From contig NW_006767437.1 of assembly GCF_000264995.1 (NCBI RefSeq), forward strand, positions 426,158-490,157: DNA of 64,000 nt. The letters run 5' to 3'. This DNA is from Punctularia strigosozonata HHB-11173 SS5 (Eukaryota > Basidiomycota > Agaricomycetes > Corticiales > Punctulariaceae). This document shows, piece after piece, positions 1 to 64,000 of this stretch. The position numbers and the translations under genes are program-made. Numbering within the stretch: the first letter of the stretch is position 1; each line of letters begins with the position of its first letter. The notes beneath the pieces are model-generated. The model ran no database searches. It was not told the origin of the DNA and saw nothing but the letters and a program-made list of their open reading frames with translations.

Positions 1-1992
1 CATCCAGCTGTCTTGCGCAATGGTGTGGTGTATGAGCATGAGTGATCTGGTGATGTTGCGGTTCCTCCGGTGGGTGCTAGGGTATATTGAAATCCAGGTG
101 TGATTCGCCCTCGAGTTTCCTAGGAAGTCGAGGTACGGTTCTTGTGCGAGCCCTACTCCGAATTTCGATCTGTTCAATGAGATCAGCCAGTCTTGCTGTG
201 CGGTGTTCGATCGGCACAGATTTTGTGACCAAAAACTTATCGTTCCCCCCTCCGTGTTCGTTTCGTTGGTTGTGTCGTTCATGCCCATCCCGCGCCGCGT
301 CCCGTTTCATCAAACTGTACCGCGTCCCATCCGTCGTGTGGGGTGAGCCAGCCCCCCGTGTCCTTTTGATGGAAGCCGAAGTCGTGCAGTGAGGCCTGTT
401 CTTCCCGTTGCTGTTGCGTCGGAGTTATGCGTTGCGATCTGCCCTGTGTCGTTTTCCCCCATCCGTTGTCTGTCGGCGGCGGTAAGAACCCGCGTTTCTT
501 TCGGTTCACCTCTGTCCATCCGTCTTCGTGTTGCGAGTGATTGCGCTCCCACGTATCCGGAGTGTCGGTGACGAAGAACCTGTAATCGTTTTCAGTGTTC
601 CGTGCTTGGTATTCCCGGTTCTTAGCTTTGAAGGTCGGGCAGTCGTGGCTCCATGACGCGTGTCCTTTTGTTCGGCAGTTGACGCAGTAGTGCTTCTCGC
701 GATCGTTGGCGAGGTCGCAAGCCTTCGTGGCGTGTTCGATGCTGCCGCATGTTCCACAGGTGTCGTGTACTGACTGGCACTGCGCCGCAAAGTGTCTGCC
801 AATGAGCTGGCATTTGTTGCATCTGGTGATTTCTTTGATCAGTCTCCGAACTATGCATCTCTTTCCGCGCACTGTGATTCCGAATCCGATAGCTTCGTTA
901 GCGATCTTCTCTGTGCGCAGACGTTTGTTGCAGGTGTCGTCTGGTTGGGTCTTTGATCCATCTTACTCGGATGATGTCTTGTTCTTCCCAGCTGTTCGCT
1001 CTTGCTACCTTGGTGACCTCGTCGTCGTCGTCGGGGTTGAAGTAGAGCGGTGCGTTTTCTATGAGGACTGCGTATCCGGGTGCTTTGATGGTTGCGCTGT
1101 TTCCAAAGTTCTCAGCCAGTCTCTTGCTTGTGTGCGTACCTCTCGCCCATTTGGCTGCTTCCGCGCTGTTGAGCTCGAGTTCGATGCCTCCGTTGCGCAT
1201 CTTCCTTGCGCTGACGAATCTGGTTCCGTCCGGCATTCCTTCCCCTTCTCCGCCACACATTTCTAGTGCCAGATTTGCCTTGGCGACGAGTTCCTCTTCG
1301 TTCAGAGATTTGATGGATTCCCCTTCGGTGTCGACGATGATGCGGGTGCTGCAAGACATGTTCCTGCGTATGATCTCCGGCCTGGGTCTGTCCTCCGTGT
1401 CGGGTCTTCGTGCTGCTGCCGCTGCGTATGAGCCCGTCGGTGGTGGATTCGTGTTTGCTGTCGAGTGTTGTTGGGAGGCTGTTTGGTTGGTCACCGCTCT
1501 CGTTATGTCCTCGATGGCCCCTCTGGTCTGATCTCGTATGAATTCATCGGCGTCGCCTAGTTGTTCGATTGTCTCTCCTATCTTCATGTCGTGGGTGCGT
1601 AGTTTCTCGATGTGGTCGCCGAGTGTCGTGTTCTGCTCCTTGAGAGTATTCAGTAGCTCCCCCATATCCTTCATTTTCTCTTCCATCCTTTCCGCCATCC
1701 TGTCTCCCCTGCACTCATTTATGAGGTATGCGAACGCACGAAGGTTTGTTGCGAGCCTTGAAAGTGGATCGCCCGCGGCCTGGTGCATCATATCTGCTAT
1801 CGAGTCTAGCGTGACTGTTGTGCGATTCTTAATGTGTCCTCCTTGTTCGAGATAGTCTCTGGCTTCCTGCGCGTTCGTTATCTGCTGGTAATCCCTCAGT
1901 GTAGACTGTTGTGTTGCCGGGTGGGACTCATCTTCCGTTGTAGCAGCACTGCGCCGCGCCGCCGCTCTGGGCGGTTGCGTTCTCGAGCTCAT
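1..1992 (-). mobile_element. Non-LTR retrotransposon (LINE, Tad1-like), ORF1 portion, frame-broken and cut by the window edge
   Basis: The ORF1 (nucleic-acid-binding, gag-like) protein of a fungal LINE starts at 1992 and reads leftwards. The first 364 residues hold a charged, coiled-coil-prone N-terminus and a conserved central domain (about residues 210-350) of the kind that precedes zinc knuckles in fungal jockey/Tad1 elements. Three knuckles follow: CNKCQLIGRHFAAQC, CGTCGSIEHATKAC and a longer C-x2-C-x4-H-x6-C. The reading frame changes twice, near 950 and near 300, so this copy no longer encodes one continuous ORF1; the last segment ends at 77. ORF2 (endonuclease and reverse transcriptase) would lie beyond the left edge and is not seen. 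The 5' end of the element is not delimited. Family assignment rests on ORF1 alone. Confidence 0.8.
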
Positions 1993-2487
1993 TACGAACT
2001 CGGTCTCTCCTTGCTTTCTAAACTAGTCTATGTGTTTGTACGGTGCGTTCTTTAGCAGAAATGTGTAGTTAAAGTGCAGTATGCTACTCTAATTAGGCTC
2101 CGGTGCCACACCCGTTACGAGGTGGTGGTGGTAGCCTGAGAAAAGAGTCCACCAAGTGTTGGGATTTGTGAATACGGGCTACATCATCTGCTTGTCACCT
2201 GCTCCAGCTGGTGCGAACCCTTGCCAGGAATATCAGCTTGGCGCGTTTCCGAAGTGATTGTGTGTTGTCTAAGTATCGTATGTGTTGTAGAGTATACCGT
2301 CCTAGAAAGCCTTGCACTGCTAAGCTGAGGACTGACCACGTGATCATCTGGCGGACTGTCTCCCAGAGTTGCGGGGCAGGTTCGTTTCGCTACGTACTGT
2401 TGCCCGCGTCCTCTATACTATACAAACAGGCGACTCTCTCGCCCTGGCTACTTCACAATCTAACTGGTGTGCGGTCTCTACTATAAG
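1993..2487. other. Intergenic; LINE 5' region and kinase promoter
   Basis: I see no coding region. It should hold the 5' end of the LINE and the upstream region of the kinase. No target-site duplication could be placed because the other end of the element is outside the window. Confidence 0.5.
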
Positions 2488-4966
2488 ATGTCTGACAGCA
2501 GCGAGGATGCCCCGCGAGTAACTCGGCCCCGCCGAACGGATCCTCATCGAATCGGCAACTGGAAGATTGGGCGAGTAATCGGGCAGGGCAGCTCTGGTCA
2601 GCCCTTTGATTGATGGGTGTGATGCTTGCTGATACCTCTCAGGACGCGTACGGGTTGCGCGGAACTCTATCACTGGCCAGCACGCTGCGGTCAAGATCGT
2701 CTCAAAGACATCGGTGTTTAACTCGCGCATGTCTGGCATATGCGAACTAGGCGACGATGCGGACCAAATTCTACTCGGAATACAACGAGAGATTGTTATC
2801 ATGAAGCTCATCGATCATCCGAACATCATGCGGCTCTATGATTTCTGGGAAACGTCTTCGGAACTATTCCTGATCTTGGAGTACGTTGAGGGGGGCGAGC
2901 TCTTCGAGTATCTGTGCAAGAAAGGAGCACTCCCGACTGCAGAGGCTTTAGGCTACTTCCAACAAATCATCTGTGCCGTGGACTACTGCCATAGGTTCAA
3001 GATCGCGCATCGGGATCTCAAACCGGAGAATGTGCTACTGGACAAGGATAAGAACATCAAGATAGCAGACTTTGGTATGGCGGCTTGGCAAGTGCACGAC
3101 AAAAGCGGGCTCCTACGGACGGCTTGTGGCAGCCCCCACTACGCGGCCCCGGAGGTGATACGAGGCGAGGCTTACAACGGTTCTATGTCTGACATCTGGT
3201 CTTGTGGCATCATCCTCTACGCACTGCTCATGGGAAAACTTCCTTTTGACGACGAGGATCTCACCGTGCTCCTGGAGAAGATCAAATCTGGCAAGTACAC
3301 GGTGTCTGCTAGCATGAATCCCCTGGCCAAGGACCTTCTGGCACGGATGCTCGAACTCGACGTCAACAAACGAATCACTATGGATAAAATCCTGCTTCAT
3401 CCTTTCTTCGTGTCTCAGCCACCCAAGCAAACCTGCTCAAGCTCGGTGCCAGGCCTGGATGCTCTCGACCGCCCCGTCGGAGGACTGCTTGACGTCGACC
3501 CTGAAATCCTCCGGAATCTCTGTACTCTCTGGCACGAATCCTCTAAGGCGGAAGTTCTTGAGCGGCTCGCAAGCGACGAACAAAACCTCGAGAAAGACAT
3601 TTACCGTCTCCTCGTCGAAAGCCGAACGAGACTCCACAGGGAAAGGAACCCGCTACCCGGTGGTAAGACCCTAGACAATCCGAAGACCAGGAGGACGAGG
3701 ACAAAGGATAAAGAGCCTCCCGAATCTGTGCCTCAAGAGCCGTTGACTAATCCTGATGACCTCCGACCTCGTGCTGCCCCTCCGACACCTCGCAAATCGG
3801 CCGAAAAGTACGTCGCTATGCCCTCATTCGACAGTTTCGTCCAGGTAGCCAACCTTGAGCTCGCCGACGGTGGAAACGCCCAATCTTCCCCTCGCCCAAG
3901 GCAATCCCCAGGTCCTACCAAGCTTGCGCCCTCTGTGCCCGTGAGCGTGGGGCCTTCGTCTTCGTCGCTGTTCTTCTCTGGACCAGCGTTCCCGCGGATT
4001 GGCGACCTATCCTTGACTGTTGATCCTCCCAGTACTCCCATGCTGCATTCCACGCCTGTTTCTGCTACGTCACCTGTCTGGAACGAGATTGACCAGGCGC
4101 CTTTGTTCATCCCGGACATGCAGGATGAGAAGATAAACGACTTTCTCCAGCAGATCGTCGAGAATTTACGTGCCATGGATGGAGGGACCCCTCCCGAGAA
4201 AGACGGACACAAGAGCACCGCTTCCGATCCTGGGCATGTTACATCTTCACCGCGCATTGAACGGCTTCAACCTCTCAACGCTAGCTCAGACAATTCCTGG
4301 GAAGCCTTGTGCTTCCACGAATCTGAACTTGAGGAATTCGAATTTCCGCCCAGCATAAATGCGAACAAGGAGAATCGATTCAACCCACGCCGTGCTGATA
4401 CCAAAGCAAAATCGCCCAGGCTTCGCGCTGCTCTTGCCCCGAAGCCTCGTCAGATAAAGATCGTCGAGCCTGCTCACGGTCCCCCATCGAAACTGAGAAG
4501 GAAAGCCGCGCTCCTGTCTGGCGACAAAGGGCGTACGCGATCAGAATCGCCCCCGCGGGCGAATTGGTTCATCAACCCCTTTCGGCATAAGTCCGCGCCC
4601 TATACACTGCTATCCATGGTGGACAAGCACGATACATTCACCGAATGCAGGCGCATCCTTCTCTCCATGGGCGTCGATGTAGTTGAACAGTTCTCCGATC
4701 CCGTGAGCTCTGATTTCATGCTCCATTGCCGCTTGAAGGAGATCAGAGATGCTTCGAGCCTGGCCGTCGTACTCAAAACCGTCACGTTCAAAATCGAGAT
4801 GCATCGACCAACTTCGGCGCAGAAAGCGGCAGGATATGAGGTAGAGCTGGCGATCATCCAGGAGAAAGGCGCCTCTAGCACCCTTAAATGTATATTGAAC
4901 CGGCTCAGGAGGGAATGGAATTTGGATGCGGTGGACAGGCGTCGATTGCAGGCAATCGGCAGTTGA
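2488..4966 (+). CDS. Nim1/Gin4/Hsl1-type serine/threonine protein kinase
   Basis: Two exons, 2488-2596 and 2643-4966, join in phase to give 810 residues. The ATG at 2488 opens directly into the kinase domain. Visible motifs are the glycine loop (GRVIGQGSSG), the ATP-binding Lys in AVKIVSK, the catalytic loop HRDLKPEN near residue 157, ADFGMA, and the activation segment ending YAAPEV. The Thr of LRTACGSP is the expected target of an activating kinase. A long, low-complexity, Ser/Pro-rich middle follows. The last 120 residues resemble the C-terminal membrane- or phospholipid-binding KA1-like domain of fungal septin-associated Nim1 kinases. Members of this family couple septin assembly and bud-neck morphogenesis to mitotic entry through Swe1/Wee1. 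Which of Gin4, Kcc4 or Hsl1 is closest cannot be decided by eye. Confidence 0.88.
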
Positions 4967-5324
4967 CACGTCTTGACCAATCGAGTCTTGTCCTCGAACT
5001 GTGTTGTAATGTTTGTGACACCACTGCTCGCTATACCACCACATGCCATTCTCTCTGTACTTCATCTGATATCATACTATGCTGCCGAACCTCGGGACGA
5101 CCAAACTCACGCGTGATTGTAAGGAACCGGTGCATATAGATACTTCATCATGCTCATCAATCGCAACGTGCGCGTGCTGAAGGAGAACACGTTGCTATGG
5201 CGGAGAGCGCTGGACTAATGCAGCTGAGGATAACGAATTGACGATCAAAAGGCCAGAGGCCGTGACATGAAAATATCCAAATTGGGTGGTTATTATCGCA
5301 GGCAAGTTGTGTACGCTATTTCCA
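4967..5324. other. Intergenic between convergent genes
   Basis: Short 3'-3' interval between the kinase and the first P450. I see no coding potential or RNA gene. Confidence 0.5.
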
Positions 5325-7194
5325 TCAATCCACATTGCGCCGCCTCAGTCGTACCCAGTCATGAGTGGGCTTATGCATAAGCTTCTCCGTGGTCTGTAGC
5401 ACAAGGGACTGGGGAGTGATGTCGTATCGCTGGAGTAACGTGGCCACGATCATCTTCAGCTCAAGTATGGCAAGGCTATAAATCCGTCATGAGCATGTAA
5501 AACGATATTATGCATTGATATCGACCTTTTGCCAAGGCAGCCTCTGGTACCCGAGCTGAATGCCATGAAGTACTTGGTGAGGGACGGATCTTCTATCCAG
5601 CGCTCGGGTCTGAATACGTCTGCATCTTCTCCCCAGGCTGCACGATCGCGAGACATGGTCCACGTAGGCACAGATACATCGGTCTATTCCGTGCAGGGGA
5701 AGGTCAGCTCACGTCGACGCGCACCCCACGGCGAGGGTGGAGGAGACGTACACCTGGCGGGAAGTAGTAGTCCCGGTACGTGAGACCCCCCTCCGGTACA
5801 ATCCGAGGCAAGCCCATTCCGGTTGGTGAGTGCAGGCGGATAGCCTCATGGATGCATGCGTTCAGGTAGGGTAGATCGTTCAGATCCGATGTAGGGCCCT
5901 GGAGGCCCCCTGGAGAGAGCGCCTCATCGAGCTCTTCCCTGAGTTTGGCAAGTGGTCGAGGGTTGACTGACAGCGCATGGATGATTGCCGTGATGGCATT
6001 CGAAGTCGCGTCTGTGCCAGCGATTCTGGTCAAACCATGATTAGAGCCGAACCTTCGTCAGTGGCATGACTGAGCTTACAGCAGAGTCAGCGCCTCAGAT
6101 GTAAGCTCCTCCACGTCCAGATGGTTTTTGTATTCCATGTGGGCTGCAATGAGATGACCCAGGATGTCACTCTTGGCATCGTCGCTGCCACTTGCGAGTC
6201 GTTGCTTGATGCACATCCGGGCGATGTCGCGCAACTCGTCGCTGCTCTTGCTACCCTTCTGGAAGAATGGATCCGGGATGAGGCGTGCAATGTACGCAAG
6301 AGCGGGCGCCCAGCCAATAACGGTCAGGTAATGCTCGCGCTGCCAGAAGGATTCAGTATCGAGGGTAAACAGCGATTGCGCGCTCGTTGAGGACTTACCA
6401 CGTCCGTGTTCTCTATGGCGCCTTTCGGTGATCCTGCCTGGAGAACGTCGGATTCCTGGAGACAGGCGAGTCAGATGTGTATGGTGGTATCGTAGTGAGT
6501 GACGTTACCTTCTCCAACATGCCGAGTGGCGTCCCAAAAGCCAGCGTCGACATGATGTCAAAGACGAGGTAGTTTGACCAGATGAGCATGTCGATTGGGG
6601 CCTTGTCAGGCTCGCCAGGCAGCGCAGCTCGCTTGTCGAGTTTCACCAGCAGTTCCTCAAGGAACCGATGGACCGTTGTCGTATACGACCGAATCGTTTT
6701 AGGCGCAAATGCACCAGAATAATTACGACGCTTCTGTGCGTGCTCTTGCTTGTCCCGAGTGCTGAAGATGGACGGCTTCTCGGACAGGAAGGCGTCGTAA
6801 AACGGCGACTTGTTGAAGGCCGCCATGCCTTGACCGTAGATAGAGGGTAATAGACTCATGTCTGCGATCGAGACATGGTTCGGCGAGATCCTCACGACAG
6901 GTCCATATGTCTGTATTCAACATCAGCAACAATGGACTTTGGAGGAGACATAGCATAATAGACCTTATGGACAGCATGGATGGCTTTGTAACGGATGCCG
7001 AAGCGTGTGTAGAACGCCTGCCATAGGTTCGACCAACGAGCAAGGAGCGGTCCAGGGACCTTTTGCAAGGGGTCGCGGCTGACGGCGACGATATAGCCAA
7101 CAACTACAGCGGGGAGAAAGACCAGCCAGGTGTAGTCCTGCATGGCCTCAGGCAGGTTGTGTGTTGCTGAGGAAAATAGGGTGGAGTTCTGCAT
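5325..7194 (-). CDS. Cytochrome P450 resembling CYP53 (benzoate 4-monooxygenase type)
   Basis: Seven phase-compatible exons (7194-6964, 6910-6509, 6455-6399, 6339-6080, 6025-5752, 5683-5526, 5475-5325) give 510 residues, the normal P450 length. An N-terminal hydrophobic anchor is followed by a Pro-rich hinge (KVPGPLLARW). The I-helix reads AGTDATSNAI, the ExxR motif is in HEAIRLHS, the PERF-type motif is FRPERW and the haem loop is FSSGTRGCLG with the Cys ligand. The N-terminal block around VRISPNHVSIAD resembles CYP53 benzoate para-hydroxylases, which hydroxylate aromatic acids in the ER. It lies 573 bp downstream of the second P450 on the same strand and near the PKS, so it may be a tailoring enzyme or an independent detoxification gene. 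Subfamily is an estimate. Confidence 0.88.
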
Positions 7195-7767
7195 GGCGGA
7201 GGGGCTCGGGGGCTCCCACCAGTAACCATCGGTCAGAATTCATGGTGGTCCTTAGCAAGCTCCGTCGTGAATTCGGAATTGGAGGTGTGACGGTTGAGAT
7301 GGTCGGATCATTTCTTATCCGGGGACCTGCGTCAATTTCCAGTCCCGATGGCATCTGGGAAGAAGCACGGTAGCTCGCTGCGCGTTCCGAGCCGGCTCAT
7401 GTTGGACGTCGGTTCAGCTGACAATGGAATCTTGATTTCTAATATTGTCCGCCTGGGACGGTACCAGCTGATTGGGAGCACACCATGAAACTTTTCAAGC
7501 ACAGAGCGCCCTCAAGGCCTAATCACCACTGATCGTCGTCATCCCGCTCCTCCCGGTAGTCAAGTATAGAATCAATATTCTGGGGCTCAGACGGCGTCGA
7601 GGGAAGCCGTGATCTTTACCTCGATGGCCACTACAAACAATGCCTGACACGCGCCACCGCCAAGCCCCAAGCCAGCGTCAAACGAAAGGAGGACGAGCCA
7701 GAACAAATGAATAAGAAACAATGATAGCTACGCTGCGTAAACAACACACGGTTAAAACTCCCGTAGC
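7195..7767. other. Intergenic between the two minus-strand P450 genes
   Basis: Holds the promoter of the CYP53-like gene and the 3' end of the next P450. No gene is visible. Confidence 0.5.
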
Positions 7768-9851
7768 CTAAGCCCTTGGCGTCAGAACGACCGGCATCGG
7801 GCCGCGCGTAGCCGTGAAGTAGTCTCCGATTTTCTCCTCCCATTCATTCGCGTTCCAACCATCGGCGAAGCGGAGTTGGAAGGTATGCAAAACGAGGCAG
7901 ACAACCATCTTCATCTCCATCGTGGCGAATTTCTTTGCGACGCACATAGCAGGTCCGAACGAGAACGGGATGAAGGCTCTAGTTTCGAGAATGATCGAGT
8001 TGGGGTCCTTGTACTCCACGACCTCGTTCGATTTTCGCTGCGCGTGGTCCAGCCAGCGGTCGGGCCAGAAGCCTTCGGGAGCTGGCCAGAAATAGCGAGG
8101 GTCACGTTGGATCGAGTAGGTATTGCTATTGAAAACGGCGCTCGGTTAGACAGCCCACGTTGATGGCAGATAGCAGCAGCGAAAACGCACATTTGGACCT
8201 GCGTTCCCTTGGGAATCCAGCTGCTAGTAGCGTCAGAATGAACGAGTGCTTAGGAGACAGACATCCACGTACTGGGTTCCCGCCATCTTGCCGTCAGTGT
8301 ACTGCGTACTGCGCTGCGCGCCACTAGGTACCGGTGGCTGCAAGCGGAGAGTTTCGTTGCTGTCCGTAAGAAATCCAGTTAACGAGCATTACTACCCTTA
8401 TCCGCCGAATCGACTCACATAACGGCTTCGAGATATGGCAGCTCGCTTTGTTTAGCAACATCTGTTGCCGGTGTTCCACGAGGGAACGCGGCATCGATTT
8501 CCGCTTGCAGACGCTCGTAGCATGATGGGTGCCGTAAGAGGAACCAAAATATGTTCGACATCACATGGGAAGTCGTGTCGCTCCCTGTCACGCATCGTCA
8601 GTTATACCATCATATGCAGAGGACCGCCTAGAAGCTTACCGGCCGCTATGGCTAGAATACCGTCACTGAGAGCCTCCTCGAGAATCGGCGGGTGGGGTTC
8701 AACGCCAGCCTCATCGAACTAAATCGCGTGTTTTTGAGCGACGATCGACTGAGAAAACGAGAGGCGTACGATATAATGGAACAAGTCCTTCCGGAGCGAA
8801 CCTTGCTTGCGACGCAGGTCGGCGCGATTGATCGCGAAATCTCTGAACTTGGAGTTTCCGAACTTGGGAAGTTTGGCAAGGTAGCGGAACAGCCACGGAA
8901 CGTGACCAGTCATAGACGTAGACTGGGTGCCCTTCTCGATCAGGTGCAGAATATTGCCCTGGTCACCGTCCCTCATCATCTCGAAGCCGCCACCGAACCT
9001 GCAGGTAATCCGCTAAGTGATTGCAATGGACGGCAGTCAGGCCAACTTACGCCATGTCACCCATGAGATCGAATGAGAAGTAGCTTATCCACCGAGCGAG
9101 ATTGACAGGGTTGTTCTGCTTTCGCAAACCATCAATGAGCTGAAGAGCTCGGCTTTCAAGAATCTCTTCATAGCCCTTCAGCGACGCCGAGCTGAACCCG
9201 CGGTTCCAGGGCTTGCGGCGACGTGAATGTTCAGCGGGGTTGCGTTCTCCAATCAAGCTAGTGGTGGCGCCGGGAGGGACACGCCCATCCCAAACTGTAG
9301 GCAGTGTCAGCGAGAGCACGTCGGGGCGATTGCGGGCAACGACGTACGAGGACCCTTAGGTAAACCGGTGGTGCCCAAGATAGGTTGGATGGCATCGACG
9401 TCGCAGATGGATAATTCGTTGGGGCCGGTCCGGACCCAAGTGCCAAACTGCCTATGCATATGTTGATAGAAGAAGTGCTGTTTGCCTTGAGACGTGATGT
9501 GCATCATCCAGAATTTGCTGAGTTTGTTCAGAATCGGTCCGGGGTACCGCGCCAAAGGGTGGAACGGCGAGACACGATAAAGTAGTACCGACGCGCCGAG
9601 GACTCCGTAGAACTCAAGAAACAGTAGGGGCCATGCGAGGGCGATACCAGCGTACTTCAACGCAAGGCCAGTGGTGACTGGGACGCCGAGCAGCAACGCC
9701 GACAGCGGCCATGCTTTCTCACATTCGAAGCGATTGAAGATGGCGTGCACCGCCTGAAACGAAGGGGTGTGAGCCTAATGCTACAGGAGGGTAGGAGGTG
9801 TTCTACCATAGCGGCGCCTGCGACGGCCACCACGTTGTCCTCCAAACGCAT
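7768..9851 (-). CDS. Cytochrome P450 (second cluster P450)
   Basis: Nine exons (9851-9807, 9753-9348, 9294-9051, 8998-8770, 8718-8640, 8584-8419, 8359-8273, 8223-8191, 8125-7768) give about 548 residues. The short first exon is needed for a normal start: its 15 residues join in phase to a hydrophobic stretch typical of fungal P450s with several N-terminal membrane helices. Motifs are AGSDTTSHV (I-helix), NETLRLQP (ExxR), FWPDRW, and a haem loop FSFGPAMCVAKKFA. The usual Arg of the haem loop is Ala here and the Gly two residues after Cys is also Ala, as in some basidiomycete families. The exact acceptor of exon 8 has an alternative three bases away. It is oriented head to head with the PKS, so shared regulation is plausible. 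Confidence 0.88.
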
Positions 9852-10359
9852 GTTGGGTCGTTTGGAAAGTGGGAATCACCAGAGTCGGGTCGCGCAGGTT
9901 AAGACAACACCCCCAGAATCCGGTGGCAGAAGCGACGATTCTGGAATCGGACCGATAGGATAGACAACGAGCGGCGACATGGGCTCTTTGAGAAATATCT
10001 ACAAGAAGTCGTAGCAATTCACCGGCATCAGGGAACGAGGAAGCTCGTCCAGGGACGACGGATCTGAAATTCTGGACGGACGTTACCACTCCGGCAAGCA
10101 CTGAATCCGTTCTGAGCCAGCTCAGCTGTACCTATCAAGCTTCACTCGGAAGTTTGAGCATGATGACCTCCGGGATGATCGCAGCAGAATTGAAGGTGAG
10201 GCTGGGCATCGCTCCAAGTACGTACCCGAGGGCCACGGGAAGCGCTATCCATGACTGCGCCGTGATCGCGGTATGTAAGCTTGAGTCACAAAGCGAATCT
10301 ACGTGTCTATACGCGATCTAGTTAGGCTGCGAAGTAACTGAGTGTAAGCGTATAGGTAG
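9852..10359. promoter_or_regulatory. Upstream region of the P450-2 gene
   Basis: This is the divergent interval between the P450 and the PKS side of the cluster. I see no supported gene. A short open frame from 10159 was considered but not called. Confidence 0.4.
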
Positions 10360-11276
10360 TTAATCAGCAATGAGCGCTGAAGACAAATTGGCGCGCAAGT
10401 GACTGGTCCTCACCATTTGCATCACGAATGTCACGTCACCCTCTTGCTGACGACCACCGCCTGCCGACCCAGTGCATATCTTGGAAGTTCGAACACCAGT
10501 CGGCACGGCCTCGCGTAGACTCGCATGTACCGACGGCGATGCACCCTGCCTGGGCTTCGTGTGCGAGTGGGTGATGGCCCCACCAACTCCATGTGGATCG
10601 CTGGCGCTTTTCCAATTGTCCGCCTGGGTCGTTCGCAAAGATGTCCCATCGTGGATGGCATCCGTGATTGAGGGTGGGCATTCACTTTGAATCTCCGGCT
10701 GGGCGCTTCCAGAACAACTCACGATGTTGCAGTGCTGTGTGCATTGCTTCCGGGCTCTGCGGACATGACGCACGCGGACGCGATTACCTCCAAAGACAAC
10801 CCAATTGGATGGCTCGGAGCATCAACTTCGTCAGGGACTATGCGACTTCCATCGTCGGGCATAGTGACCGCGGATGCTGCATCGATCACCGTTCGGTACG
10901 AACTCCCTTTACATCGTGAAAACCGCTGCTATGTGGTGCACGTAAGCAAACTTTCGGGCTGAATGGGAAATTACTTGCCATCAGGTTTCAACTCCTCGGC
11001 ATATCCACTCGCTTCTCGAAACGCGGAAGTATCCGCCCGTGGATGAGAAATCCACTCGGTAGTTTTGCGCAAGTCCTGTCCAAGATAAGCTGGAGTAATC
11101 AAATGCCGTAGTGTGACACAAGCCAGTTGGTCGACGCTCGGATCATCGGAAAGGGACGTATTCCAGCTTAAGATCGCTACCGGCATCTCCGGGAAATCGC
11201 CTTCGCATTGCTGAGACTGCGGGACTGGTGCTGTGAGGGAATCAGTGCGGGGCATCTGAAGTTCCCCGCCCTTCAT
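10360..11276 (-). CDS. Possible unrecognised small gene between P450-2 and the PKS
   Basis: A minus-strand frame from an ATG at 11276 (or 11255) codes about 100 residues that look protein-like, including SDDPSVDQLACVTL and EWISHPRADTSAFREA. It can be extended in phase through a possible GC-AG intron near 10969-10898 into a segment reading SSYRTVIDAASAVTMPDDG. Left of about 10770 all three minus frames are open and I cannot choose between them. I recognise no family. The putative start lies only 60 bp from the PKS start on the other strand. It may be a real orphan gene, a decayed gene, or chance open frames; splice sites and 3' end are uncertain. Confidence 0.3.
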
Positions 11277-11335
11277 ATAGGCAGTGCGTGAACGGAGCTC
11301 GCCATCTTTACGCCAATCGCGACATCGTGACCACC

Positions 11336-14300
11336 ATGCGCACCGAAACTGCCTGCCCAATCGCAATCGTATGACCCATGATTCGTTCGAAGTCGAAGTA
11401 CTAACTTCAGTTTCTCCAGGTTGGAATAGCGGCTGAGTTGCCGAGCGGCGAATTTGCTGCAAACAACCTCGACTACAACGCGTTCTTCCAATTCCTCCTC
11501 CAGCGAGGAGAGTCATACGAATTCATCCCAAAGGACCGCTTCGACATAGACTCGTAGGTCATGCCGAACCTGCATATGAATAGCGTCGTCTCATAGTTCC
11601 GTCACAGCTGGAGGGGAAAGCAGCTGGGACGCATCATTGCGGAACGCGGATCCTTCCTGAAGAATCTTGATTCGTTCGACTACCTCGAATTCGGCATAAC
11701 GAGCAAGGATGCTCGTGCTATGGCCGTCAGCACCCGGAAGCTCATTGAGCTGTCCTTCTTAGCACTCCTGGACTCCGGCATAGAGTACCGAGGCAGGAAC
11801 GTCGGCTGTTACGCCTCCGGTAATGCATTCGATATCCTGAGCGTCGGTACCGCGGTAGGTCTCCATCTTCCGATGCTATATGATCGACAGCCCTCACTTT
11901 CTTAACCAGGATGAATTCGAAGCGCGAGGATCCTTCGCCGGAATACCTGCTCAGATCGCGAATCGGATTTCATACCACCTGGACCTGTTAGGTCCTTCGG
12001 TGCCGACAGATACCGCATGCAGGTGAGCGAGCTCGGTCCGGCTGCGAGTAGAGGAGACTGAAAGATTGCCTTGCAGTTCATCTTTGACCGCGATGCATCT
12101 TGCCATCCAAGCACTTCGCACGGATGACTGCGAAGCTGCAGTCGTGGGCGGAGCCCAGATCAACCAGAGGTAGTCTTTCTCGTGTTGATGGACAAGATAG
12201 ACAGCTGAACCAATCGGCCGTGGCAATAGATTGTGGGACTTCGTCCAGTATACACAGGTAAGGCTTCCGGAGCCTTGGAATGAGTTCTGTCGTTTCTTAT
12301 TCCCATGCTTTAGGGCGGTGTACTCGCTCCCGACGGCAAGTGTAAGCCGTTCGACATGGGAGCAGATGGGTATGCGCCCTTCGAAACACGGTCGCGGATC
12401 AGCCGCTGACATCGTTGCAGGTTCTCTCGTGGCGAAGGTGCTGTAGTAATGGTCATCAAACCGCTGGAGGCAGCGCTTCGCGACGGTGACAACATATATG
12501 GCACGGTCAGCTGGTTTCGTCTTCTCGACATGCTCTGTCTCACGTGCTTCCTTTTCATACAGATCTTGGGCACCGGCATTAACAGTGCAGGATCTGAGGC
12601 TCCGGTGAACGCACCGGCAGCATCAGCTCAAGAAGACACTATGCGTCGTGCGTTCAAGCAAGCGAATCGCAAGGTGGAAGATCTCGATTACGTCGAGCTG
12701 CACGCGACCGGGACTGCTAAGGGAGATCCCACGGAGGCGAATTGGGTGGGAGCCGCCTTCAGACGAGAAGACGAACTTCTCGTTGGGAGTGTGAAAGGCA
12801 ATATAGGGTGAATCATGCATCAGGCTGCTCACGTTATACTCGTTAACCACTCAATGTTATCCAGCCATCTCGAGATAACCGCTTTCCTTGCGTCGGTCTG
12901 CAAGGTCTGCGGTATATTTAACTCCGGAATCATTCCTCCCAACGTCAGCCTAACCCGCCTAAACCCGGCCATAAAATGGGACGAATACCGTATGCGGGTG
13001 CCTCTCGAGCCAACACCGCTGTCGTGCCGCTCTTCCAGCGGTAAGTCCCTTGTTTCGATCAACAGCTTCGGCATAGGAGGCTCGAATGGACACTGCGTTA
13101 TGGAATCTCCTCCGGCTTCACTACCCAAGCCGGTTTCGCTGGCTGAGGGCGCGCCTGTTCTCTTGCTCGCCGGTGGATTATCTCCGCGTGCAACTACTGC
13201 AGTCTCCGATTCTCTCAGCGAGCTCGTCCGGGAACGGATCTCTCAGATACCCAACATCTCCACTCTCTACGGGCGACGTAGCCGCCAGATGACATGGCGA
13301 AGTTTTGCTGTTGTGTCGCCCAGCGACATGACTAAAATCAGGTTTTCGCAACCCACTCTGACGCCGCGAGCCCGTCCAGCTGTCGGTTTTGTATTTTCCG
13401 GCCAAGGTCCCCAACATATGCACAGTATGTAGATATTTTCTCTCGTCCGCAGTCATGGCTAATCACCAGTTCGCAGTGGGTCGTCAGCTGTACAAAGAAT
13501 TCCCGGCATTCCGCGAAAGCGTCACGACTTTGGACGGGGTGTACAGCCAGGTGGTCGGCCATTCTCTCGTGGAGAAAGTGGGCATGTTCAAAGACATCGG
13601 CGCCGCATCCTCCTCCATGCCTGACGTCTGGCCTATTGATATCATTCTCCCCGCGATCGCCATGGTTCAGATCGCATTGTTCGACCTCCTCGCCAGCGTC
13701 GGAGTACGGCCTGATTTTGTCTTGGGCCATTCCGCCGGAGAGACCACGATGTTGTACGCGTCCGGTGCTGCCCCTCGGGCTATGGCTCTGGAGCTCGCGA
13801 TCGCGCGAGGACAAGTCCTGGCCCTCACTGAAAGCGCCGGCGGCACCATGACCGCCTTGTCCTGCGGGCCTGAAGTAGCGAAGCCTCTACTCGACGAGGT
13901 GAAGGCGACGCGTGACGCAGGCATCCTCGAAATCGCATGTCACAACAGCGCGGAGGCCATCACGATTGCCGGCCACGATTATCTCGTTGACGCAGCTGTG
14001 GAACTCTGCAAGTCGAAAGGAATTGCCGCGACCAGACTGCGTACATCCGTGGCCGTGCACAGCTCAATGATGGAGCTTTGCAAGGACGAGTACTACGAAC
14101 GTGTCCTGCAAGTCTTTGCGAAATATCCCGAGGCGCGCTTAACGCCAAATGTGGACACATTCTCCACCGTAACGGGCGAAAGGCTGGCGGAGCCGTTCTC
14201 ACCAGACTACTACTGGAAAAACACTAGGGAACCGGTGCTATTCATGGAGACCGTTCGCTCTGCTCAAGCCGCGATATCCGGGCGTAATCTATTAGTAGTC

Positions 14301-17300
14301 GAAGTGAGCCCGCATCCAGTTCTCTCCGCGTACCTTTCCGCGCTTTGTCCGGAATCTGCAACTATCGTCGGTCCGATGCGACGAACGAAGCAGATGTTCC
14401 CACATTTTGAGCGTTCTACCTTCTTGCAAGCGGTCGGGAAGCTCATCGCGGGCGGTTACAACTCAACCGACTTCCCCGCCCTCAACGGCGGAGCGTCGCA
14501 GCACGTGGAGTTTGGTGTGCCTGCATATCCCTTTGCACCGAAGAGCGTGCCTCATATGGCGAAATTACCGGAGAACGACGAGATCTATGGGTCCCGACTA
14601 GGACCCTTGAACCATTCTCGACTTCGCCTCAATGCGGCGACTCATCCAGATCTCGCGCAACACGTCATGAAAGGGGAACCGATTGTTCCTGCTACAGGTT
14701 TCGTGGAAATGGCTCTGGAGTTCGGTGCGAGATCTTTATGGGACGTGAAGTTCCTCTCCTTCCTATCTCTTTCGGCGGAGGAACCTGTCCGCGTCCGCTT
14801 CGAGCCCGACGGCTTCAAGTGGTCGATCAAGACAACTTCATATAGCTCACATGGTTCTGGCGCGGCCAGCAAGAAGGTATTGCAAACCCTTCGTCGTCGT
14901 TCTTGAAATGCTTAACGTTGGTGTAGGCCGAGCGATTACATGCTGGCGGATACTTCTCGACAGAGCCAACAGCCGCCAACCCCCCTTCTCCTCGTCTAGA
15001 CGAGATTCGGGAGAGGTGTCATTGGATCAACGTCTCAGGTATTACTAGTTTTTAAGCATGAATGATGACTATTGATATCCGACGCCGCGCCTCAGGCTTC
15101 TATGACGACCTCCGCTATTTCGCTGAATACGGCCCATGGTTCCAGATGATCACGTCCGTTCATCGCGGCGAGGAAGAATTTTTGGTCGAAGTTGATACAC
15201 GGCGGCAGGGCGTCAATGTTCCGTGAGTTCTGATATCCGGCCATGTTGCTCCTTGATTCACTTCCTGCAGGACATCGCATTATGTCTTCGATCCGGCCAT
15301 CCTCGACGCATGCATTCACGTTATGGTCCATCCCATGATCACTGGCAACACTGATCGCAACGTATACTACTTACCATCACGTTTCGATTTTTTCTCGACA
15401 TATGACGCCTTGCATCGTCGCGAATTTACGGACAAGTTGTATGCGCATGGGTCTCGAGGAAGATGGACCCCGGGTATGTTACCTCTATTATTCCTCCAGA
15501 CAGATGCTGAGCCCTTACACAGAGGGCATAACCTTCGACGTCCTGGTAGTCAATAGTCAAGGAACGCCGTTGTGCTCCTTCCGAGGCTTTGAGGTCGCCT
15601 ACCACGGTTTAGCGCCCTCGGTGGGAACGCGCTATGATCTCGAATACACCACTGTGGCGAGCCTGGACCTGAATGCGCGCGTTCAGAAGGCGGACTCGTT
15701 CTCGTGCGACGAGATTACTAAGGTCACAGATCGCACCCTCTACTTCCGCTACATACGAGGCAAGGAGGATTTACTGCGTAGTGAGCTCGAGAAGGTCGAC
15801 CTGACTGGGTTGTCCATTTGGTTGCTTGCGCTCTCCGGCGTCGACGGCGACGCTGCCCTTGGGTTTTCGCGTTCCTTACGACGCGAGCTACTAGCGAACG
15901 AGGTGCGCCTGGTGATATTCGAGGCTCGCATATCATTCCCGGCACAAGTCGAGGTGATATCGGGGTTGTTACAAGAGAACGTCGCCGAGGATGAAATCAC
16001 TGTGGACTCCACTGGTCGGGTTCTTGTTCCTAGGCTTCAAGCGTCGTCACCTCCAGTAGAATCGACTTCTCTGAATCCCGACGCACCTTGGTCTGTGAAG
16101 CGTACTGGATCGGGAGATTCGAAAGCAGTTATCGTTCAAACATCGCCGCCCATTCCCGAACAGCATGAAGTCCTGGTGAAGGTCGATTACGTCGATACGC
16201 TCCAGCAATCGGGCATTTGGGCCTTCGTAGGGCGTACCGATTCCGGCACTGCTGTCGCTGGACTCGCCTCTGATCATCTGGCAAGCCATGTTGTCGTGCA
16301 TCGCGCAGTCGTCACCGAGCTGTCGAACATCGGGTTCGACACCGCGGCGCGTCTTCCTGGTTACATTGCAGCTCTCTCGATCGGTTTCCTCGCTTTGGGA
16401 TTCAAAGCGGAGGTTCCCAGCCTCCTCGCGCAGAACACAGCGCTGGTCACCCATGCCGACACGCTGCTAGGTACCCTCCTTGTGGAGCTTCTCAAGGACA
16501 GAGGACTGCATGTCACGGCTGTGAACGAAACCGACGGCCTTAGTACCATCTGTGGTCTGCAATCGCCAAAGTCTTTCGACCACGTTTTGAGTGGATTCCA
16601 CGATCCCGCCTCGCTCAGCGTCCTTCACAGTATCTGTTCCACAGAAAATGCAGTCTTCAGCTGGAACCATCCCGATCGCGGCATTGCTGCCATTTTAAAG
16701 AATGATCCCTACAGAATCGGTTACGCGCTTCGTTCCGGACTTAAGTCTCTTCCATCTTCATACAAGAAGATGGAGTACAGCATGCCCGTTCACCGCCTTC
16801 TCCCTTTGACCTCCGACGTGACCATCCTGGATAACACTGCGATATTCGACCCCGCGAAGACATATATATTGTTCGGCGGCATAGGCAGCTTGGGGTTGCG
16901 CATTGCGACTTGGATGTATGAGGTATGAGCCTTCCTTTTTCTTGTACGGACCTGTTTGACAGGCGCTACACAGAACGGCGCACGCCATCTTGTCCTGACT
17001 TCCCGTTCCGGTCGTGAAACTCTCACAAAGACCAAGAACTTCGCCGCCATGCGTGTTCTGCGCTATTTGACGGATTTAACTGACCTCGACATCAAGCTTC
17101 TCGCTTCCGACGCGACGAACGTCACAGATCTCCGCAGAGTGCTATCCGCGATAAGTTGTCCCATCGGCGGATGCATGATGCTAACAGCTGTCCTCGAGGA
17201 CAAGATGTTCGCTTCGTTAACTCAAGACAGCTTTGAAAGGGTCTTCGCCGCGAAGATAGGAGCCTTCAACGCCCTCACTCAGGCGCTCGATATCACCAGT

Positions 17301-18970
17301 CTCGATTTCCTGATCACTTTCACGTCCATATCAGGCATGTTTGGCAGCGCAGGACAGACCAACTATGCTGCGTATGTGGTTGCTTGATACTGCGTTTGCA
17401 ACGAGCCTTACTGGACTCAACAGAGCGAACACCGCGCTGGAGGCTTTGACTCGGCCTTACCCAAATGCATTCTCCTTGGTGGCACCCGCGATGCTCGACA
17501 CGGCTATTGTCTTCGCCGACGAGCAAAGCAAGACTACTCATAACACCAAAGTCCGCCATATTAGTGAATGGGGCATGTCGTCGCGAGGTTAGTTTCTATA
17601 CTAGATGACATAGCACATCGCTCATGTTGATTGCAATAGAGCTTTGCGCATGCATCGAAGATGGCATCCGCAAACTGCGGAACGGGCCATTCTGGTTATA
17701 CGTTCCCGATTTCAAGTGGGCGGCTGTCCGCGATAATCTTGGCGTCTCTCCCGTCTTCGCACATCTCGTTCCGGAGGTTGATGAAGACACGTCAACAGCG
17801 GACGCAGCCTCCAAAGACTCTAGTGTCTTAGATATTGTCCTCAAGGTCCTGGACTTGGATAAGGATGACTTTTCCTTTGAGGTTCCACTCACCGCATACG
17901 GACTCGACTCGTTATTGGCGTCGAAGCTTGCGGTAACGCTTCGCCCTTGGGTTTCAATAACCCAACTGCAGCTGCTGGCAGATATCACGTTCGAGGACAT
18001 ACAACGACGGATAGAGGCGCAGGCCGGACAGGAAGTCGAACAACCGGCCGACAAGGACTTCTTTGACTGGGAGGAAGTCATGCGTTCCGGCCCCGCTTGC
18101 GTCAAGCTCACCGATGGGGAAGGCCTGCCGCTGTTCGTCCTCCATGGCCCTGCCGGCACTATCGAAGCCTTCGGCCACATGCGACTCAATTTCAAGCATA
18201 CTCCGCTCTACGGAGTGCAAGCCACGAAGGACGCGCCTTATGACAACCTCGACCGCCTTGCCGCATTCTATCATTCGAACATCAAAAGCGTACAACCGCA
18301 AGGGCCGTACCGTTTGGGCGGCTTCTGCGGCTCTAGTTTACTACTTTTCATCCTCGCGGATATCTTCCGCAAAAACGGCGACATCGTCGTGCAAATGTCC
18401 ATGATCGATCATTTCCCTCTACTATACACCTCGCCCATCTGGGAGCTGGACGCCGCCACGGCCAAAGATCGCTGCGTTAGTGCCGCCCTGAAGTCCCGCG
18501 GTTTCGAGTGGATCATGAACTTGTATCGGGTCGAGAAAAATCCCAACGAAAAGCGCGCCGGGGAGGAGCTGATGAAGGCTGGGCTGGGCGAGAAGGTTCA
18601 GCCGCACGTCAAGAAGCTGTACGAAAACACGATGGTGTTCATCGAAGCTCACGCATCGTGGCTCGCTTCGCACTTGCTCAAGGAGGGCGAGGAGGTTGAC
18701 GGTACGATACTGCGTGAAAGACTCATCGCCTACCTGTCAACATTCGACTTTCCCGCGACGGTGTACGCTGCCAAAGACGGTATGCAGAAGATATTCACGG
18801 ACGAGCAGCAGGCGCAATGGGCCCATATGGGCGCAACGATGTGCACCAATCCCATTCGTGTCGCGGAAATCGAGGCGTCGCACTTCGATATCCTCAGCAA
18901 CCTGGACTTCATACATAGACTCGATACCGAAGTAACTCTCACTGCATCTAATGTAATGAAGGCTATGTAG
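11336..18970 (+). CDS. Type I iterative reducing polyketide synthase (KS-AT-DH-psiER-KR-ACP-TE)
   Basis: Eighteen exons in perfect phase (11336-11368, 11420-11553, 11608-11854, 11910-12022, 12077-12169, 12230-12257, 12314-12369, 12421-12505, 12563-12807, 12865-13424, 13477-14876, 14927-15038, 15096-15222, 15271-15450, 15500-16922, 16974-17371, 17424-17587, 17640-18970) give 2242 residues. The start at 11336 has a strong context and leads at once into PIAIVGIAAELPSG of the ketosynthase. KS: active Cys in DTACSSS (about 175), His in ELHATGT and GNIGHLE. AT: GHSAGE, with catalytic-type His in VHSSM. DH: HVMKGEPIVP and DPAILDACIH. KR: FGGIGSLG (about 1595), with Ser and Tyr in SISGMFG and TNYAAANTA. 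ACP: YGLDSLL (about 1887). The C-terminal thioesterase has GGFCGSS at the nucleophile elbow. No methyltransferase motif is seen. Between DH and KR lies an enoylreductase-like region lacking a glycine-rich cofactor motif. The expected product is an unsaturated, partly reduced chain. Confidence 0.93.
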
Positions 18971-19564
18971 ATTTTAATGATAATCTGTTACCTGCCATGG
19001 TTGCGACTCTTTGACATTATAACTGCGACTTAGAGTGTCTTGTCGGCCGAAATCTGTGGATATGATTAGGTATCTGAATGCAACATCCGTGAGCCGTCAG
19101 GCTGGTTAGTATCAAGCCACGAGCAACCGCTGTTTCCTCCGCCGATGACGGTCAACGCGTATGGTTGAATTTCGATGCCACGGCTGACTTTCCTCATGCC
19201 GCGGAAAAACTACATACATCGGGAGTTCGGACGCGTGCGCAGCGCATACGTATCCTGCCCGAGGTTACTAAGGGGCAGTACCGACCAGGTGGTTCTCGTT
19301 CATTTGAAAGCATGATGGAGAAGGAGGTGAATAAGCCGGTTCAGCTGCTCGATTTGTGAGCCGAGCTGAGCCGGTAAGTATTGGAAATGACGTGGGTTCA
19401 ATCTCCATCATCCGAGCTCTTCGGTGGGTCTCTCTCATTCTCACGTTGATCCCACCGCACGCTTCGCTTCGAGTACTCCGAGTTCTGACAATGCGGCATG
19501 TTTGGGGGCCCACGTCGTGTTGTCGCTTGACCATCCACTGTTGCTGCGAGTGCATCCCCCGGTC
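18971..19564. other. Intergenic PKS-MFS
   Basis: Contains the PKS 3' region and the transporter promoter. No gene is visible. Confidence 0.5.
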
Positions 19565-21638
19565 ATGTCTGATTCCCAGTCTACTCGAGAAACAAGTGCC
19601 GCTTCCCCCTCGAAACTGGAATCGGCACCGTCAGAGAAACCCCCGCAATCGCCTGAGGCGAAAGAGGCCCAGGAGACTCACTCGGCGGACGACTACCCTG
19701 ATGGTGGTCTACGGGCTTGGGTGACGATCGCTGGCTCGTATGCATTGAACGTTCAGATGTTGTCCCCCTTTTCTGATTTGTTCCAGAGCATGCGTCATGT
19801 TCTGCACGTTCGGCATGACTCAAGCATTTGGCCCGTATCAGGACTATTATACGGCAAGTTGTTTCATACGAAAATTTCATAGAATCATCTTATACAGAAC
19901 GTCGCTCAGCGCTTCCTATTGAAGAACCATACTCCATCTGAGATTGCATGGATTGGCTCTGTACAGATATTCTTGCTCTACTTCATGGGCCTCTTCACGG
20001 GCGGCTGGTAAGTATTGTTTTGGGAGATCTGTTCGATTTGGCTCACTTGCTGCAGGTTTGATGCAGGCTATTTCCGACGCATGCTAATCCCGGGCGCTAT
20101 CTTATACGTATTCTCGTGCGTGCTCGACCCGACGTGCACGACAACAGACTGACATTGTACAGGTTCTTTATGCTGTCACTATGCAAGCCGGGCCAATACT
20201 ACCAGTTCTTATTGTCACAAGGGTAATGCCTTTAACAAACCCGATCACTGCGACGCTCATAATCAACAGATTTGGAATGGGGCTGGGCATGGGCCTCATG
20301 TGCGTACCGTCGATCTCCATCATCGCACATTATTTCCGTAAGCGGCGCGCACTTGCGTCCGGATTGGTATTTTCCGGTGAGTGCATACATATGCCTTCGC
20401 ACTATACATTCATCTCTTGGCCTAGGGACATCGTTGGGCGGAGTGATTTGGCCGATCATGACAAACAGACTTTTGTTGGGATCTACCGGATTTGCTTGGG
20501 GCGTCCGGTAAGTCATTTCATGTCATAGGATGTCATGATGCTAACGGACCCCCTCAGTGCCTCCGCCTTCCTGTGTCTCGGAGTGCTGTCGTTTGCCGTT
20601 CTCATGATGCGGCCTCGCTTTACCAAGCAGGAGCACCGTGCTCGTCAGCCGTCCGGAAACTTGCGCAGGATCTTGACAGATGTGACCTGGGGAGTTTGTC
20701 TTCTTGGGTAATCGGTTCTGCATGCATCTGTGTCCGCGACTCATTTGCATTTCCAGAACCTTTGTCGTACTTCTTGGCTTGTCGTTCCCTTGTGAGTGCT
20801 TTTCCCTTTTGCTGACTGCTTCAATGACTCAACAGTCGCACAGTCGTGTATCTACAATTATTTGCTGCCCTTCACGGTGTTCCGGCGCACGTCACGGACT
20901 ACACGGCATGTTGTTCGCTGATTTGTCTGATAGCAAAACTAATCTAGGTCTTGCACCAGCTTGCGATACTCTTCGCGTCCGGCACTCTCTTCGGTCGAAT
21001 GCTCCCAGGCATTCTCGCGGACAAATTCGGCGTGTTGAACGGTATGCCCGTTAAATATCCACAGGCATGATCATAAACTGATTGAATTGCAATCCAAGTC
21101 ATGTTGCCGTACACGATAGTAGGCGGGGGGTTGATCTTCGCCATGTTCGGAGCAACCAACACGGCCGGACTTGTCGTATTCGCTGTCTTGTATGGCCCAT
21201 GCGGTGGAGCATGTACGTGAGCTTTTTGGGACGTTGCACCGGTCTGAACTGTTCTCTGCAGTCAACTCCCTATTTGCCGCGTCGATAGGAAGTTATATGT
21301 ATGATATTTCCGAGTTTGGGTCAGTGGGCCTCGGTATCTCGGATGACAGCACCAGAATACTGACCAGTCTCGGGATGTAGGCTCCGTCTTGGTCTTTGCG
21401 GCGGTATCTTCGGCATAGGGTATCTCATTGGGTCCCCCATCACGGGAGCCCTACTACAACCCCCGAAATATACATGGAAGCCGGCCATAATCTTCAGCGG
21501 AGTGAGCGTTCCTTCGCGACCACCGCTCCAGTCCACCTTGCTGACGCCAGTGCTCAGGTAACCGTCTTGGCTGGATGCGCTATCATCCTTGTGTCTCGTC
21601 AGATGTTGGTACGAAGGAAAGGATCGCAAAAAGTTTAA
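19565..21638 (+). CDS. MFS transporter, monocarboxylate-transporter-like
   Basis: Fifteen exons (19565-19737, 19787-19853, 19898-20007, 20056-20115, 20163-20222, 20270-20376, 20426-20507, 20558-20707, 20757-20791, 20844-20905, 20960-21041, 21099-21212, 21262-21319, 21381-21501, 21558-21638) give 453 residues with twelve expected membrane helices. An acidic, polar N-terminus precedes DYPDGGLRAWV, a hallmark of fungal MCT-like MFS proteins. Other typical blocks are TFGMTQAFGPYQDYYT, TPSEIAWIGSVQ, GMGLGMGLMCVP, RKRRALASGL and GTSLGGVIWP. Two introns (19854-19897 and 20906-20959) fit only with GC donors. As neighbour of the PKS, on the same strand, it is a candidate exporter of the product; family members may instead import acids. 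The acceptor before exon 11 could also lie at 20947. Confidence 0.9.
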
Positions 21639-23190
21639 TATGCTCTGCCTTCTGTGCGCGAGTATAAATCACATTCAACATAGATAAATAGCTATTGCTG
21701 TTCATCCAGCATGGTATGGTGCCGTTACAGGGCATTTAGCATACAGTATTGGGCTTAATAACGGTCTATAGACCCCTATGATTGCAATCGACGGACCTTC
21801 GAATGCTTCCGCGAGTGGATGGCGATGTACCACGCGTGCGATCCGTGAACGCCATCACGCTTGCAAATCGCGAGTGTAGGCTACGGCCGCGCATATGTAA
21901 GCAGGTAAATACTAGGTGCTCCTCCTTCCCCCCCCCCCTCACCGCTGGCTCCCCTCCTGAACTCGACGACTGCAATGTTGGCCTCTGTCGCTACCCCGCC
22001 TGCGAGCTGAAGGCCCGCATCGACTGTGATGTGATTCTGGGCCTGGGACGATCCGCGGATTTACGTGATAACGCCTGTGAAGCAACACGCGTGCGCTGCT
22101 GCTGCTTGCCCTTTGTGCGAGGTATGGACTTGAGAGAATTCGTGCGATGCGAGGAGAAACTTGGATTGCGTCACTTGTGGTTCTGAAAATCGAGCTTGGG
22201 TTTCGCTGTGCGACTCGACTGCCTGACTGCTACTTGCATCACCAATGGAGACACGCTCAGGTCCAGGGTTCCGAACATTGTACACAGGAAATATTCGTTC
22301 TTCGCCATCAACCATCCTCAATACAGTTTCACACGTCTCCGACGACCCATACAGACCATGGATGGATTCCAGTAGACACGCCTGCGGTCTGTGATGGGCA
22401 TCCTGTTGCGCTGTATGCGCTCAAGATCAGAACATGATGGGTTGTGCGGAATGTTCCACCGTCTCGGAGAACTTGGCAGTGAGGTATGTGCAGCGTAACT
22501 CCATGCGATTGCAGTGCGATAACCAGGAATAACAAGGTTACACGGCCCAGCTTTCCCACTTCTTCGATACTGCTCCCAATTCACCGTGCCATTCGGACCG
22601 AGACGCAGTCCTTCGCTTATATTCGCTCTCCACCAATCCCGACCATCGCCCGGCGGCGTTCGCGTGACCCGCATCAGTGCGCGTGCATCGTCGCCTCCTG
22701 CGGCGGTGCGGCCTGGCGTCTCTCGTCACAAGCATTTTTCTCTCACATGGGCTCGCATCCTGCTTACTTCCCGTGGAAGTCGTACCCGCAGCCGTCATCA
22801 TCGAAGGTTTCCCGTACGAGGGTGTTATCCCCGATTCCAACAGCTCACCTCGACGCCAGGCGGATCCTCTCGCTACTCACGCACGTTCAGCTGCGACTCC
22901 GCGTACCCCGCGGTCGAGATCGGATCGAGCATGCTTTATCTTCGTCCCATCGTTGCTCCCGTATGACGAGTGTCGTTTGGTCTCTTGTACGGCATCGGAA
23001 GCAATGACTATGTTGAGGCACGCCTCAGAAAAGCTTCCGTGTATTTCGCAAGTGTTTTTCGTCGGTTATTATCGTGATACAAACGTTTGGCCGCCGTGCA
23101 GTTTGATCAGGCTGCGGTCTAGGCTGGTGACAAGTGTACTGAATAGAAAAACCGACGGAGTTGCGGGGTGCTTCAGGACGTTCTTCCACC
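21639..23190. other. 1.55 kb without a supported gene
   Basis: Open frames occur on both strands (for example 22318-22840 minus and 22677-23190 plus), but none shows a recognisable family or clean splice extension. The right end should hold the GMC promoter. Confidence 0.45.
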
Positions 23191-25684
<2,494 letters not shown>

Positions 25685-27360
25685 GGTGGGGGTTCATCCG
25701 TGTAATCTCAGATTATCTAGATAGATCCACGTTGTCAGCTAGGACCGTGCTACCGAATGAACGAAGTGAAAACGTGCACAGGATGTAGCCTCGTTGCTGC
25801 TGACGAGGCTAGAAAATACTCGAAAGAATGAAGACGGGTCTCGCGATAAGTATGTCCACTGGCCCTACGGCTATACGCGCGAGCCCACAAGTTTGTTCAA
25901 TTCTAGGCTCTCCAACGTCCATGCAGCCGCGGAGTGCTCCCTTCATAATTGTTCGACAGCATTCCAGCACGCCAGGAACGTCCTCTTGCGAGTGAAGGCA
26001 GGGACAGCGTGCTGCGGAGGCTCGCGGAGACAGCAGCGGAGTTTACAGGCGAGAGTGGCGGCGGCGCGGAAGACGGAGGTATCATTGTTTCCTCTCCGGT
26101 AGTGTTGCCCAATGGCCGTGGCTGGCGTTGCGCTGGCCACCGGCTATACCATATGGCTTGTCGGCCAGCTGTCAGCCATCCGGTGGAGGCCGGCCATTCG
26201 CCGGCTACATGGCTGGCCCATGGCTGGCGCGCTGAGGCCCGTTCTGGTGACTGAGATCACGTGCCAATCACTACCGCGAGCGCGGTCGTGTTCCATCCGG
26301 ATTTTTTGATCTACTGGCTCACGCGCTATGTTAAGGAGCTGATACTGCTGCACTATGAGTACATACGAAGACATGCAGGTGGAAGGAGCCGATATGTGAG
26401 TAGGCCCAGGCTCTTGTCGATCAGCAGTGAATCGGCGGCTTCCGAGGCCGGAGGAGCTTTCCGGAATGAAACGAAAGTCGGGAGGCGCGATCGCGCTCGT
26501 TCTCGCGTCGACGCCACTGAAGCTGGTTGAACAGCCTCGGCAGTGGGTCATTGAATCACCTTAGGGTAGTCTCGAAACGCCTACGGTAATAGGCTTAAGT
26601 GGAATGCCATCCACGAAGGGCTTACTGAACATCTTTGGGGCAGTCATCATGCCCTCATTCACATAAGACCGGTGTTTCCGACTAAGCGCGTGTTTCCGAG
26701 CCCAAAGTATGTATACTTGTTAAACTGGCTGACGCCAGCTGCAGTTATAGCGCGACCGCAGTCACCCGTTATCCACAAGTTATCACCGTTGAACATCGCA
26801 CCTGCAAGGCATTACAGCGCATGGCTAGGCTCGTGGAGACATCTCAATCTCTGCCTACCATGGACATAGACCGCATGAAGGCACTGTGGGGTACGTCGCT
26901 CTACTCACGATCGCGCGGCAATCGAAAGCCGTATACAGATCCGCCTCAGATACAGGTAATGTACCTCCGTTTTCGAAGCTCGTTCAAATCAGTGCGATAT
27001 GATATCCGTTCTACTCCAGATTGCGAATCCGTGATTAAGCTCCTTATCATGTATGGGTTCGTCCGTGAAGGTATATATCATTACTTTCTTCGCTTCGATA
27101 AGGTCATACTTACGTGTTTAACGTACACTAGTACGAAAACGCAGCTGCATATCTTGCACTGTGCTCTGATTTCGCATGCTATTCGCTCACATGAACGCCG
27201 ATTATCTGTAGGGCCACGCTTGACTGCAGGACAAATGGCGTTCGATTACCATTGTGAAAGCCGCGCGGCATAGATCGGATACTTATACCGGCTTTAAACC
27301 CCTGCGTTGTCACACCTGAGGACTTAAGGCTGACCCCCAGCAGCGAACCTCTGGTACAAC
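25685..27360. other. 1.7 kb without a supported gene
   Basis: Includes a GC-rich patch at about 26110-26240 in which TGGCTGG/GGCCAGC-type words recur on both strands, then an AT-richer stretch before the third P450. Open frames such as 26821-27273 plus lack recognisable domains. Confidence 0.45.
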
Positions 27361-29524
27361 ATGGAATCCCTTCCGATAGGAGCGGTCGGCGTCTTGCTGG
27401 TCTCGATTCTCCTTTTCTTGGCGCTTCGACGTTCGAAGCAGCGTCCTCCCCTGCCACCGGGGCCCAAGGGACTCCCTTTGATAGGCAATCTCTTGGATAT
27501 GCCAACGCATTACCCATGGAAAACCTATGTAGAATGGGGGCGCAGATATTGTGAGCCAATTAGACGCGTAATGTTATACCCGCGTGGCTGAAGCATGATT
27601 ATCAGGCTCAGACGTGGTGCATATTCAATTGTTGGGATTCCATCTAGTTGTCATCAATACAGCACGAAGTGCGGCTGAATTGCTTGATAAGAAGTCGACG
27701 ATATACTCGGATCGGTACGTCACCATAGAACCTGCCTAGTATCCTCGAACTGACTTAAACTCAAATTGAAGCCCATGGCTGACCATGATGTGCGATCTGT
27801 AAGTCATGCCGGTAAGAGCGACGTCAGTAATATGGCTAACGGTGGGTGTGAATACGCAGGGCGAACCACGCGGACTGGGATATAGCGTTAATGTCCAACA
27901 ACGCTAGATGGAAGGCAAGCCGCGTTCAGTACCAGAGAGTTCTTAGCAGCGAAAGGTCGAAACAATGGAGGCGAAAGCAGACCTTGGCCGCGTACGCATT
28001 CGGTCGCTCTCTGCTAGATGCGCCCGGAGAACTCTTTAAACATACACGCTAGTGAGCTTGAATGTGCGGTTGTCTGGTTGTTCTGATACTGATCCTGCTT
28101 TTCAGCTCTGTAGGGTCTAATATCCTCAATGTGACATACGACATACACGCGTTACCCAACGGCGATCCCTGGATCAATCTGGCAGAGAGAGCCAACGAGA
28201 TCGGAAACGCGGCTATAAGCCCGGGATCCTACCTTGTGGACGTATTTCCAAAACGTGAAGTGTTGTGCCTACGACTTTCCTGCTAGCACCAGCTGATACT
28301 GGGGTTTGCTGCCCAGTCAAATACCTTCCGTCTTGGTTCCCTGGCACAGGGTTTAAAAGAGACGCGCTTGAATTCAAGAAGGTCGGGGAAAGCTTGCTTC
28401 ACGATCCGTATGATCACGCGAAGAGGATGATGGTATGAGACAGTTGTATCACACTCAAGCATTCTGTCTGAATAAACATATCGCACCAAGTTGACGCGCA
28501 ATAACGAGGAATCTATCGTCTCCGAGCTTCTTGGAGAACTTGACGATAGCGCAACTGCTGAGCAACGACGGGAGGTGGAGATGACGACGAAGCGGAGTAC
28601 ATCGGTACTCTACGGGGCCGGCGCCGAAACCGTAAGAGGCCCTCGTCGTTTCTACAGCTGAGGGTTGACGACATCATTGCGCAGAACGTCGCAGCCTTGA
28701 ATACCTTCTTTCTGGCTATGCTGTTGTATCCAGACGTTCAAGAGAACGCGCGGAAGGAGGTCAGCAGAGTCACCAAGGAAGGCCGGCTTCCTGACTTCTC
28801 GGACGACTTGCCATATATACGCGCCATCGCAAAGGAGTGTCTTAGATGGAGGCCGCCCGTCCCGCTGGGTAGGTTCTACAACCTATACTGTGCGGGCTTT
28901 GCTCAAGGTCGAATGATTCATAGGCATTCCACATCGGGTCACCCAAGATGACGTTGGGCTCGGTTACAGAATTCCCAAGGGATCTATAGTGGCCGGAAAT
29001 ATCTGGCGAGTGCCACTGCCAGTGACGCGTTGAATCCATGAATGACATTTTTATACAGGGCCATACTGCACGATGAGCACGTTTACCCCCACACCTCGGA
29101 ATTCGACCCAAACCGCTTCATGGGCTCGGACCCTAACCCCGACCCGGACGCCGTGTTCGGCTTCGGCAGGTGTGCTTGTTGCTGGACCACGATATGCTGA
29201 TGCGTTTGGACTGAATGAAAGGGTCTCTTAGACGTATTTGTCCGGGTCGGTTCTTTGCCATCGACGCGCTCTGGATCATGATCGCTACCACCGTCGCGGC
29301 GTTCGACATTGAGAAAGCGCTCGACGCCGACGGGCGTGTCGAAGAGCCCACGGCACAGTATACGTCGGGTTTCCAGAGGTATTTCTTTCTCCGTTTCGCA
29401 GGGTCAGGAATGTCGAGTTGACTCGGTCGCCTCCAGCCGCCCACTTCCTTTCAAATGCACGATCAAACCCCGTACACTGGAGATGGCGTTATTGGTCCGC
29501 TTGACCGCCCCGGATTCCACGTAA
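27361..29524 (+). CDS. Cytochrome P450 (third cluster P450, CYP2-clan-like, OrdA type)
   Basis: Twelve exons (27361-27550, 27606-27714, 27772-27798, 27860-28051, 28106-28254, 28317-28432, 28491-28631, 28685-28868, 28924-29005, 29059-29169, 29232-29378, 29437-29524) give 511 residues. An N-terminal anchor (GVLLVSILLFLAL) is followed by the hinge PPLPPGPKGLP. The I-helix region reads GAGAETNVAALNTF, ExxR is ECLRW, and the haem loop is FGFGRRICPGRFFA, a canonical sequence. Intron 29006-29058 must use a GC donor (GCGAGT) to restore GNIWAILHD. One exon is only 27 nt. It resembles the O-methylsterigmatocystin-oxidoreductase-like P450s that are abundant in Agaricomycetes. It closes the cluster on the right; a tailoring role is inferred from position. 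Confidence 0.9.
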
Positions 29525-30171
29525 AGCCAAGGGCGGCATGGCTATAGGTTGTATCTAAGGATGAATCCGTGGATCAGCCTGTAAATGTCGCGCTATGCAG
29601 GGATATATGCGTTCTTCTGAGTACTGCTGGTGGCTTGTATCGTTGCTTTATGGAGAGAAGGCACGATCGTGACGCGTCCGTTATCAGCGCAAATGTTATA
29701 CGAACTGCAATGTATGTATTAAGAAAAACTCATATCAATTTCATGACGAGGCCATGTCTATGCAAAGCATCATCCGATCTATAGAGATGCGTGTCGATAC
29801 ACCTACTGTGCATACAGGCGTGTAGTGCGAGCCTCAAAGGGTCGGCATTGAAACCAAACGAATGCATATAGTGGCCAGCTTTGCCCGGCAATGACCGTGC
29901 ACGATCCCGGCGTAGATGGCGTTGACGATGTGCACATTCTAAACACTCCGACTGCCTTGGAATGAACAACAGCAAAAATACTACTTGCTGAACAAGGGTG
30001 ATTACAGGCTTTGTGGTTGATAACGATGCGTGCAAGGAAGTACTCTGTGGTGTACGGTAGATACGTATGTGTAGGTACTGATTCGAAGTTTTCGTGGTTT
30101 TTCATTTCGTCTTCGTGTAGTTGCGTGATAAACGGTGTAGAGGGATCAGTCGGCCCCGAGAAACGCCCGCC
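29525..30171. other. Intergenic between convergent genes
   Basis: 3' regions of P450-3 and the PAP2-family gene. Nothing coding is seen. Confidence 0.5.
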
Positions 30172-31364
30172 TCAGGACGACTCCGACTCGGAAAGGAGCC
30201 TGCGCTGGAGATCGTCGCTCCTACGTCCCTCGGCCATGACGGGGTACGGGAGGTGCTTGTCGAGCCCGGTGAGGCGGACGAAGATCTCCTTGTCCATCGG
30301 CTTCTCGGTCCTGCAGAGCCAGAAACCCCACTCCTCGAGCGGGCGGAGGTTGAGGAGGACCCAGTTGATCTTCCAGGCGATGACGGAGACGAAGAAGCCG
30401 GCGACGGCGTCGAGGATGTAGTGGTTCGCGGTGGAGACGATGGCGAGCAGGATGAGGGCGGGGTAGAAGGGGCCGGCGCGGGCGACCCACTTGTGGGGGC
30501 TGAAGAAGAAGAGGGACATGCCGATGACGAACGAGTAGCCAAAGTGGAGGGAGGGCATGGCGGCGAGCTGGTTCTGGAACTTGTTCGTCGTCCAGGCCGA
30601 GGCGTGCTTGTGGGCGTGGACGGTGTCGACGAAGCCGTATTCCTCGTACGGGAGCAGGCGGGGCGGCATGCAGGGCCAGGCGGTGAAGACGATGAAGGCG
30701 AGGAGGTTGCAGCAGACGAGCGTGCGGCGGACGCGGCGGAAGACGGGCGGCGGGGCGTATTTGAAGAAGTAGACCATGAAGGCGATCGTGGCCGGGATGT
30801 GGACGTAGGAGTAGATCTTGTTCAGCCAGTCGATCGCGAGCGGGGAGCGCATGACCCAGTGCTGGACGGCGAGCTCGATGCGGAGGCCGAGGTAGCCTTC
30901 GAGGGTGAGGATCTGGATTCCGTGTTTGCGGGCGATGGCGGTGGTCTCGTCGACGAGCGTGAGCGCCGAGATGGCACGTGCGATCTGGTATATCTGCGAA
31001 CGTGAAAGAGCGAGGGTCAGCATGGGTCGTGTAGGTCGTGTGACAGAGCGGCACGAGCGGACAGGGGGGGAATACGCACCCAGTACGTGTTCAGCCAGTA
31101 CCAGACCTCCATGAGGAACGGAAAGTAGGCCAGGAAGCGGCTGGTGAGGGTGTGCCGGAAGCGCGAGTTGTCCGGAACGCGGACCCGCCATTTGAAGAAG
31201 GGCAGGGTGGTCGGCGCGGCGGGCGGGGTGTTGGGACCTGCATCGAGGAGCTTGAGCTCGGAGGCGCGGCGACGGTTGAGGAGACAGCCGGCGGTGAGGA
31301 GCCCGGCGACGATGGCGGGCTCGAGGACGTAGGAGAGCGGCGAGATGTGCTCGGAGGTGGACAT
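30172..31364 (-). CDS. PAP2-superfamily integral membrane protein (Aur1/Ipt1-like)
   Basis: Two exons, 31364-31080 and 30993-30172, give 368 residues. The sequence has several hydrophobic helices and the two halves of the PAP2 lipid-phosphatase/transferase active site: PSLHFGYS, and STANHYILD with the second His and Asp. A first-half Arg/Lys motif is not obvious. Members of this group include inositolphosphoryl transferases of sphingolipid synthesis and lipid phosphatases in the ER or Golgi. The start at 31364 (MSTSEH) precedes the first hydrophobic segment. Coding sequence is markedly GC-rich compared with flanks, so long open frames also appear on the opposite strand and are shadows. It adjoins the PKS cluster, but a housekeeping lipid role is more likely than a tailoring role. 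Confidence 0.82.
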
Positions 31365-34300
31365 GGTTGGGACTGGAAATGGAATCGACCGCAGACGACC
31401 GCGAAGGGGAATGGTCGGCGAAAGGGAACAGCAGCGGGTATTTCTGGGCTGGGAGGAGCAGTAAGACCTCCGGGAACGCCATCCCGGCCTCGATGCCGCC
31501 CGCAGAACACGCAGACGCTGCGTCAGCTGCGCCGAACATCCCGGCCGGCGGCGAGAACGCAACGCCTTGACGTAAGTAAACGCGTGGACCCTAACCCTAG
31601 CCCCATTCAACCAACCAACTGATCCTCATCCTGTGTCGTCTTGATCTCGTGCTCCAGCTTTAGCAGTGACATCGCATCCGAATGCTCGACTCTGGGATAC
31701 GCTGGCTAAAATTGGTCCCGTTCTTGTTGGAGAATCCCGCTGGTACATGCCTCGACCAAAAGCCATGCACAAGAACCGGTTTGCTGTGCCATGGGAGTTT
31801 TTTTTTCTACAGGACCGTGTCTACACGAACCGTCCGCCAGAACTTCCTCGGACATACGACAACCAAAGTCATCTGAAAATTCATCAAGTACATCACACCG
31901 CCGCAGCCCGCGCACCAGGACCGGACTGCGAGCTGCGCCATCCTTGATGCCTTCCTCCCCGTTCCCGTCTTTACGGAATGACAGCAGTAACGACTGGTCG
32001 TCGTTTTCGCTATATGAACCTGGGACCTACGCAGGACCGCCCAGGAATTCATTAGGGGATTTGCATGTGCGCACCTTAGCACGTCCCCCATGTCGGCGGC
32101 GTTGAGCGGCGCAGAAATAGCCGCATTACAGCCATCCAACTAAGTACCTCGATGGCGACCGGCTAGAGTAGGCCGCAGTCCGAGGTTAATCATTCACCCC
32201 ACGACTTGTCAACCGCGACGCGCAACATTCTCCACCTCGGTGTTATGAATACTCTATCCCCTATCACGAAGCTACAAGGCGCCCTGGGTCATATGGCGGA
32301 ACTGCATGTCATACCACAAGGATGCGCCCTGCCAATCCTCTCGATTCCCTCCTTCATCTCGGCAAGATGATACATGCGTAGCGGTGCAAGCTAGTCGATA
32401 ATCGTTGCTTGCAGCGGCATGAGGGCCATGACAATGAGAACGGCTTGGCGTGCACCGCGACGCGTACCGTCCCCCCTTAGACGAAAAAATCAACCCCATC
32501 TTGGCCATGGACATATACCACGAACCTCGTTTCTCCTCCCGCGCCATGCGTTGCGGAATGTCGGCGGAAGACAGACACATCGCATAGCCGATAACGTCGG
32601 GATCTCGACGTCCGCGCGCTCCTTGGTCTCGCGACACAGATCACCGCGGCCGGGTGAAACAAGCAAGCTGTGATTCTGGGGAGATCCTTCTTCGCATGCG
32701 CGATCTCGCGATTTCGCGCAGAAGACAGGGGAGAAAGCAGGGTTGTCTCAAAGATAGGCATGCCGCGAGTCTCTCCGTGGCGAATACGTGCCGGAAACGG
32801 GGCAGAAAACTGGGCGCAAAAACGCTGGTTGTCGTTTCAACAGGATTGTCTGAAAAGATGGACATGCCGCGAGCATCTCCCTCGTCGGAAAGCCTCTAAA
32901 CCGCGGGGTGGAGCGCTGCTACGTATGTTGTTTCACAGCCCAGCCGTTCCGTCCGCGTGCTGAGCCGAGTCGTTTAGGAGGCGCGAAAATTGCGTCCCGT
33001 AGCCGCTTGCGCACTGCACAGCCATTGCAAGCAAGGAAGCGGAAGTCCGTGCGGGCCCGAAGTCGGAAAACGACGCAGCTGGCGGCGCGAGTTCGTCGTC
33101 GCCATCACACTGTGGCGTCAAACTCCTTCGCGCGGGTTCGGCGGGCGCATACTTACTACGTATATGGTGTTGTCATACTGGTCCGGGACGACTGGGACGA
33201 AGCGGTACCGCCGCTAAACTTGTTTCAATGCCGATGCGCAGTTTGACACCCACCACTCAGACGGCGACTCCGCGATGATCTCAACATCGGGCAAAACCGT
33301 AACTTCTTGTCTGCTCTAGCCCCTTGGGGTCCTTAGACCCACATCATTGCACCTTCTCAGTCTGTGCACGAACCAATAAAAAAACTGGGTTTTTTTGTCA
33401 AGACACCGGACGGCACAGTCTGCGGTGCTCCACTTTTTCCAATGTCCTTGATCCCCATGGGTCCTTCCAACACCGTCAATAAGGCGAACATGCATGAAGA
33501 CCGGTATCCAGGTTTCCGGCTACTAGACCGATTCGTCTGGGTGACCGCCAAAGAGCCTCGTAGGGGCGGCTGCAATCCAACAAATTTTGCTTCCGACTCG
33601 TTTCTTGGACTTTCCCCGCCGCTCTCCGTCGATTTCGTTGAAACGCGCCCATGAAGCACCCAGGCCGTTACCCCATCCTGTACAAAGGCGCCTTGGGATC
33701 TCACTAGGCGCGTATGAGAACGTCGGTATCCATCATTTGACGAATTCCGATATGGACGCCACCAGAGCTCGAGCTTGTGCTTGCGAGGCTGTTCTCCACC
33801 GCGAACTTTGATGGCCCCTTTGCCCGCGGCAATGGCGTCGCGCCGTCGGCCTCTGCAACATAGACGCATGAATCCGACATCCCCCGAAACGTACCCGCGG
33901 CGCCACCTGCATCACCTGCGTGGGTATCGGCGCATCATAGACTATCGATGCCTATGCGCCAAGGACAAGCTCAAGTTCTCGCCCGGCTATCTCGTTCATT
34001 TTGCTGAGAGTTTCAGCGCTGGTCGTCAGCTGGGGCTCGTACCATGATAGGCACTCGTGGTATCTGTTTCGCGACGAAGAACAGGGTGGAATGGAGCGAG
34101 TCTTGATGTATGGGCGCGATTTATGAGCAGCATCGTCTTCGGACCCTCTCGGCCGCTTCAGCAACTGTTCTATGGGCTTTTTGACGCGAGGGAGCATGCT
34201 TCCGTCGTGAAACTGGACCTCTAGACTGCAAGAGCTGATTCCGCTACCCTAAGACGGCGCAATGTTCAATGTATAGGCCAAGGTTTAATCAACGTCAGAG

Positions 34301-35808
34301 GTATCGATGCCACCGCGTGTACATGGAGCTAAAATGCCTCTACACCCTCTTCCCTGACGCAGCCAGCCGATACAGCTTCACCAACAAGTGTTCGTACTAG
34401 TGAAACCAGAGACTTCCATGCAACCTTGTCCCTCTGAACGGCATTCGCCACGATTCAATCCAAAAATAGCCGAAGGACCAATCGGCTGAGATGCCGAAGC
34501 CCGAACAAGCGCTAAAATAGGGCAGATTGCCAATTGCTACTTGCCATCGCTCGTCACTCCCAATGGCATGCGCCTCCGCGTTATCCTCGCACGTCCGCTC
34601 CGCTTAACCGATCCCTGCCACAGTCAGAGGTGCAGGAGCAAGACGAAGTCCCGGACATGCGCCGTAGTCCTATCGATCGTTCCCAGCTCCGATCACATCT
34701 AATCAAGACCCTCTCGAGGCGTGCAGCTTATTGGACACTGACTATGGGTACCCATCCAAAACATGAGCAACGACACGCCCGAAGATTACAGACACAATGC
34801 TTCCGGCTGTAGCACAGCGGCGATGCCTCGCCTGAACGCATCTATGTAAGCCTTCATATTGCAATCGCTTCCCTGATCTGAATCTTATCTGTGGTTACCG
34901 GTAGTGTAGCGCGATCTGGACTGATATTGCGGGCGCGAGGCAACACTATACTGCGGAGTGTTCGGTCCTGAGCCTCGCGTGCAACTACATCTCCGCACAT
35001 CGCGTGCAGTCGCGTTGGTCCCGTGCCGCATGCTACCCAAACGCTATAGCCTCGGTCATTACAGTGGCATCCACTAATAAGTGCCGAGTTCGTAACAGGG
35101 CCGTCAGGCATCGTAAAGCACCCACGGATCTGCACGAGCCAAGCCTAACCCAGGAACACGTCCCGTAAGAAAGCGCGACGGGCAGGCATCTCCACGCGTG
35201 CGAGCATGACTGCAGCGTTTCATGCCTTTTCCACATACACCGGGAATTCCCGGACGACAGCGCACAGCTCGCTCTCAAACCGGGCCAGCGCCTCCCATAC
35301 ACTTCTTTCTCGAGCGTCCGATTATCAGGGTCTTGTTCCCTCCCGAGCGGATATCGACGCCGAATCCATCGATGAGGTCAATAAAGGCAATGACATGTAC
35401 AATCAAAAAGATTTCTCTATACACTTGCGGAGCAAAGTACGCGCCAGGAACACGTTTCTCAGAACCAGAGAACAGGAAGATGACGGATCATCTCCTGCAC
35501 CCCCTCCGACGCAAGCAACGCTGAACCGCAACTGGCTTTTGTTTGAGATGAATTGCGGACATTGTGCCGACTGCACCGCCGACGTACACGAGGGACGCGG
35601 AGGGGAAACGCCTCCATGCATGCTCATGTTGTCGTGCACGGCTTTCCGTCCGACATGCTCGTATAAATGTGGATGATCCCTCCGGTGTTACGAGTCTACT
35701 CATACCTCCTCCGCCCTCTTCACAGCGCGATCCCCCGGGGACACACGCCCGGGTATCCTATTCGACCATCTGGTTGACGATTCGACAGTTTGCCTCGGAC
35801 CCATTATA
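31365..35808. other. 4.4 kb gene-poor stretch
   Basis: No gene of known family is visible on either strand. Candidate frames (31666-31947 plus, 33357-33869 minus, 33364-33654 plus, 35206-35676 plus) are short and without domains. A diverged direct repeat of about 40 bp (near 32741-32780 and 32842-32881, sharing GCATGCCGCGAG / ACATGCCGCGAG cores) is present. The right end should hold the promoter of the zinc-finger gene. Confidence 0.5.
32741..32895. repeat. Diverged short direct repeat
   Basis: Two copies about 100 bp apart share the order GTTGTCT/ATTGTCT, a short A-rich run, CATGCCGCGAG and a TCTCC tail, with scattered differences. It looks like an old tandem duplication; no function is suggested. 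Confidence 0.45.
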
Positions 35809-36983
35809 ATGCTTCCCTCGGATCAACAGCGCAAACAGAGGGACGTGTTTGAAGAAGATACGTTATTTGTTGCAGGGGGGAGTCCACAGAACCCAGCGGG
35901 GTATTACTCCCCTGCCTATGCTACGAACATGAGGTGAAATGTCCTCATTCTCATTCCAGTCTTCGAGAGTTAATGGTATCATTGTTCAATAGCAGGAATG
36001 ATACTGCTCTCCATGCAAACCCACCGCCTCATCCTGTCATCCGGGGCTCTCAGGAGCGATCTCCGAGCTACGAGTAGGTCTCTTCACAGGGTCGATAAAG
36101 CGGGGGTTTGATCGCTTTGAAAGACCGTGCGCAGGTTGCCAGTGGCCACCCAGCAACAGCAGACCACAGGTTCAGCCTGGATACGACACGGCTCCTCAAT
36201 ATGTGGCTTGGCCGCCGACCCATGGTTCAATAGCGCAACAACCGATGTATGCGCAGCCTATGTATGGACTTGACACAACGTACAGTAACAGTGGCACGAT
36301 GTGAGCTTTTTTCTATCTCCTGAGGTGATGTGCCCGCCTGACGATGCACAGATCCCCCACCTCGACAAATTTTCCTATCACTCAGACCGCATCGGCATCT
36401 TATGCTCGCATGAGGTGGGCAAATCCCATTGTTTCAGCAGGATCGCCGAGCTCAGATCCCAATGTCAGCGAACCCTATGGTCAATTCTCTCCTGAGGTTA
36501 CTGTACCCGTTGTGCCTAGTCAACGAGACTTGGACCCACTAGCGTACACGACGCACGATGGCAACGGATCGCCGTTCAATCACCAGGTGCCAAATGTTAC
36601 TTCTTCCGGCGCGACGGATGACCGGAGGTGAGCCCTCCGCTCTGTTCTCTCGACAAACGCTGGAATTCGCGCTTTATGCGTAGGCAAGAGTCTGCTGTGG
36701 AGGCAGTGGAACTGCATACCGGGCGATGGGCGTGCCCCAAATGCTACCCGACCAGAACGTACGCGCGGCACACGGAATGTCATCGCCATATACGCGATCA
36801 CCACTTGAATCTACCTCGGCATGAATGTCCTTACTGTGGCAAGACGTTTCCACCGGCTCGGAAGGAGCAGTTGAGCAGGCACGGTGAGCATCATATACAC
36901 CGTTCGCAGCGTCGGTCGCTGACATGCCCATGTTGACAGTTCTCAAGGACCACCCTGAGTGGGCTGCGAGCTGGGTCGTCTAG
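35809..36983 (+). CDS. C2H2 zinc-finger protein, putative transcription factor
   Basis: Six phase-compatible exons (35809-35933, 35993-36073, 36124-36300, 36352-36627, 36684-36883, 36940-36983) give 300 residues. The first 220 residues are low-complexity and rich in Pro, Ser, Gln and Tyr, typical of activation or disordered regions. The C-terminal 75 residues hold two zinc fingers: one starting WACPKCYPTRTY with His residues at HRHIRDHH, and one reading HECPYCGKTFPPARKEQLSR, continued over the last intron to HVLKDHPEW, which supplies the last His. Without the final splice the second finger would lack its pair, which supports the exon choice. DNA targets are unknown. It lies near, but not in, the PKS cluster. 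Confidence 0.75.
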
Positions 36984-37527
36984 ACTGTGTCTCTTATCTA
37001 ACGTCGCTGCCGTCTTTAGAGACTGCGGAACGCCCGGCGGTTCTGCACTGTCGCTGTTTCGCGCCCATATTTCTTGCGCTTCCATTTCTACCGTTATTCG
37101 TATTCTCACCGCTACCGTGCAATCCCCGTAGACATACTGCGTTGCCCAAGAATCCTGACTGTTCCCAACGCCGTTGCTTGCAATCCCTAGTTTGGCAGCC
37201 ACCCGACTCCATATTCAATTCCCAATGTAGAAGTCTTGTACTCCGTGCGCAGTGCCGTAAGAGAGGCGGCGAATTATGATACGTCGATACGCAAACACGG
37301 AATGTATCGCCCGTCGGTGTTGATGCATGCGATACATAGCCCTTGCATATTTGGGGTGAGATGGTCTCCAACGGTATAGCGCATGCATGCACAAATATGT
37401 TCTACAAGAACCATCTACGAAGGAACACACGAATACACAGCTCTGGACATGCCCCATGCGATCGCGAAGCGTTCGCAGGCTCTATAGTGTTTAATGATCT
37501 AAATTCCCAAAAACCTACAGATGCATC
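36984..37527. other. Intergenic between convergent genes
   Basis: 3' regions of the zinc-finger gene and the cystathionine beta-synthase gene; nothing coding is visible. Confidence 0.5.
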
Positions 37528-39175
37528 TTATAGGCCGCTTTGCATTCCCTCCGAAATGCCGTCGGCGATCCGCTCTGGAGCGTCCGCGCAGAGATCCGAC
37601 GATGTAGGCTTCAAAATCTTCGAGATCTGATCTGCTAACGGCGATCTCTCGGCCTCCAACGTCATTTTCAAGAACCACGGCTTGCTCATGTAGTTCCGGA
37701 TGCTATCACGGCGCGTTTCAGCTCTAAGCCAATCGCGATAAGGATGATGTGTATGAATCTTACCCGTCCGGCAATATGACCACAACGTTGAGTCCGGTAG
37801 TCTCCGCGATCTTGCGCCCCTTCTCCGTCTTCAGCCAGTGGAGAGCGCCGCTGAGAGCGGAGCCAGAAGAGCCACCAACGAGAAGGCCCTCGTGTCTCAT
37901 CAGGAGGCGCACAGCAGCGAATGCTTCCTCGTCGGAAGTCTTCACCCACTCATCGATGTCACCCTCAACTCTGGAAAGAACGTCGGGGATAAAGTCATAG
38001 CCAATGCCTTCGACGATGTAAGAGATCCCGCGGTCTTCGTCATTTAGCGTCTCGGGTTGGGCAAGGATGCTACCTTTCTAAATTACGAGGCGGTGAGTCT
38101 CGGCCATTGGTGCCAGGGGCTGTGAGGGAACCTACGGGATCGACGCCGACTATGACGGACCTTGGATTATGTGCCTTCTTGACTGCACGCGAGAGCCCGG
38201 TAATCGTACCGCCGGTCCCGGCGCCTGCTACGAGGACATCGACCTTCTGGGACGATGGCTTCTCCACGGTGGAGGGTGTGAAGACCACGGCATCGATGAT
38301 CTCTGGCCCTGTCGTGAGCTCGTGGGCCAGCGGGTTGTTCACCTATACAAGGATTACGTTAAAAATGCGGTCGTACAAAGGCGGGAAGCGGGCTTACGTT
38401 ACGATACTGGTCCAGGATTATGGCATGGGGTATTTCTCGCTGAAGTCGCTCAGCGACGCCTGGCGATCGTTAAGGAATTCAGCCACGAGAGATTGCGGCA
38501 GTCAAGTGAGTGCTCTACCTATGTGGGACTCGGGCGAGTCCCATGAGGCTTCGGTCGGCGTGCGGACGACTTCTGCTCCGAGGGCGCGGAGAGCAGCCTC
38601 TTTCTCCTGTATTCACGGGCGTTCAGATCTGCGCATGGAACGCGAACTCACGAAGCGGATGCGTACCAGGGACATCTTGTTGGGAAGGGTGATAATTACG
38701 GAATACCCCTTACTTGCACGTATTCAGAACCCGTTCGTGTGCTTAGGCAGGTGTCACATACTTTGATCGCGCACGCCATGGCGAGTCCAATGCCTGTGCA
38801 TGCGACAAGTCCTGTGGTCAGATATACCCATCGAGGTGCACAAAGTGCGTGAGGGGGCAGACCTGTGTTGCCAGAGGTTGGCTCGATCACCACGCTCTTT
38901 CCCGGAATCAATTTCCCTTCTCGCTCCGCGGCTTCCACCATCGCCTTCGCGATTCGATCCTTCACAGATCCACCGGCCGACATGTATTCGACCTTGCCCA
39001 CTACACACCGATTTTCCACAATGTCAGACCGCCCGAGAACGCCGAGGGACGGACGGCACTGCTTACAGAGATTGCACTTCAGGCCCTCATGCTTTGCTAT
39101 CTTGTCCAGCCGGATCAGAGGCGTGTTACCGACAGCGCCAAGCGCATTGTCCAGTATGCGAGCGGGGCGCGACAT
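37528..39175 (-). CDS. Cystathionine beta-synthase-type PLP enzyme, catalytic core only
   Basis: Nine exons (39175-39067, 39000-38863, 38793-38762, 38708-38667, 38606-38519, 38459-38398, 38342-38136, 38077-37764, 37702-37528) give 388 residues. The fold-type II PLP enzyme motifs are all present: [14 protein letters not shown], the Schiff-base Lys in [19 protein letters not shown], the phosphate-cup loop [10 protein letters not shown], and GGSSGSAL. The block [12 protein letters not shown] is characteristic of the CBS clade rather than plain cysteine synthases. Homologs such as yeast Cys4 carry a C-terminal pair of regulatory CBS (Bateman) domains; here the frame stops about 45 residues after the core. 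It would condense homocysteine with serine to cystathionine in the cytosol (transsulfuration). A cysteine-synthase-like activity is the alternative. Confidence 0.88.
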
Positions 39176-39586
39176 GGTGGAGGGCGCGGTATGGTCAAAG
39201 TTGAAGTTGAAGAGGTGTTTGCAGCGGTCATTAGACGGAGATGGCCGTGGCCGACGGGCGGATCTTGGGTCAACAATAGTATGGCATCAACCCGAGCAAC
39301 GATGGCATCTTCACTTCCGACGGTGACGAGCACTCCTTCTGCCCTCCAATACGATTATGCGTCTGCATGCAATGCGTTTAACATGCTGAAGCACATGCAG
39401 TACACAATAGAATCTACGACTCCGAACTGGGGCCTCGTCCTGGGATTCTGCTGAGATGTACTGCATAAGACGGATGACGAGGGTTTCGTAAGCTCTCGGA
39501 GCTCCCCCTATGCGTCACTGGTACAAAACGCCAGCGGAAGACGAGGATAAGGACCATCAAAAACGATAACAGCGACAACAAAAAGC
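39176..39586. promoter_or_regulatory. Divergent promoter region, CBS / DOPA-dioxygenase-like gene
   Basis: About 410 bp between the two start codons. No coding sequence is supported. Confidence 0.4.
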
Positions 39587-40293
39587 ATGGCGGCATCAGC
39601 ATACAAATCGCCCCTGACAGGTTTCGATAACGCGGCGCCCCTCCCTCAGGATCAATACAACTCTGATGGCAAGTCGTTGTACAATCCTCCGGGGCCAAGG
39701 TCGGCCGCCTATGACGAATCGCCTACGTTCGATTTTCATAGTACGTCGTTCCCGTCGTGACATGTTATACGCACGACTGATCGTATGCATATGCAACAGT
39801 ATACTACATGCAGAGCGACCCTGCACAGGCGCAGTATGCCAAGGAACTTCATGAACGCGTGAGGCGGGAATTTCCCGAGGTATGAGGTCTCTACTGTATC
39901 TTCGCATAGGGCTCGCTCACGAATACATTCTCCACAGCTGCGAATATATAAATTCTGGGACAAGCCCGTAGGTCAGTACCCCTGTCCGTCCGATCGAAAC
40001 GTCGTCTGACAGTAACACCGCGATCTGCGTATAGGACCCCATCCTGTCGCCATGTTCGAGGTGAACACCTTCAACCCTCATCAAACAGGGGCGTTGTTCT
40101 CCTGGCTGGTGCTGAATCGTGGACCATGCTCGTACGCTGCATAATCTATCTCATTTGCGGCGTTGCGCTGACAGGTTATTCCAGCGTCCTTGTACATCCC
40201 AACACTGAGGACGCGTACGGCGATCACACAGAGCGCGCGACTTGGCTTGGCAGGCAGTGGCCTCTCAACGTCGATCTTTTGCGCGGGCACTAG
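39587..40293 (+). CDS. DOPA 4,5-dioxygenase-family protein
   Basis: Five exons (39587-39740, 39800-39879, 39938-39971, 40035-40131, 40185-40293) give 157 residues, a normal length for this small single-domain family. The N-terminus (TGFDNAAPLPQDQYN) and the core blocks FDFHIYYMQSDP, ELHERVRREFPE, RIYKFWDKPVGPHPVAMFEV and VLVHPNTEDAYGDHTERATW match the fungal DOPA-dioxygenase fold. Conserved His residues in GPHP and VHPNT are candidates for metal or substrate contacts. In Amanita, the founding member opens the DOPA ring for betalain pigments; most fungal members have no known substrate. It is not next to other pigment genes here. Confidence 0.88.
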
Positions 40294-41046
40294 CGGATGG
40301 CACCTTCCCGCCGTCTTCCATTATTTCTTGTGCTTCTGAGCGCACCGGATCCCCACCTCCCCCTGTATCATATATCACTCGCAAACATCAACCTATGACG
40401 GATGTTTCTAAAAGCATTCTAGACACGTTCTCAAATACCGGGCCACCTTGAATCATACGCCGCAATTCAAATCCCGCTATAGTTGCTGTGTGGTACGAAG
40501 GGCCACCCGCTCGAGTTCATCGTGGCGAATGCGAACGTTCGATTTTGGACCACTGGAACTATCCGAATGCAACGGTGTCATGCGCATTATGACGCACGCA
40601 TTGTGAACACGGTGTCAGAGCGTATCCCAGCAGATCTGAGTCGCGTTCCCGGCATTCGCATCCTTTTCTCAACGTCGATCGGATGGAACAGGGATTGTTG
40701 AGTCAGACCGCCCTCGTTGGTGTAATATTGATCGGAGGCTCGGACGCAGGTGACGTCGCTGATATGATACGCGGACCGTTCAGTAGCGTGAATGCTGCTG
40801 TATCGAGTGCTCATGCTTCATGGTGACATTATAACATACGACCCTTAGTTAACGTACGTTATACCTGGTAGCATCAGTCGTATGCATTGCCCAAGATACC
40901 TTGGGCCAAGATACCACGGGCCATCACTTTGGTTATGAAAACGCCGGGTGGGTGCAAGGTGGAAGTGGTGGCCTCCATCATCGCACGTGGTAATATATGC
41001 AGGTGTCTTTTCCTGCCCCTTCCTTCCCCCGCGACACACCTCCACC
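40294..41046. promoter_or_regulatory. Upstream region of the fork-head gene
   Basis: 750 bp without a supported gene. It should include the promoter and 5' leader of the fork-head factor. Confidence 0.4.
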
Positions 41047-44000
41047 ATGGATCCTCCTCCTGCGACGCCCCTCTCGCCGATATCCTCGCTACTCCAGACC
41101 ATAGGCATGTCCCGCGAGGACCTCGCCCGACACAGCGAACAGATGCGAAAATATCTCACCGCGCAAGACCCTGGCGCGGTCTCCGCCATGCCCTTCCTTC
41201 GCGGCCTGCGGGAATCCGCGACCCCCGAGCCGGCCGCCTCAGCGCCATCGTCTCAGCGGAGGGCGCGGTCGGGGACGAGATCTAGGACGCACTCGCTGAG
41301 CGCGATCGCCGCCGAAGCAGCGCTAGTGCCCTCGACACCGATCAAGTCCGAGCCGGTGGACGCGCCGGTGCCTCTGCGGTCGATGTCGAGCATGGAGATG
41401 GTCATCGAGCGCAAGAGCAAGCGCGTCCGGAAGGAGAAACGCGGCAAGGACAGGCGCGAGCGCACGAATAGCCTCACGCACCCGCCATCCCCGTCCCCGC
41501 TTCCGTCGTCGCTCAGCCTCGACACCTTCATGCAGGCACGCGCCAGCAGGAAGCCGTCGTTCTCAGACGCGTCTAAACCTGCAAAGGCACCATTAATTGA
41601 GGTGAGCGAGCTCGCCCTTTGCTTTCTACGCGGTCGCTGATGTTCCCTCATGCAGCCCCATCCTGTGACGCCTACCCACAGCAGACACTACCGCATCGAC
41701 ACGTCCACAACGCCTGGTATGACGCGTCAAAACTCTTTGGTGAGCTCTGCATGCGCTTTCCGAGTGGTACACGACCTAACTCCACGCTCACAGAATGCGC
41801 CACACGGTCTATCGCCCTACTACCGCCCTGAAACCTACGTGCGCTCCTCTCCCCGCGTCCACGCGTTTTATGCCCTGACACTCTCCCAGCTCACTCCTCA
41901 GAAACCGCACAACATGCCCAACCAGCTCTCCTCTCCCGCCTATGCCCCCGGCTCGTCACCACAGTCCTCCCCCTCGCGCCCCAGCGCCATCGTCAACCTT
42001 GTCTCGTCTCCCGGGCCGATGGCCCCTACTTCTTCGCCTTTCTCTCAGCCACTGCCGTATACTCTGCCATCGCCTCCCTATCTGCAAACGAAACCGGAGT
42101 TGTCTTACGCAGCCCTCATTGGCCAAGCGGTACTCTCTTCGGAGCAACATATGCTCACCCTTCAGGAGATCTACGAGTGGATCACCACCGTATATCCGTA
42201 CTACAAGCGGAATGAACAGACGTGGATGAACTCGGTCAGACACGTCCTCAGTACCACCGCCGTATTCAGGAAGGCGCCTCCTCGAGAAAGCGAGACGGGC
42301 GGCCGAGGCGGCAAGACGAGGTGGGCCATCTGGGATAAGGACATCAAATGCTTCGAAGGCGGCGGTTTCGACAAGAGATTCTGCGAGGATATCGTCAAGA
42401 AGGACGCCAATAAAAAGCGGGCCGCCGACGAAATCGCGAATTCTTCCGGGGGAGGTGGCAGTGGTAGCGGAAGCGGCGCGAGGAAGGCCAAGCGGGTGAA
42501 GAAGACCCTGAACATGGCGCCACCGTTGGGGAGCCTGCCGGTCGTATATCCTCAGCCGGTCATGGCGACGGCGTCTTTGACGTCCCACGCATATGCACCG
42601 GTGACGATGTATCCAGGTCCAAGCCTGGCGCCATCCGTACATGCGCATCCGCACCACCAGACATACGTGCAGGCATGCAATCCTGGCCATCACCCGCCGG
42701 GGGCGATGGTCTTCCCGCCCTTGCCGACCGCATACGCGACTCAAGGCGCAGTTGTTATTCCGTCCCACCGCACCAGATCGGCTTCGAGTGCAAGCGCTAC
42801 GACGGCATCCCAAGAAGAAGCAGAACGAGAGATCGAGCGCAGCCCGTCACCGGAAACGTTGCAGTATCCTCCTTCGCCCACCTCTCCACCTTCGCGCACG
42901 CATTCGCCCTCGTCGTCACCGCCGCCGACGTCTGCGAGCTCGGTTGCGTCGTCCTCTATGCTCCCTCCTGATCTTACGACGGATTCCGGGTCGTCGAGCA
43001 GCCCTACGTTGCCGTCGTCATCTGTCGGAAGTAATCTGAGCAGCAAGGCTAGTGTATCGCCTATGGTCAAGGCCCATGATGTCGGTTACGAGGACATCGA
43101 TGACGAAGAGAGCCCTGCGTTTGATGTAGCTCGTGCTACTCATACAGAATTCGACCTGTCGTACCCAGTCCCAAGCAGGAAGGGGAAGGAACGCGACATG
43201 AGTGAGCCAACAACGAAGGTGAGAACCCATTTTGAGCGATCACCCAACACAGCATCTCAACGTTTAATATCGTACAGCGCACGCTCTCTTTGCTCTCGCT
43301 TCCTCCGATGCCTGAGTCGCCCACCATGGGCAAATCCAGACCTGCTTATTGCCAAGGGTACCCTTTCGCCCCGCCGGAATCTCCAACGTTGGCCTTACGG
43401 AAGGTCAAGCTCAATACTCCTGCACGACCTCCGGGAACTCCACCTACCGCTTCCATCGTTGCCACGGATCGCCCTCGTACACCGGACCGTCAACGGCCAC
43501 AGACGCCTCCCCCCAAGACTGTACCTACTCCCCCACAAACGCCGTCACAGCCCTCCCTCGACCCCGCCCGCACCCCGCCGCCCTCCACGCCTCACAAAGA
43601 CCGGGACATCATGCGCTACCTCAACCTCTCTCCCGAACGCACACCGCTCTCGCACCGGGGCGTGCACATGTCCCCCTCACCCAGCCTCGCCTACTACAAA
43701 TCGCACCTCGAGCCGCCTCCGCCCATGTCACACTTCACCTCCCATCACCTCGCGCCGCTCCTGGACATCAATGCAGGTGTGGGCTCGACAAGCGTGCAGT
43801 CATCGCAGGAAAGCGAGCACCAGGCGGACAAGGACGCGCTTCGCACGCCTTCTCTCGCTCGCGGCAGTGGCAGCGGGCCGTTCGTCCTCCAGTCTGCTGG
43901 GTTCGGACCGCCGGTGACCCCGAAGAAACTTATCTTCCCGTCGTTCAGCGGTACGACGCCGCTGCGCGCTGGCAAAGGCGGCGTGTATGATCCGCACGAC

Positions 44001-44168
44001 CCGGCGCTCATCCTCGACGAGGAGCTGCGGTTGGGCGGCCCGGCGGGTTTCCTCGGGTCGGGATTGGGACTGCAGGAGAGCCCCACGGGCTTATTCGGCG
44101 GGACGAGGGGGATGTTGTATGAGAGCCCCAATTTACCCAGTCCTGGGCCTTGGTCTAGGCGGTATTGA
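41047..44168 (+). CDS. Fork-head transcription factor
   Basis: Four exons (41047-41601, 41656-41739, 41794-43218, 43278-44168) give 984 residues. The DNA-binding winged helix lies at about residues 312-410: KPELSYAALIGQAVLSS, LTLQEIYEWITTVYPYYKR, TWMNSVRHVLSTTAVFRK and TRWAIWDKD. In the recognition helix the usual NSIRHNLS is NSVRHVLS. Flanks are very rich in Ser and Pro, with basic patches (RKSKRVRKEKRGK; KRAAD; RKAKRVKK) as likely nuclear signals. Many SP/TP sites in the C-terminal 300 residues suggest proline-directed kinase control, as in cell-cycle fork-head factors. No FHA domain is seen. A further 51-nt in-frame intron at 41839-41889 is possible and would remove 17 residues. Confidence 0.87.
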
Positions 44169-44589
44169 TCCTGAACCCGGTGTCGTCTATGTGCATTATC
44201 GCGCGTCTACCTTCCCCTCCCATCCCCTCTCTACGTCCAACGCTTCAGATATGAATGATATGATCCCCTGACTTTCTTGGTTTACGACTCGCAGCGACTC
44301 GAACTATCTCAGGTCTCGATCTCTCCCGTTGTTTTGTGCCGTTCATCCCTCGCCGCTCCTCCGTGCGACTTTGAAACTGTATTATCACGCCATCGTCCCC
44401 AAATCTCGTGTTCTATTTCCTCTCTTATTGCCTGCCATCACCGTATCGTATGCACGCGGACGAGATTCTGAATGTGGTGTACGCGGCGCCGGACACGTTC
44501 CCTCTATCCAAAGCAATATGTATTGATTTATTCCGTAGACTGCACAGTCTGTGTCAGGTACCGAGCCTATGTACTTATGAACGTTTCGA
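44169..44589. other. Intergenic between convergent genes
   Basis: 3' regions of the fork-head gene and DNA ligase IV. No gene is visible. Confidence 0.5.
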
Positions 44590-47500
44590 TTAAGGAGCGA
44601 ATTCTAAGCAGAGACAGTTAAGCGGATTTTCATCGTCACGAAGGGCAGGCAACCCACCGTCCTCGTCGAGCAACGTGCCTTCGTCCAAACAAGCTTGTAT
44701 GTACTCGCTTATGATCAGATGGCGATGCTTCGGCCTCGAGTAAGATCAGCAGATGAATCGACGGAGCGAGGAAAACAATTACTTTGACGTCCGCTTCGTC
44801 AGCTCTCGCCGCCGGCTATCGTCCCTCTTGTCCAGAACTATGTGTGTGAGCTTCGGATCGTCCAAGTCTGCGACGCGTCCGCCGTTCTCCCTGATCAGTC
44901 TGTCGATCTCAACGAAGCTAGGTGTTGGACATGAGCAAGGATCGGAGATTAAGTTCCAAATGACGTACGAACCGTTGCTGGATGTCGGACTCGTGTTTGG
45001 TCTTGATAGGCATGCCATGGTTTCGCGCGTTCATAGGTGTATCCAAGTAGAAGCAGCTGGCAGAGTATGAATGTGAGATACTGGTTGGTGAGAAGGTAAC
45101 ATACAGATGCTTGAAGATTAGGTTCTGATCGTATTCCATGGCTTCGTCGTCTTCGCCCATCTTCGCCGCTTCGGCTTCTTCCTCGACCTATTTTACGTTA
45201 AATGATGGTCAACATGGTGCTAAGAGACCACACTCGCCTGAGGTCCACGAACAACTTCCGCCTTGCAGTGTCATTAGAAGTCAGGCTATGATCACACAGG
45301 AATCAACGGAAGGTAAGTACCAGTTCTGTGATCCTTCCTGCATCCTCGCTGGACATGAGATTCTCAATCTTATACCAGCCATCCTCAGTATCTTCTTCTT
45401 TGGTGTCTTCGTTGTCGGATTCTGGTTCGGTTTCTGACTCTGTGTCAGAACCGGGCGGTGACTGATGTGCAGTCGCGTCGCCCTTGACATTGAACCAATC
45501 CGTCAGGGACGGATCTTCCTCTTCCTTAGGCTCCGGATCCTCTTGCTGAGTTGGGATTGCGGGGCGTAACGCGACATTCGCTGTTTCTGCCATGACCGTA
45601 TCGTCATCCGGTAGCCGATACTCGTCGGTTTCCTGCCTCCGAGACGTTGCGTGGAAGAAGTATCTAAACGGAGGTGTAAGCACAGGATTAGCCTAGGATG
45701 CAATTGCAGACTACTTCTTCGTCATAGGGATCACTTCGCTCTGTGAGAGGCAGTCGAAGATCCACTGAGGCTTAATGATATCAGCCTCATCCTTCTGCAT
45801 GATCAACCTTATGTCGTATGCTTCCGTACCATAGTGGTTAGTGAAATCCATAACTGTGAACGAAAACAAACGCACGAATTGTCGACCCTCCATACACAAC
45901 CAGTGTAGGGAACTTCTTCGAGACAACTTGGGCCACCTTTCCACCGTTGGCGTGGATTCTAGGCGAGAGGTCAGCGACGACTACGTTCCTGGCGTTTCCA
46001 GCGTACAGTTTCATCAGGTCGCGCTTGTCCTCGTCCCCAGTCCTCGATTTTGGGTCGGATACTACCACTATGTAGCTCCTTCAATCTGATGATTTGCCGC
46101 AGTCAAAGCAATGCCTTACTGAATCTCATTCCTCTGAATAGAACCGATTCGACCGCCACATCCTTCAGCCTCGACCCACCCATTCCATATTCGGAGAGGA
46201 CGTGAACCTCGACTCGCATGTTAGCAGCTAGATCGCGAAAGGAATGCAGTTGGTCACCTTCGACGCCGTCTTTCTTTTCTTTTCCGGCTTCCTGGATAAA
46301 GATATGAGCCAGAACGTCCGGTGTACATGAATCCCCGTACACAGTCTCCTCTTCTACCTTGCGCTTCTTACTCTCCGACATTTCAGCCAGAAACTCTGTA
46401 CAGAGCGCGAGATTTAAGTCACTGTGCCATATCCAGGACATGGCACGCACCCGTAGCTGTCATGCAATCGGCAACGGAAAGATCGTCACGTATGTTCACT
46501 GCGCGAGGAAATCTCATCGTGAAACCAAGATAATACAAGTCTGATCATAAAATCAGTCCCGCCAGGACTCGGTCGCAGAGGAAGGATGTATACCCGAAGT
46601 AACAATCTCAGCAGCCTTCACTTTGATTATGAAAGAACTAGGTTGAGCTCATTAGCATAGACGGCCAGACAACGAGTGTAACGCACTCTTCTGGTTCGAG
46701 ATATACATCGCCTTTATCCTCGGTACCCTTTGGGGCTGTAAGGTAAAAGCTAGGAGGATTTCTCTCGGCCCATATTTTCCAGGGTTTACTCCGGATCCAT
46801 ACGTAGTCGGCGAAACTGAGACCGGAACCAATACGCACGACGGAGGCATATCTGGATATTGTTATAGGTCTTAGAGTGATATGCAAGAAGTCTGGGACGT
46901 ACTTTGGCTCGTCATCCTCCTCCGGTCTTCGGCGATCGTCCAGGACCGCACACACCAGGGTCGACACACCGCCCCCACGATGTCCAGTTCCGTAGTTCCC
47001 GGCTTAGTGCGTTGGTGTGAGTGCGGGTTGATACGAAAGGGACAAACGGGAGCATACCAACGACCAGTACATCAACGGTTTCCCCCATATTGTCCTGGGC
47101 GAATGGTGAATCCTGCATTCGCAGCAAAAAAAAAAGAGGAAGGTACCATGTACTCGGGCTTCACCTGTATATCATTAGCATCGAGCTGCGGGCGCTGGAC
47201 AACGAACTGAGTCGACTTACTTTGATCCAATCCTTGTTACGTCCATTGAGCACGTACTCGCTGTCCGGGTGCTTGATAATAAGGCCTTCTCCACGGTTCT
47301 CCATTACCTCTTCCATGCGCGTGCGTACGTCCTTGGCCGTCTTGCCCTCGAACTCGCTGACAAGTTCTATGCGACCGGGTATCGGGGTCAAACAGGCCCG
47401 CAGGTTCCGTCGTCGGAATTTGGTGGATTTCTGCAGTAGAGGCATGCCGTTGAGGTACAAGAGATCGAAAACCTTGACTTTATGACCCAACTTCAGTCAG

Positions 47501-49181
47501 GACTGCGCTCAGGAGCAGCGCGCCGTGGGTACTCACAACATGGGCGAGGATTCTGTTCTTTTCTCGTCCGATCTGCGCGGGTTATGAATACGTGAAGGGA
47601 CCAGAAGACAAGAACAAATAGATTTCCACCTAACGCCGCGGTTTTGAGGGTGCCGAATGGCAAGTTTCTCCCGGAGACAGGATCCCATACAAGCATTTCA
47701 CCATCAAGAATGATACTGTAATATATTCTAGACAGGCGACTGAAGGTAAGTGTTAGACTCACTCTTCTACTCGCGAATCGAACGCCTTGTCGATGAAAGG
47801 GGTAAGGCTACCCATCCCAACATGCTTGCCATATAGATATGTGTAATCCTTCCCCTTCCTACAGAAGTACGGTTAGAATGCACTTGCGTTGCGTTACGTT
47901 CCTCGTTTTACCTCGAGCAGTAGAAATATTCGTTCCCGCGTTTATGAAGCTGCATGCGTTCTCCATCGAGCTTCTCTTCTATGAAGAACGTCCGGCCACC
48001 CATCTCCTTGACCGAATCTTCGAGTCGACGGGTCGGACGTTTGCAGAGCATCGGTGCAAACGAACGAAACAACTGGATCGTCTTGTCCTATTAGGACGCA
48101 CATTCGTCTCAGTCATTTGGGTATTGCACAGGAAGAATACAGACGTACTGCGGCGTTCAGACGTCTTTTAGGATCCCACAGTTCCCACACAACCTTCTTG
48201 AGGTCGGAACAAGTGTTGAATAGATCGTGGGCGTCGGGGTGGAAAACTGAGAACACGGTGGTTTCCTTGACGGAGATGGTCATATCTTATGCACGTTGTG
48301 AGCCTAGTAGATCGCAGAACGTAAGGTCTCTACCTTTCAATATAATACGGACGATCCAGCGTTGCTGTGGCAATCAACATATGGATGAACATACGAGAGG
48401 CCAGGGTGCTCAAAGAATGCAATCATCCCTTACCTCCTCCGGCGTTGAACGGTTATATACTCGCTGCAAAATCCTAGATTGTACATCTCTATCGAATCAA
48501 AGTATGTCAACCCCTTCAATCCTAGATAAAATCGTGTTCTCGTACTGTTTTCCTATATTCTGAGACAACTCATCGAGAACGTCATTCAGTTCGTGTACGG
48601 TCAGCAAGCCTTTTATGACGGATGACCGCTTGTTCACGACCTCGTACAAGACAGTGGGGAAATCCCCCGAAGATCTCTAGCCTCAAACCTCAAGAGAGTT
48701 TCAGCGCAAGCTAGAGGAAAACCCACATCTTTATCGGCAGGTTTCTTCCAATTCAGTAACCGGATGGCATCTGCGTCTTTCATCCCAAGGGGTATTAGCT
48801 TGATGTATGCTTTCGCCAAGTTCTTCTCCTTCAGGCCATACACGGCCCTCTCACGATCTTTCTGAGGAAGAATCAAGCGCAGGACAGGATATAGGTCGTA
48901 GCCTATCTCTTGGCGCCAATGCTTGAAATCGTTACATATTGAGCGCAACTGGGGCGTTGCGGTTACGGAACGCATACGTTGAACCATCCGTCCAGCAGTC
49001 TCTTCCTGCGTTCGGGTTTACGCTCGTTTTGGAGCTTCTCGAAGAGCTGGATCAGGACGTAGAATGGTGCACTTCCGACACTAGGGGGTGGCGCAGGATA
49101 GCTGGTACCGTCTTGCTGGGTGCTGGCTGGCACTTGCCGTGGCGAACGAGGCGGAGAACTGGGAGCAGGAGTCGGGAGCAT
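44590..49181 (-). CDS. LIG4: DNA ligase IV
   Basis: I place 27 exons from the ATG at 49181 to the stop at 44590, about 1060 residues. The N-terminal ligase domain starts FYVLIQLFEKLQNERK. The adenylation motif is FIEEKLDGERMQLHKRG with the active Lys near residue 286. Later motifs are ILDGEMLVWDP, RGEGLIIKHPDSEYVL, NGRNKDWIKVKPEYM, DNMGETVDVLVV and GTGHRGGGVSTL. Two BRCT domains follow: one around HANGGKVAQVVSKK and KPQWIFDCLS, one around ENGGRVADLDDPKLTHIVLD and EYIQACLDEGTLLDED. Lig4 seals double-strand breaks with Xrcc4/Lif1 in non-homologous end joining in the nucleus. One exon is 18 nt (47164-47147). Intron 45237-45188 seems to have a GC donor. In 46395-46120 two optional in-frame introns cannot be decided, so length may be 30-40 residues less. 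Confidence 0.93.
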
Positions 49182-49468
49182 GTCGCTTGCGGTCGACGCA
49201 GATGACTTGCAGTCAGCGCGGCAGTGAGCAGCCCGCAACCCACGAAGACGCAAACAAGTGAAGCTCGCCACCTAGCCTCCGCGAACGCGTCGCCAGTAGT
49301 CACAGGTCACGGGACTTGCCGCCAAACGGTGACGTCAATGTAACAACGTCCTTCCGCCTCCATAGTGTACATCCTATTAGTCCGTGTATATGTATGCATG
49401 ACCAGGTGATAATCTCGTATGACGATCTACAATTATGATCGGAACCAACGAATAGGCGACAAGGATCA

Positions 49469-51214
49469 TCACAAGATAAAATGATCGGCCCAGTGGCGGA
49501 GCACGCCTTCTCCCTCCTTATGCCCCGCAAAACGCTTCACGTCTCTGCAAACGATTATCGCATGCGAATTGCGTACGGGGTCTATCCAGGCCCGCTCCTT
49601 CTGCAGGCCAGGCAGTCCATTGAGGTTTTCAATGAGCTTGAGCTGGAGAGGCGTCAAGGTGGGCTTTTCCTGCTCGGCGCGCGATTTCCCCTTCTTGCTC
49701 TTCTTAGGCTTGCACAGTTTGTTCTTGTCTTGGTGTGGCTCCACTTCGCCGTTTTCCTGAGAAGCGGGACGCGGACTGGACGCACGAGAGGCCAGGGTGG
49801 GCGTAGAGTCTCCAGTCCGTCCTGGATCCTCATCAATTATGTCTGCTACGGCATCCTCCATTTGTCGCTCCATATCGCGAATGATGTGCACCAGTCGCTG
49901 AGCTGCGGTATCCGAGCCCTGGACAGACCGTTCCAGTAGTTTTATACGCTTGGATGAGCGGTGGGACTCGCGCGACAAGCGGATAACGACCAGCGTCAAG
50001 AAGGTTGGTATCAGTATGGGTAGGGTAAGGTAGAGGATCTAGTCTCTGTTAAATATGGCAATGAGCGTATGCGGATCAAAATACATACCACGTTATAGGG
50101 AAAGGCGAACTGAAGAGGCGGCGGTAAGAAGGGACGCGGCTTCAATGATCTAAACCAATCGGCGGATAGCGGAGCTGGTCCGGGTGCTTTTACTGGAGCC
50201 ACATCGGGTAAACGCCAATTCTTCATTATCGGCTTGTACTGTTCGTCGAGTTCACTGTATGGATGTCAGTGACCGCGGTTTATCATGCATTAGCGTAGGT
50301 CTTACATATGGATGCCGTTTGTCTCGTGGTGGTAGAAGGGGTCTTCCGCTTCGATAGCAGCCGTGACGTAGGGAACAGTCACGTCATTCACGGCATTTGC
50401 GTAGATCCTCTTATGAGCGAATAGCTCCAGCGCTTGGTAAAATATTCTCTCTAATCTCTACGTGTCAGTGATGCTGGCTCTTCAACGTACCAAAACACCA
50501 TGACGTACGCGGATCGGCCATAACCTCGAGCAGTGGCCGGCCGTGCAGTGACCATTTATCAACGGCGTAGAACTGCTCGCCAGTCCGTGAAAGTAGTCGG
50601 GGACCGAAAAATTGCGTCAGGCGAGAGAGAAAGGATGGGTATCTGGGAAGGCCTATACGGTCACTTGGTGTCAGCATAGACTGCGCGAAGTCCACAAACT
50701 GGGCGACTCACCAATATGTGGTGTAGCAATGGTGTTGAAGTTGACAGGGGTGACCTTCTCGAAGAACTTACGATGGTGTAGAATCCTGCATGTGTCATAG
50801 CCAATAAACTCCATGGCGTACCATGCGCGGATTGATTGCACCTACCCGATGACATAACGCGCGAGCAATCCTCCTAAGCTGTATCCCGTTACGGAGAAAC
50901 GAGTAACCTTTCGCCCGTCTTTTTCTATGTTCTCCACAGCTTCGTAAATCTAGAAGGTGCACCGCGATCAATTCACGGCCTCGTCAGCCACTCGTGCAAC
51001 GTACCTCCTCCGCGACCCGCTCTCCACCCCAATCGATACCATCATATGTGCTCTCATCGCGATTAGTTTCCGCAACAAGGATTTCAAGCTGTGTGGAGCC
51101 GTCTGCTTTGGATTGCTGAACTTTCGTCTCGTCCATGATCCGGCGAAGCTCGGCCAAATGTTCAGGATTACCCCACATGCCGTGGATGAGGACGAGCAAG
51201 TGTGCGTCGGGCAT
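49469..51214 (-). CDS. DUF676 lipase-like serine esterase (ROG1/LPL1 type) with C-terminal membrane segment
   Basis: Seven exons (51214-51005, 50949-50846, 50785-50712, 50652-50509, 50450-50306, 50254-50089, 50038-49469) give 470 residues. The N-terminus MPDAHLLVLIHGMWGNPEHL is the start of an alpha/beta hydrolase with the oxyanion HG motif. The nucleophile elbow is VTGYSLGGLLARYV, and the DUF676 block FNTIATPHIG follows. A late Asp (NDVTVPY) and His (HHETNGIH) complete a possible triad. A hydrophobic segment (YLTLPILIPTFLTLVVI) and a charged, lysine-rich tail suggest membrane anchoring. Yeast relatives act on lipid droplets or in lipid turnover. Its 3' end lies 287 bp upstream of the LIG4 start on the same strand; no functional link is implied. 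Confidence 0.85.
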
Positions 51215-52460
51215 GATTTCTACTCTTTGGTTTGAAGCTCGCTGTCTTGTGATTATTCTGTGAATTACAGGAAGGTCGCGGTGGTAAAGTAAGGGGGTTG
51301 ATTACAAGGGATTACAGTGGGACTCTGGCTCTATAAGCGGTGGCAAGCGGAGGTGTTCACAAGGATCCCATCTGCGTTGCGTCGCCCATCCGGCAGAGCA
51401 CGTGGTGGCTACGTCTTCCGGCAACTTGACCTGCGGCACAGCTACGGCGCCGGATGTCATGCTGCTGACAACCTGCATCCTGTGCTCCTGCATTGCAGCA
51501 CGATAGTAAGTTACTTACTACTCACTGCGCCTACGCGCGCTCCAGTCAGCATTAACTCCCGAAAGTGGAGGCTTTGGTCAACATTGTACTAGATCAAACC
51601 TTGTCCATGACCAATTACCCCAACATCCCATTCCGCGGCCCCTCCACAATAGTCGAACCGCCGTAACGCCGCAAGAGCTGATGCGTTCAAACCACTGCAG
51701 TGGCAACAGTTGCTGGATCTCCTAACCGATGTGTGTACGTTTGTTGTTGTTTTGTCCTGGACCATTGCCCAATGCTCAGCGCCAGAAGCTCGTGCGCGGA
51801 AGTAGATTACTTATAGTGAGAGCCTTTCCCGCCTTGTAATCGTGCTTAATACTTCCGTGTCCTGACTGAACTCTGTGTTCGCTCCAATTATTCCACTAGG
51901 CACTCACAACGTTGGCGCCTGTCAACGACGTATCGTCTGTTTTTGTGGCTCGCTGAGTGGCGATGCGGGTGGGCGAGCGGACTTCTCCAGAAGGCTTCTT
52001 GTCAGGCCTCGAGGCTCGCTGCATCGCAGCCTCATTGTGACACGAAAAGGCGCCCCACTGCACAAAGGGGGTGGCAGCCGTACTTAAGTATGCGCGCAAG
52101 CAGATATGTGCCACAGATACCAACCCCCTCCCCTCGTGCTGGTCGCGACACTCTTCAAGACGCTTATCATCTAGTACCACTGACGGCAACCGTGAACCGA
52201 CAGTCCAGAACGAAACGATTAAATCTTCTCGTGCCTCAGCGGGATGCCATACGACTTCAGACCTCCCACTCCGAGATCGCCGTACAGCATCTCTTCGCAA
52301 GTGCGGGGCCATCGTTCCTACGCCTTGTTCCGCAGCGGGATCGTATATACTGCCACTTCGCGGATCCGGTTGGATGGTAGTCGGTACTCGCGTACGTACG
52401 CTTTCGTGTCAAACTGAATGTGTTAATCCAAACCCGCTGTCAGTGCTCATCGCCCATGCC
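51215..52460. other. 1.25 kb intergenic region between divergent genes
   Basis: Upstream region of both the DUF676 esterase and the coiled-coil protein. Open frames such as 51943-52380 plus show no domain and are not called. Confidence 0.45.
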
Positions 52461-53926
52461 ATGGCGGCAGTTGGCGCTGATTATAGGAGCGTGGTCAAAT
52501 ACGAGGACGTCGTAGAAGAAGGCATGTGTACTTCGATAGCGTGATATTGTCCTGACTTACGGATATCTTGCAGTCAAGAGCTATTCAGCACGCGCCGGTA
52601 AGCCCTGGACGGAGAGGGATGGGATAGAGCTGAGAAAGGCACTCATGAAAGCCGTTCGTTTCTCATTTTCATTGGTAGACGAAATCTGATGCGGGTATAA
52701 AGGTCAAGGCCAAATACATGATTCATGACGTTCGGCAGCACACAGTGAAGTTCACTCGTGCCGGTATCAGCAGGTTGGGTTATTCTCCGAACTTGAACAG
52801 ACCCCCGTTCATACGATTCGGCATGTAGGTGCAAACTGGTCATTGAAAAGATGCGCCCCTCCAACAGAAATGGAAAGTGGATGAAGACCTTGTGCGACCA
52901 CATACGGAACGATTTCCTTCTCCCCGTTGACATGTCCCCGAAAAAGGTGTGTCAGACGCTATAACTTTAAGACCATTGCCCAGACTAACGATCGGTTTTA
53001 TCTAGGCGAAAGAATATGCCATCAAGGCACAGGTCGAGCTGATGGATTACGAAGAAAGGGACGAGGAGACGACGGAAAGGGATGACGCTGTTACCACCTC
53101 GTACGCTACGCCATTCATTCCCAATGACCATTGTATGCTGATGTCCGTGCAGGCCTTCCCCGCTTTCACTCGCGCGTACTGAGACGCAATGTCGCACGCC
53201 CCGTGCTGTCCCCTCTCTGGCATATGCGACTCCGGAATCCAATCCGCGACTGCAGCGCGCCGCCCTTACCCGCGTTCCGACCCAGACGTTTACTCCGCCC
53301 CCAGATGGGAGCCCGTCACCGCTTGTGCGAGATCGATCCTTACCTGATGGCCATGATGACGACTCGATGGATGTTGACCATCACTCGGTCGGTAGTGGAA
53401 GCGTCCTACCCATGCCCGCTTTTACATCTGCCGAGGTTGTTCGTTGTGATGGTGCTCCGGTGAGCGCCCCGTTTCATCCAGCGACGTTGGTTCCTTAGAC
53501 TAAATAGGATGATCTGTCTAGCCTCCGTGCGACAACTGTTCTTCGATCCAGTCTGCTCTCGACAATCAAAGTCAACAAATCGATGAACTCAGGAGGGAGC
53601 ACAGCGAGAAGGACAGGAAGATCGCACGGTATACACAGGACCTTCGCCAAACCGAAATGCGAGTGCAAGAGCTGGAAAAGAAACTGAACGTTGTAGACGA
53701 ACAGCTCGTCAAGTTGCAACCAGACACTCCGGGCATTATCAGCATAATCACTCGCTTCCTCGAGCGCAGGAAGATTGCTGACGACACCGATGCAGCGCGA
53801 GAGGCCGAAATTCAGCGACTGACGCACGAGCGAGAAGACGTCTGTAGACAGCTTGAGGAGGCCCACGCTACAATCGAGAAGTGGAAGAAATGGAAGATAC
53901 GCGTGTTCAGCGAACCGGATCCATGA
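52461..53926 (+). CDS. Uncharacterised protein with a C-terminal coiled coil
   Basis: The end of the gene is clear and the start is tentative. From about 52683 the exons read in phase: a compact segment (IKVKAKYMIHDVRQHTVKF, then FIRFGINGKWMKTLCDHI, DFLLPVDMSPKKAKEYAI), an acidic stretch, a Ser/Pro-rich linker, a CDNC dyad, and a heptad-rich coiled coil from about 53530 (IDELRREHSEKDRKIARYTQ, ELEKKLNVVDEQLVKLQ) to the stop at 53926. The likely ATG at 52461 begins MAAVGADYRSVVKYED, but the first two introns can be spliced in more than one way. I recognise no named family. A structural or scaffolding role is possible from the coiled coil only. Confidence 0.6.
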
Positions 53927-55226
53927 AGATTATATGGGCATTGCACGATCTCGACATGGGGACTAAGAAAGTTTTGTTGATGATGGACACCGACTTGTCG
54001 TTGAATAATGTATTGACATGTTGTCTCGTAATGCACCTGTAATCAGTCGAGGAGACAGTCGAGATAGCACTTGAATCACCATGAGCGCGGACCTAATACG
54101 AATTTGTGATACCATTACTCTGTCCAGTGCTTTCAAGGTATATAGTGATATAACGATACACGCGGTGTTAGAGAAAGTGGACCCAAGTATACACCCATTC
54201 CTTATGTGTCCCCGATATAAGTGATAAATGCGCAGAATAAATGAACACACGAGCGCTAACATGGACATCTCATACTATTAGCATGAATCATCATTGTGCC
54301 TCCTATAATGGATCATGATAAATAAAGTGCATGCTGCGCCGCTTGGGATTCAGCATGACGAAGTCGTTCGGGTTGATTGACATGCGATTCGACGTCTTGT
54401 TGCGAGCAGCTCTGGTAACGCACTTCCACGCATGTACGATGGCTCGCTCCATCATCTGAGCGCAAGAAGGACGCGAAGAGCTCGACCTGCGCATAAAATA
54501 ATAAGATTGGGGGTATGCAGGAGGAAATGAAATAGATCCACCGTTGCTTGCGCTGCGTGGAGGTAGAGATGTGTTTATAAGGGGCGGATTGGTAATGATT
54601 GACCATGATGATAGGGTCACGTAGTGTTTAGCGTGATTATGCCAAGAATATGCAAGCACAAGTTGTGCAGACGCTCGCCCCAGACGAATGAGACGGAGAG
54701 TGCAATAAAGATAGTGCAAAAGCTTCAAATGGTGGTGAGGAAATCTCAGTGAGGACCAGAGCCTGAGTTAACGGGGCCACATATTCAAATAATTTATAGC
54801 GGATGGGGTCTCCAGAAGGAACAATGCATTTGCTTGATGAAGTACCTTGTCCATTGTCGCGAAGGCTCTTGAGCAAGCTGAACAATGTACTTACCAGAAG
54901 GAACAATGAACAACGTGGCCTTGAACCACGTGATCCATTCAGTGAGCCCTCCAGGACCACGTCGCCGAGGTCGGTAGTTGGATTGGTGTAAGTTGTAACC
55001 GCGGTAGATTTGCAACAAGGATGATTGCATCGATAGTAGTACCGTGTTGATGCTATGCATGATATGTTACTTTACAACACGCCATCGTTGGAAGGTACCA
55101 CCACATATGGGTGGTCCTTCAATGCACAGCGGCATTTTCAATCTCGTACACTCCATCGTTGCAACTTGCTGTATCTTCGCCACGTTCGCCACTACCCCAG
55201 CTCTTTGAGAGCTTCCTGCACTTGCT
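53927..55226. other. 1.3 kb without a supported gene
   Basis: AT-richer than neighbours and with many stops in all frames. Holds the 3' end of the coiled-coil gene and the coatomer promoter. Confidence 0.5.
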
Positions 55227-56304
55227 ATGGACTCTGAACTGTACCTCGTCAAGCAGCAATTCACACTAGGCACTTGGAACCCTTTCGTACGGGCTGCTAC
55301 CTTCTGACTTCATTCCGGCAGGGGCATACAAGTCTCTGGTGGACTCCCCACTTCCGGACGCATCGTCACCGGATTACCACCAATCCGTACTATATCACGC
55401 ACGCGCACACATCGCTCTTAGCAACCCTGGTGCCGTAGCCCGCCTTGTCTCTCCAGGCGAGGAGAATGTTGCATTGAAGGCCGTATCGGCGCTCGCGCGA
55501 TATGTTGCCGCAGAAGACGAATCGGAGAAAGAGGAAGTGCTAGAGCAGCTTCGAGATCTCTGCGTCGAGATTGAAGAGGGAGAAGACTCGGAGGAAGACA
55601 AGGGTATCGTTCGCGTTCTTGCTGGTACAGCTTTCATCAGGGCTGGGGAGACGGAAGAGGCTCTGGAGACATTGGGTGTCGGCACAGATGCACATAACTT
55701 GGAAGCGTGAGTTCGCCATAAGAGCTGCGGTGACATGTCCATAATATTGCTTTCAGGACATCCCTCATTGTCTACGTCTACCTATCTATCAACAGGCCTG
55801 ACCTTGCCAGGAAAGAGTTCGACCGTGCCAAAGATTGGGCAGAAGACGACCTCCTCCTGCAGTCCATTGAGTCTTCCATAGGACTTGTCACTGGGAGGGA
55901 CTCCTACTCTGATCCACACTCGTTCTTTACCGAACAAATTGCTAACCCAACTGTCACCTCGCCGCACTTACTCACCGCCCGCGGCATTACGCGGCTGTTA
56001 CGTGGCGAAATCGCGGAGGCAAGATCGGACCTCGAAGAGTCGCTCTCCCATGGATCAAATGCTGAGACTCTGGCAGCGTCTGTCGTGGCAGCTGGTTTGG
56101 GGGCAAAGAAGACTGATGTGTCGGACCCCTGGAGGTGCGTCCCAAGGTCGATGTACAGTTCGAGGTACGCACTGACATGTCGCCAGTCGACTTACCAGCG
56201 AATATCCGAGTCATCCCCTTATTGCCGACCTCGAGAAGAAAGCGGAGGAATTCGATCAGTTCTCGACACAATTTTCGGTCCCGCCTTTGGCTGTAGGAGT
56301 TTGA
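55227..56304 (+). CDS. COPE: Coatomer subunit epsilon (COPI)
   Basis: Four exons (55227-55269, 55322-55706, 55757-56134, 56187-56304) give 307 residues. The N-terminus MDSELYLVKQQFTLGAYKSL and PDASSPDYHQ are typical of epsilon-COP. The body is a set of TPR-like helical pairs (VLAGTAFIRAGETEEALETL, LIVYVYLSINRPDLARKEFD, LLTARGITRLLRGEIAEARS), and the end (HPLIADLEKKAEEFDQ) is conserved. The protein binds alpha-COP in the COPI coat for Golgi-to-ER traffic. The first intron gives the conserved TLGAYK only if it begins with GC (GCACTT) at 55270. The length is close to that of yeast and animal members. Confidence 0.9.
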
Positions 56305-56384
56305 TTGTTGCGGTGCCTGCAATATTATAGTATAGGACAGTATCATGAAGGAATGGAGCACTGAGGCAACACGGCATATCTCAT

Positions 56385-58004
56385 TCACCATCTATACATG
56401 TCCTCGTATTCAACGGTGTGGATGACCTCCTCCAGATGCTGTTGCTTTGCAGGCGTCATACCTGGTGAGACGCCGAGTTTCAACGTCTGCAATGGCGAGC
56501 CCTGGGACAGGCGATGCCTGAAGCACTCGTGTGCAAGAGGCAAAGCCACATCATCCATCTCCAAGCCCTCCATGCTCAAGGTCTCCAGTTTTGGACAAAC
56601 CACGTCCTGATCTTCATGCGGAGTTCCTGGACCCGATCTTTGTAATGCCCGAAACAGGGATAAGGGGCTTTCAGAGAAACCGGACACCTCCAACTCCCTG
56701 AGCGGGAACCGGGCAAGGACGTCAACCCAGTCGCAATCGTCAATGCACGGCGACGAGTTCGCCACTTGAAGTCGCGTGAGGCGGGGAAGAGCGAAGACTT
56801 CGCCCAATTCGATGAACCACGCGCGCGGATCCAGGGCTCCGAGGAATTCGTCTGGCCAGACTTCCAGGATGAAGTTGTCGCGTCCGTCCGCGGTCTTGCC
56901 TAACAGCGAGATCGCCGTGCCAGCTTCGCACTTGAATTCCAAGTATGCTATTTCGGACAAAGATTGAAGTCCGCTGCAATCTCGGGGGAGCACGGAGGAG
57001 AAAGTGGGTGTGCTGATATCTGCACAGCAGGAAAGCGAGATACTCGTGGTTGGAGGTACGATCATGTGGGAAAGGACGTATGCCGTGTCGGCTGCTCGAT
57101 TGTTGAGTGTGATTTCGGTGAGATTAGGCATGCTCACGGGCTTGGCAGGAATCAACGCTATGCATCCCTTGTCTGGGCATCGTGGTCCAGCGGATGTGAG
57201 CACGAGGCGACGGAGGCCAGGGGAGCTCCCGAGCATGGCCAGGAATTCTTCGATGGAAGGTACCGCATCATCATGCTGTCCGATGAGCTCCAGGTCCACC
57301 AAATGACGATACATGGGTACTGTCCAGGGGATAGAGACGTGGTCCAGGTATAGCTGTCGGAGTGAAGGCGCGTTCCCGCCAAATAGGTCTTTCACGAGCA
57401 TCGGCGTGCTTGGCATTCGCCGACCATAGTGTAGCGAGAGACAAAGTCGCTCCAGTAGCGGCGCGGGGGACTTCAACATCGAGACGAGGATCTCCATGCT
57501 TGTCCATCTGACGGCGAACCTGAGCATTCTTATCCGCTTCAAGTGAGGTTCGAGCAGATTGACGATGGAGTTCATCTTCTCCGGCGTGGCGTCATGGCGC
57601 AGGAAAGTATCAAGGGGGGCTTGGCGGGAACGGATTAAGAACTCGCGAGCAAGTGTCCGGTTCGCCAAGTCAATGGTCGACCACAGTGTTGGAGCCCCGA
57701 GGGAGACCGTGCGCCAACGTGAACACACGCCTGAGGTCAGAAGCCGATCCGCGTAGCGGTTGTAGGACTGGCTCTGAAAACATTGGCTGATGAAGATGTG
57801 GAAAATTTCGAGGAGGATTTCATCCGGCAAAACGTGGATCGCGGCTTTGGAGTTTCGGTTGCTTTTCAGCGCACGCAGTATGCCTTCGAAGTGTCCGATT
57901 GCGGTATCGATCCATTGGCGAGCATCCCGACGAGGTAGCCGTTCGACGGAAGCGGGAACCGTGAACGACGGAAGCAGCTTGAGATCACCTGGTTTCTCGG
58001 TCAT
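56385..58004 (-). CDS. F-box protein with leucine-rich-repeat-like region
   Basis: Single uninterrupted exon of 539 residues, unusual in this intron-rich window. An N-terminal helix precedes the F-box-like motif HVLPDEILLEIFHIFI (about residues 57-110, ending in CSRWRTVSLGAPTLW). The rest consists of irregular leucine-rich stretches (LKRIRMLRFAV, LERLCLSL, LRQLYLDHVSI, LRRLVLTSAG). This is the form of the very large F-box/LRR family of Agaricomycetes, thought to be variable substrate receptors of SCF ubiquitin ligases via Skp1. The substrate is unknown. The 3' end lies 81 bp from the end of the coatomer gene, in convergent orientation. Confidence 0.88.
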   Translation of the reverse strand: MTEKPGDLKLLPSFTVPASVERLPRRDARQWIDTAIGHFEGILRALKSNRNSKAAIHVLPDEILLEIFHIFISQCFQSQSYNRYADRLLTSGVCSRWRTVSLGAPTLWSTIDLANRTLAREFLIRSRQAPLDTFLRHDATPEKMNSIVNLLEPHLKRIRMLRFAVRWTSMEILVSMLKSPAPLLERLCLSLHYGRRMPSTPMLVKDLFGGNAPSLRQLYLDHVSIPWTVPMYRHLVDLELIGQHDDAVPSIEEFLAMLGSSPGLRRLVLTSAGPRCPDKGCIALIPAKPVSMPNLTEITLNNRAADTAYVLSHMIVPPTTSISLSCCADISTPTFSSVLPRDCSGLQSLSEIAYLEFKCEAGTAISLLGKTADGRDNFILEVWPDEFLGALDPRAWFIELGEVFALPRLTRLQVANSSPCIDDCDWVDVLARFPLRELEVSGFSESPLSLFRALQRSGPGTPHEDQDVVCPKLETLSMEGLEMDDVALPLAHECFRHRLSQGSPLQTLKLGVSPGMTPAKQQHLEEVIHTVEYEDMYRW

Positions 58005-58543
58005 GACGCTATATTGGGACTACCACGATGTTTCCTTCCCGTCTCTGCAAGGATATAATCAAGGATACGTAACAATCGTAGCCAGTGTCAACTCGACCTT
58101 ACATGTTTCCTACAGGCTCGGGCCTGAGGTGGTATAGCCTGAGGTTGAGAGAGAGCAAGACTAGTGATGTCAGCTGATGGTAAACGTGTTTATTCCAGCG
58201 GACATATTCTGACAACGCCCTTCAGTTCTTACGTCTTGGTATTTGCATCTCACTTGCCCGCTCCTCACCATGCACACGCTGAGTATGAAATGCATGCATT
58301 GGGGGTACGACGCCCTTACGAGTAAGGCGCGCCGCGACTGTCCCGATTAGGAAATAGGGCGGGACTGGCCACAATGGGGCGCACCGGGTTCCCACGAACA
58401 ATGGGCCAGTCCGCTAACCTCGTGGCTGTGCTGACAATAGGGCTTCCCCCGACAATGGGTTCGCGCGCCTTTGTGCGGATGCTCAAAGACGTTGAAATGA
58501 CCACTTCTCGTCTTCATCTGCGACTACCGCTATCCTCTCGCCC
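58005..58543. promoter_or_regulatory. Divergent promoter region, F-box / Ste6-like gene
   Basis: 540 bp between start codons. Near 58330-58470 CCGACTGT/ACAATGGG-like words recur (GCCACAATGGGGCGC, GAACAATGGGCC, GACAATAGGGC, GACAATGGG), which could be repeated binding sites or simple redundancy. Confidence 0.4.
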
Positions 58544-61500
58544 ATGGGCGACGAACTCATCAAACCATCGCGGGCAGCGCCCAACGCTAGCCCAAAACCG
58601 ACTCTCTTCTCATTCCTCGACAGACGCGACGTCTTGCTTTACGTTCTACCTGCTATCCTCACCTCGATACTGGCGGGCGCTGTGGCCCCGTTCATGACAT
58701 TGACCGTCGGACAATCATTTGACGCTTTTGCCAACTTCCCACTCACCCCAAATCCACCGTCTTCGGCCAAGCACAAGCTTCTCCACGATGTTGGCATCGC
58801 TGCCCTCGAACTCCTCGGGTTGGCGGCTGCTGCACTCGTTCTTACCAGCTTAACCTCTTGCCTATGGGTCTGTGCGGCGGAGCGCAATGTCATGTCGCTT
58901 CGCAAACGCGTATATGCTGCCGTTGTGCGCAAGGAAATGGCTTGGTTTGACTCTCACATGACCACCGACGAAACCGCCGAAGTGGTCGGCGCTGGTGGTC
59001 TCATGGCCCAGTTCACTAAGTGCGTATTGCCATCGCCTATAACTGATATCTCGACCTGATAGGTCTGCACAGGGAAACCGACGACGTTCGTCAAGCTATT
59101 GCGACCGCGTCTGGCTACATCGTTCAATACCTCACCACAACCATCGCTGCGCTAGCCATCGCATTTGACCGCTCCTGGTCGCTCACCCTCGTCCTCCTTG
59201 CCCCCGTACCTGTCCTCGTCTTCATCACCGGTCTTTCGCAAGGCATTTGCGCCCCCCTTTTCGCCGCCGAGCGGGAGCAGACCGCATCCGCCGCGTCGCT
59301 CGTAGATCGTGCCTCATCTGCTATCGCTACTGTCAAAGCCTTCAACGCGCAGAAGCGCGAACTTCTCTCCCTCGAGAAGGTGCTCGCACGTATCGGTGGC
59401 ACCGTGCGACGGAGCAACGCCGTCTGGGGCGCAACGCTCGGCGCGAGCCAGTTCGTAGCCATGTCCATGTTCGTTGGCGCCTTTTGGTTTGGGAGCAGGC
59501 TGGTTCGTGACGGCGATGCGAGCCCAGGGGACGTCATGGCTGTTTTCTGGGCATGCCTGATCGCCACCGGCAACCTGCAACTTGCGATGCCGTACCTAGG
59601 TGTCGTCGCCAAGGGCCAGTCGTCCGTCGTATCCTTGGTCGCTCTCGCGGACGACGCTGCGTTCAAGTCCACACGCCCGCTTCGCGGGATTGTGCCCGAC
59701 GCCTGCCTTGGGGAGATGAACCTATCGCACGTCACATTCGCATATCCCTCCCGACCTGAGGATCCCGTGCTCCACGACGTGTCCATCTACATTCCGGCTC
59801 GCGAGACGACCTTCATCGTCGGTGGCTCTGGTTCTGGAAAGTCGACCATTGCCCAGCTCCTTCTGAGGATGTATACGCCACAAAGCGGAAGCGTATCTCT
59901 GGATGAGCAAGATATGCGTTACCTCGACGATGTATGGGCCAGGGAGCACGTTGCAGCTGTTTCTCAGGCTGCTGCGGTATTCGAGGGCTCTATCCGGGAG
60001 AACATCGCCCTGGGTAAGGCCGGACGCGGAGAGGCTACCATGGCTGAGGTAGAGGATGCTTGCAGAATGGCGTTATTGGAGGAGTTCGTCAGAGACCTGC
60101 CGGAGGGCTACGAGACTCGTGTTGGCAATGGCGGAACAGCGCTCAGTGGCGGGCAAAAGCAACGCCTTGCGATCGCCCGCGCACGATTACGGGACCCAAC
60201 GGTGCTCATTCTCGGTTAGTTTCAAAATATCCCTGCCTTTCGATCCAATGGCTGAACGAATTCTTAGATGAGGCGACTTCAGCTCTGGATGCCATGTCCC
60301 GCGTACTGGTCTTCGAGGCTATCAAGGCTTGGCGCCGGAACAAGACGACGATTGTTATCACCCACGACATCTCCCAGATTCTCATGGATGACTTTGTCTA
60401 CGTTCTCAAAGACGGTCATCTCGTCCAGCAAGGATACCGTGCCGACCTTGAGAAGTACGAGGGCGAATTCCAGAGCTTGCTGCAGACCCAAGAAGTCACC
60501 GGCGGATTCATGCCTGTCATGTTGCTCGAAGAGGTTGAAGAGAAGCAAGTTGCGGAAGTACAAGCTGCGTTCGATGACGTCCTGGAGGAGGAGACGAAGG
60601 ACGAGGAGAAGCTCATCAAGCATCACAGCATCATGCCGCTCCGCCCACTGACGACGATCAATCTGACTTCTTTCGCTACGTTCAAGGTCGCTGAGGAGAT
60701 TCCGGAGGTGCCCAAGAAAACGATCGACGTGATCGTGCCCTCGTTCCCAGCCCCTGCTCTTGCTCCCGACTTCGTGAAACGCCCAACAAGCTTTTCTCCT
60801 GCATCTTCAAACTTTTTGGCATTCGCTCGCCCTTCGATCTATATCGAAGATGACGACGAGTTCGAGATGGAGAAGCACGCGGTGAAACGGACTGGCACCG
60901 TCGTTTCCGAACGGCGCGGACCTCAGCAAGTCAAGAGCCCACGCAAGCGCTGGGACAATCCACCTCTTCCTGAGCTCGCCTCGGTCGAAGTCGACGTCCC
61001 GCTTCGAGGAGTTGAGAAGGAAGATGTCCAGATGACGCTGTCCCGAATCGCGCAAGTCGTCTGGTGGACGATCCCGCACAAGCCCCTCCTCCTCCTTGGT
61101 CTTGCTTTATGTCTCGTCAACGGCGCAATGACGCCCATCTTCTCATTCCTCTTATCGAAGCTCATGTTCGAGGTTTCCATTGGTGCCAAGAACATTGCCA
61201 CTGTCAACACCTACGGTGGTATCGTCCTCGCCGTTACGGCGCTGGATGGAGTGGTGATCGCAGTGAAGTACGTCATCCTCGAAGGTCTCGCGATGAGCTG
61301 GGTCAACTCCCTTCGCCAATCCTCCTATGCGAGGGCCCTCGCGCAGGACAAGAAGTGGTTCGACAAACCGGAGAACGCGCCTGTGCGGCTTGTACAGATC
61401 TTGATCAAGGACGGCGACGACGCACGAGCTCTCATCGCAACTGTCGTTGGCCAGATCCTCGTAGTTGCAACTATGATGAGCGTCGGCTTGATATGGGCCG

Positions 61501-62897
61501 TAGCGATGGGATGGCAGTTGACGCTCGTGGGGTTGGCGATTGCGCCGGTGTTTGTGGGTTGTATGGCCGTGCAAGCTCGATTGGTAGCCAAGTGTGAGTT
61601 GCGAAACAAGAGGGCGAAGGAGGATGTCGCGAAGGTGTACTACGACGTACGTAACCGCTTTTCGAAGCCCCTTGGGACTATTAGGACTAGGACTGATAAC
61701 CTGTTGCCTTATAGGCGATATCCAACATCCGCGGAATCCGGGCGATGGCCTTCGAGAACGCGTTTCAATCACGTTTCGATAGCGCTGCTAGCACAGCATT
61801 GTCTGCGGGCGTGCGAGGTGCTTTCTTCGAAGGGTGCAGCATGGGCGTCTCCAGCGCGCTCATTTACCTGGCCGAAGCGCTCTTGTTCTACGTCGGCGCT
61901 GTCCTCATTGCCAACGGAACCTACAACTACCTGCGCATGGTCGAGACCCTCAATCTCATTGTGTTCTCGGTGACGATCGGCGGACAGATGATGGCTTTCG
62001 GTATGCTCAATAACCGTCATCGTACATTATCAATAGTTGACAATGCATATCCCAGGTGACAAGATTGCTAAATCTCTCCAAGCCACCCGCGACTTTCACA
62101 GGCTCTTGGAGCTCGATACCGAGAGCGACGAGTCGATGGGTACCCTTCTACCCCCGATCCGTGGGCCTATCACTCTCTCCAACATCTCCTTCTCATATCC
62201 GGAGCGTTCCGATGCACCCGTGCTTCGCGACATGAACCTGCACATCAAGGAGGACGAATGTGTCGCCATTGTCGGCGCTTCGGGCTGCGGGAAGAGCACG
62301 GTCGCGGCCCTGCTTCAACGCCTTTATGAGCCGGATTCGGGTGACATATCTGTTGGACCCTACAAGTTGCAGGGTACGAACGTCGGCCACCTTCGCAACC
62401 ACATTTCGGTCGTCAGCCAGAATCCCAACCTCTTCGACGCTTCCGTGGCAGAAAATATCGCTTACGGCAACGAATCTATCAGTCCTTACGATATTCGATG
62501 CGCCGCCGAGGCCGCGAACGTGCACGACTTCATCCTCTCCCTGCCCAAAGGCTACGATACCGCGGTCGGCGAGAACGCCGCGCTCATTTCGGGTGGTCAG
62601 GCGCAACGCATTCAGATCGCTCGTGCACTTGCGCGCCCCTCCAGCATTCTCATTCTCGATGAATGCACCTCCGCACTTGATTCCGAGAACCAGCGCGCGG
62701 TTATGGACGCCGTGCGCCACGCCAAAGTTGGTCGGACGACGCTCATAATCACCCACAAGCTTCCGTTGATGAAAATGTGCGACCGCATCGTCGTCCTCAA
62801 GGATGGCAGGATCGCGGAAGAGGGCTCGTACGAGCAACTCATGGAACGACATGGCGCCTTCACTCAACTGGCAAGCGGAGGCGAATGGGATGCATGA
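58544..62897 (+). CDS. ste6: Full-size ABC-B exporter, Ste6-like (a-factor-type pheromone transporter)
   Basis: Five exons (58544-59019, 59073-60214, 60268-61646, 61715-62000, 62056-62897) give 1374 residues in TMD-NBD-TMD-NBD order. NBD1 has Walker A GGSGSGKST (about 410), signature LSGGQKQR and Walker B LILDEATSALD, completed across an intron at 60215-60267. NBD2 has GASGCGKST (about 1167), ISGGQAQR and LILDECTSALD. A charged linker of about 240 residues separates the halves. The signature of NBD2 (ISGGQ) departs slightly from LSGGQ. This matches fungal Ste6 proteins, which export farnesylated mating pheromones across the plasma membrane; a multidrug role cannot be excluded. No pheromone precursor or receptor gene is visible beside it. 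Confidence 0.88.
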
Positions 62898-63551
62898 ACT
62901 CCTTGCCCATTTCTTTCGCCGCAATTGCTGGCTATGGTTCTTGACTCATTTTACACCATCTCCGAGGCTGTTCCCGGCTATTTATACCATTCGAACTGTA
63001 ATGCTTTCTGCACCTCTGGACCCTGCCTCCACACTGTAACAACAACGCAATCTCGTAGTAACATATTCAATGTATTTCTAAGTCGAATAGAAAACCAGTA
63101 TACAATAATCATCCATTAATGCGTAAATAACTCAATGCAAACTTGACCAAGCACTGGTCGTCCATCTGCCTGGAACTGGGCACGGCTTGCGGTTGATGCT
63201 TCACAAGCTTCACACTCTCGAGGATACGTCGTTCCGGGCCTCGTCAAAGTTTTGAACTCTTGCAAATCTATGCGCCGTCCTTGTAACGCTAGTCACGGCG
63301 GGGGCATTGGGTCCCGCCCCTCGCTAGCGCTGATACCGCTGTGCGAGCATTCCGGGAGCCGTAATCTGCTAGATTTGGATGAAGTATCCATCGCTCAAGC
63401 TCGGCACATAACGGACCTTATCTACATTGACCAATTGGCGTCCTTGACTCCGGAGTCTCGACTTGACGTATCATACCCTGGAATTGCATTCTCCAAACGT
63501 GCTCCACTGCCTAGTTCTCGGGAGGTGAAGCCCGATACCACAATATCGCTT
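62898..63551. other. Intergenic, convergent
   Basis: 3' region of the ABC gene and of the edge gene. One plus-strand frame (63252-63557) overlaps the edge gene and is not called. Confidence 0.45.
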
Positions 63552-64000
63552 CTATGATCCATGTGGGTGTCGAAGATCTTCCTCCCAGTTTGAATTCTTC
63601 GCCCTTTCTCGCTGTGCGTTTTGCCGTGCGTGTGTATAATGAGGGGCTTCGCTATCTTCCGGACTCCGAACGTCGGGTGCGATAAGATCCTTGACGACGC
63701 CCTTGGCTCTCGAGATGAGATCGGGGAGCCGGTCGGGAACTGGCTGGCCGTTTGTGGCCGTGCTTATGTAGTCGTGTGTAACAAGAATTAATGATGCAAG
63801 TTGTACGCAAAGACGACAAATCCACGACAGAGCTACTTACGCCGGGACCGAGCGTTTGCAAAGCCCAGGCGCTCAAGGATCCTCGCATACGCAACACTGT
63901 AGGTATCAGGATACCCATCGCAGCAAATCCCGACTGTCGTGTCAAACGCGCGGTCATCGCGCAGCCGAAGATCTAGCGTTAGGCCGAACTGCTTCGCACG
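63552..64000 (-). CDS. Partial gene running off the right edge, function not recognised
   Basis: Near the edge two minus-strand frames are open through about 63842, where a GTAAGT donor follows. After the intron (acceptor near 63767) three frames stay open, ending at 63652, 63552 or further left. One continuation reads TATNGQPVPDRLPDLISRAK and KDLIAPDVRSPEDSEAPHYT, which looks coding and would stop at 63552. The upstream exon that joins it cannot be fixed without the sequence beyond the edge. I recognise no family. Confidence 0.35.

What the first reader, a model, noticed from the sequence alone, without database searches (positions are those of the whole stretch)
5325..29524. Intact reducing-PKS cluster with three P450s, a GMC oxidase and an MFS transporter
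Six neighbouring genes (two divergent P450s, PKS, MFS, GMC oxidoreductase, P450) all read through as intact proteins after hand splicing, over 24 kb. The combination of a TE-ended, non-methylating, partly reducing PKS with a secreted aryl-alcohol-oxidase-like enzyme and three different P450 types is not one I can match to a named basidiomycete pathway. The product is predicted to be an oxidised unsaturated polyketide; this is inference from domain content.
Basis: partly seen in the sequence, partly recalled or inferred. Interest (0 to 1): 0.78.

Follow-up and report, generated by a model that had tools for sequence, protein, structure and literature searches.

The report
Uncharacterised mushroom polyene-type polyketide locus
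A wood-rotting fungus carries an intact polyketide-making gene of a known mushroom type, lacking the usual methylating part and ending in a release domain that has a cysteine where most relatives have a serine, beside oxidase and transporter genes whose membership in one pathway is only partly supported.

Summary
In detail: six spliced genes at 5325-29524 read through intact; the PKS and GMC models agree with deposited ones. The source is Punctularia strigosozonata HHB-11173 SS5. The PKS is KS-AT-DH-ER0-KR-ACP-TE without methyltransferase.

A domain after the ACP is not new: LpaA ends in a TE, the strobilurin PKS in a hydrolase plus methyltransferase. New here is the TE nucleophile, Cys2025 (GFCGSS), with Asp2052 and His2210 kept. 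Cys stands there in 9 of 33 TE-bearing relatives aligned, Ser in 24; the tree needs at least 5 changes. The predicted fold is closest to human fatty-acid-synthase TE.

Support for one six-gene cluster is uneven. A relative of the MFS lies 4 kb from the genome's other TE-bearing reducing PKS. Three P450s beside a PKS is unusual (0.3% of equal windows hold three). By a contig-length proxy, GMC and P450-B do not accompany the PKS in its nearest relatives; the GMC resembles an ordinary aryl-alcohol oxidase.

Most likely: an uncharacterised unmethylated polyene-type pathway of PKS, transporter and probably P450s. Product, co-expression and the role of the cysteine are untested.

The parts
5325..7194 (-). 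P450-A, 510 aa, 7 exons; heme motif FSSGTRGCLGK; membership in the pathway unproven
   Evidence: PF00067, E 1.9e-70
7768..9851 (-). P450-B, 547 aa, 9 exons; nearest listed relatives are Boletales P450s of 50-52% identity; heme loop FSFGPAMCVAK lacks the usual R and final G of the consensus (consensus recalled)
11336..18970 (+). Reducing PKS, 2238 aa, 18 exons: KS-AT-DH-ER0-KR-ACP-TE, no methyltransferase
18056..18967 (+). Thioesterase domain, residues 1935-2238, inside the last exon
18326..18328 (+). Codon TGC of Cys2025 at the TE nucleophile position (Asp2052 at 18407-18409, His2210 at 18881-18883)
19565..21638 (+). MFS transporter (monocarboxylate-transporter type by eye), 453 aa, 15 exons; a relative lies beside the second TE-bearing reducing PKS of the genome
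23191..25684 (+). GMC oxidoreductase, aryl-alcohol-oxidase-like, 597 aa, 14 exons; membership in the pathway doubtful
27361..29524 (+). P450-C, 509 aa, 12 exons; heme motif FGFGRRICPGR

Best explanation
An uncharacterised biosynthetic locus built round an iterative, partly reducing type I PKS of the basidiomycete TE-ended kind. Shown: intact genes, domain order, no methyltransferase or enoylreductase domain detected, cysteine at the TE nucleophile position with Asp and His in place. Inferred: the PKS condenses malonyl units, reduces and dehydrates each ketone but neither methylates the chain nor saturates the double bonds, and so builds an unbranched polyene-type acyl chain; the chain moves from the ACP to Cys2025 of the TE and is released as an acid or passed to another acceptor; one to three of the neighbouring P450s oxidise it; the MFS protein exports it. 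The GMC oxidase is more likely a neighbouring aryl-alcohol oxidase of the wood-decay set than a pathway step.
For: Intact domains and active-site residues. Same domain order as LpaA apart from the missing MT; LpaA makes polyenes on its own (passages). TE fold model with mean pLDDT 88.5, Cys91/Asp118/His276 of the model at the ends of strands 85-90, 111-117 and 267-275; best structural matches are human FAS TE. A relative of the MFS, the closest of 10 paralogues by identity (47.7% over 329 columns; next 44.2%), lies about 4 kb from PKS P0007, the other TE-bearing reducing PKS found in this genome. Three P450 genes lie within 24 kb of this PKS and none was detected within 25 kb of the six other KS places; 0.31% of 24.2-kb windows hold three or more of 96 detected P450 loci, 2.2% over seven KS places. 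GMC: nearest listed relatives are three paralogues of the same species on other contigs, and the best solved relative is aryl-alcohol oxidase.
Against: No expression data, no product. The tree of MFS paralogues is unresolved, so co-duplication with the PKS is not shown. P450-B shows no shared contig with any of 91 listed PKS relatives except one 12.4-Mb contig of Mycena sanguinolenta. P450-A, P450-C and MFS were not tested in other species. The P450 statistic is post hoc, P450 detection is incomplete, and two of the seven KS places look like a fatty acid synthase and a thiolase by eye. P0007's precomputed Pfam list lacks the TE family, so its TE rests on my alignment. For the GMC, one listed relative (Mycena metata, P0201) shares a 510-kb contig length with a PKS relative (P0017), which would favour membership.
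Confidence: 0.55

Rival explanations
1. All six genes form one co-regulated cluster, the GMC oxidase included: the secreted flavoenzyme oxidises an alcohol made by a P450, outside the cell, to an aldehyde or acid.
For: Tight spacing over 24 kb, bounded by a protein kinase gene (2633-4966) and a PAP2 gene (30172-31364). The strobilurin cluster also holds a GMC oxidase gene beside its PKS (passages). One Mycena metata GMC shares a contig length with a PKS relative.
Against: In the two nearest PKS-holding species with a listed GMC (Stygiomarasmius scandens, Dendrothele bispora) the GMC lies on another contig than the PKS. The nearest listed GMCs are same-species paralogues elsewhere in the genome. 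No co-expression data.
Confidence: 0.25
2. The genes are mere neighbours: the PKS makes its product alone, as LpaA does, and the P450s, transporter and GMC serve other tasks.
For: LpaA is reported as the sole enzyme needed for laetiporic acid. No conserved neighbourhood was found for GMC or P450-B by the contig-length proxy. P450s also gather elsewhere in this genome.
Against: P450 density beside this PKS and the second MFS-PKS pair on C13.
Confidence: 0.2
3. The cysteine in the TE is neutral drift: Ser and Cys both work as the acyl-carrying nucleophile and the TE is an ordinary hydrolase.
For: Ser and Cys alternate on the tree (at least 5 changes in 31 scored rows), including within the nearest clade (Dendrothele has Ser); the Asp lies 27 residues on, as in FAS-like TEs, and not at the ObiF/SulM position.
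Against: Cys is kept in 4 of the 5 members of the nearest clade that have an aligned TE.
Confidence: 0.6

Closest known systems
LpaA of Laetiporus and PPS1 of BY1 (basidiomycete polyene synthases; PMC7473843, passages seen)
   Same: Iterative reducing PKS, inactive ER, DH and KR kept, TE after the ACP
   Different: They carry a methyltransferase and make methyl-branched polyenes (LpaA 2729 aa); here no MT, 2238 aa. Their sequences were not compared with this one. Whether their TE nucleophile is Ser was not seen beyond the paper's 'canonical active sites'.
Strobilurin PKS StPKS1 (PMC6158276, passages seen); Mucidula mucida P0039 as a same-architecture relative in the database
   Same: Reducing PKS with an alpha/beta-hydrolase after the ACP; GMC oxidase gene in the cluster; P0039 aligns to this PKS at 32% over 84% of the searched part
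   Different: Extra C-terminal methyltransferase, Ser nucleophile, benzoyl starter, and a phenylalanine ammonia lyase gene, none of which was found here
Marasmiaceae-type relatives: Stygiomarasmius scandens P0002, Marasmius sp. AFHP31 P0003, Dendrothele bispora P0005, Tetrapyrgos nigripes P0006, metagenomic P0004
   Same: Nearest clade (support 100); 41-47% identity over the searched part; Cys in P0002, P0003, P0004
   Different: Ser in P0005, no TE in the deposited P0006; none characterised as far as the listings show
Cys-nucleophile TEs ObiF and SulM (PMC6668435, PMC11298585, passages seen)
   Same: Cysteine nucleophile in a TE domain
   Different: Bacterial NRPS, Asp at the later position, beta-lactone or beta-lactam formation; here Asp sits at the earlier, FAS-like position
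Aryl-alcohol oxidase (PDB 5oc1, 3fim)
   Same: GMC fold, E 7e-155 over 31-593, both His-bearing motifs
   Different: Substrate of this enzyme unknown

Membership tests
Basidiomycete polyene synthase (PPS1/LpaA type) | KS, AT, DH, KR, ACP and TE on one chain | tested here: met
Basidiomycete polyene synthase (PPS1/LpaA type) | Non-functional ER | tested here: met
   No ER family found by Pfam; the region corresponding to the nucleotide-binding motif reads VTHADTLLG (sequence by eye). The Lys-to-Gly site of LpaA was not checked.
Basidiomycete polyene synthase (PPS1/LpaA type) | Methyltransferase domain | tested here: not met
   No methyltransferase family; protein about 490 residues shorter than LpaA
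Basidiomycete polyene synthase (PPS1/LpaA type) | Polyene product | not testable with these tools
   needs expression
Strobilurin PKS | Hydrolase followed by C-terminal methyltransferase | tested here: not met
   TE present, protein ends 28 residues after the TE histidine, no MT
Strobilurin PKS | Phenylalanine ammonia lyase gene in the cluster | tested here: not met
   No such gene among the predicted genes at 1-31 kb; identities by Pfam for the six genes and the kinase, PAP2 and PALP flanks; no separate PAL search was run
Beta-lactone/beta-lactam-forming Cys TE (ObiF/SulM) | Cysteine nucleophile | tested here: met
Beta-lactone/beta-lactam-forming Cys TE (ObiF/SulM) | Catalytic Asp at the later position (ObiF Cys1146, Asp1254) | tested here: not met
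   Asp2052 lies 27 residues after Cys2025, after strand 111-117 of the model
FAS-type TE fold | Alpha/beta hydrolase with FAS TE as nearest solved structure | tested here: met
Aryl-alcohol oxidase (GMC) | Both catalytic histidines (recalled) in the aligned motifs | tested here: met
   alignment to 5oc1
Co-regulated biosynthetic gene cluster | Conserved neighbourhood in relatives | tested here: inconclusive
   Only GMC and P450-B tested, through contig lengths, 120 listed hits each; MFS-PKS pairing found at a second locus of the same genome
Co-regulated biosynthetic gene cluster | Co-expression | not testable with these tools
   no expression data

The most novel reading that the evidence does not exclude
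The cysteine TE of this PKS clade does not simply hydrolyse: holding the chain as a thioester, it passes it to an alcohol, amine or its own hydroxyl, so the locus makes an unmethylated polyene ester, amide or lactone, a release chemistry not known for mushroom reducing PKSs, with Ser and Cys versions alternating in nature as a ready-made comparison.
Probability: 0.18. Interest if true: 0.65.

Novelty: new variant of a known kind. Interest (0 to 1): 0.38.

Why it matters
Very few basidiomycete reducing PKSs have a known product, and how they release it is hardly studied. This one lacks the methyltransferase of the characterised polyene synthases, has close Ser and Cys versions of the same TE in sister species, and has a second Cys-TE relative in the same genome, so the effect of the nucleophile on release can be tested directly.

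Tried and rejected

Tried without result: the tree of MFS paralogues did not resolve. The search of P450-A against solved structures returned mainly P450 BM3 entries at E about 2e-22 and named no useful relative. The conglobatin paper, opened for TE cysteines, spoke of KS cysteines. The four papers listed for Punctularia strigosozonata with 'polyketide synthase' were seen as a listing only and not opened. One search, run with 3 of 5 terms, listed mostly unrelated papers. Synteny in other fungi could not be read directly, since no fungal genomes other than the window's own were available to me; the contig-length column was used as a proxy (92 of the 120 listed PKS hits, the fungal-like top part, against 120 of 3220 GMC hits and 120 of 642 P450-B hits). 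That proxy found 510112 (Mycena metata) and 12434857 (Mycena sanguinolenta) shared by PKS and GMC besides the window's own contig, and 12434857 by PKS and P450-B.

Rows dropped: 59 of 92 aligned rows did not pass my TE filter; at least two of these (P0011, P0049) carry the TE family, so the 9 of 33 is of rows that could be aligned, not of all TE-bearing relatives. P0003 and P0076 lack the His column in their deposited models (His kept in 31 of 33, Asp in 33 of 33). The tree used 54 of the 92 rows plus one gene model of C13; 31 rows had a Ser or Cys state. P0092 is a long, doubtful branch there.
Full report
Source. The window lies on contig C5 (426158-490157) of a 33.57-Mb genome in 32 contigs. 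The PKS and GMC match deposited proteins of Punctularia strigosozonata HHB-11173 SS5, and the contig length of 2271234 given there equals that of C5.

Observation. I wrote a small gene finder, trained on long open frames of the window, and corrected the models by hand. Introns are 44-68 bases, GT-AG but for three GC-AG. My PKS agrees with the deposited one in 2231 of 2238 residues; my GMC is identical to the deposited one. P450-B found no protein of this strain among its 120 listed hits, so its model rests on my splicing, its Pfam match and its match in the genome.

The PKS. Pfam finds KS, AT, DH, KR, ACP and TE, and lists neither a methyltransferase nor an enoylreductase family. Active-site residues are in place (motifs recalled). 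LpaA of Laetiporus is KS-AT-DH-MT-ER0-KR-ACP-TE, 2729 residues, makes polyenes alone, and shares 68% identity with PPS1 (passages). The strobilurin PKS carries a hydrolase and a methyltransferase after the ACP, and its cluster includes a GMC oxidase gene (passages). So the domain order here is that of LpaA without the MT. I did not have the LpaA or PPS1 sequences to align.

Relatives. Searching with residues 1050-2238 gave 883 proteins, 120 listed. Apart from the window's own, the nearest are Stygiomarasmius scandens and Marasmius sp. AFHP31 (47%), a metagenomic protein (42%), Dendrothele bispora (41%) and Tetrapyrgos nigripes (44% over 73%). On a tree of 55 rows made without the TE, these and the window's PKS form one clade with local support 100. 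Other relatives end in a reductase-like domain (PF07993) or show no release domain in the listed Pfam families. Strobilurin-PKS-like proteins such as P0039 lie in another part of the tree.

Is it one cluster? (a) P450s. From exon-level hits I counted 96 P450 loci in the genome; 0.31% of 24.2-kb windows hold three or more, which for seven KS places is 2.2%; no P450 locus was detected within 25 kb of the six other KS places. The count is a lower bound, the test is post hoc, and two of the seven KS places look like a fatty acid synthase and a thiolase by eye. The three P450s are only 23-27% identical to one another, so they are no recent tandem copies. (b) MFS. One of 10 paralogues of the transporter lies at C13:161413-162818, about 4 kb from PKS P0007 (C13:166908-174503), whose TE also has Cys. 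It is the closest paralogue by identity, 47.7% against 44.2% for the next, but the tree is unresolved. By arithmetic, 10 loci falling at random within 5 kb of a 7.6-kb gene have a chance near 0.5%. None of the other four neighbours matched the fetched stretches around the other KS places. (c) GMC. Apart from itself its nearest listed relatives are three paralogues in this species (51-53%) on other contigs; the best solved relative is aryl-alcohol oxidase. In Stygiomarasmius and Dendrothele the listed GMC is on another contig than the PKS. One Mycena metata GMC shares a contig length of 510112 with a PKS relative, which may be real or chance. (d) P450-B. Nearest relatives are in Boletales (50-52%); no contig is shared with the PKS relatives except a 12.4-Mb contig. 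(e) Borders. A protein kinase gene with a weak fungal KA1 match lies at 2633-4963 and a PAP2 gene at 30172-31364.

Working model. Shown: genes, domains, residues, fold model. Inferred: unbranched polyene-type chain, transfer to Cys2025, release, oxidation by one or more P450s, export by the MFS. The GMC is probably a wood-decay aryl-alcohol oxidase next door (my odds about 65 to 35).

Literature. Ten paper searches listed no paper that characterises this locus; passages of five papers were read, no whole text. The library lacks most subscription journals, so this is weak evidence of absence.

Verdict. A new, uncharacterised variant of a known kind, with one testable twist, the cysteine thioesterase.

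Noticed in passing
G000 C13:115001-185000 (L009-L015): A second metabolite-rich region: a PKS without TE (123639-130511, -), PKS P0007 with a Cys-TE (166908-174503, +), an MFS relative of the window's transporter (161413-162818), and by eye two FAD monooxygenase-like genes, another MFS, an SDR and two adenylate-forming-reductase-like genes.
   Followed up: partly
P0039, P0046, P0048, P0054, P0058, P0059, P0065 (strobilurin-PKS-like clade): The strobilurin paper says the PKS hydrolase lacks the cognate Asp and His; in these seven relatives both columns are Asp and His in my alignment. StPKS1 itself was not available.
   Followed up: partly
P0007, P0019, P0071, P0072 and others: Ser and Cys alternate at the TE nucleophile across basidiomycete reducing PKSs, as do TE, reductase-like and no release domain.
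   Followed up: partly
window 7768-9851: P450-B has the heme loop FSFGPAMCVAK, departing from the usual consensus (recalled), and no deposited protein of this strain was listed for it.
   Followed up: no
window 279-2022 (-): Two overlapping open frames with zinc-knuckle-like cysteines that look like a retroelement gag by eye; Pfam finds nothing.
   Followed up: no
window 30172-31364 (-): PAP2-family membrane protein (PF14378) with strong codon bias, probably the right-hand border of the locus.
   Followed up: no
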